Below are positions 1 through 41,775 of a stretch of DNA of 41,775 nt, one piece after another. The DNA lies in assembly GCF_001418005.1 (NCBI RefSeq), contig NZ_LIOL01000016.1, positions 1 to 41,775 on the forward strand. Direction: 5' to 3'. The translations under genes and the position numbers were made by a program. A model generated the notes under the pieces. That model made no database searches. It saw only the letters and a program-made list of their open reading frames with translations, and was not told the origin of the DNA. Each line of letters starts with the position of its first letter. Position 1 is the first letter of the stretch. This DNA is from Chelatococcus sambhunathii (GTDB taxonomy: Bacteria; Pseudomonadota; Alphaproteobacteria; Rhizobiales; Beijerinckiaceae).

Positions 1-1605
1 CTCCTCCGCTACCACCTCAAGAGCCACACCGGCGCGGCGATATCGTCCGGATGGCGCGATCGGGGCTCCGGTCAAAGCCGCAAGCCTTCCCTTGATTTCG
101 ACGATGGGCGCCTCGTAGCGAGCGCCAGGTGTGACGACGACGCTGTCGACGAGCGCGCGGAACGCCGCGATGACGTCCTGATCCTCGTCTTCGATGGCGT
201 CGCGAAGGACAGTCGACAGCGACTGGACGGCCTTCCGGTAGGCCTCGACGGCCTCGGGGTGGAGCTCGACAATCGTCAGCTCTCGCATGGCTACGTCGAG
301 GCGCTCCTCGAGCACCGCCTTCTCCTGCCGAAGCTGTGCCATTTGGCCGCGGGCCTCTTCCGTCGTCAGGATGCCCGCGCCGATCGAGGAGACGATCCGG
401 TCCATGGCGGCCGTCACCTCGGCGAGCCGCCGCTCGACGGCGGTGCGTTCCCGGGTCGCCGCGGCCGCTTCGGCACGGCGCCGCTCGCGGTACTCCTGCA
501 CATACTGGGCGAGGCGCTGCGGATCCGATAGCTGGACGCGCAGGCCTTCGATCACGGTTTCTTCGATCGCGTCGAGAAAGACCTTCTTCGTGTTCTGGCA
601 CGTGCCGCTCTCGCGGGCGCGCGAGCAGGTGATGCGCTGACGGCCGCGTGCCTTGCTGGCGATCGACATGCCGCCGCCGCAGTGACCGCAGCGGATGAGG
701 CCCGACAGGAGACGCTTGGTGCGGACGAGGGTGCGCCCCGCGCCGCGCGAGCGGCCGTGCTTGCGGTCCTGCGCCGCCTCCCACAGGTCCTGCGGCACGA
801 TCCGCAGATGGGGCGCGTCGACCGACTGCCACTCGCTTTCCGGCCGTGGGCGAGGCACCCGGCGGCCCGTATCCGGATCGCGCACCATGACGGTGCGGTT
901 CCAGACGATCCGGCCGGCGAAGAGCGGGTTGAGGATCATCCCGTGCCCGCGTGCCAGGTTGCCGTTGATCGTGCTCGCGTTCCACTTCGCGCCACGCGGC
1001 GGGGCGACGCCCTCACGATTGAGGCGGTGGGCTATGTCGCGCGGGGACATGCCGCCGACGTAATCCTCAAAGATGCGGAGCACCACGGCCGCCTCGTCCG
1101 GCACGATCTCGAGCTCGCCCGGCTTGCCGAGCACGGGCCGGTAGCCGTAGCTGCGGCCTCCGGCAGAGCGGCCGGACCTGACCACGCCGGCCATGCCTCG
1201 GCGCACCTTCTCGGCGCCGTCCTCTCGGTAGAGCTGCCCGACAAGTCCGCGCAGGCCGACGAGCATCGTCGAGGCCTCGCCGTCGTTGACGGCGATGAGG
1301 CGGATGCCGGCGAAGCGGAGCCGCTTGTGGATCGCGGCCATGTCCTCCATGTCGCGGCTGACACGGTCGAGGGCTTCCACAACGACGACGTCGAAGTCGC
1401 GGCGCTCGGCGCGCGCCATCAGGTCGAGGAGGCCCTCGCGGCCGAAGATGGTGCCGCCGGACTTCGCGCGGTCTGCATACTCCGCCACGACAGCGAAGCC
1501 GTTCCGCGCCGCGAAGTCGCGGCACAGAGCGAGCTGGTCGTCAACGGACCGTTCGTTCTGATGGGCGGTCGAAAACCGGGCGTACAACGCCGCGCGCTGT
1601 TTCAT
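1..1605 (-). CDS. Large serine recombinase (phage integrase), 3' end cut by window edge
   Basis: 535 codons are visible with no stop before position 1, so the C-terminus lies outside. The N-terminal resolvase domain starts MKQRAALYARFSTAHQNERS with the predicted nucleophile at Ser12 (YARFS); an ALDRVSRD block follows, as in the catalytic core of serine recombinases. Then come a recombinase domain (YGYRPV, PRDIAHRLNREG), a zinc-ribbon signature (IRCGHCGG and later TCSRARESGTC) and a charged coiled-coil-rich tail. Family role: unidirectional attP x attB integration, reversed with a directionality factor. The start at 1605 is preceded by GGAGG at 1615-1619. It is the last visible gene of the leftward operon. 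Family call is firm; integrase role is inferred from phage context. Confidence 0.93.
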   Translation of the reverse strand, partial: MKQRAALYARFSTAHQNERSVDDQLALCRDFAARNGFAVVAEYADRAKSGGTIFGREGLLDLMARAERRDFDVVVVEALDRVSRDMEDMAAIHKRLRFAGIRLIAVNDGEASTMLVGLRGLVGQLYREDGAEKVRRGMAGVVRSGRSAGGRSYGYRPVLGKPGELEIVPDEAAVVLRIFEDYVGGMSPRDIAHRLNREGVAPPRGAKWNASTINGNLARGHGMILNPLFAGRIVWNRTVMVRDPDTGRRVPRPRPESEWQSVDAPHLRIVPQDLWEAAQDRKHGRSRGAGRTLVRTKRLLSGLIRCGHCGGGMSIASKARGRQRITCSRARESGTCQNTKKVFLDAIEETVIEGLRVQLSDPQRLAQYVQEYRERRRAEAAAATRERTAVERRLAEVTAAMDRIVSSIGAGILTTEEARGQMAQLRQEKAVLEERLDVAMRELTIVELHPEAVEAYRKAVQSLSTVLRDAIEDEDQDVIAAFRALVDSVVVTPGARYEAPIVEIKGRLAALTGAPIAPSGRYRRAGVALEVVAEE

Positions 1606-1731
1606 CTGGCATGTCCTCCGGCGCCGACCTTACAGCTTGCCTCCGCGCGGCGGCAACGGCATCGAGCCGCGCTTGCCGGCGGGCAAGGGCCCGCACGAGG
1701 GCTCCGATGGGATCGTCGGACAGGCGCTCAT

Positions 1732-1754
1732 GCATGCCGGGGGCTCCGGCATGC
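1732..1754. repeat. Perfect 9-bp inverted repeat, intercistronic hairpin
   Basis: GCATGCCGG (1732-1740) and CCGGCATGC (1746-1754) flank a 5-nt loop. It lies between the end of the small membrane-protein gene and the recombinase ribosome-binding site, inside a 178-bp gap that otherwise shows no convincing gene. No T-run follows on either strand, so it may be an mRNA-processing or attenuating hairpin rather than an intrinsic terminator. It could modulate integrase expression from the leftward transcript. Confidence 0.55.
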
Positions 1755-1783
1755 GGCGCTGGCACATCCGGCGTGCGCCCGTA

Positions 1784-1927
1784 CTAGCGGAGAACGACCT
1801 CGACCATGCCGCGCAGGCCTGCCCAGATGAGCGGCACGGCGACGGGAGCTATGACGAGAAGAGCGGCGATCGCCAGGCAGGCCTTGGCGATAGTGCCCAT
1901 GGTCAAGCTGGCACGGTTCTGTTGCAT
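1784..1927 (-). CDS. Small single-pass membrane protein
   Basis: 47 aa starting MQQNRASLTMGTIAKAC, followed by one hydrophobic helix of about 22 residues (residues 14-37, ending PLIWAGLRG) and a short tail EVVLR. The start at 1927 is chosen because GGAGGGGG lies 7-8 nt upstream (1934-1941); a longer frame starting at 1993 lacks such a site. No recognised family. It sits between the DnaQ-like exonuclease and the integrase in the leftward operon. Roles such as superinfection exclusion are possible but unsupported. Confidence 0.65.
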   Translation of the reverse strand: MQQNRASLTMGTIAKACLAIAALLVIAPVAVPLIWAGLRGMVEVVLR

Positions 1928-2011
1928 GGTGCGCCCCCTCCTGGCGTGCGCGGCCAGCATAACCGCAAAGGCGGTCATCTGCCAAAATCGCACGGAAGGG
2001 GCACGGGACGC

Positions 2012-2737
2012 TCACAGCGCTCCCCGCAGCTTGAGGTGGTGGCGGGCGTTGGCCTTGACGTTGCGGTCCAGCTCGCTCTTGTCGACGATCCACCGAAGAT
2101 ATCCGGTGTCGGCCGCCTCCCACGGCTGGCCCTTGTACCGGTTGCCGAACGTGATCTTCGGCAGAAGAGCGGCGCCGCGCGACCACCGCACCATCGTGTC
2201 GATGTCGGGCGCGCCCGGCTCTTCGAGGATCCGTGCCATGAGCACGGCCCCGACAAAGGCGTCTGGCCCGGCGCGGTGCGCGGGGAGCCCGAGGGCCGGG
2301 TCGATGTCCAGGCCGAGCCAGTAGCGCAGGACCTGCAGGCCGTGGCCCGGCGCGTCCGGCCAGACGCGCAGCGCGACCTTGTACGTGCAGATGAAGGGCA
2401 CCTCGCCGCCGCCGAAGAACGAGTTCTCGAAGTCGGCGTTGTGCGCGACGAAAAAGGCGGGCGGCCCCACCATGAGGCGCATGAACGCCTCGGTCGGGCT
2501 CGGGGCGTCCGCGACGTCCGCATCGCCAATGTGATGGACGGCGCGCGCTTCCGGCGGCATCGGCCGGCCGGGGTTGCACAGCATGGAAGCGCCGCCGCCC
2601 ATGAACGCCTGCACGGCACCGGGAATGGGATCCCCGAAGACGACCTCAAGGTCTTGCCAGCCGACCTCGCAGACGGCGTGACGCTCGTCTTCCTTGTTCT
2701 CGCCGGTCGTCTCGAAATCGATGCAGCGGAGGAGCAT
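2012..2737 (-). CDS. DnaQ/RNase T-like 3'-5' exonuclease (DEDDh)
   Basis: 241 aa. The exonuclease core is visible: Exo I CIDFETTG (D7, E9), Exo II HNADFE (D102) and Exo III LPAHRAGPDA (H154, D159), the metal-binding set of DEDDh exonucleases such as the DNA polymerase III epsilon subunit. It would degrade 3' ends of DNA or RNA with two metal ions. No BRCT or polymerase domain is attached, so it is a stand-alone enzyme. The ATG overlaps the stop of the upstream gene (TAATG), which decides the start and implies coupled translation. Next to RecT and a YqaJ-type nuclease it may process recombination ends or counter host defences; that role is inferred. Confidence 0.88.
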   Translation of the reverse strand: MLLRCIDFETTGENKEDERHAVCEVGWQDLEVVFGDPIPGAVQAFMGGGASMLCNPGRPMPPEARAVHHIGDADVADAPSPTEAFMRLMVGPPAFFVAHNADFENSFFGGGEVPFICTYKVALRVWPDAPGHGLQVLRYWLGLDIDPALGLPAHRAGPDAFVGAVLMARILEEPGAPDIDTMVRWSRGAALLPKITFGNRYKGQPWEAADTGYLRWIVDKSELDRNVKANARHHLKLRGAL

Positions 2738-3132
2738 TAGAGGGCCCTCCCGCGCTCGATGGTCTCGTCTAGCTGCTGGCTGCTGATCTGATCGAGCGTC
2801 GCGACGAGCTCGCACGCCTTCGCCGGAACCGACACCGGGCAGAGCCCGTCGAGCTCGATCCAGAGGTAGGCGTCATGAGAAGCGAGGACGGTGCCCTCGT
2901 TCCCATCGTATCGGACGCGCTCTCCCTTCTTGAAGTGCCGCCGCTCGATCGAGACAATGGCGGCCATGCTCGCGTAGGTGCTCGACGCCCCAGCGATGTC
3001 AAGGTGAACGGCATTTTCACCCGGCCGGCGGTCGTACCGCATCTTTGCGCGCACCAGCACGATATCGCCGGTCCGAAGGGTCGTGTCGTCGGGCAGCCCC
3101 ATCGCTCCCTCCTCGTCTCGAATGATCGTCAT
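2737..3132 (-). CDS. Conserved-looking phage hypothetical protein
   Basis: 131 aa, no recognised family. The middle (residues about 20-110) looks like a small beta-rich fold (GDIVLVRAKMRYD, KKGERVRYDGNEGTVLA, YLWIELDGL), reminiscent of SH3-like/KOW barrels, but this is only an impression. The ATG at 3132 overlaps the upstream stop as ATGA; an alternative ATG (MGLPDD, residue 11) has GGAGG close by, so the first ten residues are uncertain. It is embedded in a chain of overlapping genes, so it is probably co-translated with the J-domain protein and the exonuclease. Confidence 0.72.
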   Translation of the reverse strand: MTIIRDEEGAMGLPDDTTLRTGDIVLVRAKMRYDRRPGENAVHLDIAGASSTYASMAAIVSIERRHFKKGERVRYDGNEGTVLASHDAYLWIELDGLCPVSVPAKACELVATLDQISSQQLDETIERGRAL

Positions 3133-3722
3133 TTCGCACAGACCTCCCGCAGGGCCTCGTCGCGCGCTCGGTTCAGCGCGGCCATGGCTTCGTGCGAACC
3201 TCCCGGCCTGTCGGGATGCGCCGCCTGCGCCGCCAGGCGATAGGCGCCCTCGATGCGCTCTTTCGTGATCGTGTCGGGCTTGTCCGCGCTGAAGCCGAGC
3301 ACCTCCCGCCAGCCGCGCGGTGCCGGCAGCGCGACGAAGGAGCGGAACGTCTGGCGCACGATCTCAAGGCCGCCGTAGCGCAGTTCGGTGCGCCGGGCCT
3401 CGATGATGTGGTGGATGGCCTGGACGTTCGATGCGACGTCCGGGAAGCGGTCGACGGCGAATGCCACCCACTCGCCGTCCATGGTGAACCAGACGGCCGC
3501 GCCCGGGTCGCGGGGGTTGTCGTTCATCAGGTCGACGTTCGTCGACAGCACGACGTGCTCGATCCGGATGCCGGCATCCTTCTGGAAGCCGCGAAGGCTC
3601 GCCTTCACGTTGTCGACGGCCTTGCCGAAGCCGGTCCTGAACGGGCTGCGGACGCGCCTGTTGGCGGGCAGGCGGGTGCGGTTGTCGGGCCACTGCAGGG
3701 GATAGGGCGAGATCGTCGTCAT
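3129..3722 (-). CDS. J-domain (DnaJ-like) phage protein
   Basis: 197 aa. The C-terminal 60 residues look like a J domain: the helix YRLAAQAAHPD carries the diagnostic HPD triad at 169-171, followed by a GGSHEAMAALNRARDEAL helix. The N-terminal 130 residues start MTTISPYPLQWPDNRTR and are typical of an alphaproteobacterial phage family. J domains stimulate Hsp70 (DnaK) ATPase, so it may recruit host DnaK to replication or recombination complexes; this is inference. The start at 3722 overlaps the stop of the upstream HTH gene (ATGA); an in-frame upstream start at 3782 is ignored. Confidence 0.85.
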   Translation of the reverse strand: MTTISPYPLQWPDNRTRLPANRRVRSPFRTGFGKAVDNVKASLRGFQKDAGIRIEHVVLSTNVDLMNDNPRDPGAAVWFTMDGEWVAFAVDRFPDVASNVQAIHHIIEARRTELRYGGLEIVRQTFRSFVALPAPRGWREVLGFSADKPDTITKERIEGAYRLAAQAAHPDRPGGSHEAMAALNRARDEALREVCAK

Positions 3723-3997
3723 AGGATCGTGCCTTGGGGTCTGAGGACGTCGGCGAGCATCCGGTGCATGCGCAGCGCCCACGCGTTTTCGAGGACTGCG
3801 ATGTGTGCCCGGGCCGCGTCCGTGGAGAGGTCGGCCGGCTCCACGCCGGCGTGGCGCTCGCCGGCGGCGATCTCGGCGATACGGCCCTGGTTGCAGCCGA
3901 GAAGGCTGGCGATGTCGTGCTGCGCCCAGTTGCGGGCGAGCAGCGCGCGAACGAGCGCCGCATCGCCGTCGGTCAATGTGCGCGAGCGCGGCCGCAT
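3719..3997 (-). CDS. Small helix-turn-helix protein
   Basis: 92 aa. Residues about 12-45 form a likely HTH (ALVRALLARNWAQHDIASLL followed by GCNQGRIAEIAAGERH), like Cro/CI or sigma-70 region 4-type helices that read DNA. The remainder is an alpha-helical tail with LENAWALRMHRMLADVL. The start at 3997 lies directly after the upstream TGA (TGAG-ATG). It is a possible regulator or accessory factor encoded within the recombination operon; target unknown. Confidence 0.72.
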   Translation of the reverse strand: MRPRSRTLTDGDAALVRALLARNWAQHDIASLLGCNQGRIAEIAAGERHAGVEPADLSTDAARAHIAVLENAWALRMHRMLADVLRPQGTIL

Positions 3998-3998
3998 C

Positions 3999-4295
3999 TC
4001 AGCCGATCTCCGCGATAGGGCAGTCGTCGGCATCGATGTCGAAGGCCCGTTCCGCCGTGATGGCGACCGCGACCTTGAACGCGGCGTCCCGATCGGCCGT
4101 GCTCATGTCGACGTCGTGCTCGATGTGATGCCTGAGGGCCGCCGCGCAGGCCCCGAGCATCATCGTGTTCGCGGCGATCTGGCGCCGATCCGGATCCTGA
4201 AGCGGCACGGCAGAGAGGATGGCCGGCGCGTGCCGGCGCATGATCTCGAGCACGTCGGCGGCGAGCGCTGCATTGGCGCGGTGGTCGGGGCGCAA
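3999..4295 (-). CDS. Hypothetical alpha-helical protein
   Basis: 98 aa, mostly helical, with no family recognised. The frame is real by composition and by fit between neighbours, but the start is uncertain: the longest option is TTG at 4295 without a clear Shine-Dalgarno, and internal GTG or ATG codons (residues 15 and 19) are possible. The end MSTADRDAAFKVAVAITAER... resembles small phage proteins of unknown role. Confidence 0.6.
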   Translation of the reverse strand: MRPDHRANAALAADVLEIMRRHAPAILSAVPLQDPDRRQIAANTMMLGACAAALRHHIEHDVDMSTADRDAAFKVAVAITAERAFDIDADDCPIAEIG

Positions 4296-4337
4296 CGGCC
4301 CGCCGGCGAGAGGGAGATGGGAAGGCGGAACGGCATA

Positions 4338-4622
4338 TTACCGGCCCTCCTTCTCGCTGGCGGCGAGCATCGCGTCAGCGACGGCGAAGGACTTTTCCGC
4401 GACCTCGCTGATCGTCACCGGCCAGGTGCTGCCCGTCCCGTCGTTGTGCCGCACCGCGCTGGCGAAAACCGCGGGCAAGACCTGCCCGGCGAACCAGTCG
4501 CGTCGCGACATGCCGCCTGACGCAGAGGTGAATGGCTCAATGAGATCGCCGTGACCGTCGCGTTCGCCCGAGACCACATCGAATTGCGGGAACGCCGGCC
4601 CTCCATCGTAGCGGGCGGTCAT
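4338..4622 (-). CDS. Phage hypothetical protein with GMSRRDWFAGQ motif
   Basis: 94 aa starting MTARYDGGPAFPQ. The central GGMSRRDWFAGQVLPAV stretch and the alanine-rich end (SFAVADAMLAASEKEGR) match a small family found in many proteobacterial phages and prophages (usually GMSLRDWFAGQ); function unknown. The ATG overlaps the recT stop as ATGA, so translation is probably coupled to RecT. Confidence 0.78.
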   Translation of the reverse strand: MTARYDGGPAFPQFDVVSGERDGHGDLIEPFTSASGGMSRRDWFAGQVLPAVFASAVRHNDGTGSTWPVTISEVAEKSFAVADAMLAASEKEGR

Positions 4623-5641
4623 GACGCACCGCCTTCCTGCGCCGTCTCCTCGTCGTAGCCGGCGCGCCATTCGTCCGCCTCGGCCTCGCGGCCGGGCTGC
4701 CGGTACTCGCCCGGGAGGGCGCGACGGTTCATCCCGTCGCGCTTCGCTTCCCGGCCGCGGTCGCGGGCCGCGGCGAGGGCATCTCTGGTGGGGAAAAGGT
4801 CGGGGGCCGGCGCGTCGCCGGGTTTGGAGGACACGCCTTCCGCACCGGCCCCCTGGTCCGCCGCAGGGGCGGACGTCTCTTGCGTCTCCTCGTCGAAAGA
4901 CGCCTGTTCCGACAACTGCTCGGCCTCGGCCGCCGAGCCCTCGATCACCGGCCCTCGCTTCTCTGCGAGGCTGTCGAGGGCCCTCTTGAGCCCGGGGCGC
5001 GGCGCAGGCGGCGCAGCGCGGCCGTCGTCGATCTGGTACCCCGCATCCTGCAGCTCGTCCACCGCATAGACGCCGAGGATCACATCCGGGAAGTGGCGGC
5101 GGCACCAGGCGCGGATGCTGTAATACCAGTGCTGCTGATCCGGATCGTTCTTCCAGAGCGGCGAGTTCTTCGGCTGGATCTTGTCGAATTCGGGCGACGT
5201 GTACTCGACGATCTCGCCGGAGCCGTCGGACAGTTCGGCCCAGACGCGGAGCTTTCGCTTCCCGCCATCGCCGATGAATTCCATCTTCGGCCGGCCCTTG
5301 ATCGGGGCCCGCCGCAGGATCACGGCGTGGATGAGCTGCGCCTCATAGGCGATCTGATCGTTGACGAGATAGCTCTTGTTCGCCACCGCGTAGGGCGACA
5401 TGCGCCATTCAATGGCCTGGATCGTGACCGCGACGCAGGCTCCGGGGTTTCCGCGCAGGTGCTTGCGGACGCCGATCTGCGACACCGCCATGAGCTTACC
5501 GAACTCCATGACCTGGGCCATGCTGGCGAAGGCGATGCCGCCGGCACCGTCGGAGATCGCCAGCTCCTGCGACGTCTGCCCGTCGATGCGGCTGGCGATG
5601 CGATGCTCGGTCTCGGTCGTGACAAGAGGGTTCTCGGCCAT
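4619..5641 (-). CDS. recT: RecT-family single-strand annealing recombinase
   Basis: 340 aa. Residues about 50-210 match the RecT core (GNPGACVAVTIQAIEWRMSP, ANKSYLVNDQIAYEAQLIHA, then PEFDKIQPKNSPLWKNDP and QHWYYSIRAWCRRHFPDV). RecT proteins coat single-stranded DNA and anneal complementary strands, working with a 5'-3' exonuclease; the partner here is likely the YqaJ-type gene upstream in the same operon. Residues about 225-340 are a low-complexity acidic linker plus a short tail (RDALAAARDRGREAKRDG), longer than usual. The start at 5641 has CAGGAG just upstream; a start at 5716 would read through a strong hairpin and is rejected. Confidence 0.92.
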   Translation of the reverse strand: MAENPLVTTETEHRIASRIDGQTSQELAISDGAGGIAFASMAQVMEFGKLMAVSQIGVRKHLRGNPGACVAVTIQAIEWRMSPYAVANKSYLVNDQIAYEAQLIHAVILRRAPIKGRPKMEFIGDGGKRKLRVWAELSDGSGEIVEYTSPEFDKIQPKNSPLWKNDPDQQHWYYSIRAWCRRHFPDVILGVYAVDELQDAGYQIDDGRAAPPAPRPGLKRALDSLAEKRGPVIEGSAAEAEQLSEQASFDEETQETSAPAADQGAGAEGVSSKPGDAPAPDLFPTRDALAAARDRGREAKRDGMNRRALPGEYRQPGREAEADEWRAGYDEETAQEGGAS

Positions 5642-5665
5642 CTTCTTCTCCTGAAAGTCTGGATT

Positions 5666-5711
5666 GGGGCCCGGCGTCACCCCGGGGGAGGCGAAAGGCA
5701 CGCCGGGCCCC
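5666..5711. repeat. Perfect 12-bp inverted repeat upstream of recT
   Basis: GGGGCCCGGCGT (5666-5677) and ACGCCGGGCCCC (5700-5711) enclose a 22-nt loop. In the leftward transcript the hairpin lies between the 22-codon gene at 5734-5802 and the recT ribosome-binding site, ending about 25 nt before the start codon. No T-run follows, so an intrinsic terminator is unlikely; attenuation, mRNA stabilisation or protein binding are alternatives. Confidence 0.7.
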
Positions 5712-5733
5712 GTCACCGCTGGGGGGCAGCGGA

Positions 5734-5802
5734 TCAGCGGATGTTCTTGTCGATGAGGTCGGAGAGATCGTCCTGGGCGGTCCGAAGATCGTTGCCGCTC
5801 AT
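5734..5802 (-). CDS. Tiny open frame, 22 aa
   Basis: MSGNDLRTAQDDLSDLIDKN plus two residues, then TGA. Its ATG overlaps the stop of the preceding frame as ATGA, the same coupling used along this operon, which is the main reason to list it. No family recognised. It may be a real acidic micro-protein or chance. Confidence 0.4.
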   Translation of the reverse strand: MSGNDLRTAQDDLSDLIDKNIR

Positions 5803-5951
5803 AGGTTTTCGACCCTCGCCATCTCGGATTTCAGCAAGGCGTTGAAATCGCGTAGCGCCTCAAGATGCGGCGGCCAGCGCTCCGGGTTGTGTGGAAGGGC
5901 GGCCCTGACGCCGTTGGCCCAGATGAGCAGCGTCTGAATTGCGCGGGCGAG
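5799..5951 (-). pseudogene. Open continuation after an in-frame amber codon
   Basis: Directly after the TAG that ends the 5952-6218 gene the same frame stays open for 50 codons, reading LARAIQTLLIWANGVRAALP then a WPPHLEALRDFNALLKSE stretch, and ends in ATGA overlap with the next frame. The composition is protein-like, but no ATG, GTG or TTG lies near its beginning (the only ATG is 7 codons before the end). Either the upstream gene was split by a nonsense mutation, the amber is read through, or a non-standard start is used. Confidence 0.5.
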
Positions 5952-6218
5952 CTATTGGGCTTCCTCATATGAGGTATCCAACCGGACAGTCCGTTTCGCG
6001 ACTGGGAAGCAGCGGGCTCGCCGCACCTCTTCGTCGGCGCGCTCCGCCGGCGACATCATCCGGTAGTGCGCGCTGCGGATTTTGGGGTGCGTTAGACCGA
6101 CGACCTGCCCGAGCATCTCGTCCCAGGTGAGGTCGCCGCTTTCGCGGTCACCCTGGCGGACGGTGAAGCCGTCTTCCTGGCGGATCTCGATCGGTTCGAG
6201 GGTGGGAGGCTTTTCCAT
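5952..6218 (-). CDS. Hypothetical protein, possibly truncated by amber
   Basis: 88 aa starting MEKPPTLEPIEIRQEDGF; a charged small protein with a GQVVGLTHPKI segment and a basic C-terminal half. No family recognised. GAGGAGATC lies 9-12 nt before the ATG. The stop is TAG, and the frame continues coding-like for 50 codons after it, so this may be the N-terminal part of a roughly 138-residue ancestral protein. Confidence 0.65.
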   Translation of the reverse strand: MEKPPTLEPIEIRQEDGFTVRQGDRESGDLTWDEMLGQVVGLTHPKIRSAHYRMMSPAERADEEVRRARCFPVAKRTVRLDTSYEEAQ

Positions 6219-6255
6219 AGGGGTCGATCTCCTCGGAGGAGGCGGCAGGGACGGA

Positions 6256-7020
6256 TCAGCGGAACGAGGCCTTCACGTCCTCGAAGATGCGGACGCCGGC
6301 GAGTGGCACGGCGTCCTTGTTGACGCGCACGAAGGAGCGGATGGCCTTCTCGACGTCGGCTCGCACGAGGTACGGCCGCAGCTCGTTGAGCGGGATCGCG
6401 CTGTAATCCGTGATCTCGAAGGCCCACTCACTTCGTGCGGTGGCGAGCGTGCCCGAGGAGGTCCGCGTCCGGGTCATCTCGGCCGGCGTCGCCTGCGCAG
6501 CGGCTTCGGCCGTCGCGGCGCGCTCGGCCGCCGCTTCCGCCTTCGCCTCGTGTTTCTCGGCGGCCGTCGGACGGTTCCGTTCGGCTTCGGCCTCGGCAAT
6601 CTTGCGCTGGCGCTCTTCCTCCTCGCGCGCCTTCCGGGCCTCTTCCTCCCGCCGGCGGCGCTCCTCTTCCCGCTTCCGGCGGACATAGTCGTTGGCGATG
6701 CCCTGGAAGACCTTCTGGATGCGCTCGAGGCGGTCGGTGAAGGCGCCGAAGAAGGCATCCACCTCGCGGCCGGCCTGCAGATGCGGCGCCTTCTCCGCAG
6801 TCCGGATGCTCTCGACCCGGCGCGCCAGGGTGCCGGCGTCCTTCACCAGCGTCCCGACTGCGTTGAGATCGTCCTCGCTCTTGATCTCGCGCGGCGCCTT
6901 GTTGGCGCGCTCGGCGATGGTCTCGACGTCGCCGGCAAGACCGGCATGGTTCTCGGCGAGGATGTCCCGCAGCGGCGGCGGCTGGTTGTGCCCGAGGCCG
7001 GGCGCATCGGCGGTCGACAT
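6256..7020 (-). CDS. Coiled-coil phage protein of the recombination module
   Basis: 254 aa. Residues about 105-180 are a long Glu/Arg/Ala coiled coil (RRKREEERRRREEEARKARE onward), flanked by an N-terminal helical domain (FFGAFTDRLERIQKVFQGIA) and a C-terminal globular part (WAFEITDYSAIPLNELRPYL, ending GVRIFEDVKASFR). Proteins with this architecture sit beside YqaJ/RecT genes in proteobacterial phages, and an organising role on single-stranded DNA is plausible but unproven. It starts 3 nt after the YqaJ stop. Confidence 0.8.
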   Translation of the reverse strand: MSTADAPGLGHNQPPPLRDILAENHAGLAGDVETIAERANKAPREIKSEDDLNAVGTLVKDAGTLARRVESIRTAEKAPHLQAGREVDAFFGAFTDRLERIQKVFQGIANDYVRRKREEERRRREEEARKAREEEERQRKIAEAEAERNRPTAAEKHEAKAEAAAERAATAEAAAQATPAEMTRTRTSSGTLATARSEWAFEITDYSAIPLNELRPYLVRADVEKAIRSFVRVNKDAVPLAGVRIFEDVKASFR

Positions 7021-7022
7021 GA

Positions 7023-8006
7023 TCAGAACCTCTCGGGGATGGACGCCGCCGAGGCGGCAGGGGCCGGCCGGAGTGATCCGGCGGCGATCTTCACGGAGCG
7101 ATAGGTGGACGGCTGGACCGAGTAGCCGCTCCGACGGATCGTCTTGGCGGTGATGACCGTGCCGTCGGCGAGGCGGCCGCGTGTCGCCGTGCCGAGCTTG
7201 GCGATGATCTCGGCATCGATCGCCCGGCGCTCCTTCTCCGCGTCACGGCCGGCGCTCTCGATATCCTTGAGCTCGGCGCGGCGAACCAGCGCCTCCGGCA
7301 ATCGATTGTCGCCCGACAGGTCGACCTCGGTGCCGTCGTCCTGGTCGTAGAGCCGTGCGATGACGGCCGCGTCGCGGTCATACTCGGGCTCCGGCGGCGT
7401 GCCGGCGGCGACCAGCTCCCAGAACCGGGCGACCTCTTCGCGGACGCGGGCGACGATGCCGTCGTGGATCGGGACCGGTACCTCGTGCAGGTCGAGCCCG
7501 TGCCCAACGACGAGGGCCGCAACCATCGCCCAGTCGGCGCCGGAAAGGTGCGCCTCGACGATCGCCTGCACCGCGATCCAGAGCGGCGGCCGCAACTCGC
7601 CGGTATCAGGATCGCGCCACTTCTGCCGAAAGATGCTTGGCTCGACGCTCTTGATCTGGACGATGCCGCGGCCGTCCGCGTTTGTCGCATAGGCGTCCGG
7701 GGTCGCGCCGAGGCGAGCATCGGGGTCACGCAGGTAGACGCACGGCTGCACGACGGTCCACTCGGGATGCTTCTCCTGCAGAAGTTGCAGGGCCACCGGC
7801 TCAAGGAGCCGCCCGCGCAGCATCGGCGGAGCCTCGTCCGGATCCTCGGCGATCTGGCCCGTCTTGAGCATGTAGAGGCCGAATGCGGTCTGGTAGTCGT
7901 GGACCTCGCGGCCGAGGAGGCAGGCCGCAACCGAGGCGGTTACATCCGCCTCGCGGAGTTTGAGCCAGGAGGCGCGGTCGGTGACTTTGTGGGTCTCGAT
8001 CGGCAT
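7023..8006 (-). CDS. YqaJ-like viral recombinase exonuclease (PD-(D/E)XK fold)
   Basis: 327 aa. The N-terminal 190 residues carry the YqaJ/lambda-exonuclease layout: SWLKLREADVTASVAACLLG, then LRGRLLEP (E69), LGATPDAY (D104) and IVQIKS (K119). This family resects 5' ends to leave 3' single strands for RecT. At the E-x-K motif the first residue is Gln117 instead of the usual Glu, which may alter catalysis. Residues about 235-327 are a helical extension ending in an APAASAAS linker. It is in one operon with recT, so the two probably form a two-component recombination pair. Confidence 0.86.
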   Translation of the reverse strand: MPIETHKVTDRASWLKLREADVTASVAACLLGREVHDYQTAFGLYMLKTGQIAEDPDEAPPMLRGRLLEPVALQLLQEKHPEWTVVQPCVYLRDPDARLGATPDAYATNADGRGIVQIKSVEPSIFRQKWRDPDTGELRPPLWIAVQAIVEAHLSGADWAMVAALVVGHGLDLHEVPVPIHDGIVARVREEVARFWELVAAGTPPEPEYDRDAAVIARLYDQDDGTEVDLSGDNRLPEALVRRAELKDIESAGRDAEKERRAIDAEIIAKLGTATRGRLADGTVITAKTIRRSGYSVQPSTYRSVKIAAGSLRPAPAASAASIPERF

Positions 8007-8017
8007 CAGCGCCCCCC

Positions 8018-8326
8018 TCAGTCCCGCTTGGCCGGCGGCGTCGCGGGGCGCTGCGCCTCGCCCATCGCGGCCATGCGCTGGGTTGCGACCTCGGGGGAGA
8101 CGGTGGCCGGGAAGTTTTCGCCGCCGTCCTTGGTGAGGTGGTAGGCGGCGAGGGCGCGGCGCATGACGTCGAACAGCTTCAGTTCGGATGGGCCTGGCGT
8201 GCCATGTCCGTTCTCGAGACGGCCGATCTCGCAGGCCGTGGCGAAGATCTGCGCCTCCTGGGTGGCGCGGAGCGTCTCCCGTGCCTCGCCCTTGCTGGCG
8301 CGTTCGATTGCTGTCGAGATCGACAT
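8018..8326 (-). CDS. Hypothetical phage protein
   Basis: 102 aa, no recognised family. An N-terminal helical region (MSISTAIERASKGEARETLR) precedes FATACEIGRLENGHGTPGPS and a Pro/Ala-rich tail. The ATG follows the upstream stop by 1 nt (TGACATG) with AAGGGCC just before it. Cotranscribed with the exonuclease gene. Confidence 0.66.
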   Translation of the reverse strand: MSISTAIERASKGEARETLRATQEAQIFATACEIGRLENGHGTPGPSELKLFDVMRRALAAYHLTKDGGENFPATVSPEVATQRMAAMGEAQRPATPPAKRD

Positions 8327-8327
8327 G

Positions 8328-8720
8328 TCAGGCCCTTTCGGTTGGGTGGAGCGCGTCGAAGGCGCGGGTCTTTGCGGAGTGCCAGTCGCAGACGATCTCG
8401 GACGGGCGGATGCCGCGGGCCACGAGCGCCTCGATGCAGGCCTCGTCGTCGGCGAGATCGCAGCCGCTCTCCACGAGGATCTCGGCGATCATCTGCTCGC
8501 TGTAGCCGCTCTCGCCGGGCGGGATCGGCTCGATGCAGAGGCGATAGGTTCGGGCGATGGGGGAGCCGTACACGACGGCCTCGGCAGGATCGGCGAAAGG
8601 CTTCGCGGCGCGCGGGTTGTGCGTCGTCACGACGCCGCCGGGCTCAATGGCGCGGAGGAAGCAGGGGCGGGAGTAAAGGCCGGACGGCCCCGGACCCGAG
8701 AGGATCTTCAGACGGAACAT
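8328..8720 (-). CDS. Hypothetical phage protein
   Basis: 130 aa, no recognised family. Two cysteines (C20, C62) in the first half; the second half is acidic and helical (EQMIAEILVESGCDLADDEA). The ATG at 8720 has only a weak ribosome-binding site. Between it and the DUF932-like gene is a 51-nt gap with no gene. Confidence 0.66.
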   Translation of the reverse strand: MFRLKILSGPGPSGLYSRPCFLRAIEPGGVVTTHNPRAAKPFADPAEAVVYGSPIARTYRLCIEPIPPGESGYSEQMIAEILVESGCDLADDEACIEALVARGIRPSEIVCDWHSAKTRAFDALHPTERA

Positions 8721-8771
8721 GTGATCGATCCGGATTGGTAGGGGGCGCGACCGGCACGCCCCCGGGTTCGG

Positions 8772-9977
8772 TCAGGCCGAGACCTTGTCGAGCAGCTTTC
8801 CGGCGACGCTCTCGAACTCGACGCGATCGTCGGTATGCGGGATGGTCTGGGCGACACGCGTGATGCCCTGGGCGACGTCCCATGCCGTTCGGATCGGCCG
8901 GCCCTCGTGCTGTTCAACGCTCTCGAAGACCTCGACGGCCCGCTTGCGGGAGAGGCCGCGCCCGGCGAGGAATTCCAGCGCCTCGTCCTTGTCGGAGGCG
9001 ATCTTCGCGGCCTTGGCCTTTTCGACGCCCTCGATGAGGAGCCGGGACGAGCCTTCGGCGAAGGACTGCAGCGCCGGCCGGGCCTCCTCGACGAAGCGCG
9101 CCGGGGCGTACTTGCTGTGGCGCATCGAGACTTCCTGAAAACCCTCGACGCCCCACATGATGCGGTTGCAGCAGATCGCCCGAAGGTAGAAGGCCGCGAT
9201 CTTGAGGCTCGACTTCCCGACCTCGGAATTGGTGACGTAGAAGCCGCGGAACATCAGGTCATCGTCGCCATTCGGCAGCTTTCCGACGCTGATGGGATTG
9301 CGGTCGTCGACGAGGAAGATGAACACGTCCCGGTCGCTCGCGTAGAGCGTCGTGGTGTCCTTCGTGACCGGGTGCTCCGGGTCGTAGATCATGGTGCGCC
9401 AGTCCATGACGCCGGGCACCTTCCACCGTGCATCGCCGTTGCCCTTGCCTGCGATCTGCTGGACCGCGGCGACGACGTCGTGATCGAAGATGCGGCCATA
9501 GTCCGGGCCGGTGGCGGCGCGCAGGTCGAGCCGGTCGCGGCCGTAGAGCTTGATCGTCTCGACGTCGCGCCCGTAGCGCATGCCGTAGGACAGCGCGTCC
9601 GCTGCGATCTGCGATGGCAATTTGCGGAGGTAGCCGGCCGGGGCTCCGGCGAGGCCGGCGAGCTGCCCGAAGCTCCAATGCGTCGGCGCGACCTCGCGGC
9701 CGCCGCGCAGGCCGACCGTCATCCGGTGCGTGTCCTCAAGCGACTTCGGATCCGGTGCGATGAACTCGATGCCGCGCGTCTCGATCCGCTCCTCGAACGT
9801 CACGTCACTGCGGGCCTTCACGGCGGCATACAGCGCGTCGAGCGACAGAAAGCGCTCATCGGACGGGCGGGAGATCCACTGGCGTGAGAGATCGCCGCGG
9901 CTCTCGCCGCCGCCGATATTGGCGACCTTGAACTTCGTGGAAGCTGGCGGGGCTGAAATCGTGTTGGTCAGGTGCAT
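8772..9977 (-). CDS. DUF932-family phage/plasmid-like protein
   Basis: 401 aa. The body (PTHWSFGQLAGLAGAPAGYL, FLVDDRNPISVGKLPNGDDD, FRGFYVTNSEVGKSSLKIAA, RAICCNRIMWG) matches the DUF932/TIGR03299-type family found in phages and plasmids next to recombination genes; biochemical function is not established. The start at 9977 is chosen because GGAGGACACGCG precedes it; a longer frame from 10070 would run through the promoter and operators. It is the first gene of the leftward operon, so it is transcribed earliest. Confidence 0.85.
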   Translation of the reverse strand: MHLTNTISAPPASTKFKVANIGGGESRGDLSRQWISRPSDERFLSLDALYAAVKARSDVTFEERIETRGIEFIAPDPKSLEDTHRMTVGLRGGREVAPTHWSFGQLAGLAGAPAGYLRKLPSQIAADALSYGMRYGRDVETIKLYGRDRLDLRAATGPDYGRIFDHDVVAAVQQIAGKGNGDARWKVPGVMDWRTMIYDPEHPVTKDTTTLYASDRDVFIFLVDDRNPISVGKLPNGDDDLMFRGFYVTNSEVGKSSLKIAAFYLRAICCNRIMWGVEGFQEVSMRHSKYAPARFVEEARPALQSFAEGSSRLLIEGVEKAKAAKIASDKDEALEFLAGRGLSRKRAVEVFESVEQHEGRPIRTAWDVAQGITRVAQTIPHTDDRVEFESVAGKLLDKVSA

Positions 9978-10008
9978 CGCGTGTCCTCCATGGCTTAGCG
10001 ATGCGGTA

Positions 10009-10038
10009 ACCATATGCGGTAAGGTTAACCGCTGTAAA
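10009..10038 (-). promoter_or_regulatory. Leftward early promoter (PL-like)
   Basis: Reading the minus strand, TTTACA (10038-10033) is a good -35 box and TATGGT (10014-10009) an acceptable -10, 18 bp apart. The spacer is almost exactly the 17-bp palindrome at 10016-10032, so a bound repressor would block RNA polymerase. The start codon of the first operon gene lies about 32 bp downstream of the -10. Confidence 0.7.
10016..10032. promoter_or_regulatory. Operator palindrome in leftward promoter spacer
   Basis: GCGGTAAGGTTAACCGC: arms GCGGT and ACCGC with a 7-bp centre. The same arms and spacing recur at 10046-10066, 11048-11064, 11082-11098, 11099-11115, 15829-15845 and 15872-15890. A further half-site, GCGGTAACC, sits beside it at 10003-10011. 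Probable binding site of the repressor encoded at 10296-11006. Confidence 0.72.
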
Positions 10039-10045
10039 GAGGAAA

Positions 10046-10066
10046 ATGCGGTTTTTCTCACCGCAT
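10046..10066. promoter_or_regulatory. Second leftward operator palindrome
   Basis: ATGCGGT (10046-10052) and ACCGCAT (10060-10066) are perfect 7-bp arms around a 7-bp centre TTTTCTC. It lies just upstream of the -35 box, 30 bp (about three helical turns) from the first operator, a spacing that would allow cooperative binding on one DNA face. Confidence 0.7.
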
Positions 10067-10095
10067 TCATTTTTCAGCGGGTCGGTTGGGTCCAC

Positions 10096-10128
10096 AAAAA
10101 AACCGCGCGGCGGGCCTCGCGCGCGCGG
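10096..10128 (-). terminator. Intrinsic terminator of the repressor transcript
   Basis: On the minus strand CCGCGCG (10128-10122) pairs with CGCGCGG (10109-10103) across a 12-nt loop and is followed at once by seven T residues (10102-10096). This ends leftward transcription coming from the repressor gene before the leftward promoter begins, insulating the two. Confidence 0.8.
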
Positions 10129-10148
10129 CCGGGAGATCGACGTTGCTC

Positions 10149-10213
10149 CAGGTCTAGGCGGCGCTCTTCAAGCGTCCGCCTAGATGAACCGTTGTACCTG
10201 GAAGGGGGAGGTA
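10149..10213. repeat. Nested inverted repeats in the repressor 3' UTR
   Basis: TCTAGGCGG (10153-10161) pairs with CCGCCTAGA (10176-10184), with CGCT/AGCG extending inward. CCAGGT (10149-10154) can also pair with ACCTGG (10196-10201), while TACCT (10195-10199) can instead pair with AGGTA (10209-10213), so two alternative folds compete. The block lies in the 167-nt untranslated stretch between the repressor stop and its terminator. No gene is visible in 10129-10295. Confidence 0.5.
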
Positions 10214-10258
10214 TCCATTACGAGGAACGTTATAGAGGGAGGCCGCGCGCGCGTGATG

Positions 10259-10289
10259 CGCGAAGGCGCGCGCGATAGCGCGCTTCGCG
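10259..10289. repeat. GC-rich hairpin just downstream of repressor stop
   Basis: CGCGAA (10259-10264) pairs with TTCGCG (10284-10289) and GCGCGC (10266-10271) with GCGCGC (10278-10283), leaving one bulged G and a 6-nt loop. It begins 7 nt after the stop codon on the minus strand. No T-run follows, so it probably protects or processes the mRNA end. Confidence 0.5.
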
Positions 10290-10295
10290 TCAGCG

Positions 10296-11006
10296 TCAAG
10301 AGCAGAAATATGCGACGGCAGCAGCTACCACGCCGACGATGCGGGAGTTGTCCGAAGCGTCAGAGCCACGCGGGACCGTGATCTCCGGATGACCCGAGAC
10401 GAGGCTTTCGAGCTTCACGGCGTCGCCCGCTACGGCGACACGGCGGATCGTCAGCTCGCGCTCTCCATCATCGCGCTCGCGCTGCAAGACGACCAGGTCT
10501 CCCGACACGAGATCGCCGTGCTTCTCGCGATACGGTCCCAAGGCAAGCGCGATCGCAAACATCCCGTCCCGCAACAGGTAGCGCTGCTCGAAATGCCCCC
10601 GGATTTCGTATCCGGACTGGGGTAGGTCCGCAAAGGATGGGATCTGTGGCAGGGCAGGGCCTGGCGCGGATCCTCCTGATGAACGCCAGACACCGGGCTC
10701 GACCGTTCCGGCGAGTGCAACGGGAAGTCCGCCTCGAGGAACGGCTACCGGTCGCGGGGCGTCCAACATCTTGGGGTCGCCCCCGCCGGTCAGCAGCCAG
10801 TCGACGTTCGTTCTGAGGACGGATGCAAGCGCTTCGAGCGTCTCGACCCTTGGTGCTCCCCTTCGTCCTGCCTCGGCGGCCCGAAATATATTCCGGATCA
10901 TGTCCGGCGATCCGCCAGCAGCGATGCTCGCTTCTCTTGCGGACATGCTCAGATCTTCGAGCCGTTGCCTGATCCGATCGGCCAAGTCTCTTACGCCATA
11001 ACTCAT
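10296..11006 (-). CDS. CI-like phage repressor, LexA/S24 fold, catalytic residues apparently missing
   Basis: 236 aa. Residues about 5-72 form an XRE-type HTH (DLADRIRQRLEDLSMSAREA, then MIRNIF and VETLEALASVLRTNVDWLL). Residues about 95-236 follow the S24/LexA C-terminal plan: an Ala-Gly near a possible cleavage point (A99-G100), GYEIRGHFEQRYLLRDGM where active members have G-D-S-M, GDLVVLQRE, and ELTIRRV where the Lys is expected. Here the Ser is replaced (HFE at 138-140) and the Lys appears as Arg188/189, so RecA-stimulated self-cleavage may be lost. A -10 box TATTTT (11045-11040) abuts an operator palindrome, suggesting autoregulation. Confidence 0.88.
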   Translation of the reverse strand: MSYGVRDLADRIRQRLEDLSMSAREASIAAGGSPDMIRNIFRAAEAGRRGAPRVETLEALASVLRTNVDWLLTGGGDPKMLDAPRPVAVPRGGLPVALAGTVEPGVWRSSGGSAPGPALPQIPSFADLPQSGYEIRGHFEQRYLLRDGMFAIALALGPYREKHGDLVSGDLVVLQRERDDGERELTIRRVAVAGDAVKLESLVSGHPEITVPRGSDASDNSRIVGVVAAAVAYFCS

Positions 11007-11047
11007 CTCGTGCCCTCCAAACCCGAGAACCGCGTCTAGAAAATACC

Positions 11048-11064
11048 GCGGTTTTCGTAACCGC
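11048..11064. promoter_or_regulatory. Operator palindrome at the repressor promoter
   Basis: GCGGTTTTCGTAACCGC, extended to 7-bp arms CGCGGTT/AACCGCG (11047-11065). It lies immediately upstream of the minus-strand -10 candidate TATTTT (11045-11040), in the position of a promoter spacer, as at the leftward promoter. A convincing -35 is not visible. Binding here would repress the repressor gene. Confidence 0.68.
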
Positions 11065-11081
11065 GCCAGCAGATGCGAAAG

Positions 11082-11098
11082 GCGGTTGATTTCACCGC
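11082..11098. promoter_or_regulatory. Operator palindrome overlapping rightward -35
   Basis: GCGGTTGATTTCACCGC. TTGATT (11086-11091), a candidate -35 for rightward transcription, lies inside it. Centre-to-centre distance to the operator at 11048-11064 is 34 bp and to the next one 17 bp. Confidence 0.66.
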
Positions 11099-11115
11099 GC
11101 GGTTAAGGTTACCGT
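11099..11115. promoter_or_regulatory. Operator palindrome overlapping rightward -10
   Basis: GCGGTTAAGGTTACCGT, one mismatch in the right arm, directly adjoining the preceding operator. The candidate -10 TACCGT (11110-11115), 18 bp from TTGATT, is weak, so the promoter may need help or may lie slightly elsewhere. It shares GGTTACCG with the half-site beside the leftward operator. Confidence 0.6.
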
Positions 11116-11148
11116 ATCGTTGATTTGGAGGATCGAGGTACCCCAGAC

Positions 11149-11688
11149 ATGACGCTGTTTCGGATGCGGGCCCACGCGCTCGCCGAGGCCTATCGGGCTG
11201 TGAAGGGCAACACGCGCGCGCCCGCCGCCATCGTGCTCGGCCGGTGGGACAAGGTCGACGGCTATCTCGTCGGCCGGAACGACATGCGGTGCGCCAAGTG
11301 GGCGACGCTGGTCGAGTTCTTCGCCGAAAACTGGCCCGAGGAGGCGAAATGGCCGAGCGACGTGCCGCACCCGGCGTCGGCGATAAGCTGGCGGCCGGTT
11401 GAGATGCTCGAACTCGTCGTGCCCGCGTACTGCCGGGCGCAGAACGAAGCCCTCGCCAGCGTCTCGGGCAAGGCGCTTTCCGATGGAACGCGCCTCGGCA
11501 AGTTCCTCGGCGGTGTGCAGGACATGTACACCGACAGCGCTGCGACGGCGCTGGCATTCTGCGCCAAGCACTGGCCCGAGGGCGCCGCCGAGCAGTGGCC
11601 GGCCGAGGTGCCGTTCCCGACAGACCTTTCCAACGTCCCGCCGAACGCGCGCCGGCCGCGCGGCGGTGCTGCAGCTATTGCCGGGTGA
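11149..11688 (+). CDS. Hypothetical early protein, first gene of rightward operon
   Basis: 179 aa, no recognised family. Two tryptophan-rich segments look like imperfect repeats: FFAENWPEEAKWPSDVPHP (about residues 54-72) and FCAKHWPEGAAEQWPAEVPF (about 139-158). ATG 11149 follows GAGG with 10-nt spacing; an in-frame TTG at 11125 lies inside the Shine-Dalgarno region and is rejected. Its place directly after the rightward operators corresponds to a Cro- or antirepressor-type slot, but no HTH is obvious. Expressed when the repressor is absent. Confidence 0.72.
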   Translation: MTLFRMRAHALAEAYRAVKGNTRAPAAIVLGRWDKVDGYLVGRNDMRCAKWATLVEFFAENWPEEAKWPSDVPHPASAISWRPVEMLELVVPAYCRAQNEALASVSGKALSDGTRLGKFLGGVQDMYTDSAATALAFCAKHWPEGAAEQWPAEVPFPTDLSNVPPNARRPRGGAAAIAG

Positions 11689-11698
11689 GGAGCCGATC

Positions 11699-12103
11699 AT
11701 GGCGAAGAAGGTGAAGGGGGGATCGAACACGTTCGATCCGGAGCTGCTCAAGCGCTTCGACAAGGAGATGACGAAGCACGAGGACGAGGTTGCGTCGAAG
11801 CTCGGCGAGTTCCGGGCCTTCAAGAAGGGGCGCGACCAGATGATTGCGGATCTGCTGGACCGCGCCAAGGACGCCGGCATCCCGAAGGATCTGTTCAAGA
11901 AGCTGCGCAAGGAGCGCAAGCACCTCGCGAATGCCCGCGCGATCCGCGCCGGCCTCGATGGCGAAGAGGGCGAGACCTACGACATGCTCAAGGATGCGCT
12001 GGGCGGGCTCGCCGAAACGCCGCTCGGTCAGGCGGCTATGTCTGCCGCCGAGAAGCCGAAGGGCAACGGCGCCGAGATCCTCTCCGGTCTCAAGCAGCTC
12101 TAG
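11699..12103 (+). CDS. Basic coiled-coil protein, weak GapR-like layout
   Basis: 134 aa, lysine-rich. The central part (FKKGRDQMIADLLDRAKDAG, PKDLFKKLRKERKHLANARA, then ETYDMLKDALG) resembles in layout the DUF2312/GapR family of alphaproteobacterial DNA-clamping proteins: helix, a G-x-P/D-x-K/F-K-K-L-R segment, then a short acidic helix with a terminal LG. The resemblance is weak and the sequence longer, so treat it as a hint. GAGGAG lies 8 nt upstream of the ATG. Confidence 0.7.
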   Translation: MAKKVKGGSNTFDPELLKRFDKEMTKHEDEVASKLGEFRAFKKGRDQMIADLLDRAKDAGIPKDLFKKLRKERKHLANARAIRAGLDGEEGETYDMLKDALGGLAETPLGQAAMSAAEKPKGNGAEILSGLKQL

Positions 12104-12153
12104 CAGGACCTGCGACCTCCTCAAGGAATTGGTTCCCCGGCGGATGCTTCGAT

Positions 12154-12182
12154 GTTGCCGCCCGCCGGAACCGGGCGGCAAC
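12154..12182. repeat. Perfect 11-bp inverted repeat before the RuvC-like gene
   Basis: GTTGCCGCCCG (12154-12164) and CGGGCGGCAAC (12172-12182) with a 7-nt loop, ending 3 nt before the GGGAG ribosome-binding site of the next gene. The 96-bp gap holds no gene. Without a T-run it is more likely an attenuating or processing hairpin than a terminator. Confidence 0.65.
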
Positions 12183-12199
12183 TGTGGGAGTGCAACACG

Positions 12200-12751
12200 A
12201 TGCAGGGCAAGAAGATCGCCGCGTTGGACATCGCGACGACGACTGGTTGGTCAGTGGCATATCCAGGCACCCGGCCCCTCATGGGAACAATCCGTTTCTG
12301 CCCGCCGGGGGCGTCGCACGAGGAAATCGGTGCCGCAGCCATCGGCTGGGCATCGGACTTCTTCGCGGTGCACCAGCCGGACATCCTCGTCTTCGAGGCA
12401 CCTCTTCCGTCATCGCACATGCGAGGGCGCACGAATGCGAATACCGCCCGCGTCCTGATGGGCCTTGTGATGGTCATCCCGGCCGTCGCGAAGCTCCGCC
12501 AGGTCCCGATCATTCGCGAAGCGGACGTGCAGGATGTGCGGGGGCATTTCATCGGCACGCGACGGATGAAATCGGCGGAGGCGAAGGCGGCGACGATGCG
12601 GCGTGTCAAGCAGCTCGGATGGGCTGATCCGGACGCTCCGCTCGACCACAACGCGGCCGATGCCGCGGCCGTTTGGGATTACGCCTGCGCCGTGCTCTTC
12701 CCGAAGGCGCATGCATCCGGTCAACCCCTCCTGAGAGAACAGGTCGCCTGA
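12200..12751 (+). CDS. RuvC-like Holliday-junction endonuclease
   Basis: 183 aa. The RNase H-fold metal ligands of RuvC-type enzymes are visible: ALDIATTTGW (D10), LVFEAP (E66) and LDHNAADAAAVWDYA (D149/H150, D154). These enzymes cut four-way junctions and branched DNA before packaging or during recombination. ATG 12200 is chosen over an in-frame codon at 12152, which lies in the hairpin; GGGAG lies about 9 nt upstream. It is an early gene next to the primase-helicase block. Confidence 0.88.
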   Translation: MQGKKIAALDIATTTGWSVAYPGTRPLMGTIRFCPPGASHEEIGAAAIGWASDFFAVHQPDILVFEAPLPSSHMRGRTNANTARVLMGLVMVIPAVAKLRQVPIIREADVQDVRGHFIGTRRMKSAEAKAATMRRVKQLGWADPDAPLDHNAADAAAVWDYACAVLFPKAHASGQPLLREQVA

Positions 12752-13056
12752 TGCGGGCGCCGGTGGAAGCCGCCGAGACAGGCGACGACAACTCGGGTGG
12801 GGGCCGTCGGCCGGACAAGCCGACGTTGGCCGAGATGCGAGAGGTCTGTCTCGACGAGCGCTGCAGGACGGTGAGCATGCAACGGGCGCTCGTCGGCTGC
12901 GGCCTCCGCCTGGCGCCAGACGAAATGCAAATGCGGCGCGTCGCAGTGCTCGATGCGGTGATCGATCTCCTCGATCTCTTCGCTCAGCACCGCGACGTGA
13001 TCCAGCAAGCAATCCGCGCCGCCAAGGCGCGCAGCAACGGCAGCCGCGGCGCCTAG
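12751..13056 (+). CDS. Hypothetical early protein
   Basis: 101 aa, start overlapping the upstream stop as TGATG. The N-terminus is Gly/Asp-rich and probably flexible (AETGDDNSGGGRRPDKP); the rest is helical with two cysteines (MREVCLDERCRTVSMQRALV and AVLDAVIDLLDLF). No family recognised. Confidence 0.65.
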   Translation: MRAPVEAAETGDDNSGGGRRPDKPTLAEMREVCLDERCRTVSMQRALVGCGLRLAPDEMQMRRVAVLDAVIDLLDLFAQHRDVIQQAIRAAKARSNGSRGA

Positions 13057-13100
13057 CGGCGGCAATTACCAGATCCGCAGCCCCCGCGGGGCGAGGCAAC

Positions 13101-13379
13101 ATGAAGCGCGAAGACGACTACCGGCTCGCGGCCTACCTCATCAGAGAGGCGGCGCAGCAGCTCGATCTTGCAACAAACGCCATCGGTCGGCGCACGCAGG
13201 ACCGCCGCGTGATCGAGCGGCGGGAACGCCTCATCATCGACCTCCTGCGGCGCACCGAGATCCCTGAAACACGAATAGCGAAGATGCTCGGCATGCACCG
13301 CAACAGCATCCAGCAGATCGAGCGGCGCCACTTTGCGCGCACCGGCGAACGGGTGAGGGCAGCGCATGTCCGGCTCTGA
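13101..13379 (+). CDS. Small HTH DNA-binding protein
   Basis: 92 aa. The C-terminal half has a Fis-like or sigma-like HTH (LIIDLLRRTEIPETRIAKML then GMHRNSIQQIERRHF). The N-terminal half is a helical, charged region. It overlaps the primase start by 14 nt. It probably assists replication or regulates; target unknown. Confidence 0.72.
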   Translation: MKREDDYRLAAYLIREAAQQLDLATNAIGRRTQDRRVIERRERLIIDLLRRTEIPETRIAKMLGMHRNSIQQIERRHFARTGERVRAAHVRL

Positions 13380-14520
13380 CGATCTCGCCTTCGACGACTG
13401 GGTGTCGCGCGCCCGCGAGGTGCCGCTCGATCGCGCAGCAGACATGGTTGGCGCCAAGCTGCGCCGCAGCGGCCCCGAGATGATCGGCCCGTGCCCCGCC
13501 TGCGGCGGTACCGACCGGTTCTCGATCAACCCCAAGAAGCACGTCTGGAACTGCCGCGGCGCCCGCGGCGGCGACGACGCCATCGGCCTCGTGATGCACT
13601 GCCAGGACATCGAGTTCCTTCCGGCGTGCGAGCTCCTGACGGGCGAGGCGCCTCCCGGCCGGGACAGCCGGCCGCCGGATCCGGCCGTGGTTCGCGAACG
13701 CCGCGAAGAGCGGCGCGAGGCCGAGCGGCAGCGCGAGGAAGAGCTCCACGAAGAGCGCCGTCGCAAGATGAACGGGGCGGCGGACCTCTTCGAGAAGGCC
13801 GGGCCGTTCTTCGGCTCCCATGCCGAGGCCTACATGCGCCGGCGTCATCTCGTGCTGTCGTCGGAACAGGCCTGCGACCTGCGGTTCATGCCGTCGCTGC
13901 CTTACCTCGGCTTCACCGACAAGCACGCGGAGGAGCAGGAGAAGCTGGGCGAATATCCGGCGATGATCGCCGCGATCCGCAACGCCGCCGGCGAGATCAT
14001 CGGCGTCCATCGAACCTATCTCGATCCGGTCGAACCGAAAAAGCTCGTCCCGCCGGGCGACCGGACGCGCAACGCTGCGAAGAAGATGTACGGCAACGCC
14101 AACGGCATGATCCGCCTCGGTCCGATCATGCCCTACATGGCCATCGGCGAAGGCATCGAGACTTCGCTCGCCTGGTGGCAACTCGGGATCGGGCCGGAGG
14201 AATGCGGCGTGGCCGCCGCCGGCAGCCTCGGCAACCTGTCGGGCGCGTCGCTCGACACCATGCCCCATCCGAAGGTGCGGGGGCGGACCATCCAGAACGG
14301 CGTCCCGGATCCGCAACGCCCCGGCCTCGTCATGCCGGTCGGCGTCAAGGGCGTCATCCTGCTCGGCGACGGCGACAGCGAGCCGTTCGCAACGCGGGCG
14401 CATCTCCTGACGGGCGGACGGAAATTTCAGGCGGCGGGGCTCGAGGTGCTGGTGACGATCGCACCCGACGGCAAGGACTTTTCGGACGTCTACTCCGAGC
14501 AGCAGCGGGACGCAGCATGA
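13366..14520 (+). CDS. DnaG-like primase: zinc-binding plus Toprim domains
   Basis: 384 aa. The N-terminal zinc-binding primase domain has GPCPACGGTDRFSINPKK (C43, C46) and HVWNC (H59, C63). A charged helical linker (residues about 105-140) leads to a Toprim domain with IGEGIETSLAW (about 258-268) and VILLGDGD (about 327-334). It would make RNA primers for phage replication. It is followed at once by a RepA-like helicase, so the two form the priming-unwinding pair. Confidence 0.88.
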   Translation: MSGSDDLAFDDWVSRAREVPLDRAADMVGAKLRRSGPEMIGPCPACGGTDRFSINPKKHVWNCRGARGGDDAIGLVMHCQDIEFLPACELLTGEAPPGRDSRPPDPAVVRERREERREAERQREEELHEERRRKMNGAADLFEKAGPFFGSHAEAYMRRRHLVLSSEQACDLRFMPSLPYLGFTDKHAEEQEKLGEYPAMIAAIRNAAGEIIGVHRTYLDPVEPKKLVPPGDRTRNAAKKMYGNANGMIRLGPIMPYMAIGEGIETSLAWWQLGIGPEECGVAAAGSLGNLSGASLDTMPHPKVRGRTIQNGVPDPQRPGLVMPVGVKGVILLGDGDSEPFATRAHLLTGGRKFQAAGLEVLVTIAPDGKDFSDVYSEQQRDAA

Positions 14521-15827
14521 TGGACCTCCCGCCGCTCGTCGCCTTCGCAGACTGGGAGCCGGAGGCCGCCAGGTTCCTGACGCCGGAGTTCCGGAGCCGC
14601 TTCGGTGCCGTGTTCTGGGGCGACCTGGACAAGACCGGCGACGAATACGAGATGCTCGTCGACGGCATGGTGACGAAAGGCGAGCGGTCCCTCATCGTCG
14701 GGGCGAGCCAGACCGGCAAGTCATTCTGGGCGATCACGCTCGGCATGGCCGTTGCCAGGGGCGTTCCGTTCTTCGGCCGGCGTGTCGAGCGCGGCCTCGT
14801 CATCTACATCGCCGCCGAGAGCGCGCGCGGCGTGCGCAAGCGGCTCAAAGCCTACCGGCAGTATCACGGCATTCCGGCCGACGAGGCGATCCCCTTCGTC
14901 GTGCTGACGAAGCCGGTCGACCTGTTCCGGAACGACGACGACATGGTTGCGCTGATCGACGAGGTGCGGGCCATCGCGGCCATGTTCGACCTGCCGCTCG
15001 CGCTCATCGTCATCGACACGCTCTCGGCAGTGGCGCCCGGCTGGAACGAGAACACGAGCGAGGATGTCAGCCGGCTCCTGCGCAGGGCGCAGCAAATGGT
15101 GCTGTCGACCGGCGGGGCCGTGACGATCGTCCACCACAAGAACAGCGTCGGCAATAAGCCGCGCGGGCACACGTCGATCTTCGCGGACGTCGAGAATGTC
15201 ATCGACATCGACCACGTCACGACCGAGGGCCACAAGGGGCAGCCCGGCCAGATCGTGAAGGACGCGCAGGGGCGCAAGATCAAGCGCGCGCTCGTGACGA
15301 AGCAGAAGGACGGCGAGGACGGCCTCGAATGGCGCTTCGTGCTGCGGCAGGTCGAGATCGGCCGGAACAAGTACGACGAGCCGATCACGTCATGCGTCGT
15401 CGAGGCGCCCGACATGGGCGCGCTGGAAGGTGTCGACGCACGGTCGCCCGACCGCGGCCCCCGGTTGTCCGACCAGGCCGAGATGTTCCGCCGGGCGATC
15501 GAGGACGCGCTCGATAGCCACGGCATCATGCCGCCGGCGGGCGTCCCGCTGCCCAACTCGATCCGCGTCGTCGAGTACAAGCACGTTCGCGACCGCTTCG
15601 CCGCGACCTGGTTCGGCGACGAGGGCGACGAAGAGAAGCGGGCCGCGGCCGTCCGGCAGGCGCTGAAGCGTCACGGCGAGGCCCTGATGCGGCGCGGCAT
15701 CATCGGCAAGGCAGGGAATTACGTCTGGCTCACCGGCAAACGCCTCGCCGGCGAACCGGCGCCGGAACCGATGGCGTCGGCGCCGGCCGTGCCCACCGCC
15801 TACGACGACGACCTGCCTTTCGTTTGA
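14517..15827 (+). CDS. RepA-like/AAA_25 replicative helicase ATPase
   Basis: 436 aa. Walker A is GASQTGKS (62-69), Walker B LALIVIDTLSA (D167), and VTIVHHKN follows as a sensor-like segment, matching RecA-fold hexameric helicases of the RepA/AAA_25 group. The C-terminal 150 residues look like a winged-helix accessory region (RVVEYKHVRDRFAATWF). The start overlaps the primase stop (ATGATG; the second ATG at 14520 is equally possible). It probably unwinds the fork together with the primase. Confidence 0.87.
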   Translation: MMDLPPLVAFADWEPEAARFLTPEFRSRFGAVFWGDLDKTGDEYEMLVDGMVTKGERSLIVGASQTGKSFWAITLGMAVARGVPFFGRRVERGLVIYIAAESARGVRKRLKAYRQYHGIPADEAIPFVVLTKPVDLFRNDDDMVALIDEVRAIAAMFDLPLALIVIDTLSAVAPGWNENTSEDVSRLLRRAQQMVLSTGGAVTIVHHKNSVGNKPRGHTSIFADVENVIDIDHVTTEGHKGQPGQIVKDAQGRKIKRALVTKQKDGEDGLEWRFVLRQVEIGRNKYDEPITSCVVEAPDMGALEGVDARSPDRGPRLSDQAEMFRRAIEDALDSHGIMPPAGVPLPNSIRVVEYKHVRDRFAATWFGDEGDEEKRAAAVRQALKRHGEALMRRGIIGKAGNYVWLTGKRLAGEPAPEPMASAPAVPTAYDDDLPFV

Positions 15828-15828
15828 T

Positions 15829-15845
15829 GCGGTTTAATTCACCGC
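15829..15845. promoter_or_regulatory. Operator palindrome after the helicase stop
   Basis: GCGGTTTAATTCACCGC, beginning 2 nt after the helicase stop codon. It is the upstream member of a pair (centres 44 bp apart) that controls an internal promoter within the early operon. Confidence 0.68.
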
Positions 15846-15854
15846 GTTTTTCGG

Positions 15855-15883
15855 TTGTCGTTCGTCTCAGATGCGGTTAATCT
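15855..15883 (+). promoter_or_regulatory. Internal early promoter candidate
   Basis: TTGTCG (15855-15860) and TAATCT (15878-15883) are 17 bp apart, a fair -35/-10 pair. The -10 falls inside the palindrome at 15872-15890, so a bound repressor would exclude polymerase. The next start codon is 29 bp downstream. Confidence 0.55.
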
Positions 15884-15890
15884 AACCGCA
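15872..15890. promoter_or_regulatory. Strongest operator palindrome, over the internal -10
   Basis: TGCGGTTAATCTAACCGCA: 8-bp perfect arms around a 3-bp centre. It is the most symmetric copy of the operator family in the window. Its place 6 kb inside an operon, with its own promoter, shows that the repressor controls this sub-operon directly and not only through the first rightward promoter. Confidence 0.74.
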
Positions 15891-15911
15891 CAGTGTTTGG
15901 AGGACACGCCA

Positions 15912-16535
15912 ATGTTGAAGACCTTCACCGCCATCGCCGCCTTCTACGATAGCGACCGTCGCGCCCGGATTGTGGTCGAAGCCGAGGATTTCGCCGACGC
16001 CTGCCGAAAGGCCGTCGACATGGTCGACAACGGCGAGGTTGAGACGCACGTCGAGACCTTCGACCCGACGGCCACGTTCATCTACGGCGTCGTTGAGGGC
16101 GACGCCGACCCGTGGGGCGGCGCCGCCAACGTGCCGGCTGAGTTCTCCGAAGCGGCCGCACTGGGGGGCTCCGAGCGCATTGAGAAACGGAGCGCTTCGC
16201 GAGCCGACAGCGCCAGCTCTGTGACGGGCGCCCGCCTCTTCAATTGCTGCACCGACCATGCCGAGCCGGACTGGTCGCGCTTCACGTCGCTGGAACTCGC
16301 CGGCTGCCGCGATCTCAACGGCACGGACGACCCGGCCGGCACGATGATTGCCGGTGGACAGTCCGCCGGGGCCGCCGAGTTCTTCACCGTGTACGGCCGC
16401 AGTGCCGACGGGGAGGCCGGGGCGATCACCGACATCGAGGACCCGCGCGACGCGCTGGCCGTCGCGGCCGAGCTCGGCATGCGCTCCCGACTGCCGGTGA
16501 CTGTGTCCGTTACGCTCGCCGGGGAGGGGGTGTGA
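15912..16535 (+). CDS. Hypothetical protein under an internal repressed promoter
   Basis: 207 aa. No family recognised. Two segments look alike: an N-terminal TFTAIAAFYDSDRRARIVVE with ADACRKAVDMVD, and a C-terminal FFTVYGRSADGEAGAITDIE with DALAVAAEL, suggesting a duplicated beta-alpha unit. A pair of cysteines (NCCTDH) sits in the middle. GGAGGACACGCC precedes the ATG, nearly the same leader as that of the leftward operon's first gene (GGAGGACACGCG). Being first after a repressed internal promoter, it may be a regulator or host-takeover factor. Confidence 0.72.
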   Translation: MLKTFTAIAAFYDSDRRARIVVEAEDFADACRKAVDMVDNGEVETHVETFDPTATFIYGVVEGDADPWGGAANVPAEFSEAAALGGSERIEKRSASRADSASSVTGARLFNCCTDHAEPDWSRFTSLELAGCRDLNGTDDPAGTMIAGGQSAGAAEFFTVYGRSADGEAGAITDIEDPRDALAVAAELGMRSRLPVTVSVTLAGEGV

Positions 16536-16870
16536 TGGAGCCGATCCGCACCCCACACGAGGCGACCCTCGACATCATCCGCGAAGTCGCCGAGCGCCAC
16601 GGGGTTCCCGAGGCGCTTGTCCGTAGTCGTTGCAAGGACCGGAAGACGCTTGCCGCCAAGCGGGAGGCGATCCGCCGCGTCAAGGATGAGCGCGGCCTCT
16701 CAAGCGTGAAGATCGGCGAGATCTTCCGCATCAACCACACCTCGGTCCTTTACGCGCTCGGCACGACAAAGCGCTCACAGGAGAAGGCGGCCCGAGCCGC
16801 CGCGGAGCGGGACAGGCGACGGCGCGAGCGATCTGAACGGTTGCCCCTGCAACAGGATGTCGCGCCATGA
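16535..16870 (+). CDS. DnaA domain IV-like DNA-binding protein
   Basis: 111 aa. Residues about 8-75 match the C-terminal domain of DnaA: a helical ATLDIIREVAERHGVPEALV, KREAIRRVKDERGLSSVKIG, and the signature-like INHTSVLYALG. The AAA+ domain is absent, so only the DNA-reading part is kept. In DnaA this domain binds DnaA boxes. A phage origin binder or a competitor of host DnaA are possible roles. The end is Arg-rich. The ATG overlaps the upstream stop (TGATG). Confidence 0.8.
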   Translation: MEPIRTPHEATLDIIREVAERHGVPEALVRSRCKDRKTLAAKREAIRRVKDERGLSSVKIGEIFRINHTSVLYALGTTKRSQEKAARAAAERDRRRRERSERLPLQQDVAP

Positions 16871-17220
16871 GCAAGGAAGGGGCTTTCAATCCAGCGCGGA
16901 CGATCAATCCGGGTCTGATCGAGCGTCGGCAAATCACCATCACGGTTTCGCGGATCATGTACGACCGCCTTGGAGAGATGGCCAAGGAGGCGGGGCTATC
17001 CCGCACAGCCTATGCCGAGCGGCTCTTCGAGGCGGCCTACACCGCGAGGTGCAAGGAAACCGGCGATCTGCAACTGGACAGGATGTGTGCCGCCGTCGCG
17101 CTGTTGTGGGCGAAGGACTGGAACACCGCGGAAATTGGGCTGGCCCTAAAGGTCGATGAGACGACCGTTTTGCGGATGCTTGAGACTTTCCGCAGGATGC
17201 GGGACGGAGCTGATGCGTAA
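16867..17220 (+). CDS. Putative ribbon-helix-helix/HTH DNA-binding protein
   Basis: 117 aa, start overlapping the upstream stop (ATGA). Residues about 20-55 (QITITVSRIMYDRLGEMAKE then GLSRTAYAERLFEAA) have the beta-helix-helix pattern of ribbon-helix-helix proteins. The end (WNTAEIGLALKVDETTVLRM) looks like a second HTH. The combination suggests DNA binding; no exact family was recognised. Confidence 0.7.
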   Translation: MSKEGAFNPARTINPGLIERRQITITVSRIMYDRLGEMAKEAGLSRTAYAERLFEAAYTARCKETGDLQLDRMCAAVALLWAKDWNTAEIGLALKVDETTVLRMLETFRRMRDGADA

Positions 17221-17710
17221 CGCCGCCAGATCAGCTCTTCCCGAGGCGCCCGTCTGCCCGGCGTGCCACCTCGTCTGCCGGCTCACGAACGGGCGCGAGG
17301 TCTATTCGCACCGCCCGGACCTGCACGACAAGCCGATCTGGCGGTGCGACGGCTGCGACGGTTACGTCGGCTGCCACCCCGGCACGACGCGGCCGCTTGG
17401 CACGCCGGCCGGTGCCGAGCTGCGCCGGGCCCGCATGCTGCTGCACGACCAGATGATCGATCCGCTCTGGATGACGGCGATCGAGGCCGGTGGCTACCAG
17501 CCCGAGGATCGCGCCGCGCGCGCGAAGATCGTCCGGGCGGCCCGAAACCGCGTGTACGCCTTCCTCGCCGAGAGGCTCGGCCTGTCGCGGGAGGAGACGC
17601 ACACCGCGTTCTTCGACCTTGAGACCTGCCGGCGCGCCTGGCGCGCGCTGCAGGGCGTCACCTATCCCGAAATCCGCGCCTGGGCGCATCGCCGGAGGTC
17701 ATCCTCGTGA
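17213..17710 (+). CDS. DUF3268-like zinc-finger-containing protein
   Basis: 165 aa. A four-cysteine zinc site is visible: CPACHLVC near the start and CDGCDGYVGCHPGTTRPLG, followed by GAELRRARMLLHDQMIDPLW and a helical domain with AYAFLAERLGLS-type spacing. This arrangement matches the DUF3268 family of phage proteins, function unknown. It overlaps the upstream gene by 8 nt and the downstream GTG start by 4 nt. Confidence 0.82.
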   Translation: MRNAARSALPEAPVCPACHLVCRLTNGREVYSHRPDLHDKPIWRCDGCDGYVGCHPGTTRPLGTPAGAELRRARMLLHDQMIDPLWMTAIEAGGYQPEDRAARAKIVRAARNRVYAFLAERLGLSREETHTAFFDLETCRRAWRALQGVTYPEIRAWAHRRRSSS

Positions 17711-20235
17711 CCGTGGACCGCTATCGGCAGTTTCTCGAGACGAAGGTCAAGATGGCGCCTCGCACCGGGTTCGAAGTCTCGGAAGACGAGATCAACCCGG
17801 CGCTGCAGCCGCACCAGCGGGATATCGTCCGCTGGGGTGTCGCCGGTGGGCGCCGCGCCTACTTCGCCCGCTTCGGCCTTGGCAAGACGGTGATGGAACT
17901 GGAAACGAGCCGGCTCATCCTTGAGCGCGCCGGCGGCCGCGGTCTCATCGTGATGCCGCAGGATGTGCGGATCGAGTTCCGCGACGACGCCCGCAACATT
18001 CTGGGCTGGTCGACGGTGCCGGAGTTCATCCGGCGGATCGAGGATGCCGACGAGACGGGGCTCTACCTCACCAACTACGAGACGATCCGCGAAGGCAAAC
18101 TTGACCCTGCCGAGTTCACGGTCGCATCGCTCGACGAGGCTGCGGTGCTGCGGAGCTATGGCTCGAAGACCTATCAGGAGTTCCTGCCGCTCTTCGAGGA
18201 CGTTCGGTTCCGGTATGTCGCGACGGCGCTGCCTTCGCCCAACCGTTACAAGGAGCTGATCCACTACGCCGGCTTCCTCGGCATCATGGACACTGGGCAG
18301 GCCCTAACGCGCTTCTTCCAGCGCAACAGCACGAAGGCCGGCGATCTCACGCTCTATCCGCACAAGACGCGCGAGTTCTTTCTGTGGCTTAACAGCTGGG
18401 CGATCTTTCTGCAGCAGCCGTCGGACCTCGGCCATTCCGACGAGGGTTACATCCTGCCCGAGCTCATCGTCCGCTGGCATGAGGTCAAGGTCGATATCGC
18501 GGACGCTGGGGCCGACGATGACGGGCAGCTTCGACTGATGCGCGACGCGGCCGTTGGCCTTCAGGCGACGGCACGCGAGAAGCGCAACACGCTCTCCAGG
18601 CGCATCGAAAAGCTTGTCGAGATCCGCAGCGCTTCGCCGGCAGATCATTTCATCCTTTGGCACGATCTCGAGGATGAGCGTCGGGCCATCGAGGCTGCCT
18701 TGCCGCAGTCCCGAAGCGTCTACGGAACGCAGGATCCGGACGAGCGCGAGCAGACAATCGTTGGTTTCAAGGCCGGTGAGATCACCGACCTTGCCGCGAA
18801 GCCGGTTATGCTGGGCGCTGGCGGCAACCTGCAGCGCCACTGCCACCGCGCGATCTATGCCGGCATCGGCCACAAGTTCCATGACTTCCTGCAGTCGGTG
18901 CACCGGCTGCAGCGGTATGGGCAGCGGTATCCGGTCGAGATCGACCTGATCTATGCGGAGACCGAGCGCGAGGTGCGGCGCGACCTGGAACGGAAGTGGG
19001 CGCAAGATCGCGAACTCCGGGAGACCATGTCCGCTCTCATCAAGGAGCATGGCCTCGACAAGTTGTCCGGCTTCGATGTGCTGACGCGCTCCATCGGCAT
19101 CGACCGGCAAGAAGCCGCCGGCGAGAACTGGCGCGTTGCTAACAATGACTGCGTCGATGAGACCCGGCGGATGGCGACCAATTCGGTCGACCTCGTCGTC
19201 ACGTCCATCCCCTTCGGAACCCAGTACGAGTACTGCGCCAGTTACAACGACTTCGGCCACAACGATGACAATGCCGGCTTCTTCCGGCAGATGGACTTTC
19301 TGACGCCGGAGCTGCTGCGCGTGCTCAAGCCCGGCCGGGTCGCGTGCGTCCACGTCAAGGACAGGATCCAGTTTGGCAGCGTGACGGGGACGGGTCGGTA
19401 CACCGTCGAGCCCTTTCATGCCGACACGATCGAGCACTTCCGGGCGCACGGCTTTCTCTACATGGGCATGCGCGTCATCACGACAGACGTCGTCCGGGAG
19501 AACAACCAGACGTACCGGCTCAGCTATGGCGAAATGCTGAAGGATGCGACGAAGATGGGGGCGGGCTCGCAAGAGTTCGTGCTCATGTTCTGCAAGCCGC
19601 AGTCGGACCGCTCCCGGGGATATGCAGATGATCCCGTGATCAAGTCCGCCGAGGAATACGGTCTCGCGCGGTGGCAGATTGATGCGCACGGCTATTGGCA
19701 ATCGTCCGGGAACCGCTTGCTGGCACCCGACGAGTGGAAGGCACTGGCCGGGCGCAAGGGTGGCATGCAGGCGATCATCGCGCACTGGCGCGAGGAGAAC
19801 CTCGCTACGGTCTACGACTACGGCCGTCACGTCGAGGTTGCCGAGGCGCTCGCGTCCATCGATGCGCTTCCGAAGACCTACATGGCGGTGCCGCCCCACA
19901 GCGCGGACCCGAGCGTCTGGACCGACATCAACCGGATGCTCACCCTCAACACCGACCAGGCGGCGAAAGGGCGTGAGCAGCACGTTTGCCCCCTTCAGTT
20001 CGATATCGTTGACCGCCTGATCGACCTCTACTCGATGCGCGGCGAGCTCGTTTACGACCCGTTCGCCGGCATCGGCACGGTGCCCTATCGCGCGGTCCTG
20101 CGCGGGCGCCTCGGCGCAGGCGCCGAACTCGAAGCGAAGTATTGGCGCGACAGCATCCGTTACCTGGAAGCCGCCGAGCGTCAGCTCGCGGTGCCGTCCC
20201 TGTTTGACCTGCTCACCAGCGAGGAAGCGGCATGA
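17707..20235 (+). CDS. SF2 helicase-DNA methyltransferase fusion
   Basis: 842 aa, GTG start overlapping the upstream stop. The N-terminal half is an SF2/SNF2-type ATPase: LQPHQRDIV (33-41), a short Walker A RFGLGKT (55-61), motif II SLDEAA (141-146), ATALPSPN (172-179) in place of TATP, and motif VI QSVHRLQRYGQ (396-406). The C-terminal half is a beta-class amino-methyltransferase: VVTSIPFG (497-504, motif IV) and DPFAGIGTVPYRA (about 786, motif I). It would methylate adenine-N6 or cytosine-N4. No nuclease is present, so self-modification against host restriction is more likely than a restriction enzyme. Helicase and methylase are separate genes in many phages; here they are joined. Confidence 0.88.
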   Translation: MTVDRYRQFLETKVKMAPRTGFEVSEDEINPALQPHQRDIVRWGVAGGRRAYFARFGLGKTVMELETSRLILERAGGRGLIVMPQDVRIEFRDDARNILGWSTVPEFIRRIEDADETGLYLTNYETIREGKLDPAEFTVASLDEAAVLRSYGSKTYQEFLPLFEDVRFRYVATALPSPNRYKELIHYAGFLGIMDTGQALTRFFQRNSTKAGDLTLYPHKTREFFLWLNSWAIFLQQPSDLGHSDEGYILPELIVRWHEVKVDIADAGADDDGQLRLMRDAAVGLQATAREKRNTLSRRIEKLVEIRSASPADHFILWHDLEDERRAIEAALPQSRSVYGTQDPDEREQTIVGFKAGEITDLAAKPVMLGAGGNLQRHCHRAIYAGIGHKFHDFLQSVHRLQRYGQRYPVEIDLIYAETEREVRRDLERKWAQDRELRETMSALIKEHGLDKLSGFDVLTRSIGIDRQEAAGENWRVANNDCVDETRRMATNSVDLVVTSIPFGTQYEYCASYNDFGHNDDNAGFFRQMDFLTPELLRVLKPGRVACVHVKDRIQFGSVTGTGRYTVEPFHADTIEHFRAHGFLYMGMRVITTDVVRENNQTYRLSYGEMLKDATKMGAGSQEFVLMFCKPQSDRSRGYADDPVIKSAEEYGLARWQIDAHGYWQSSGNRLLAPDEWKALAGRKGGMQAIIAHWREENLATVYDYGRHVEVAEALASIDALPKTYMAVPPHSADPSVWTDINRMLTLNTDQAAKGREQHVCPLQFDIVDRLIDLYSMRGELVYDPFAGIGTVPYRAVLRGRLGAGAELEAKYWRDSIRYLEAAERQLAVPSLFDLLTSEEAA

Positions 20236-20876
20236 CTGACCGACCGATCCCATTTTCGCCGCTCATGGTCCGCGCGATCCTGCGCGAGATCGAGCAGCCC
20301 GGCACGGGCAAGACGCAGACGCGGCGGTATCTCACCGGCGCATGCGACGACCCGCCAGCATTTATCGCGGATGGCGTTGTCACCGCGCTTGATGCCAACG
20401 ACCGCAGCTATCGCTGGCCGCGTACGCATGGAGTTGGCGACCGCCTCTGGGTGAAGGAGGCGTGGCGGACCGGTCGAGCCTATGACGACCTTTCGCCGTC
20501 GGAGATGGGCGGTGAGGAGCCGATCCAGTATGAGGCCGGCCCGACTAGGTTGCCGCTCCAAGATGGCCGCTACCGCCACGCCCGGTTCATGCCGAGATGG
20601 GCGAGCCGCATCACGCTCCTCGTGACCGACGTGCGCGTCGAGCGCCTGCAGGACATCAGTGAGGACGATGCAGAGGCGGAGGGCTGGCCGGCTCCCCAGG
20701 ACCGCGCGAAGACCGGCATAGCTGAGGTACGGGATGCCTATCCGATCGGCTGGTATGCGGCCCTTTGGGAGAGCCTCCACGGCCCCGGCTCATGGGAGGC
20801 AAACCCGTTTGTCGCCGTCTACGGCTTCCGGCCCGTCCTCGCGAACATCGACAACATGGAGGCGGCCGATGGGTGA
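20232..20876 (+). CDS. ASCH-like phage protein
   Basis: 214 aa starting MTDRPIPFSPLMVRAILREI. The PFSPLMVRAI and KTQTRRYL pair, then GDRLWVKEAW and DVRVERLQDISEDDAEAEGW, are hallmarks of a widespread phage family with an ASCH/PUA-like beta-barrel fold thought to bind RNA or modified nucleotides. The ATG overlaps the methyltransferase stop. Role in phage biology is not established. Confidence 0.82.
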   Translation: MTDRPIPFSPLMVRAILREIEQPGTGKTQTRRYLTGACDDPPAFIADGVVTALDANDRSYRWPRTHGVGDRLWVKEAWRTGRAYDDLSPSEMGGEEPIQYEAGPTRLPLQDGRYRHARFMPRWASRITLLVTDVRVERLQDISEDDAEAEGWPAPQDRAKTGIAEVRDAYPIGWYAALWESLHGPGSWEANPFVAVYGFRPVLANIDNMEAADG

Positions 20877-21285
20877 CGCTCCCGACTTCTCGCCGCCGAT
20901 TTGCACCAGCGACCACTGCCGGCACTACAGCTTCGATCTCGACGGGTTCCTCTCCGGCACCGGCCCGCGATGCGCCAAGGGGATCGACATCTCGGGACCG
21001 GGCGAAGCCAGTCCTTGCCTGCCGGCTGGCAGCCAGTTCCGCGCAAGGATCGATTGCCCGCTGCGCGAAGACTACACCGATGAGGAGCGCGCAGCCTGGC
21101 GCGCATGGGTCGATGAAAGCCATGAGCGCGTCCGGATCGTCATGGCGGCGATCCCGAAGGGCCAGGGCGGCGTGATCGATTGCCCCGCCTGCAAGGTCGG
21201 CCGGGTGCATTGGTCCCGCTCCCCGCGCAACGGCCATCTGCACGCGCAGTGCACGACCCCGAATTGCTTCTCGGTCATTCAGTAG
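20869..21285 (+). CDS. Cysteine-rich phage hypothetical protein
   Basis: 138 aa, overlapping the upstream gene by 8 nt. Cysteines fall in two groups (CTSDHC, then C43/C56/C70) and a C-terminal zinc-ribbon-like CPACKVGRVHWSR plus CTTPNC, as in the transcription-factor-type ribbons that close many small phage proteins. No family recognised beyond that. Confidence 0.72.
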   Translation: MGDAPDFSPPICTSDHCRHYSFDLDGFLSGTGPRCAKGIDISGPGEASPCLPAGSQFRARIDCPLREDYTDEERAAWRAWVDESHERVRIVMAAIPKGQGGVIDCPACKVGRVHWSRSPRNGHLHAQCTTPNCFSVIQ

Positions 21286-21294
21286 GAGGCGGCG

Positions 21295-21564
21295 ATGTCC
21301 GACAGCCTTTCCGTTGAACTGTCCAAGGTCCTGTTCAAGCACGAGCCGAACCTCTTGGCATGCGAGGCCAAAGCAATCGGCCGTGCCACCGGCGAAGTCG
21401 CCGCCCTACTCGGCTGCATCCTCGCGAATGTCATCGTCAAGCAAGGTGGCCCCACGTATCTCGCCACACTCAAGACGGCGATGGACCTGGTCAACGACAG
21501 CGCGATCAAGACCGCGGAGCTGGCATTGGCCGAGGCGGAGAACGCATCGACTGGGGGGCACTGA
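21295..21564 (+). CDS. Hypothetical protein
   Basis: 89 aa, alpha-helical, with a mildly hydrophobic middle (TGEVAALLGCILANVIVKQG) that may be a buried helix rather than a membrane span. GGAGGCGGCG precedes the ATG. No family recognised. Confidence 0.65.
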   Translation: MSDSLSVELSKVLFKHEPNLLACEAKAIGRATGEVAALLGCILANVIVKQGGPTYLATLKTAMDLVNDSAIKTAELALAEAENASTGGH

Positions 21565-21566
21565 CC

Positions 21567-22564
<998 letters not shown>

Positions 22565-22565
<1 letters not shown>

Positions 22566-23227
22566 TGGCCTCCGCTGCCGAGCGCGAGATCCGCGAAGCG
22601 CTCGCCGGCTGGCTCGGGCGCGAGCTGCCGCGCGCGCGCGTGATCCATGAGCTGAAGTGCGGCGGCCGGCGTGCCGATCTGGCGGCAGTGGAACGTGAGC
22701 AGATCTGGCTCTTCGAGATCAAATCGGAGCGCGACACGCTCGACAGGCTCGGCGATCAGGTCAAGGCATTCTCGTCTGCCTCTCACTATACGATCGTCGT
22801 CGCGCACGAACGCTGGTTCGACCGCGAGCCCTACGCCAACGGTACGCCGCGCCTGTCGTGGCCCCACAGAACGGCGGGGCCCCACGGGACGTGGTGCTAT
22901 CCGGACCCGAGCGCAGACATCTCGCCCTATGGTCTGTATCGGTGGCGGTTGCCGGCGCGGACAATGCGACAGCCTCATGCGTTGCGCTTGCTGGAACTGC
23001 TTTGGCGCGCGGAGCTCCAGTGGGAGTGCGAGCGGCACGGCATCCCCTTCCGGTCGCGGGACACCGCACCGATGCTCATGGAGCGCATGGCGTGGCGCAT
23101 GACGGGCGAGCAGATCGCCCGTGCCGTATGCAGGCAGTTGCGCGCCCGCTGGTTTCCAGAGGCTGACCCCCCGGTGGTGCCGGTGGTGCCGAAGCAGATT
23201 GAAACCAGCCACACTGCGGTGGAGTGA
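22565..23227 (+). CDS. PD-(D/E)XK nuclease-like protein (sce7726-type)
   Basis: 220 aa. VIHELKCGGRRADLAAV (D38) and IWLFEIKSERDTLDRLGDQV (E51-x-K53) give the D-(n)-E-x-K core of PD-(D/E)XK nucleases; the DTLDRL-Q run after it resembles the sce7726 group. The C-terminal 90 residues are helical and ungrouped. The start is ATG 22565, overlapping the upstream stop (TGATG); a GTG three nt earlier is possible. DNA cleavage is inferred. Confidence 0.75.
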
Positions 23228-23230
23228 TCG

Positions 23231-23401
23231 ATGCGCCGCCGCAAGCCCCCAAAGCTCTCCGGTCTTGAGAAGGCGCTCCGCAAGCTTCTCGACGGTCGCA
23301 CGTGGCGCCGACATCCGGCGCCCTTCTCGAAGTCGACGGCAGCCCGTCGTAGGCGCGAGGCACGACGGTTCGTCCGATCATGGAAGGGGGCACCCGCATG
23401 A
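23231..23401 (+). CDS. Small, very basic protein
   Basis: 56 aa starting MRRRKPPKLSGLEKALRKLL, with an Arg-dense second half. The stop TGA overlaps the start of the next gene. High positive charge suggests nucleic-acid binding. It is short but fits exactly between its neighbours, which is the main support. Confidence 0.55.
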   Translation: MRRRKPPKLSGLEKALRKLLDGRTWRRHPAPFSKSTAARRRREARRFVRSWKGAPA

Positions 23402-23700
23402 TGAGCGACCGCCTGCCATGCTGCGTCCCGTTCTGCCGGCGCACGACGAAGGCCGGCCGCTTCACGGACTGGATCTGCGCGAAGCACTGGCCGCTCGTCT
23501 CGCTGGAAACGCGAGGGGCATACAACCTCGCCAAGCGCCGAGCCCGCCGGATCATCGCGCGCCGACCAATCTATCGCGAGTATTGGAAATTGCCGGCCGG
23601 ATCGCCCGAGAGACTGCGCGCCGTCCGCATGTGGCGCAGGATCGATGCCGCCTGGGCGAGGTGCAAGTGCGAGGCCATCGAACGGGCAGCGGGGATATAG
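23398..23700 (+). CDS. Small zinc-finger-like basic protein
   Basis: 100 aa. Near the start CCVPFCRRTTKAGRFTDWIC and then KHWP give a possible Cys3-His or Cys4 zinc site, followed by an Arg-rich helical domain (YNLAKRRARRIIARRP). GGAAGGGGG precedes the tandem ATGs at 23398/23401. Phages of Hyphomicrobiales often carry proteins of this look between nuclease genes and DUF6362; function unknown. Confidence 0.65.
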   Translation: MMSDRLPCCVPFCRRTTKAGRFTDWICAKHWPLVSLETRGAYNLAKRRARRIIARRPIYREYWKLPAGSPERLRAVRMWRRIDAAWARCKCEAIERAAGI

Positions 23701-23709
23701 GGGGCTCAT

Positions 23710-24279
23710 ATGAGCGACGATGCAGTGATTGACGATGGCGCCGATGAAGGCGCCCGCCGGCGGACCCGCGCCGAGCGCCGCCGGGCCGCATTCCGCGAGT
23801 TCCAGCGCCTCAACCCGAACGAGGTGCCGGACGCGTGGACGCCGGAATATGTCGGCGTCCGGCTGCGCCAGGCCTTCGAGACGCTGCGCCATCTGCCCGA
23901 GAAGGAAGTGGCGCGCGGCCACGGGCAGGGCTGGCCCTCCTATGTCTACGAGGCCGAGGACCTGCGCGCGCAGCAGGAGCAAGCGGCAGCCGAGGAGGAG
24001 GCCGGCACGGCCGAGCCGGCGCGGATCCGGCTTCCGGTTCCGTCGTCGGCCATCTCGCGCATGGAGGAGGCGCTCGCGTGGCCGGGGCGCCATCTCGCCC
24101 ATGATCCGGCCCTTGCGAAGCTCGTGATGCACGTCGCCATCGCGCAGGCCCGGCGCGTCTCGATCAAGGCGCTATGCCAGCGCATGAAGTGGAACGACGC
24201 CACCGTGCGCCGCCGCCGGCAGGCTGGATTGACCATCATCGCGTCCGCTCTGGCGCAATCGACTGTGCCCGTCCGATAG
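23710..24279 (+). CDS. DUF6362-like phage protein
   Basis: 189 aa. The helical core WTPEYVGVRLRQAFETLRHL and the C-terminal CQRMKWNDATVRRRRQAGLT, which looks like a HTH, match the DUF6362 group of alphaproteobacterial phage proteins; function unknown but DNA binding is plausible. It is the last gene of the rightward early operon. Confidence 0.78.
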   Translation: MSDDAVIDDGADEGARRRTRAERRRAAFREFQRLNPNEVPDAWTPEYVGVRLRQAFETLRHLPEKEVARGHGQGWPSYVYEAEDLRAQQEQAAAEEEAGTAEPARIRLPVPSSAISRMEEALAWPGRHLAHDPALAKLVMHVAIAQARRVSIKALCQRMKWNDATVRRRRQAGLTIIASALAQSTVPVR

Positions 24280-24290
24280 TGCGATTTTTT
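24254..24290 (+). terminator. Possible weak terminator at the end of the early operon
   Basis: CGCA-ATCG can pair with CGAT-AG-TGCG (two-base bulge), followed by ATTTTTT at 24284-24290. The stem is short and overlaps the gene end, so confidence is low; the T-run is the strongest element. Confidence 0.35.
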
Positions 24291-24314
24291 CTTTGCTGCG
24301 GTTCACTTTCCGGC

Positions 24315-24344
24315 TTGACGGCATAGTGCAATATGCACTAAGTT
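24315..24344 (+). promoter_or_regulatory. Second early/middle promoter with palindromic operator
   Basis: TTGACG (24315-24320) is a good -35. The -10 is CTAAGT or TAAGTT (24338-24344), 17-18 bp away and weak. The spacer holds a perfect palindrome TAGTGCA-ATA-TGCACTA (24324-24340), unlike the GCGGT operators, so a different regulator, host or phage, is expected. A partial GCGGT half-site lies just upstream (24298-24302). Confidence 0.6.
24324..24340. repeat. 17-bp palindrome, TAGTGCA-N3-TGCACTA
   Basis: Perfect 7-bp arms with an ATA centre inside the promoter spacer. Its location suggests an operator. I did not see another full copy in the window. Confidence 0.68.
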
Positions 24345-24393
24345 CTTCTCGTCAACGGGGCACATTGCCCATCCGACAAAGGAGACTGACAGC

Positions 24394-24711
24394 ATGCTTC
24401 ACCAAGCCTCGATCATCATCCCCCTCCACGACAACGACGGCAGCGACAATGCGCCCGTGATCGAGCGCACGATCCGCTCGCTGATCGGCGCGTTCGGCGG
24501 CGCGACCGCTTGGAACGCCGAGGGCTTCTGGATGAACGCCGAGCAGCGCCTCTATGTCGAGCCGGTCAAGGTCATCGTCGCTGCGGCGCCGAAGACGGTC
24601 GAGGCCCGCTCGACCCTTCGCGGTCTGGCGGAACGCCTCCTCGACGACACGGATCAGGAGGCGGTGTTCGTCTCCTACCCGGACGGCGAAACGGAAATCG
24701 TGGGGCGGTAG
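24394..24711 (+). CDS. Hypothetical protein under its own promoter
   Basis: 105 aa. Beta-alpha-beta look: MLHQASIIIPLHDNDGSDN, a helix RTIRSLIGAFGG, then EPVKVIVAAAPKTVEARSTL and VFVSYPDGETEIVG. No family recognised. AAGGAGACTGACAGC precedes the ATG. Transcribed from the 24315 promoter with the next gene. Confidence 0.7.
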   Translation: MLHQASIIIPLHDNDGSDNAPVIERTIRSLIGAFGGATAWNAEGFWMNAEQRLYVEPVKVIVAAAPKTVEARSTLRGLAERLLDDTDQEAVFVSYPDGETEIVGR

Positions 24712-24723
24712 CGCCCCACACCC

Positions 24724-24748
24724 GGGGCCGCGCGGCGAGTGCGGCCCC
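24724..24748. repeat. 8-bp GC-rich hairpin
   Basis: GGGGCCGC (24724-24731) and GCGGCCCC (24741-24748) with a 9-nt loop, between two genes of the short promoter-driven unit. No T-run follows, so it probably sets mRNA stability. Confidence 0.5.
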
Positions 24749-24775
24749 AACCCATCGAAATGACAGGAGGGCACC

Positions 24776-25276
24776 ATGCCCGTTGCGATCATCATTGCCG
24801 AAGGCGTCGCGCCGGCCGTCCTTGAGGCGGACAGCGATGCCGCCCTGCTCGACCGCGTGGCGGAGCTGCGCGTCACCCCGCCCGACGCGAAAGAGAGTGT
24901 TGCCGCGTGCCGCGCGTGGCTCGAAGGCCTGCCGGCGCCGTCCGGCTGGTTCGCCACCGCCGAGGAAGCCGAGGCGTTCCGGGAGCGGACCGCGCGGGAG
25001 CGAGACGCTCAGCTCATGAGGGCGGCGCTCAAGCACACCGGCCTGTCGCACCGCGAGATGACGGCCGCGCTTGGCCTGGCGGATGCGGCCGGCGATGGCT
25101 CGCCGGTCCGCAAGATCACGCTCGCCAAGGTGGGGCTCAGCGGCCCGACGCGGCGTTCGCTGGCATACCTCATCCGGCACGGCGCCATGACGCGCGAGCA
25201 GGAGGCGGCGGCGCTCAACCGGATCGCCAACGGCGAGTGGCGGACCGTGCAGCGCGAGGCTATCCGGCGGGCGTGA
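24776..25276 (+). CDS. Hypothetical protein with HTH-like C-terminal half
   Basis: 166 aa. Starts MPVAIIIAEGVAPAVLEADS. The second half (LMRAALKHTGLSHREMTAAL, then TLAKVGLSGPTRRSLAYLIR) looks like an XRE-type HTH. GGAGGGCACC precedes the ATG. It runs convergently into the minus-strand gene 7 nt away. It may be the regulator of its own unit; inference. Confidence 0.7.
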   Translation: MPVAIIIAEGVAPAVLEADSDAALLDRVAELRVTPPDAKESVAACRAWLEGLPAPSGWFATAEEAEAFRERTARERDAQLMRAALKHTGLSHREMTAALGLADAAGDGSPVRKITLAKVGLSGPTRRSLAYLIRHGAMTREQEAAALNRIANGEWRTVQREAIRRA

Positions 25277-25283
25277 TGTGGCG

Positions 25284-25742
25284 TCAGAACTCGTTGACGA
25301 TCGCGACCACCAAGCCTGTTATTTCGCCGCTCTTCCTGATTTCTCCTTCGAGGAAGAACTCCGGCAAGTCGACCGAGATCGACATCTCTAGCTTGGTCTC
25401 GCGAGGGATGAGGAGAAGCCTCTCCAGCGTTTGGCAAACTTCGGTGCTCATCGCCCTCGCGGCGATGACGCGTTCACGGTCGATAACGTTCAAGTCAGCT
25501 CCCATTTCCTTGAAGCGGTCTAGGCCGCCCGGACCCGTCGGCACAAGGGCGAGCGTATTGTCTTGTTTCCCGCCGCTGAAGAAGTGCAACGATCCTGCAA
25601 CCTGCTTCGTTGATCCTGACAGATCGTCGATCAGGAGCACGCCGTAGACCGTGTACGCGTTGGCGCAACTCTCGATCTTATTGTAGCCGACACTGCGAAT
25701 GGCAAGGATGTGCTGCAGCGTCACCGTGTGTGGTTCTGACAT
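25284..25742 (-). CDS. Lone minus-strand gene, unknown (moron candidate)
   Basis: 152 aa starting MSEPHTVTLQHILAIRSVGY; a mixed alpha/beta protein (YTVYGVLLIDDLSG, DNTLALVPTG, LEMSISVDLPEFFLEGEI) with no family recognised. It is the only minus-strand gene between the early and late plus-strand operons. Three sequence lines I counted inside it give about 55, 65 and 57 percent G+C, lower than the surroundings. GGGGAG lies 10 nt before the ATG, and TTGTCAC repeats lie 50-150 bp upstream. This is the profile of a moron, a gene added to a prophage and expressed from its own promoter. Confidence 0.72.
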   Translation of the reverse strand: MSEPHTVTLQHILAIRSVGYNKIESCANAYTVYGVLLIDDLSGSTKQVAGSLHFFSGGKQDNTLALVPTGPGGLDRFKEMGADLNVIDRERVIAARAMSTEVCQTLERLLLIPRETKLEMSISVDLPEFFLEGEIRKSGEITGLVVAIVNEF

Positions 25743-25794
25743 GTCGATGTGCTCCCCAGGGTGTCGGCGGCCGGTGAGGCCGCGACCGCGGCGA

Positions 25795-25895
25795 TTGTCA
25801 CGCGCGCCAGCTTAGTTGTCACGCCGCCGCACGCCTGCGTTGCGAAGGGCGCCGTTTTGTCACAGCGCAGTCACTGGCGGCGCCTGCCGTGTCAC
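25795..25895. repeat. TTGTCAC repeat cluster
   Basis: TTGTCAC occurs at 25795-25801, 25816-25822 and 25857-25863, and TGTCAC at 25890-25895. The first spacings are 21 and 41 bp, near whole helical turns. Read from the minus-strand gene they are GTGACAA motifs 53-153 bp upstream of its start, a fitting place for an activator or repressor. Confidence 0.5.
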
Positions 25896-25990
25896 GTGGT
25901 GCCCTCTCGCAGCCCTCCGGGCAAATCACCCCGAAGCAACATGCCTGCGGCGGTTGCAAAGACCGCGCCGAACGTTAGAAAAGCCGCGCG

Positions 25991-26015
25991 GTTACAAAAA
26001 AACATGCACAATTGC
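25991..26015. repeat. A-tract direct repeat, copy 1
   Basis: GTTAC, seven A residues, then CATGCACAATTGC (26003-26015). The 13-bp core recurs exactly 102 bp downstream, again after seven A residues. Such A-tract/core units can be bent-DNA protein-binding sites. Confidence 0.6.
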
Positions 26016-26093
26016 TCAACTTCAGACTTGCTGCCCATATTTACCGGCATCTCTCTGAAGCGGCGCGATTATCCGCCGCCGTCGAGGGGTGAC

Positions 26094-26117
26094 GTTAAAA
26101 AAACCATGCACAATTGC
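26094..26117. repeat. A-tract direct repeat, copy 2
   Basis: GTT, seven A residues, then C and the core CATGCACAATTGC (26105-26117). It lies directly upstream of the TTGACA at 26121-26126, so it may activate or repress a late promoter. Confidence 0.6.
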
Positions 26118-26172
26118 CCGTTGACAGGTGAGCGCAAAATGGCATCACGTGCGCGGAGAGGGGAGAAATGTG

Positions 26173-26230
26173 GGTTAGTGTCGCGAACGAGCCGCGATCA
26201 GCGGCGAGCGAGTGAGCGACACGGGTAACC
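26173..26230. repeat. Nested inverted repeat, possible structured RNA
   Basis: GGTTA-GTGTCGC (26173-26184) can pair with GCGACAC-(GGG)-TAACC (26216-26230), a 12-bp stem with a 3-nt bulge. Inside, GCCGC (26191-26195) pairs with GCGGC (26201-26205). It lies between the low-G+C repeats and the late operon. Confidence 0.45.
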
Positions 26231-26314
26231 TTCCTCCCAGTCACCCAGAGAACAACGCTTCATCTCAGTGTCTCCGCGCGAGGGGCCGTCACGGCCATGT
26301 CACGCGCGTCGAGC

Positions 26315-26341
26315 GCGGCCCGGGTACCTCGCCCGGGCCGC
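26315..26341. repeat. 10-bp perfect GC hairpin before the late operon
   Basis: GCGGCCCGGG (26315-26324) and CCCGGGCCGC (26332-26341) with a 7-nt loop, followed by ATTCGTTT. It could be an intrinsic terminator with a poor T-run; it ends 20 bp before the first late start codon. A short palindrome GGCCGT-C-ACGGCC sits nearby at 26284-26296. Confidence 0.5.
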
Positions 26342-26361
26342 ATTCGTTTCAGGAGGTCGTC

Positions 26362-26535
26362 ATGTGCGGTTGCAGCAAGCGCGGCGATGTCATCAAGCAG
26401 ACCTTCTCCCAGGTGCGGCAGGGCAACTTCTCCGGCATCCGGCCGGCGCTCGCGTACAACGCGCGCACCCTCGCGGCCGATTTCAGGAGCGGCGCGCTCA
26501 AGAACGCCGCCCTCGCCAAGCTGGTTCGTCGCTGA
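26362..26535 (+). CDS. Small hypothetical protein
   Basis: 57 aa starting MCGCSKRGDVIKQTFSQVRQ, with two cysteines at 2 and 4 (a possible metal or lipid-like motif, but no signal peptide). AGGAGG precedes the ATG at 10 nt. It is the first gene of the plus-strand late operon and its stop overlaps the next ATG. Confidence 0.62.
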   Translation: MCGCSKRGDVIKQTFSQVRQGNFSGIRPALAYNARTLAADFRSGALKNAALAKLVRR

Positions 26536-27095
26536 TGCTGTCCGTCGACACCTCAGCCATCGACCGCTTCGCGAACATGTTCGCAGCGGCCGGCCCCAAG
26601 GCCCAGGCCGCCGTTCGTCGAGCAGCCAAGCGCACAGGCGAGCAGACGCGCACCGCCATGCGGCCCGCCCTCGTCAAGGCAACCGGCCTCAAGCCCCGCG
26701 TCATCCATCGGGCGCTCAAAATCGTCACCACAGACGACGGTTTCAAAATCGTCAGCCGTGGCGGCAAGATCAGGCTCAAGCACTTCGGCGCTCGCGAGAC
26801 CCTTCGCGGCGTCTCCGCTGCTCCTCGTGGTCAACGGCAGGTCTTCGCCGGCACGTTCATCAAGGGCGGCCGCTTCCCCAACCGCAAGACCCTCAACATG
26901 GGCGGCCAGGTTTTCGAGCGCCTGCCCGGGGTCAAGCGCTGGGGCGGCCCGGTCCGGCTCGTCCGCTCCGAAGTGACGATCCCGGAGGAGATGGTTGCAG
27001 GCGAGCCCGCCCGAGTATTCATCGCGACTGCCCGCAAGGTCTTCTCGCAGCGCCTGTCGCACGAACTCTCTCGCGTCCTCCTCGGCTACGGCTGA
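26535..27095 (+). CDS. Minor tail protein Z-like (neck) protein
   Basis: 186 aa. The N-terminus MLSVDTSAIDRFANMFAAAG and basic RRAAKRTGEQTRTAMRPALV helix, then TGLKPRVIHRALK and RGGKIRLKHFGAR, resemble lambda gpZ-type tail completion proteins, though residues 100-186 are looser. gpZ normally lies after the head genes; here it is upstream of the small terminase subunit. The ATG overlaps the preceding stop (TGATG). Confidence 0.68.
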   Translation: MLSVDTSAIDRFANMFAAAGPKAQAAVRRAAKRTGEQTRTAMRPALVKATGLKPRVIHRALKIVTTDDGFKIVSRGGKIRLKHFGARETLRGVSAAPRGQRQVFAGTFIKGGRFPNRKTLNMGGQVFERLPGVKRWGGPVRLVRSEVTIPEEMVAGEPARVFIATARKVFSQRLSHELSRVLLGYG

Positions 27096-27366
27096 CGAGG
27101 ACAGGGCAGGGGGCGGGCATGGTGGCTCCTCGGCCCGCCCCCTCAGCCCCGCCGCGCCGCCGCTAGGGCCCCGCCCGGGCCACGCGGTCGATGCGGTCGC
27201 AGCCGGTTGCATCGGTCGAAAAGGGACCGTCTCCCGGTCGTGGCGCCGGCCACGGCGCGAAGGCCCCGGCTTTTCGCATATTTCGACAATGCAAATTCCG
27301 GCTTTGGTTTTCGCGAAGGTCCGTGCGTCTGCGCAAAGTCCGTCGCTGTCCAGGAGGGGCGATGCG
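27096..27366. other. Gap upstream of terminase; candidate packaging region
   Basis: 271 bp without a convincing gene. It contains the hairpin at 27108-27143 and five CGGT(C/T)G hexamers at 27185, 27194, 27204, 27213 and 27235. Its position directly before the small terminase gene is where lambda carries cos. The terminase-binding role is inferred. Confidence 0.5.
27108..27143. repeat. 10-bp GC hairpin after the gpZ-like gene
   Basis: GGGGGCGGGC (27109-27118) and GCCCGCCCCC (27133-27142), extended by an A-T pair, enclose a 14-nt loop beginning 13 nt after a stop codon. No T-run follows; it may be a processing or termination signal or part of the packaging region. Confidence 0.5.
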
Positions 27367-27891
27367 ATGCCGAAAGGCGTTCCGAAACAGGCGTCTACGG
27401 GGAAGTTGCCCGAGCGACTGACCGCGGGCGACATGGCCCGCGTCCTCGCCCTCACGACCGAGCGACTGCGGCAGCTCTCTCGCGAGGGCGCCATCCCGAA
27501 GTCGATCCGAGGAGCCTACCCGGCGGAAGAGACGATCCGCGGCTATGTCGCGTGGCTCCGAGACGAGGATCGGCGCAGCACGAAGTCGGCCGGCGAGAGT
27601 GCGGTCCGCAGGGCGCGGGCGCGCCAGATCGAGCTGCGCACGGCGCGGGACCAGCGCGAGCTCGTGCCCTGGCAGGAGGCCACGGCCTACACGCAAGAGA
27701 TCGTCGGGATGCTGATCGCGCGGATGCAGGGTCTGCCGGCGCAGGTCACGCGAGACCCGGCGCTCAGGAGCAAGATCGAGGACGCCATTGACGCCATCCG
27801 CACCGACGTGGCCGATCGCGCGGCGGAACTTGAGAAGGGTCTTGGCGACAGCCAGGATCCTGATCCGGCCGACGACGAGGCAGACACCTGA
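27367..27891 (+). CDS. Terminase small subunit (Nu1-like)
   Basis: 174 aa. Residues about 15-60 (PERLTAGDMARVLALTTERL, RQLSREGAIPKSIRGAYP, EETIRGYVAWLRDED) form the winged-HTH of Nu1-type small terminases, which reads the packaging site. The middle is helical and charged (SAVRRARARQIELRTARDQR), used for oligomerisation, and the acidic tail could contact the large subunit. The start at 27367 has AGGAGGGG 8 nt upstream. It overlaps the large-subunit start by about 104 nt if TTG 27788 is used. Confidence 0.86.
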   Translation: MPKGVPKQASTGKLPERLTAGDMARVLALTTERLRQLSREGAIPKSIRGAYPAEETIRGYVAWLRDEDRRSTKSAGESAVRRARARQIELRTARDQRELVPWQEATAYTQEIVGMLIARMQGLPAQVTRDPALRSKIEDAIDAIRTDVADRAAELEKGLGDSQDPDPADDEADT

Positions 27892-29818
27892 CGAATGGGG
27901 CGCCGACAATCGTGTCTATCCGCCGACGTCCGGCGTGCCGGGCGAGCGCAATCCGTACCTGACGCCCTACATGGTGCCGTTCGGTCGCGCTGTCGCATCG
28001 GGCCGGTACAAGCGCGTCGTCGCCGTCACCTGTGCGCAGGCAGGCAAGACCGAGAGCTTCCTCGACATCATCGGCCAGCGCCTCGACCAGCGGCCGGCCC
28101 CGATCCTCTACGTCGGGCCGTCGAAGGAGTTCCTCACCGACCAGTTCGAGCCGCGCCTCATGGAGCTGTTCGACCAGGCCAAGACCCTCGCCGCGAAGGT
28201 GAGCCGGGGCAAGGCGAACAAGAAGACCCTGAAGCGCGTCGCCGGCGTTCGCGTCCGCCTCGCCCATGCGGGGTCCTCGACGGCGCTCAAGTCGGACCCG
28301 GCCGCGCTCGCCGTTGTCGACGAGTTCGACGAGATGCTCGCGAACATCAAGGGGCAGGGCGATCCGCTCGGTCTCGTCGAAGCTCGAGGCGACACCTTCG
28401 CCGACTTCACAACCGCGGTCACCTCGACGTGCTCGCGCGGCCTCTGCGAGACGGAAGTGGATGAGAACGGCCTCGAATTCTGGAAGGTCATGGAGCCTGA
28501 CCAGATCGAAAGTCCGATCTGGCGGCTCTTCCAGGAGGGGACCCGGTACCACTGGGCGTGGCCGTGCCTGCACTGCGGCGAGTATTTCATTCCGCGGTCG
28601 AAGCTGCTCCGGTATCCCGACGGCGCCACGCCTGCCGAAGCGCGGCGCAATACGCATCTCGCGTGCCCGCGTTGCGGCGGCCTGCATGTCGACGACGACA
28701 AGGCCAAGATGAACGAGCGCGGCCTGTTCGTCGCACCCGGACAGTGGATCGAAAATGGCGTCGTCTACGGCGACCCGCCGGATAGCTCGACCTGGTCGAT
28801 GTGGGCGTCCGGGCTCGCGTCGCCCTTCGTGACGTGGGGCGATCGTGTCGAGCGCTACCTCAAGGCGGTCGCCTCGGGCGAAGACGACAAGGTCCAGACC
28901 GCGATCAATGCCGGCTTCGGCGAGCTCTACGCGACAGGCGGCGGCGGCGACCTCCCGGAATGGGAGGAAGTCCGCGCCCGCGTCGTGCCGTACCAGTCCG
29001 GCGAGGTGCCCCGCCGGGTCGTGCGCCTCATGTGCGGCGTCGACGTCGGCAAGCGCACGCTCCATTACGTGATCCGCGGCTTCGGCTCTCAGGCGTCCTC
29101 GTGGCTGATCAAGGCCGGCATCTTCTACGGCCTGACGGCCGAGGACGAGGTCTGGGAGAAGCTCGAGCAGATGCTCCTGACGCCGATCGGCGGGCTCTAC
29201 ATCGAGCGCATGATGATCGACGCCGGATATCGGCCCGACAAGAAGGCAGCCGGCGACGAGCATCGGGTCTATCGCTTCGCGATGAAGTTCCCGCGGCTCG
29301 TGTCGTCGACGAAGGGGCACGATACGCAAAGCCAGCCGGTGAACGTGGCGATGATCGAGAAGGACAGCTCGGGCAAGAAGCTGTCGCGCTCCGTCGAGCT
29401 CGTCCACGTCAACACGGATTTTTTCAAGACGATGGTCCACGACCGGCTGCGAACGCCGGTCGGCCGGCCCGGTGCCTTCTACCTGCCCGAGGACGTCGAC
29501 GACGACTACGGCAAGCAGCTCCTGTCGGAGGCGAGGATCATCGCCCCGAACGGGAAGCCGAAGTGGATCAAGCGATATCGCGAGAACCACTGGTTCGACT
29601 GTGAAGTGCTCGCGGCCGTTGCCGGCTTCCTCGCTGGTGTTCACCGCCTGCCGGCGGGGATCGTGCGCGAGGAGGGGGCCGATCTTGATCAGGAAATCGG
29701 CGTAGCGGCTGAAGGTGACGCGGCCGATGCCGCTCCGACGCCGGCCGCGGCGCCGGCGACGGTCAGGTCGATCCGAGATCGCTTCGCGAACATGTCGGCG
29801 AGGCTCAACAACCGATAG
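27788..29818 (+). CDS. Terminase large subunit, GpA family
   Basis: 676 aa. ATPase: Walker A-like CAQAGKTES (82-90) and Walker B AVVDEFDEM (D178, E179). Zinc-type pairs CLHCGEYF and CPRCGG follow. The C-terminal nuclease domain begins LMCGVDVGKRTLHYVIRGF and has MMIDAGYRPDK. It cuts packaging sites and drives DNA into the prohead. The start is TTG 27788, with GAGG 7 nt upstream, giving a long overlap with the small subunit; TTG 27842 with AGAAGG upstream is a fair alternative. Lambda-type (cos) packaging is expected. Confidence 0.93.
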   Translation: MTPSAPTWPIARRNLRRVLATARILIRPTTRQTPDEWGADNRVYPPTSGVPGERNPYLTPYMVPFGRAVASGRYKRVVAVTCAQAGKTESFLDIIGQRLDQRPAPILYVGPSKEFLTDQFEPRLMELFDQAKTLAAKVSRGKANKKTLKRVAGVRVRLAHAGSSTALKSDPAALAVVDEFDEMLANIKGQGDPLGLVEARGDTFADFTTAVTSTCSRGLCETEVDENGLEFWKVMEPDQIESPIWRLFQEGTRYHWAWPCLHCGEYFIPRSKLLRYPDGATPAEARRNTHLACPRCGGLHVDDDKAKMNERGLFVAPGQWIENGVVYGDPPDSSTWSMWASGLASPFVTWGDRVERYLKAVASGEDDKVQTAINAGFGELYATGGGGDLPEWEEVRARVVPYQSGEVPRRVVRLMCGVDVGKRTLHYVIRGFGSQASSWLIKAGIFYGLTAEDEVWEKLEQMLLTPIGGLYIERMMIDAGYRPDKKAAGDEHRVYRFAMKFPRLVSSTKGHDTQSQPVNVAMIEKDSSGKKLSRSVELVHVNTDFFKTMVHDRLRTPVGRPGAFYLPEDVDDDYGKQLLSEARIIAPNGKPKWIKRYRENHWFDCEVLAAVAGFLAGVHRLPAGIVREEGADLDQEIGVAAEGDAADAAPTPAAAPATVRSIRDRFANMSARLNNR

Positions 29819-29827
29819 GGAACTCGA

Positions 29828-31429
29828 ATGGGCCTGATCGAAAAGATCCGCGGCGCCGTAGGGCTCCCGGTCACGGCATCGCCGCGTCGGCAGGCGCCGA
29901 GCGCGGCGTACATGCGCGGTGACAAGGGCATCGTCATGGGCGCATGGCGGCCACCAGTGCGGGAGCCCCGCCACGACGTGGCCGACGCCTACGAGCTGGC
30001 GATCGGCCGGGCGCTGGACGTCATCCAGAATTCGGGCTGGGTCGCGGGCATCATCGACCAGGCCGTCGCGAATACGGTGGGTGAAGGCCTGCGGCTCAAC
30101 TCGACGCCCGATATGTCCGCGTTCGGGTGGGATCGCAAAACTACGTCTGCATGGGCCCGGCGCGTCGAGCAGCGTTTCGAGCTCTGGGCTCGCACGCCGC
30201 TGGAATGCGATATCGAGTGCCGCCGGACCTTCGGGCAGATGCAGGCGGCAACGTTCCGGCAATGGTTCGCAACAGGCGAGATCGTCTCGCAGCTCCGGTT
30301 CAAGTATCGACCGGGAGGTCAGTACGGCACCAAGGTTAAGCTCCTGCCGCCGTGGTGGCTGTCGAAGTTTTCGAATGAAGCCGAGCGGATCGTCCAGGGC
30401 GTCAGGATGGACGAGGACGGATGCCCGATCGCTTACATCGTGCGGTCGCGCGCGCCTGGCCTCAACGGCGTGCAGGACGTCGAGTTCCGCGCACGTGATA
30501 GCTTCGGTCGCCCCAAGCTCGTGCATGTCTTCGATGGTGTCGCCGGGCAGGTGAGGGGTATCACGCCGCTCGTGCCGGCACTTCGTCTCTGCCGGCAGTT
30601 CGACCAGCTCGCCGACGCGACGCTTATGGCGGCCTTGGTGCAGACGGTATTCGCGGCATCGATCAAGTCGGACGAGCCGACAGAGGACATGCTCCGCTCG
30701 CTCCTCACCCCGCAGGAGCAGGCGCGGGTCCTGGGCTCCGGCGCGACCGTCTTCGATGTCTGGTACGAGGCGCAAGCGGGCTGGTACGACAAGAGCGTGA
30801 TCGACGTGGGCATCAACGGCCGCGTCGCGCATCTCTTTCCGGGTCAGGAACTGCAGTTCCACAGCCCGGCGCATCCGACTTCGCACTACAAGGACTTCGC
30901 GCTCCACCTGCTGCGGGAACTGGCGAGATGTGCCGGGCTCACCTACGAGAGCGCGACCGGCGACTATGAAGGTGCGACGTATTCGTCGGTGCGAATGGCG
31001 GTGAATGAGATCTTCGCCATCACCCGCTACCGGCGGAAGAATGTTGTGACGCCGTTCTGCCAGCCCGCCTTTGAGGCCTGGCTGGAAGAGGAAATCGAAA
31101 GCGGCGGCGTCGATCTGCCCGGTGGCATCGAGGCGTTCCTTGCCAATCGGACCGCGATTTGCCGCGCCGAGTGGCATGGAGCGGCAAAGCCGCAGGCCGA
31201 TGATCTGAAGACGGCGAAGGCGCACGAGATCTGGAAGCGCCTCGGTGTCATGACCGACGAGGCGATCTGCAACGATCTCGGCACTGATGTCGAGGATGTC
31301 TATGCGCAGCGCGCCCGCGAGCGCGAGATGCGCGGGGAGTACGGGTTGCCAGAGGCCGAGACGGTCGAGGCGGATCCGGATGCCGATGCGCTGCTCACCG
31401 AACGCGAGGAAGAGGACGGCGATGGCTGA
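29828..31429 (+). CDS. Portal protein, lambda gpB family
   Basis: 533 aa. Recognisable by ELAIGRALDVIQNSGWVAGI, DQAVANTVGEGLRLNSTP, FRQWFATGEIVSQLRF and LARCAGLTYESATGDYEGAT (a conserved block of lambda-type portals), then the RYRRKNVVTPFCQPAFEAWL end. It forms the dodecameric ring through which DNA enters the head. It follows the terminase by 9 nt and overlaps the next gene by 8 nt. Confidence 0.94.
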   Translation: MGLIEKIRGAVGLPVTASPRRQAPSAAYMRGDKGIVMGAWRPPVREPRHDVADAYELAIGRALDVIQNSGWVAGIIDQAVANTVGEGLRLNSTPDMSAFGWDRKTTSAWARRVEQRFELWARTPLECDIECRRTFGQMQAATFRQWFATGEIVSQLRFKYRPGGQYGTKVKLLPPWWLSKFSNEAERIVQGVRMDEDGCPIAYIVRSRAPGLNGVQDVEFRARDSFGRPKLVHVFDGVAGQVRGITPLVPALRLCRQFDQLADATLMAALVQTVFAASIKSDEPTEDMLRSLLTPQEQARVLGSGATVFDVWYEAQAGWYDKSVIDVGINGRVAHLFPGQELQFHSPAHPTSHYKDFALHLLRELARCAGLTYESATGDYEGATYSSVRMAVNEIFAITRYRRKNVVTPFCQPAFEAWLEEEIESGGVDLPGGIEAFLANRTAICRAEWHGAAKPQADDLKTAKAHEIWKRLGVMTDEAICNDLGTDVEDVYAQRAREREMRGEYGLPEAETVEADPDADALLTEREEEDGDG

Positions 31430-31667
31430 TCCGATCGACTATTCAGATCCCTGTGCCGTCCTCCCGATCCTCCGGGAGGCCTACTACAAGATGTTGGGCG
31501 GATCGCGGACGGAACGGGTCCGGTATCGCTCTGGAGACAACGAGCGCGAGGTCGTGTTCGGCCGCGCCGATATCAACGCGCTCCGGGAAGAGGTGCGCCG
31601 GCTCGAGGCGGCGTGCGCTGCCAAGAACGGGCGCGTCACCCGCTTCGGGCTCCGCGCCGGCGGATAG
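31422..31667 (+). CDS. Head-tail joining protein, gpW-like
   Basis: 81 aa. Layout of gpW: an N-terminal helix (AVLPILREAYYKMLGG), a short beta hairpin (ERVRYRSGDNEREVVFGR) and a C-terminal helix with ALREEVRRLEAACAA. gpW closes the filled head before tail joining. It lies in the expected place between portal and protease. Confidence 0.82.
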   Translation: MADPIDYSDPCAVLPILREAYYKMLGGSRTERVRYRSGDNEREVVFGRADINALREEVRRLEAACAAKNGRVTRFGLRAGG

Positions 31668-31678
31668 GACTGACCACC

Positions 31679-33013
31679 ATGACGCTCAATCCGAACGTGG
31701 CGGCAGAGGCCGTCGCGCATCTCGCCGCGCGTCCGCTCCTGGTTCATGAGGCGCACGCGCTCGAGGTCGTCCAGGCCTACATCAACGCCGAGGCCGTCAT
31801 TCGCGATCCGGAGGCGAGCGCCGCCATGGCCGCGGCCGGTACCAAGGCGCGCTATCAGGTAGAGCGCGGCGTCGCAATCATCCCGATCACTGGTCCCCTT
31901 GTGTCGCGCGGCGACATGATCGGCGACGGCTATCGGATGACGAGCTACGGCGCAATCGCGACCGAGTTCGCCCGGGCGGCGGACGATCCCTCGATCCGAG
32001 CCATCGTTGCGGCCGTGAACTCGCCCGGTGGAACCGTCGAAGGCGTCCTCGGCGCCGCCGGGGCGATCCGCGCCGCGCGGGCGGCGAAGCCGGTGGTGGC
32101 GCATGTCACCAGCATGGCAGCATCGGCCGGCTATTGGCTCGCGTCACAGGCCGACGAGATCGTGCTGGCCGATGATCTGGCGCAGGTCGGGAGCATCGGC
32201 GTCTACACCATGCACATGGACATCTCGGGTCTGCTCGAGAAGGTCGGAGTGCAGATATCGCTCATCTCGTCCGGTCGGCACAAGGTCGACGGGCATCCAT
32301 TCGCCCCGCTCCCCTCGGATGTCCGGGGCTCCATCCAGCAGGAGATCGACGATCTCCGCCTGATGTTCGCGCGCGAGGTCGCCGCAGGGCGATCTGCCCG
32401 GGGGCTCACCTCCGATCTCGCACTTGCGACCGAGGCCCGAATGTTCCGGGCCCTCAACGTGGCGACCGGCGACCGTGAAGCGATCGCTATGAAACTCGCC
32501 GACAGCGTCGGCACCCGAGCGGCGGTGCTGGCATCTCTCACCAGCAATGGCCGGGGCTCCCGGCGCATCGATGGAGGACACAGCATGGGTATGAATGCTG
32601 GCGCGCCTGGGGCCGAAACCTCGCCGGGCATTTTGAAGGCCGATCACGACGCCGCCGTCGCAAAGGCTCGTGAGGACGGCCGGGCCGAAGGTCATGCCGC
32701 CGGCCTTGCCGAGGGGCGCAAGGCTGAGCGTGAGCGCCGTGCGGCAATCGTCGGCAGCGAAGAGGCGCAGGGCCGCGAAGCCGCGGCCGCTGCCCTGGCC
32801 GACACCACCGATCTGTCGGCCGATGAGGCGAAGCGCGCCTTGGCGGCGATGCCGAAAGCTGGCGCCGCCGGCATCCCGCCTCTGGCGCAGCGCGCCTCGG
32901 ATGATCCGTCAGCCGGCGCGCCGGACGGCAGCAGGCCGACCGACAAGGGCAAGTCCGGCGCGGCCTACTCGGCCGAGGAGCTGGCGGCGCGCGTCGCCGG
33001 CAATCGTCGCTAA
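31679..33013 (+). CDS. S49 head-maturation protease with C-terminal scaffold region
   Basis: 444 aa. The protease part (1-300) is of the SppA/lambda gpC type: VNSPGGTVEGV (oxyanion), VTSMAASAGYW with likely nucleophile Ser149, and SGRHKVDGHPFAP with likely base Lys202. The C-terminal 140 residues (from Met303) are Ala/Glu-rich helix with EGHAAGLAEGRKAERERRA, like a scaffold. A second start with its own ribosome-binding site makes that part separately (next entry). The protease cleaves scaffold and portal during head assembly. Confidence 0.92.
   Translation: MTLNPNVAAEAVAHLAARPLLVHEAHALEVVQAYINAEAVIRDPEASAAMAAAGTKARYQVERGVAIIPITGPLVSRGDMIGDGYRMTSYGAIATEFARAADDPSIRAIVAAVNSPGGTVEGVLGAAGAIRAARAAKPVVAHVTSMAASAGYWLASQADEIVLADDLAQVGSIGVYTMHMDISGLLEKVGVQISLISSGRHKVDGHPFAPLPSDVRGSIQQEIDDLRLMFAREVAAGRSARGLTSDLALATEARMFRALNVATGDREAIAMKLADSVGTRAAVLASLTSNGRGSRRIDGGHSMGMNAGAPGAETSPGILKADHDAAVAKAREDGRAEGHAAGLAEGRKAERERRAAIVGSEEAQGREAAAAALADTTDLSADEAKRALAAMPKAGAAGIPPLAQRASDDPSAGAPDGSRPTDKGKSGAAYSAEELAARVAGNRR
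32585..33013 (+). CDS. Nested in-frame scaffold protein (Nu3-like)
   Basis: 142 aa, same frame and stop as the protease. The start ATGGGTATG at 32585 is preceded by GGAGGACACAGC, a strong ribosome-binding site with near-ideal spacing, in the middle of a coding region. In lambda, Nu3 is made exactly this way from inside gene C. The product is a coiled-coil-rich, charged protein typical of scaffolds. I infer translation from the site; there is no direct evidence. Confidence 0.78.
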   Translation: MGMNAGAPGAETSPGILKADHDAAVAKAREDGRAEGHAAGLAEGRKAERERRAAIVGSEEAQGREAAAAALADTTDLSADEAKRALAAMPKAGAAGIPPLAQRASDDPSAGAPDGSRPTDKGKSGAAYSAEELAARVAGNRR

Positions 33014-33027
33014 CAGGAGACACCGCC

Positions 33028-33684
33028 ATGGTCACCAAGACCGAAACGATCCACGCCGGGGCGTACATCGTCTCCGAGGCGAATGGCTTCCGCTCGCGCG
33101 GTGCCATCAAAATCCCGGAGAACCAGAGCCTCGTGCCAGGGCAGATCCTCGGCAAGGTTGCCGTACCTGCCGACGTCGTCGCGACCGCCAGCGCGGCGGG
33201 TGGCAACACGGGCGATGCGACCATCGCCATGGACGTGACGCCGGTTACGGCGAAGGTCAAGAACGGCCGGTACAAGGGCATTGCGGTCACTGCGACGACC
33301 GTCCGTTGGGAGGATCCCGACGGCAACGAGATCGGCACCTCGACCCACGGCACGCTCTTCAACAAGGGCGGCGTGCGCCTGACGATCACTGCCGGCGGCG
33401 TCGCGAACGTGGCTGGAGACGAGTTCTTCGTCGACGTCACGGCCGAGCACGGCGACTACGTCTATCCCACCCTCAATCTCGCCGGCACCGATGGCTCGGA
33501 GGTTCCCTCCGCCATCGCGATGTATCCCGCGACGACAGGGGCCGGGGAGACGGAGCTCATCACCGGCCATCTGCGCGACTGCGAGGTGCGGCTTTCCGAC
33601 CTCACGTTCCCGGCTGGAGCGACGGCCGATCAGCAGGCCGCTGTCGTCGCTGCGCTCGCCGACCTCGGCATCATCGCCCGCTGA
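33028..33684 (+). CDS. Head decoration protein, lambda gpD family (long)
   Basis: 218 aa. Opens MVTKTETIHAGAYIVSEANG (the gpD-type start) and has GQILGKVAVPADVVATASA. gpD of lambda is about 110 residues; here an internal insertion (about residues 55-150, with VKNGRYKGIAVTATT and AGDEFFVDVTAEHGDYVY) roughly doubles it, and the gpD-like end (LRDCEVRLSDLTFPAGATAD) follows. It stabilises the shell. Confidence 0.84.
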   Translation: MVTKTETIHAGAYIVSEANGFRSRGAIKIPENQSLVPGQILGKVAVPADVVATASAAGGNTGDATIAMDVTPVTAKVKNGRYKGIAVTATTVRWEDPDGNEIGTSTHGTLFNKGGVRLTITAGGVANVAGDEFFVDVTAEHGDYVYPTLNLAGTDGSEVPSAIAMYPATTGAGETELITGHLRDCEVRLSDLTFPAGATADQQAAVVAALADLGIIAR

Positions 33685-33714
33685 CGCGCGGCAGAAACGG
33701 AAAGGACCACGTCA

Positions 33715-34743
33715 ATGCTGACGATGGACGTCTTCAACGACAGCGCGTTCTCGGGCATCTCCCTCACCGCCGCGCTCGACAAGTTCGACTATGTGCCCGG
33801 CTACCTCGGATCGATCCGCGGGCTGTTCACGCCGACCCCAGTTCGCACGACGGCCATCTGGATCGAGGAACGTGCCAATGCTCCGGCACTGATCCAGACG
33901 AGCCCGCGCGGCGCGGAGCCGAAGCAGAAGGGCGGCGATCAGCGGAAGGCGCGGGCGTTCAACACGGTCCGCCTCGCGGAAGCTTCCCGCATCACGGCGG
34001 ATGAGCTGCAGAATATCCGAGCCTTCGGGTCCGAGACGGAACTTAAGACGATGCAGGTTGAGGTTGCCCGCCGGCAGCTCAAGATCATGCAGGATTTCGA
34101 CCTCACGTTCGAAAACATGAGGCTCGGCGCGATCCTGGGCAAGACGGTCGATGCCGATGGCTCGGTCATCTACGACTGGGAGACCGAGTTCGGTCAGACC
34201 GTTCCGGCGGAAATCGACTTCGACCTGGACAACGCCAACCCGGCCTCCGGCGTGATCCGGAAGAAGTGCAACCAGGTTCGCAGGTCGATGCTGAAGGCTC
34301 TGAAGGGCCTGGGCGGCTCCCGCGTTGAGATCCATGCGATCTGCGGCGATGCGTTCTGGGATGATTTCGTCAACCATCCCGAGGTCATCAAGACTTTTGA
34401 GGGGTGGTCGGCTGCCGCGTCCCTTCGGGAAGGGCATGGCGGTGCCTACACGTCGTTCAACTACGGCGACATCACCTGGCACAACTATCGCGGGACCGAT
34501 GACGACACGACGCTTGGCGTCGGCTCGGACAAGGTTCGCTTCTTTCCGGTCAATGCCGGCATCTTCCCCGTTGCGCAGGCGCCGGCCGAGACGTTCGACT
34601 TCGTCAACACGCTTGGTCAGCCGTTCTATTCGTGGATCATCCGCGACGAGAAGCGCAACGCGTGGGCCGACGTGGAGGTATACTCGTATCCGCTCCACAT
34701 CTGCACGATGCCGTCCGCACTGCACCGCGGTCGCCGGACCTGA
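33715..34743 (+). CDS. Major capsid protein, lambda gpE family
   Basis: 342 aa. Typical blocks: FSGISLTAALDKFDYVPGYL, TTAIWIEERANAPALIQTSP, ARAFNTVRLAEASRITADEL, IHAICGDAFWDDFVNHPEVI, FYSWIIRDEKRNAWADVEVY. It builds the icosahedral shell from the HK97 fold. AAAGGACC precedes the ATG. It is followed by the head completion gene. Confidence 0.95.
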   Translation: MLTMDVFNDSAFSGISLTAALDKFDYVPGYLGSIRGLFTPTPVRTTAIWIEERANAPALIQTSPRGAEPKQKGGDQRKARAFNTVRLAEASRITADELQNIRAFGSETELKTMQVEVARRQLKIMQDFDLTFENMRLGAILGKTVDADGSVIYDWETEFGQTVPAEIDFDLDNANPASGVIRKKCNQVRRSMLKALKGLGGSRVEIHAICGDAFWDDFVNHPEVIKTFEGWSAAASLREGHGGAYTSFNYGDITWHNYRGTDDDTTLGVGSDKVRFFPVNAGIFPVAQAPAETFDFVNTLGQPFYSWIIRDEKRNAWADVEVYSYPLHICTMPSALHRGRRT

Positions 34744-34772
34744 TCGCGGGTCCCCAATCCTGGACTGATCCC

Positions 34773-35180
34773 ATGCCCTCCGCGTTTGACGACCTCAACG
34801 GCGAGCTCAACGCCGCAGTCGATGCTGTCTTCGCGGAGGGCTTCGTTCTTCGCCCCCGGGCGGTGACGAAGCCGAACGGCCGCTCGGAACCCGATCCAAG
34901 CCGAGCCGTCGTCGACTTCCTCGGCATCACCGCCGAAGTGGCATCTCGCGCCAACAGCGGGCAGCGCATCGCGCACATGGCGCCGCGATCCGACCGTGCA
35001 GGCTTTGCCAGCTCGAGGATCAACGTCGGCGTCTCGCCTGGGCAACTGCCCTACAGGCCGCGCACCGGCGACTACGTCCTGCGCGTCGATACCAATGAGC
35101 TTTTCGAGATCGCCGAGATCCGCCCCGATGGCATGGGCGGCTATGCGCTCGATCTCAACGAACTGGTGGCCCCGCCATGA
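34773..35180 (+). CDS. Head-tail connector, lambda FII-like
   Basis: 135 aa. Helical start (FDDLNGELNAAVDAVFAEGF), then a beta domain ending RTGDYVLRVDTNELFEIAEI with GGYALDLNEL. Similar in size, order and layout to FII-type head-tail attachment proteins. Its place directly after the capsid gene supports this; family identity is likely, not certain. Confidence 0.72.
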   Translation: MPSAFDDLNGELNAAVDAVFAEGFVLRPRAVTKPNGRSEPDPSRAVVDFLGITAEVASRANSGQRIAHMAPRSDRAGFASSRINVGVSPGQLPYRPRTGDYVLRVDTNELFEIAEIRPDGMGGYALDLNELVAPP

Positions 35181-35971
35181 GCCTGATCCGCACCGCGTTG
35201 CGCATTGCCGCCTTCGAGGCGCTTCTGCCACACGCCGCGTTCACGGCCGGCAGCGGCTACCCGACCATCGCCGGACCTTGTGTCTACGACACTTCCTTCA
35301 AGCCGATCGACGACCTGGCGGACGATGCCAGTACGCCGGTCATCACGATCTACACCGCACTCGACAACAGCGACCCGGCGCAGAAGGCGGGCGGCGTGCC
35401 ATTCCTGCGCCTGATCAGTATCGACATCGAAATGGCGGTGATGAGCTTCGCCAAGCGCCGCGACGAACATGGCAACGAGACCGGCGGCTTCGAGGCGTCG
35501 TACCCGGCAACGGATGCGGAGACGGAAGCGACCCTCGACCTGCTCGAGGCGCAGGTCCGGTTCGCCCTCTTCTTCGGTCCGACTGGCAAGCTCTTCCGCG
35601 ACGCCGGCGGCAGCCGCGTCCGTGATATCCAATCGGACGTCGACCGCACGTCGGAAGAGCGGCGTCTGCAGGCGATCCGCGTCATGCGGATCACGGTCGC
35701 GACCGATGACGACTGTCCGACCATGGTCCCGCCCACGCCCCCGACCGGTCTCGATCGCCTACCGGCGCGGATCCGCCGGCTCTACGACGGCCTGCCGGAA
35801 GGCAGCTACGGGCGGGACGTCCTCGGGGGCATCGCCGAGGCGGCGCCCGTCGGGCCTGTTCGCGTCTCGCTGCAGACGGTCTCGGTCACGCTGGATGTGG
35901 CCGACCCCTCCGGCGAGATAGGGCAGGCATCGATCACCGCCGACATCGATATCGACCAGCCGGCGCCCTGA
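35177..35971 (+). CDS. Putative tail terminator/completion protein
   Basis: 264 aa. MSLIRTALRIAAFEALLPHA and VITIYTALDNSD fit tail terminators that measure out the tube end; residues about 190-264 form an extra beta-rich domain (RVSLQTVSVTLDVADPSG). Longer than usual for the family, so the assignment rests on position between FII and DUF2635. The ATG overlaps the previous stop (ATGA). Confidence 0.62.
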   Translation: MSLIRTALRIAAFEALLPHAAFTAGSGYPTIAGPCVYDTSFKPIDDLADDASTPVITIYTALDNSDPAQKAGGVPFLRLISIDIEMAVMSFAKRRDEHGNETGGFEASYPATDAETEATLDLLEAQVRFALFFGPTGKLFRDAGGSRVRDIQSDVDRTSEERRLQAIRVMRITVATDDDCPTMVPPTPPTGLDRLPARIRRLYDGLPEGSYGRDVLGGIAEAAPVGPVRVSLQTVSVTLDVADPSGEIGQASITADIDIDQPAP

Positions 35972-35983
35972 CAGGAGACAGCA

Positions 35984-36187
35984 ATGGCAACGCTTTTCAT
36001 CCGACCGGCCGAGCGGCCGGACGGAACGACGGCGCTCGTCCGCCAGCCGGAACGGCGCTGGGAGCCGCTGCCGCCCGAGGGGCGGCACGTCGAGGTCACG
36101 AGCTACTGGGCCCGCCGGCTCCGTGACGGCGACGTCGTCGCCGGCGAGCCCGGGCGACCGCGGCGAACCCGCAAGTCCAAGGGATAA
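35984..36187 (+). CDS. DUF2635 family protein (Mu-like tail module)
   Basis: 67 aa: MATLFIRPAERPDGTTALVR, LPPEGRHVEVTSYWARRLRD and GDVVAG. DUF2635 proteins lie just before the sheath gene in Mu-like myophages; function unknown. It marks the start of the contractile-tail block. Confidence 0.85.
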   Translation: MATLFIRPAERPDGTTALVRQPERRWEPLPPEGRHVEVTSYWARRLRDGDVVAGEPGRPRRTRKSKG

Positions 36188-36199
36188 GGAGAGCCTTCG

Positions 36200-37666
36200 A
36201 TGGTCGCCTTCAACAACATTCCGGGGAACATCCTCGTCCCCTTCTTCTACGCGGAGATCAACAGCGGTGGGTCTCCATACGAGGGCCAGTCGCGCCTGCT
36301 CTTGGTCGGCCCCAAGCTCGCCGCCGGTTCCGCGACGGCCGACGTCCCGGCTGGCCCTATCGGCAGCCAGGCGGACGCGAACGCGCTGTTCGGGGCCGGC
36401 TCGGTCCTCGCGGCGATGTACGCCAAGGCTCGCCGCAACGCGCCGTTCCAGCCGATCTGGGCCCTTCCCCTGGCGGACCCGGCCGGCACCGCGGCCGAGG
36501 GCACCATCGTGTGCACCGCGCCGGGCGTTACCGGCGTCGGTGTGCTCGAGATCTGCGGCGTCAGGATCACGCTGCAGGTCAACGCCGCGGACAACGCGAC
36601 CACGGTGGGCAACTCCGTGCGCGACGCGATCAACGCTGCCGGGCTGCCGATCAGCGCCACGGCCGCGACCGGCACGGTCACCCTGACGTTCCGGCACGTC
36701 GGCACCATCGGCAACGACGTGCTGGTCCGGCTGCTCACGGATGAACCGAACATCCTGGTCGGGCATGCGACGATCACCCAGCTCTCAGGCGGCACCGGCG
36801 TTCCGGACCTGACGAACGCGCTCGCCAATCTGGGCGACGACGAGTTCGACTGGATCGCCTCGCCCTATGCCGACGCGGTGAGCCTCAACACGGTTCGCGA
36901 CTTCCTGTCGGACACTTCGGGCCGCTGGTCTCCGACCAAGCAGCTCTACGGTCATTACCTGACCGTGAAGTTCGACACGCTGTCGGGCCTTGCTGCCCTG
37001 GGCGACAGCCGCAACGACCAGCACGTGTCGATCATGGGGTCGAAGCTGGCCTCGTCGCCCCCCTGGGAATGGGCAGCGGCGCTTGGCGGGCAATGTGCCA
37101 TGCACCTGACGGACGCGCCGGAGCTGTCTCGCCCGCTGCAGACGCTGCTGCTCGACGGCATCAAGCCGCCGCCTTCGCGCGCCGACTGGTGGGATATCGA
37201 CGACCGCCAGGCACTCTACGTCGACGGCATATCGGCCGCCCGGGTCGGCAACGACGGACTGGTGCGCATCGACCGCGTCGTCACGACCTATCAGGAGACG
37301 GCGGCCGGTGCGGCCGACGCGACCTACCGCGACATCGAGACCATGGCGCAGCTCATGTTCTCGGTCCGCTATATCCGCACCTTCGTGCAGAACCGGCACA
37401 GCCGGCAGGCGCTGGCGGACGACAACCCGTCGAACCTGCAGGAGATCACGACGCCGCAGGACATCCGCGACACGCTCGTGCACGCCTACAGCGACCTCGT
37501 CGCCCTTGGCGTCCTGGAGAAGGCGGACCTCTTCGCGCAGTTCGTCCAGGTCGAGCGCGACCCGAACAACGCGACCCGGGTCAATGCCTACCTGCCGGTC
37601 GACGTCGTGAACCAGCTCCGCGTCTTCGCGGCGAATGTCACGACCTTCCTGCAGTACGCGGCCTAA
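36200..37666 (+). CDS. Tail sheath protein (contractile tail, Mu gpL-like)
   Basis: 488 aa. Begins MVAFNNIPGNILVPFFYAEI with GSPYEGQSRLLLVGPKLAAG; later WSPTKQLYGHYLTVKFDTLS, GGQCAMHLTDAPELSRPLQT, DRQALYVDGISAARVGNDGL and MFSVRYIRTFVQNRHSRQAL. The sheath contracts to drive the tube through the envelope, so the virion is a myovirus. Confidence 0.94.
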   Translation: MVAFNNIPGNILVPFFYAEINSGGSPYEGQSRLLLVGPKLAAGSATADVPAGPIGSQADANALFGAGSVLAAMYAKARRNAPFQPIWALPLADPAGTAAEGTIVCTAPGVTGVGVLEICGVRITLQVNAADNATTVGNSVRDAINAAGLPISATAATGTVTLTFRHVGTIGNDVLVRLLTDEPNILVGHATITQLSGGTGVPDLTNALANLGDDEFDWIASPYADAVSLNTVRDFLSDTSGRWSPTKQLYGHYLTVKFDTLSGLAALGDSRNDQHVSIMGSKLASSPPWEWAAALGGQCAMHLTDAPELSRPLQTLLLDGIKPPPSRADWWDIDDRQALYVDGISAARVGNDGLVRIDRVVTTYQETAAGAADATYRDIETMAQLMFSVRYIRTFVQNRHSRQALADDNPSNLQEITTPQDIRDTLVHAYSDLVALGVLEKADLFAQFVQVERDPNNATRVNAYLPVDVVNQLRVFAANVTTFLQYAA

Positions 37667-37680
37667 GGGAGATCTGAGCA

Positions 37681-38067
37681 ATGGCAACGGAATGCTGCAA
37701 CTCCTTCGGCGGCCGCATCACGATCTCCGTCAACGGCGTCCGCTACTCGGCCCGCGGCGAGATCTCGATCAACCCGACCAACCGCGAGGTGCAGGCCGGA
37801 TCGAACCATGATGGATCGGTCTTCTTCACCTCGCAGCCGGTACCCTACACGGCGCAGATGAACTTCTCGCAGCCGTGCGGTTTGGTCTGGGATGCCGAGC
37901 TCCTGAAGTGCGCGCTGGATGTCACGATCCGCGAGGACGACAGTCGGCGCACGCACTTCTTCGGCCGCGCCCGGTGGGTCGGCCGGCCGCAGGTCAACCT
38001 CTCCACTGGTGAGGTGACCGGGCTGTCGATCGCATCCCAGAGCTACCGCAAGGTCGAGGACAACTGA
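37681..38067 (+). CDS. Tail tube protein (Mu gpM-like)
   Basis: 128 aa: MATECCNSFGGRITISVNGV, ARGEISINPTNREVQAGSNH and VTGLSIASQSYRKVEDN, the beta-barrel tube fold of contractile phages. It polymerises inside the sheath. The stop overlaps the next ATG (TGATG). Confidence 0.92.
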   Translation: MATECCNSFGGRITISVNGVRYSARGEISINPTNREVQAGSNHDGSVFFTSQPVPYTAQMNFSQPCGLVWDAELLKCALDVTIREDDSRRTHFFGRARWVGRPQVNLSTGEVTGLSIASQSYRKVEDN

Positions 38068-38381
38068 TGCCGGCCGTGATCCACAAGCTGAAGAAGCCGC
38101 TGCAGACCGCCGACGCCCCGATCACGGAAGTGAAGATCCGGGAGCCGAACGGCGAGGACTACCTGGAGCTGGGCGATCCCTACATTGTCGCCCGGCTCGA
38201 GGACGGCACGTTCTTCCCCGCCGAGGACAAGGGTGTGCTGCGCCAGTACGTCGGTCGGCTCGTCGATCTTGACCCGAACCTGATGGGTCAGATGAGCCTC
38301 GCCGATGCGATGGCAATCCGGGACATCGTGCTCGGTTTTTTCAGCGATGCCCGTTCGACATCGGAGACGCCCTCGACCTGA
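38067..38381 (+). CDS. Tail assembly chaperone, short (unshifted) form
   Basis: 104 aa. Like Mu/P2 tail assembly chaperones (ITEVKIREPNGEDYLELGDP, FFPAEDKGVLRQYVGRLVDL, LMGQMSLADAMAIRDIVLGF). A slippery TTTTTTC (38336-38342) near the end allows part of the ribosomes to slip to -1 and make a longer form ending at 38491 (next entry). Helps tape measure and tube assemble. Confidence 0.88.
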   Translation: MPAVIHKLKKPLQTADAPITEVKIREPNGEDYLELGDPYIVARLEDGTFFPAEDKGVLRQYVGRLVDLDPNLMGQMSLADAMAIRDIVLGFFSDARSTSETPST

Positions 38382-38491
38382 TCGTCTTCGAGTACCGGAT
38401 CGCGGACATCGCCACGATCCGGTCCATTCCGCTGCGGGAAATCCGGTGGTGGATTGAACGGGCCAACTTCCGGCCCAAGAGAGGCACCTGA
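38336..38491 (+). CDS. -1 frameshift extension of the tail assembly chaperone
   Basis: Heptamer T-TTT-TTC at 38336-38342 in the zero frame GGT TTT TTC. After -1 slippage reading continues CAG CGA TGC CCG TTC, giving QRCPFDIGDALDLIVFEYRI and ending RPKRGT with TGA at 38489-38491, overlapping the tape-measure ATG. Without slippage the chaperone stops 13 codons later. This is the conserved tail-gene frameshift arrangement (P2 E/E' uses a similar T-run). Confidence 0.85.
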   Translation, partial: FFQRCPFDIGDALDLIVFEYRIADIATIRSIPLREIRWWIERANFRPKRGT

Positions 38492-41028
38492 TGGCGATCA
38501 TCCTTGAAGCCGAAGCGGTCTTCCGGGCGCGTGATGCCTCGGGCAAGGCGCTCGCCGACATCGCGAACCGCTTCAAGGAGATCAGCAAGGCGGGGAAGAC
38601 CGTCGGCGAAGCCGTCTCCGGTATCGGCCGGCAGATCGGCGAGATGAAGGGCAAGCTCGACCGCATCGAGGGCTTTCGCGGCCTGCAGCGCGGGCTCTCC
38701 GAGACCCGGCAGAAGTTCCGCGCTGCGCAGGAGGAAGTCCAGCGCCTCAGCCGCGCGATGCGAGAGGTCGAGCAGCCGACGCGGCAGATGGAGGCGGCCT
38801 ATCGTCGGGCGCAGGCGGCCGTCTCTTCAGCCGCCGCGGCTTACCGTGATCAGGCTCGCGCCGCCATCGAGGCGAAGCGTGGTCTCGAGCAGGCCGGTAT
38901 CCCATTGAACAACTTGCGCGGCCAGCAGGACGCGCTGAAGCGGTCGATCGAGGCGGCGAACAACCAGCTGCAGCGCCAGGCTCAGATCATGGCGCGCGGC
39001 GGCCCCTGGGGACGTGGTCCCGTCTCTGGATCCGGCGTTCCGCTGACCCCGCAGACGCATCCGGCACAATCGCAGCGCCCCATGGCGCGGGCCGGCTCGG
39101 CCGCCGCGACCGTCGCCGGCACCGCGGCGGCTTACGGCGGCGGCATGGCGTTCCGGAGCGCGTATACCCGCATGATCGAGTTCGAGCGGTCCGTGGCCTA
39201 TTCGCAGGCGCGCGGCGAGCTCACCGATGAGCAGGCGACGCGCCTGCGCCGCAATGCCCGCGAGCTCGGCGCCGCAGGCCTTGGCTTCTCGGCACGCGAT
39301 GTTTCTGAGTTGCAGCGCGCCTATGTGCAGGCCGGCTACGAAAACGACGCCGATGCGCTGGCGCGCCCGACCATGAACTTCTCGCTGTTCGGCGATGTCG
39401 ACCCCTATTCGGCGGCCGACTTCACCGTCTCGGCGCTCGCGGCCTACGGCATCAAGCCCAAGAACCGTGAGGAACTGGTGAACGCGGCGACGCGGTACCA
39501 GGACATCATCGCGAAGGGCGCGAACGTGACGCGCCTCGGCGTCGACGACTTCGCGCAGGGCTTCAAGTATGCGGCTCCTTTTGCCGCGGCTCTCGGCGTG
39601 AGCCAAGAGCAACTCGCGGCGATGATCGCGACACAAGGCCAGGCCGGTCTTCGTGGAGACGAGGCGGGCGTTGCGGTTCGCTCTATGCTGACCCGAACGG
39701 TGAAGCCCACCGCCGACAGCCGGCAGGCCATGGCCGAAATGGGCATGCGCTTCGAGGACTATGCTCTCGAGACGAAGCCGGTCTCGGTCGACGACCTGCT
39801 CTCGGGCCTGCGCAATCAGGGCATCGACGCTTCCAAGATCCGGAAGCGCCTGCAGCGCCGGCTCACGAGCACCGAAAGCGAGGGTGGAGACATCGCGGAG
39901 GCGATGACGGACGAGGTCATCTCGGGCCTCGGCATCAAGTCGATCATCGACAAGCGCAAGGTCGCCCGGATGGTGTCACGGTACACCGCATCGCTGGGCG
40001 AGCGCCTCGACGTCGATCGGCTCCTCGCGGACTTGCGTGAGCGCGGCGTCACGCCTGGCCAGATGTCGCGCATCTTCGACCAGCGTCAGGGCGTCCGCAT
40101 CGGCACGTTGACGTTCAACGATGATTACGAGCGCTTCCTCAAGATCCTGACCGAGCAATCGGCAGGCTCGTCCGAGCGGGGCGCGGAACTGATGCGGCGC
40201 GGGCCTCTCGGGGCTCATAACCGCCTCGTGTCGTCGTTTGACAACCTCATCCTCTCGCTGGCCGAGAGCGGGGTGCTTGACACTGTCGCCACAGGCCTCG
40301 ACGCGGTTGCGACGACGTTCCGGTCGATGGCCGAGACGAACCCGAAGCTGCTCGAGTTCAGCACCTATGCGGCGATGGCCGTCGGCGGCATCGGGGCGCT
40401 CACGCTCGCGATCCGTCCATTGGTCGCGCTTGTGGGAGCATTGGGCGGAGGCGGCGCGGCGGCGGCCGGCGCTTCGGCCGTCGGCGCTGCTGCGGCCGGT
40501 TCTCGCCTCGGTACCTTCGTGAACATGGGCCTCAAGGGGGGCTTGATCGGCGGCGGCCTCTACTTCGGCGGCAAGGCGCTGATCAATGCCGCCGTCGATG
40601 CACTGCCTAAGCCGGCATATCCGGCCGGGTACGACCCCGAGGCAGAGATGAACCTCGGCACCTGGGGCCGCATCAAGCGCATCTGGAACGACTTGCCGTC
40701 GCTGCCCAGCGGGCCGGCGGTCGATCCCGCCACTATGGAGCGCGCGCGCCGCGCCGCGGACGAGTTCCGCCGCGATCCGGAAGGGGCGCGCGGCCGCGCC
40801 ATGATGCGCATGGGCCCGGCCCAGATGTCGGTAACCGGCGAGGCGACGGTGCGCAGCGAGCTCAAGGTTCAGGTCGAGCCGTCCCCGCTCTTCGAGGTGC
40901 GGATGCGCGAGATTGCCCGGGAACAGGCCGCTCGCATGCCGCTGCAGGGCAGTACCAACGGGCCGGGGTCGACCGGCGTGTCGATGCCGGAGGCGGCGGC
41001 GCCTATCGTCGGATCGGGGAGGGAGTAA
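38491..41028 (+). CDS. Tape measure protein
   Basis: 845 aa. N-terminal 200 residues are coiled coil (KLDRIEGFRGLQRGLSETRQ, KFRAAQEEVQRLSRAMREVE); a TP901-type core follows (GTAAAYGGGMAFRSAYTRMI, LGAAGLGFSARDVSELQRAY, DFTVSALAAYGIKP). Hydrophobic stretches at about 624-670 (YAAMAVGGIGALTLAIRPLV, then AAAAGASAVGAAAAG) fit the usual membrane-active segment. By the rule of about 1.5 angstrom per residue the tail would be near 125 nm, an estimate only. The start overlaps the preceding stop. Confidence 0.94.
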   Translation: MAIILEAEAVFRARDASGKALADIANRFKEISKAGKTVGEAVSGIGRQIGEMKGKLDRIEGFRGLQRGLSETRQKFRAAQEEVQRLSRAMREVEQPTRQMEAAYRRAQAAVSSAAAAYRDQARAAIEAKRGLEQAGIPLNNLRGQQDALKRSIEAANNQLQRQAQIMARGGPWGRGPVSGSGVPLTPQTHPAQSQRPMARAGSAAATVAGTAAAYGGGMAFRSAYTRMIEFERSVAYSQARGELTDEQATRLRRNARELGAAGLGFSARDVSELQRAYVQAGYENDADALARPTMNFSLFGDVDPYSAADFTVSALAAYGIKPKNREELVNAATRYQDIIAKGANVTRLGVDDFAQGFKYAAPFAAALGVSQEQLAAMIATQGQAGLRGDEAGVAVRSMLTRTVKPTADSRQAMAEMGMRFEDYALETKPVSVDDLLSGLRNQGIDASKIRKRLQRRLTSTESEGGDIAEAMTDEVISGLGIKSIIDKRKVARMVSRYTASLGERLDVDRLLADLRERGVTPGQMSRIFDQRQGVRIGTLTFNDDYERFLKILTEQSAGSSERGAELMRRGPLGAHNRLVSSFDNLILSLAESGVLDTVATGLDAVATTFRSMAETNPKLLEFSTYAAMAVGGIGALTLAIRPLVALVGALGGGGAAAAGASAVGAAAAGSRLGTFVNMGLKGGLIGGGLYFGGKALINAAVDALPKPAYPAGYDPEAEMNLGTWGRIKRIWNDLPSLPSGPAVDPATMERARRAADEFRRDPEGARGRAMMRMGPAQMSVTGEATVRSELKVQVEPSPLFEVRMREIAREQAARMPLQGSTNGPGSTGVSMPEAAAPIVGSGRE

Positions 41029-41775
41029 ATGGCCGAGTGCCGCGACTGGCAGTCGACGCTCTTTCCGGCGTCTTGGAACGGGGTGCCGTTCTTCGTCGCT
41101 CGCGATGACGACAGCGGCGGCCGTCGCGTCATCGTTCACGAGTTCGTCCATCGAGACGATCCGTTCGACGAAGACATCGGCGAGGCGCCGCAGTATTTCG
41201 ACGTCGACGCCTATGTCGCGTCCGATGCGGCGGACGCGGAGGCGAATAGCCTTACGGCCGCCATGAGGGCCGGGGGGCGCGGCGTCCTCGTGCTCCCGAC
41301 GCACGGGCCCATCCGGGCACGGTGCATCACCTTCAGGCGGACAAGCGAGCGCGACCGGGCAGGCTTCATCGCCTTCTCGCTGCGCTACGTACGGGTAGGT
41401 GCCAACAGCGCGCTGGCTTCTGTCCTGTCGGTCGCGAACCTCGTCTACGCCGGCGCCGATCGTCTCGGGGCAGCCATGGCAGAGGCGTTCGCGGCCGGCG
41501 TGGCGGTGACGGCCCGGCCGGACTATGTCGTTGACGCGGCGGTCTCCGGGATCCGGGATGGCATTGCGGTCTTCGAAGAGATCCGGAAGACGAACGCCGT
41601 TGACGCCGAAGCGAGCGCGGCGATTGGGCTGCGCGCCTTGGAACTCGGCGACGGCCTCTCTGGCATGTTCGCGACGGACGAGGGGCGCCGGGACGCGGCC
41701 GGGGAGCTTTATGCCATCGCGCGCGATCTCGGCGACGCGATGGACCCGGCGGCCGCGGTGGGTGCCTTCTCGGAG
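41029..41775 (+). CDS. DNA circularisation/tail protein, Mu gpN-like, 3' end cut
   Basis: 249 codons visible, open to the window end. It starts MAECRDWQSTLFPASWNGVP, with DIGEAPQYFDVDAYVAS and GRGVLVLPTHGPIRARCITF, matching the N-terminal domain shared by Mu gpN-type baseplate/circularisation proteins. GGAGGGAGTAA precedes the ATG. It follows the tape measure directly, the usual order in Mu-like tails. Confidence 0.9.
   Translation, partial: MAECRDWQSTLFPASWNGVPFFVARDDDSGGRRVIVHEFVHRDDPFDEDIGEAPQYFDVDAYVASDAADAEANSLTAAMRAGGRGVLVLPTHGPIRARCITFRRTSERDRAGFIAFSLRYVRVGANSALASVLSVANLVYAGADRLGAAMAEAFAAGVAVTARPDYVVDAAVSGIRDGIAVFEEIRKTNAVDAEASAAIGLRALELGDGLSGMFATDEGRRDAAGELYAIARDLGDAMDPAAAVGAFSE

Follow-up and report, generated by a model that had tools for sequence, protein, structure and literature searches.

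The window, by which we mean the whole stretch of 41,775 bp analysed here, comprises most of a prophage, and a CI-like repressor gene (10296-11006, minus strand) lies between its leftward recombination genes and its rightward replication genes. The leftward operon begins with a gene encoding a DUF932 protein (8772-9977, minus strand; Pfam DUF932, phrog_1362) and continues with genes for a RecE-like exonuclease (7023-8006), an exonuclease-like protein (6256-7020) and RecT (4619-5716); phrog_434, phrog_10477 and phrog_561 cover these three downstream genes. The ATG at 9977 was taken as the start of the DUF932 gene because a ribosome-binding site is present there, and the stretch 10016-10064 falls within an open reading frame (8772-10070) only if a far upstream ATG is the start. 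On the other side, a divergent partner gene in the position of Cro (11149-11688, plus strand; phrog_7669), encoding a tandem copy of a domain of about 70 amino acids, is followed by genes for a RuvC-like resolvase, a primase and an AAA helicase (12152-15827, plus strand; phrog_159, phrog_510 and phrog_906; DUF7146 and AAA_25). Behind these lies an internal sub-operon (15912-20235, plus strand) encoding an unknown protein, a DnaA-C-like protein, a helix-turn-helix (HTH) protein, a DUF3268 protein and a helicase-methyltransferase, the DnaA-C and HTH matches being below the Pfam cut-offs. An Rfam search returned no match.

The motif GCGGT-N7-ACCGC is present in seven exact copies in the window, as compared with 0.17 copies expected from 100 dinucleotide shuffles (sd 0.40, largest count 2). 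Six of these copies, together with one single-mismatch copy, occupy three gaps. Seven such sites had been listed in a sequence-only reading of this DNA, and the list holds: six are exact, 11099-11115 is a true one-mismatch copy, and the entries 10046-10066 and 15872-15890 correspond to the exact sites 10048-10064 and 15873-15889 plus flanking bases. The accompanying statement that the sites lie in gaps and none in genes is correct for the seven listed, but an unlisted exact copy at 25950-25966 falls within open reading frames (e.g. 25749-26228, plus strand); it scores 12.8 bits with the full matrix and is thought to have arisen by chance. The matrix scan of the window that the same reading had proposed separates the listed sites from every non-site, as the seven operators score 15.6-25.4 bits with a left-one-out matrix and the best non-site of any run reaches 14.6. 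Their cores contain 5-6 A/T out of 7 positions, whereas the 22 host matches that have exact arms and lie outside the window average 2.7. With up to two mismatches allowed, 86 matches are found against 65 expected, a count that 1 of 100 shuffles reaches, so the loose motif is weak when taken alone. Palindromes of this kind might arise by chance in GC-rich DNA or might represent terminator hairpins, and a terminator scan does mark three of the operator palindromes, with terminator-like sites numbering 6 against 0.9 expected in one scan and 1 against 0.5 in another; however, the excess of exact copies, the clustering of the operators and the finding that relatives have this half-site at homologous positions (see below) make this explanation exceedingly improbable.

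We compared the sites with candidate promoters scored against 300 random 100-bp pieces of the whole window, which are mostly coding and may therefore flatter promoters in A/T-rich gaps. Operator OL1 (10016-10032, exact, 21.4 bits left-one-out) occupies the spacer of the leftward promoter of the recombination operon (TTTACA-18-TATGGT, 10009-10038, minus strand), whose score of 9/12 is reached by 2 of the 300 pieces; OL2 (10048-10064, exact, 18.9 bits) is 32 bp from OL1. Between the repressor and its partner are OR3 (11048-11064, exact, 19.0 bits), which is closest to the repressor gene, OR2 (11082-11098, exact, 19.4 bits), 34 bp from OR3, and OR1 (11099-11115, one mismatch, 15.6 bits), which abuts OR2. 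OR1 lies in the spacer of a candidate rightward promoter (TTCACC-18-TATCGT, 11091-11120, plus strand; 8/12, with 16 of 300 pieces scoring at least 8), and OR3 in that of a candidate repressor promoter (CTGGCG-18-TATTTT, 11040-11069, minus strand; 7/12). The third region contains O3a (15829-15845, exact, 23.1 bits), located just past the helicase stop codon, and, 44 bp from it, O3b (15873-15889, exact, 25.4 bits, the highest of the seven), which lies over the -10 element of a candidate internal promoter (TTGTCG-17-TAATCT, 15855-15883, plus strand; 7/12). The latter is not significant, since 115 of 300 pieces score 7 or more, and the candidates at the repressor gene and at a further operator, O4, described below, likewise score no better than random pieces of the window. 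From these scores, a promoter at the recombination operon appears credible, and the case for one at the replication operon is weaker.

Outside the window, the motif behaves as background: the host genome (4.37 Mb) contains 29 exact matches including the window's seven, as compared with 26 for the reversed control pattern. When the exact-arm host matches, to which the matrix scoring was confined, were ranked, the only other match in the top range was O4, at positions 2849-2865 of host contig C10 (24.3 bits); the next two, at 18.2 and 16.3 bits, fall in the range that the window sites span with the left-one-out matrix. O4 was considered as a host target, a candidate that we rejected in view of the contig, which by sequence comparison is very likely the other end of the same prophage. 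O4 is also present on the contig of a near-identical twin of this prophage, which is 98.65% identical to the window over the compared stretch; none of 70 arm bases has changed between the two, although the twin is too close to show selection. Because C10 is just 86-99% identical to the twin, a second related element, instead of one prophage, is a possible reading. The three control regions announced by the sequence-only reading are all present, but the count is incomplete, as the strong site on C10 makes four regions probable, the fourth lying outside the window.

The N-terminus of the putative repressor is a helix-turn-helix (phrog_4 transcriptional repressor, residues 8-81, E 1.3e-10), its Pfam HTH matches being below cut-off only. 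A degenerate Peptidase_S24 domain matches residues 164-227 with 17.2 bits, under the cut-off of 23.3, and alignment indicates that the catalytic Ser and Lys are both absent, GDSM being replaced by GHFE and SVKEV by TIRRV. By this alignment, the repressor lacks the Ser-Lys pair with which CI-type repressors cleave themselves under RecA stimulation. DNA damage is therefore unlikely to trigger its self-cleavage, and prophage induction would need some other signal. No second close repressor was found in the host genome (next match E 0.004), and solved structures gave no credible match for either the repressor or the partner protein.

Relatives of the repressor's DNA-binding domain, three examples of which are 48-57% identical to it, have the half-site GGT..ACC in front of the repressor genes that encode them, in its longest form as TGCGGT..ACCGCA. 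After removal of near-identical upstream regions (29 to 27 loci and 43 to 39 loci) and with the window and its twin (L218, L219) excluded, a first set of 27 non-redundant loci contained 49 sites, with a site in 22 loci and none in 5, against a mean of 0.5 in single-base-shuffled sequence. A second set of 39 contained 79 sites, present in 35 loci and absent upstream in 4. The two counts are not independent, because the locus sets overlap and some genes are shared. The same half-site is found upstream of the repressor genes of L198 and L199. It is noticeable that the core differs in length: all 79 sites in relatives have N6 and none N7, whereas the window has seven at N7 and none at N6. Literature listings showed nothing on this repressor family or on a 6-to-7-bp spacing change. 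Phage 16-3 is a relevant case, but the accessible portion of PMC3694467 gives no spacing data for it.

On the divergent side, TTGAC is followed by an operator in 29 of 43 relative loci. All 12 phage loci counted (from 29 viral loci, without a shuffle control) carry one or more additional sites at a distance of 0.7-3.6 kb downstream from the repressor start, arranged as pairs in 9 of them, and in 9 of 11 (L220 dropped) the last of these sites immediately follows TTGAC, which suggests that the downstream repeats usually sit inside a promoter. Two loci link the operator to the DNA-binding domain. In L045 the DUF932 protein is 90% identical to that of the window and the repressor DNA-binding domain is different; its operators read TTTGGAAA, and all 6 copies in the 13.4-kb locus fall in the same two gaps. 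L046, likewise combining the same neighbour gene with another repressor domain, has different operators in the same gaps. An operator common to the wider DUF932 group was rejected, as only 4 of the 27 DUF932-bearing loci examined have an adjoining repressor relative, and no operator family was recognised in two of these (phages L042 and L047). The CI-like protein, which the sequence-only reading had named as the ligand, is indirectly supported in that role by the half-site upstream of the relatives' own genes, its downstream repetition in phages, and the parallel change of operator and domain in L045 and L046.

A third operator cluster was not seen among the CGGT-N6-ACCG matches of 10 whole relative records, a strict pattern that misses AGGT-type sites and that matched 57 times in all, compared with 26 times for its reversed control, with no excess in 2 of the 10 records. 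Nor was a comparable pair found in L195, L196 and L197, which are related to the 15912 gene or the helicase, or in L115, one of 80 helicase loci. Since no third cluster was seen in the 10 records, O3 and O4 are without comparative support beyond the twin. We consider it unlikely that O3 acts as a stoperator-like transcription roadblock, or as part of a replication origin beside the helicase gene, in place of a repressed promoter. Such a role would fit with the lack of a promoter above background and with the GTCAC repeats, spaced about 21 bp apart, that are visible by eye after the helicase gene of L115; but O3a and O3b are symmetric, have the two highest scores of the seven and are directly followed by a ribosome-binding site and a gene.

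The position of the partner gene relative to the repressor is conserved among relatives. It diverges from the repressor gene in 23 of the 43 loci from relatives, or 25 of 45 counting the window and its twin, according to a profile built from the same 45 loci on which it was counted. This profile of relatives matches the window's protein twice, marking the gene as a tandem duplicate. In lambda, the same operators serve both CI and Cro. By analogy, the sites here might serve mainly this Cro-like partner, or the partner and the repressor both, and the conserved divergent arrangement and the position of the gene as the first behind the rightward promoter favor such a role. However, the profile detects no partner in 20 of the 45 loci, 19 of which nevertheless have N6 sites; the operators change along with the repressor DNA-binding domain, and the partner has neither a Pfam match nor a credible structural match, so that we regard the partner as an improbable ligand. 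The gene at 11149 may encode a counter-repressor or antirepressor.

We therefore favor, with a probability of roughly 85%, the interpretation that these sites serve as operators for the CI-like repressor that the prophage itself encodes, and together form a lambda-like repressor regulon. The direct basis for this is the sites, their rarity and placing, the half-site in relatives, and the change of operator with the DNA-binding domain. In the lysogen, a repressor dimer would bind each 17-bp palindrome. At OL, where the operator lies inside the promoter, it would block the leftward recombination operon; at the three sites of OR, the rightward operon for replication as well as the repressor gene itself; at O3, the internal sub-operon with the DnaA-like and helicase-methyltransferase genes; and at O4, probably, a short leftward accessory operon. 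Direct control over three operons, as the sequence-only reading had envisaged, is well supported for recombination and fairly supported for replication; the sub-operon is likely to be controlled too, although the score of its candidate promoter is no better than background.

More tentatively, a lineage that kept the half-site and widened the spacing by 1 bp could have become insulated from the many repressors with the same half-site in related bacteria and phages, changing immunity by geometry and not by recognition; the same lineage would have lost self-cleavage, with the duplicated partner or another signal inducing all operons at once. This scenario is possible but doubtful. The repressor-operator family of alphaproteobacteria and their phages offers many natural examples for comparing half-site, spacing and repressor, and the spacing change by one base and the lost self-cleavage residues raise questions about the origin of immunity types and about induction without a cleavable repressor.

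The layout resembles the lambda CI-Cro region: in both, the repressor gene is flanked by a leftward recombination operon and a rightward replication operon, three operators adjoin it, others lie at the leftward promoter, and the partner gene is divergent. As in lambda, one operator family is found at both early promoters (OL and OR, candidates of 9/12 and 8/12). Unlike lambda, the prophage has two extra control regions and a leftward cluster of two, its repressor is without self-cleavage residues, and its partner shows no detected kinship to Cro. Within the N6 family, which occurs in alphaproteobacteria (including Faunimonas, Methylovirgula, Microvirga and Methylobacterium) and phages, the DNA-binding domain, the GGT..ACC half-site and the operators upstream of the repressor's own gene are shared with the window. 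The partner gene is present in about half of that family and single-domain there, as opposed to duplicated here; the sites are 16 bp (N6) instead of 17 bp (N7); the S24 catalytic residues are retained in several, not all, of the aligned members and missing here; and no third cluster such as O3 was seen in the whole records searched with CGGT-N6-ACCG. The 7-bp half-site spacing, the two extra control regions and the loss of both self-cleavage residues are the features that set this phage apart. In TP901-1 (PMC7250872), CI represses the mor gene via three sites, OR, OL and OD; one CI repressor at three operator sites and a divergent partner are common to both systems, but here three or four regions precede separate operons, the comparison being one of layout, not of protein. 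The stoperators of cluster A mycobacteriophages (PMC6550527, PMC9283540) are asymmetric, number up to 30 per genome and stop transcription. They resemble the present sites in being scattered over a phage genome under one repressor, with a motif that differs where repressors diverge; in contrast, the sites described here are seven or eight symmetric palindromes, seven in gaps of the window and one strong site on C10, and stand mostly at operon starts.

The sequence-only reading had proposed that one family of 17-bp palindromes, GCGGT-N7-ACCGC, occupies three distant control regions outside genes, with the product of the nearby CI-like gene (10296..11006, minus strand) as its ligand. The exact pattern occurs seven times in the window versus 0.17 expected, and six of these copies, together with one bearing a single mismatch, fall in three gaps: OL (starts 10016 and 10048), OR (11048, 11082 and 11099) and O3 (15829 and 15873). 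Scored with a symmetric matrix that left out each site in turn, these seven sites (15.6-25.4 bits) stand apart from every other position in the window (at most 14.6 bits), which bears out the proposed family; the seventh exact match, at 25950, lies within ORFs and scores 12.8 bits. Across the host genome the exact pattern is found 29 times, including the 7 in the window, versus 26 for the reversed control. The best of the 22 matches outside the window is 2849-2865 of another contig, C10 (24.3 bits), followed by two at 18.2 and 16.3 bits.

The window, a complete contig of 41,775 bp (C16) within a 4.37-Mb genome, encodes most of a temperate phage as judged from gene content: leftward recombination genes, the CI-like repressor and rightward genes for replication, followed by those for terminase, portal and tape measure. 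A near-identical IMG/VR contig of 57.9 kb (the twin) shows 98.65% identity to it across the 16.7 kb compared; window positions 40745-41775 match the twin at 100%, and the twin extends past the window end, where it encodes a baseplate wedge protein. Since C10:1-2985 aligns with the twin's first 3.2 kb (1-3231) in three pieces at 86-99% identity, the start of C10 is very likely the missing end of the window prophage, which would then very likely be split across at least two assembly contigs. The twin has the C10:2849 site too, at 121-137; its exact matches number 8 in all, where the reversed control gives none, and one of the 8 is a copy of the ORF match. Possibly this end of C10 belongs instead to a second, related element, but no second close repressor was found in the host. 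As part of the window prophage, C10 would supply a fourth region, O4, a single site upstream of a leftward gene without assigned function and then a nuclease-like gene. One nuclease-like gene and uncharacterised genes stand behind O4 at this end (L006; L248 in the twin). Elsewhere in the phage, a DUF5131 protein (21360-22565, 338 bits) is encoded ahead of the structural genes, and ARAGORN calls a candidate tRNA-Glu (23455-23539) and a candidate tRNA-Ala (41066-41162).

At OL, a 17-bp operator is placed between TTTACA and A-TATGGT, a promoter score matched by 2 of 300 random 100-bp pieces of the window (mainly coding DNA, a comparison that may favour gaps). The best rightward pair at OR scores 8/12, with site OR1 in its spacer, and 16 of the 300 pieces score at least 8. 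Candidate promoters of the repressor gene, O3 and O4 each score 7 and are unproven, because 115 of 300 pieces reach or exceed that value.

The DNA-binding domain of the window repressor is 57%, 50% and 48% identical to those of three example relatives, whose family has six bases between half-sites (N6) where the window has seven. Upstream of the relatives' own repressor genes, [AC]GGT-N6-ACC[GT] occurs at 49 sites in 27 non-redundant loci (shuffled mean about 0.5, single-base shuffling), with a site in 22 of the 27 and none at N7; positions are nearly fixed, near -17, -51 and -74. Another set, of 43 loci (39 once redundancy was removed), overlaps the first in part; it gave 79 N6 sites, none at N7, and a site in 35 of 39. 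The half-site of the window is found again in TAGCGGTTTTTAAACCGCTA and TGCGGTTCAACAACCGCA, the sequences at loci L198 and L199. A quick tree of the domain, many of whose branches are weak, places the window within the N6 family (branch support 84, one state change), and spacing has likely changed from 6 to 7. On the divergent side, TTGAC followed by an operator is seen in 29 of 43 loci. Each of the 12 viral loci examined, out of 29, has one site or a cluster in the region downstream of the repressor start (pairs in 9); the last such site is preceded by TTGAC in 9 of 11, which places the operator in the promoter spacer, as at OL. In L202-L246, many repressor genes, both chromosomal and of phages, are preceded by 16-bp operators at near-fixed places. 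The operator closest to the gene often stops only one or a few bases ahead of the start codon, a closeness that hints at leaderless transcripts.

Loci with other repressor domains provide a counter-test. L045 encodes a DUF932 protein 90% identical to the window's (8772..9977, minus strand, behind OL), yet its repressor has a different DNA-binding domain; there, TTTGGAAA occurs six times, always in the two gaps beside the repressor and DUF932 genes and nowhere else in the 13.4-kb locus. Related sites occupy those gaps in L046, and by eye TCGG..CCGA-like sites adjoin the L115 repressor; no operator family was recognised in L042 and L047. Wherever readable, then, operator and repressor vary together. 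At 10279-10370 of L115, behind its helicase gene, GTCAC repeats about 21 bp apart, seen by eye, are perhaps iterons of a replication origin.

The catalytic serine and lysine of S24 are both missing from the window repressor and from those of L042, L045, L046 and L115. Several N6 relatives retain the two residues; L225 also lacks the serine, so this loss is not unique to the window lineage. For the divergent gene at 11149-11688 (the partner), a profile made from the very loci searched detects counterparts in 23 relatives out of 43, and in 25 of 45 loci once window and twin are counted. The window's partner protein gives two tandem profile matches and is thus a tandem duplicate of a domain present once in the relatives aligned; its gene position suggests a Cro or an antirepressor. 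Most likely, the repressor of a lysogen would sit within the promoters at OL and OR and silence the early operons, limit its own gene from OR3, and from O3 and O4 keep down two more operons, holding phage functions off even should one promoter leak. Because self-cleavage is unlikely, another trigger would be needed for release, the partner protein being the first candidate.

Compared with the N6 relatives, O3 and O4 are additional regions of the window phage: by our own reading of the strict-pattern matches (57 versus 26 for the control), no third cluster is present in 10 whole relative records. Among open-licence papers we found no report of the N6 family or of a natural one-base spacing change in it; control of several operators by one repressor is already known. 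Lambda-type control, with one repressor and two early promoters, is classical. In TP901-1 a CI repressor works at three operators (PMC7250872), and in cluster A mycobacteriophages repressor sites are scattered over the genome, their motifs varying in step with the repressors (PMC6550527).
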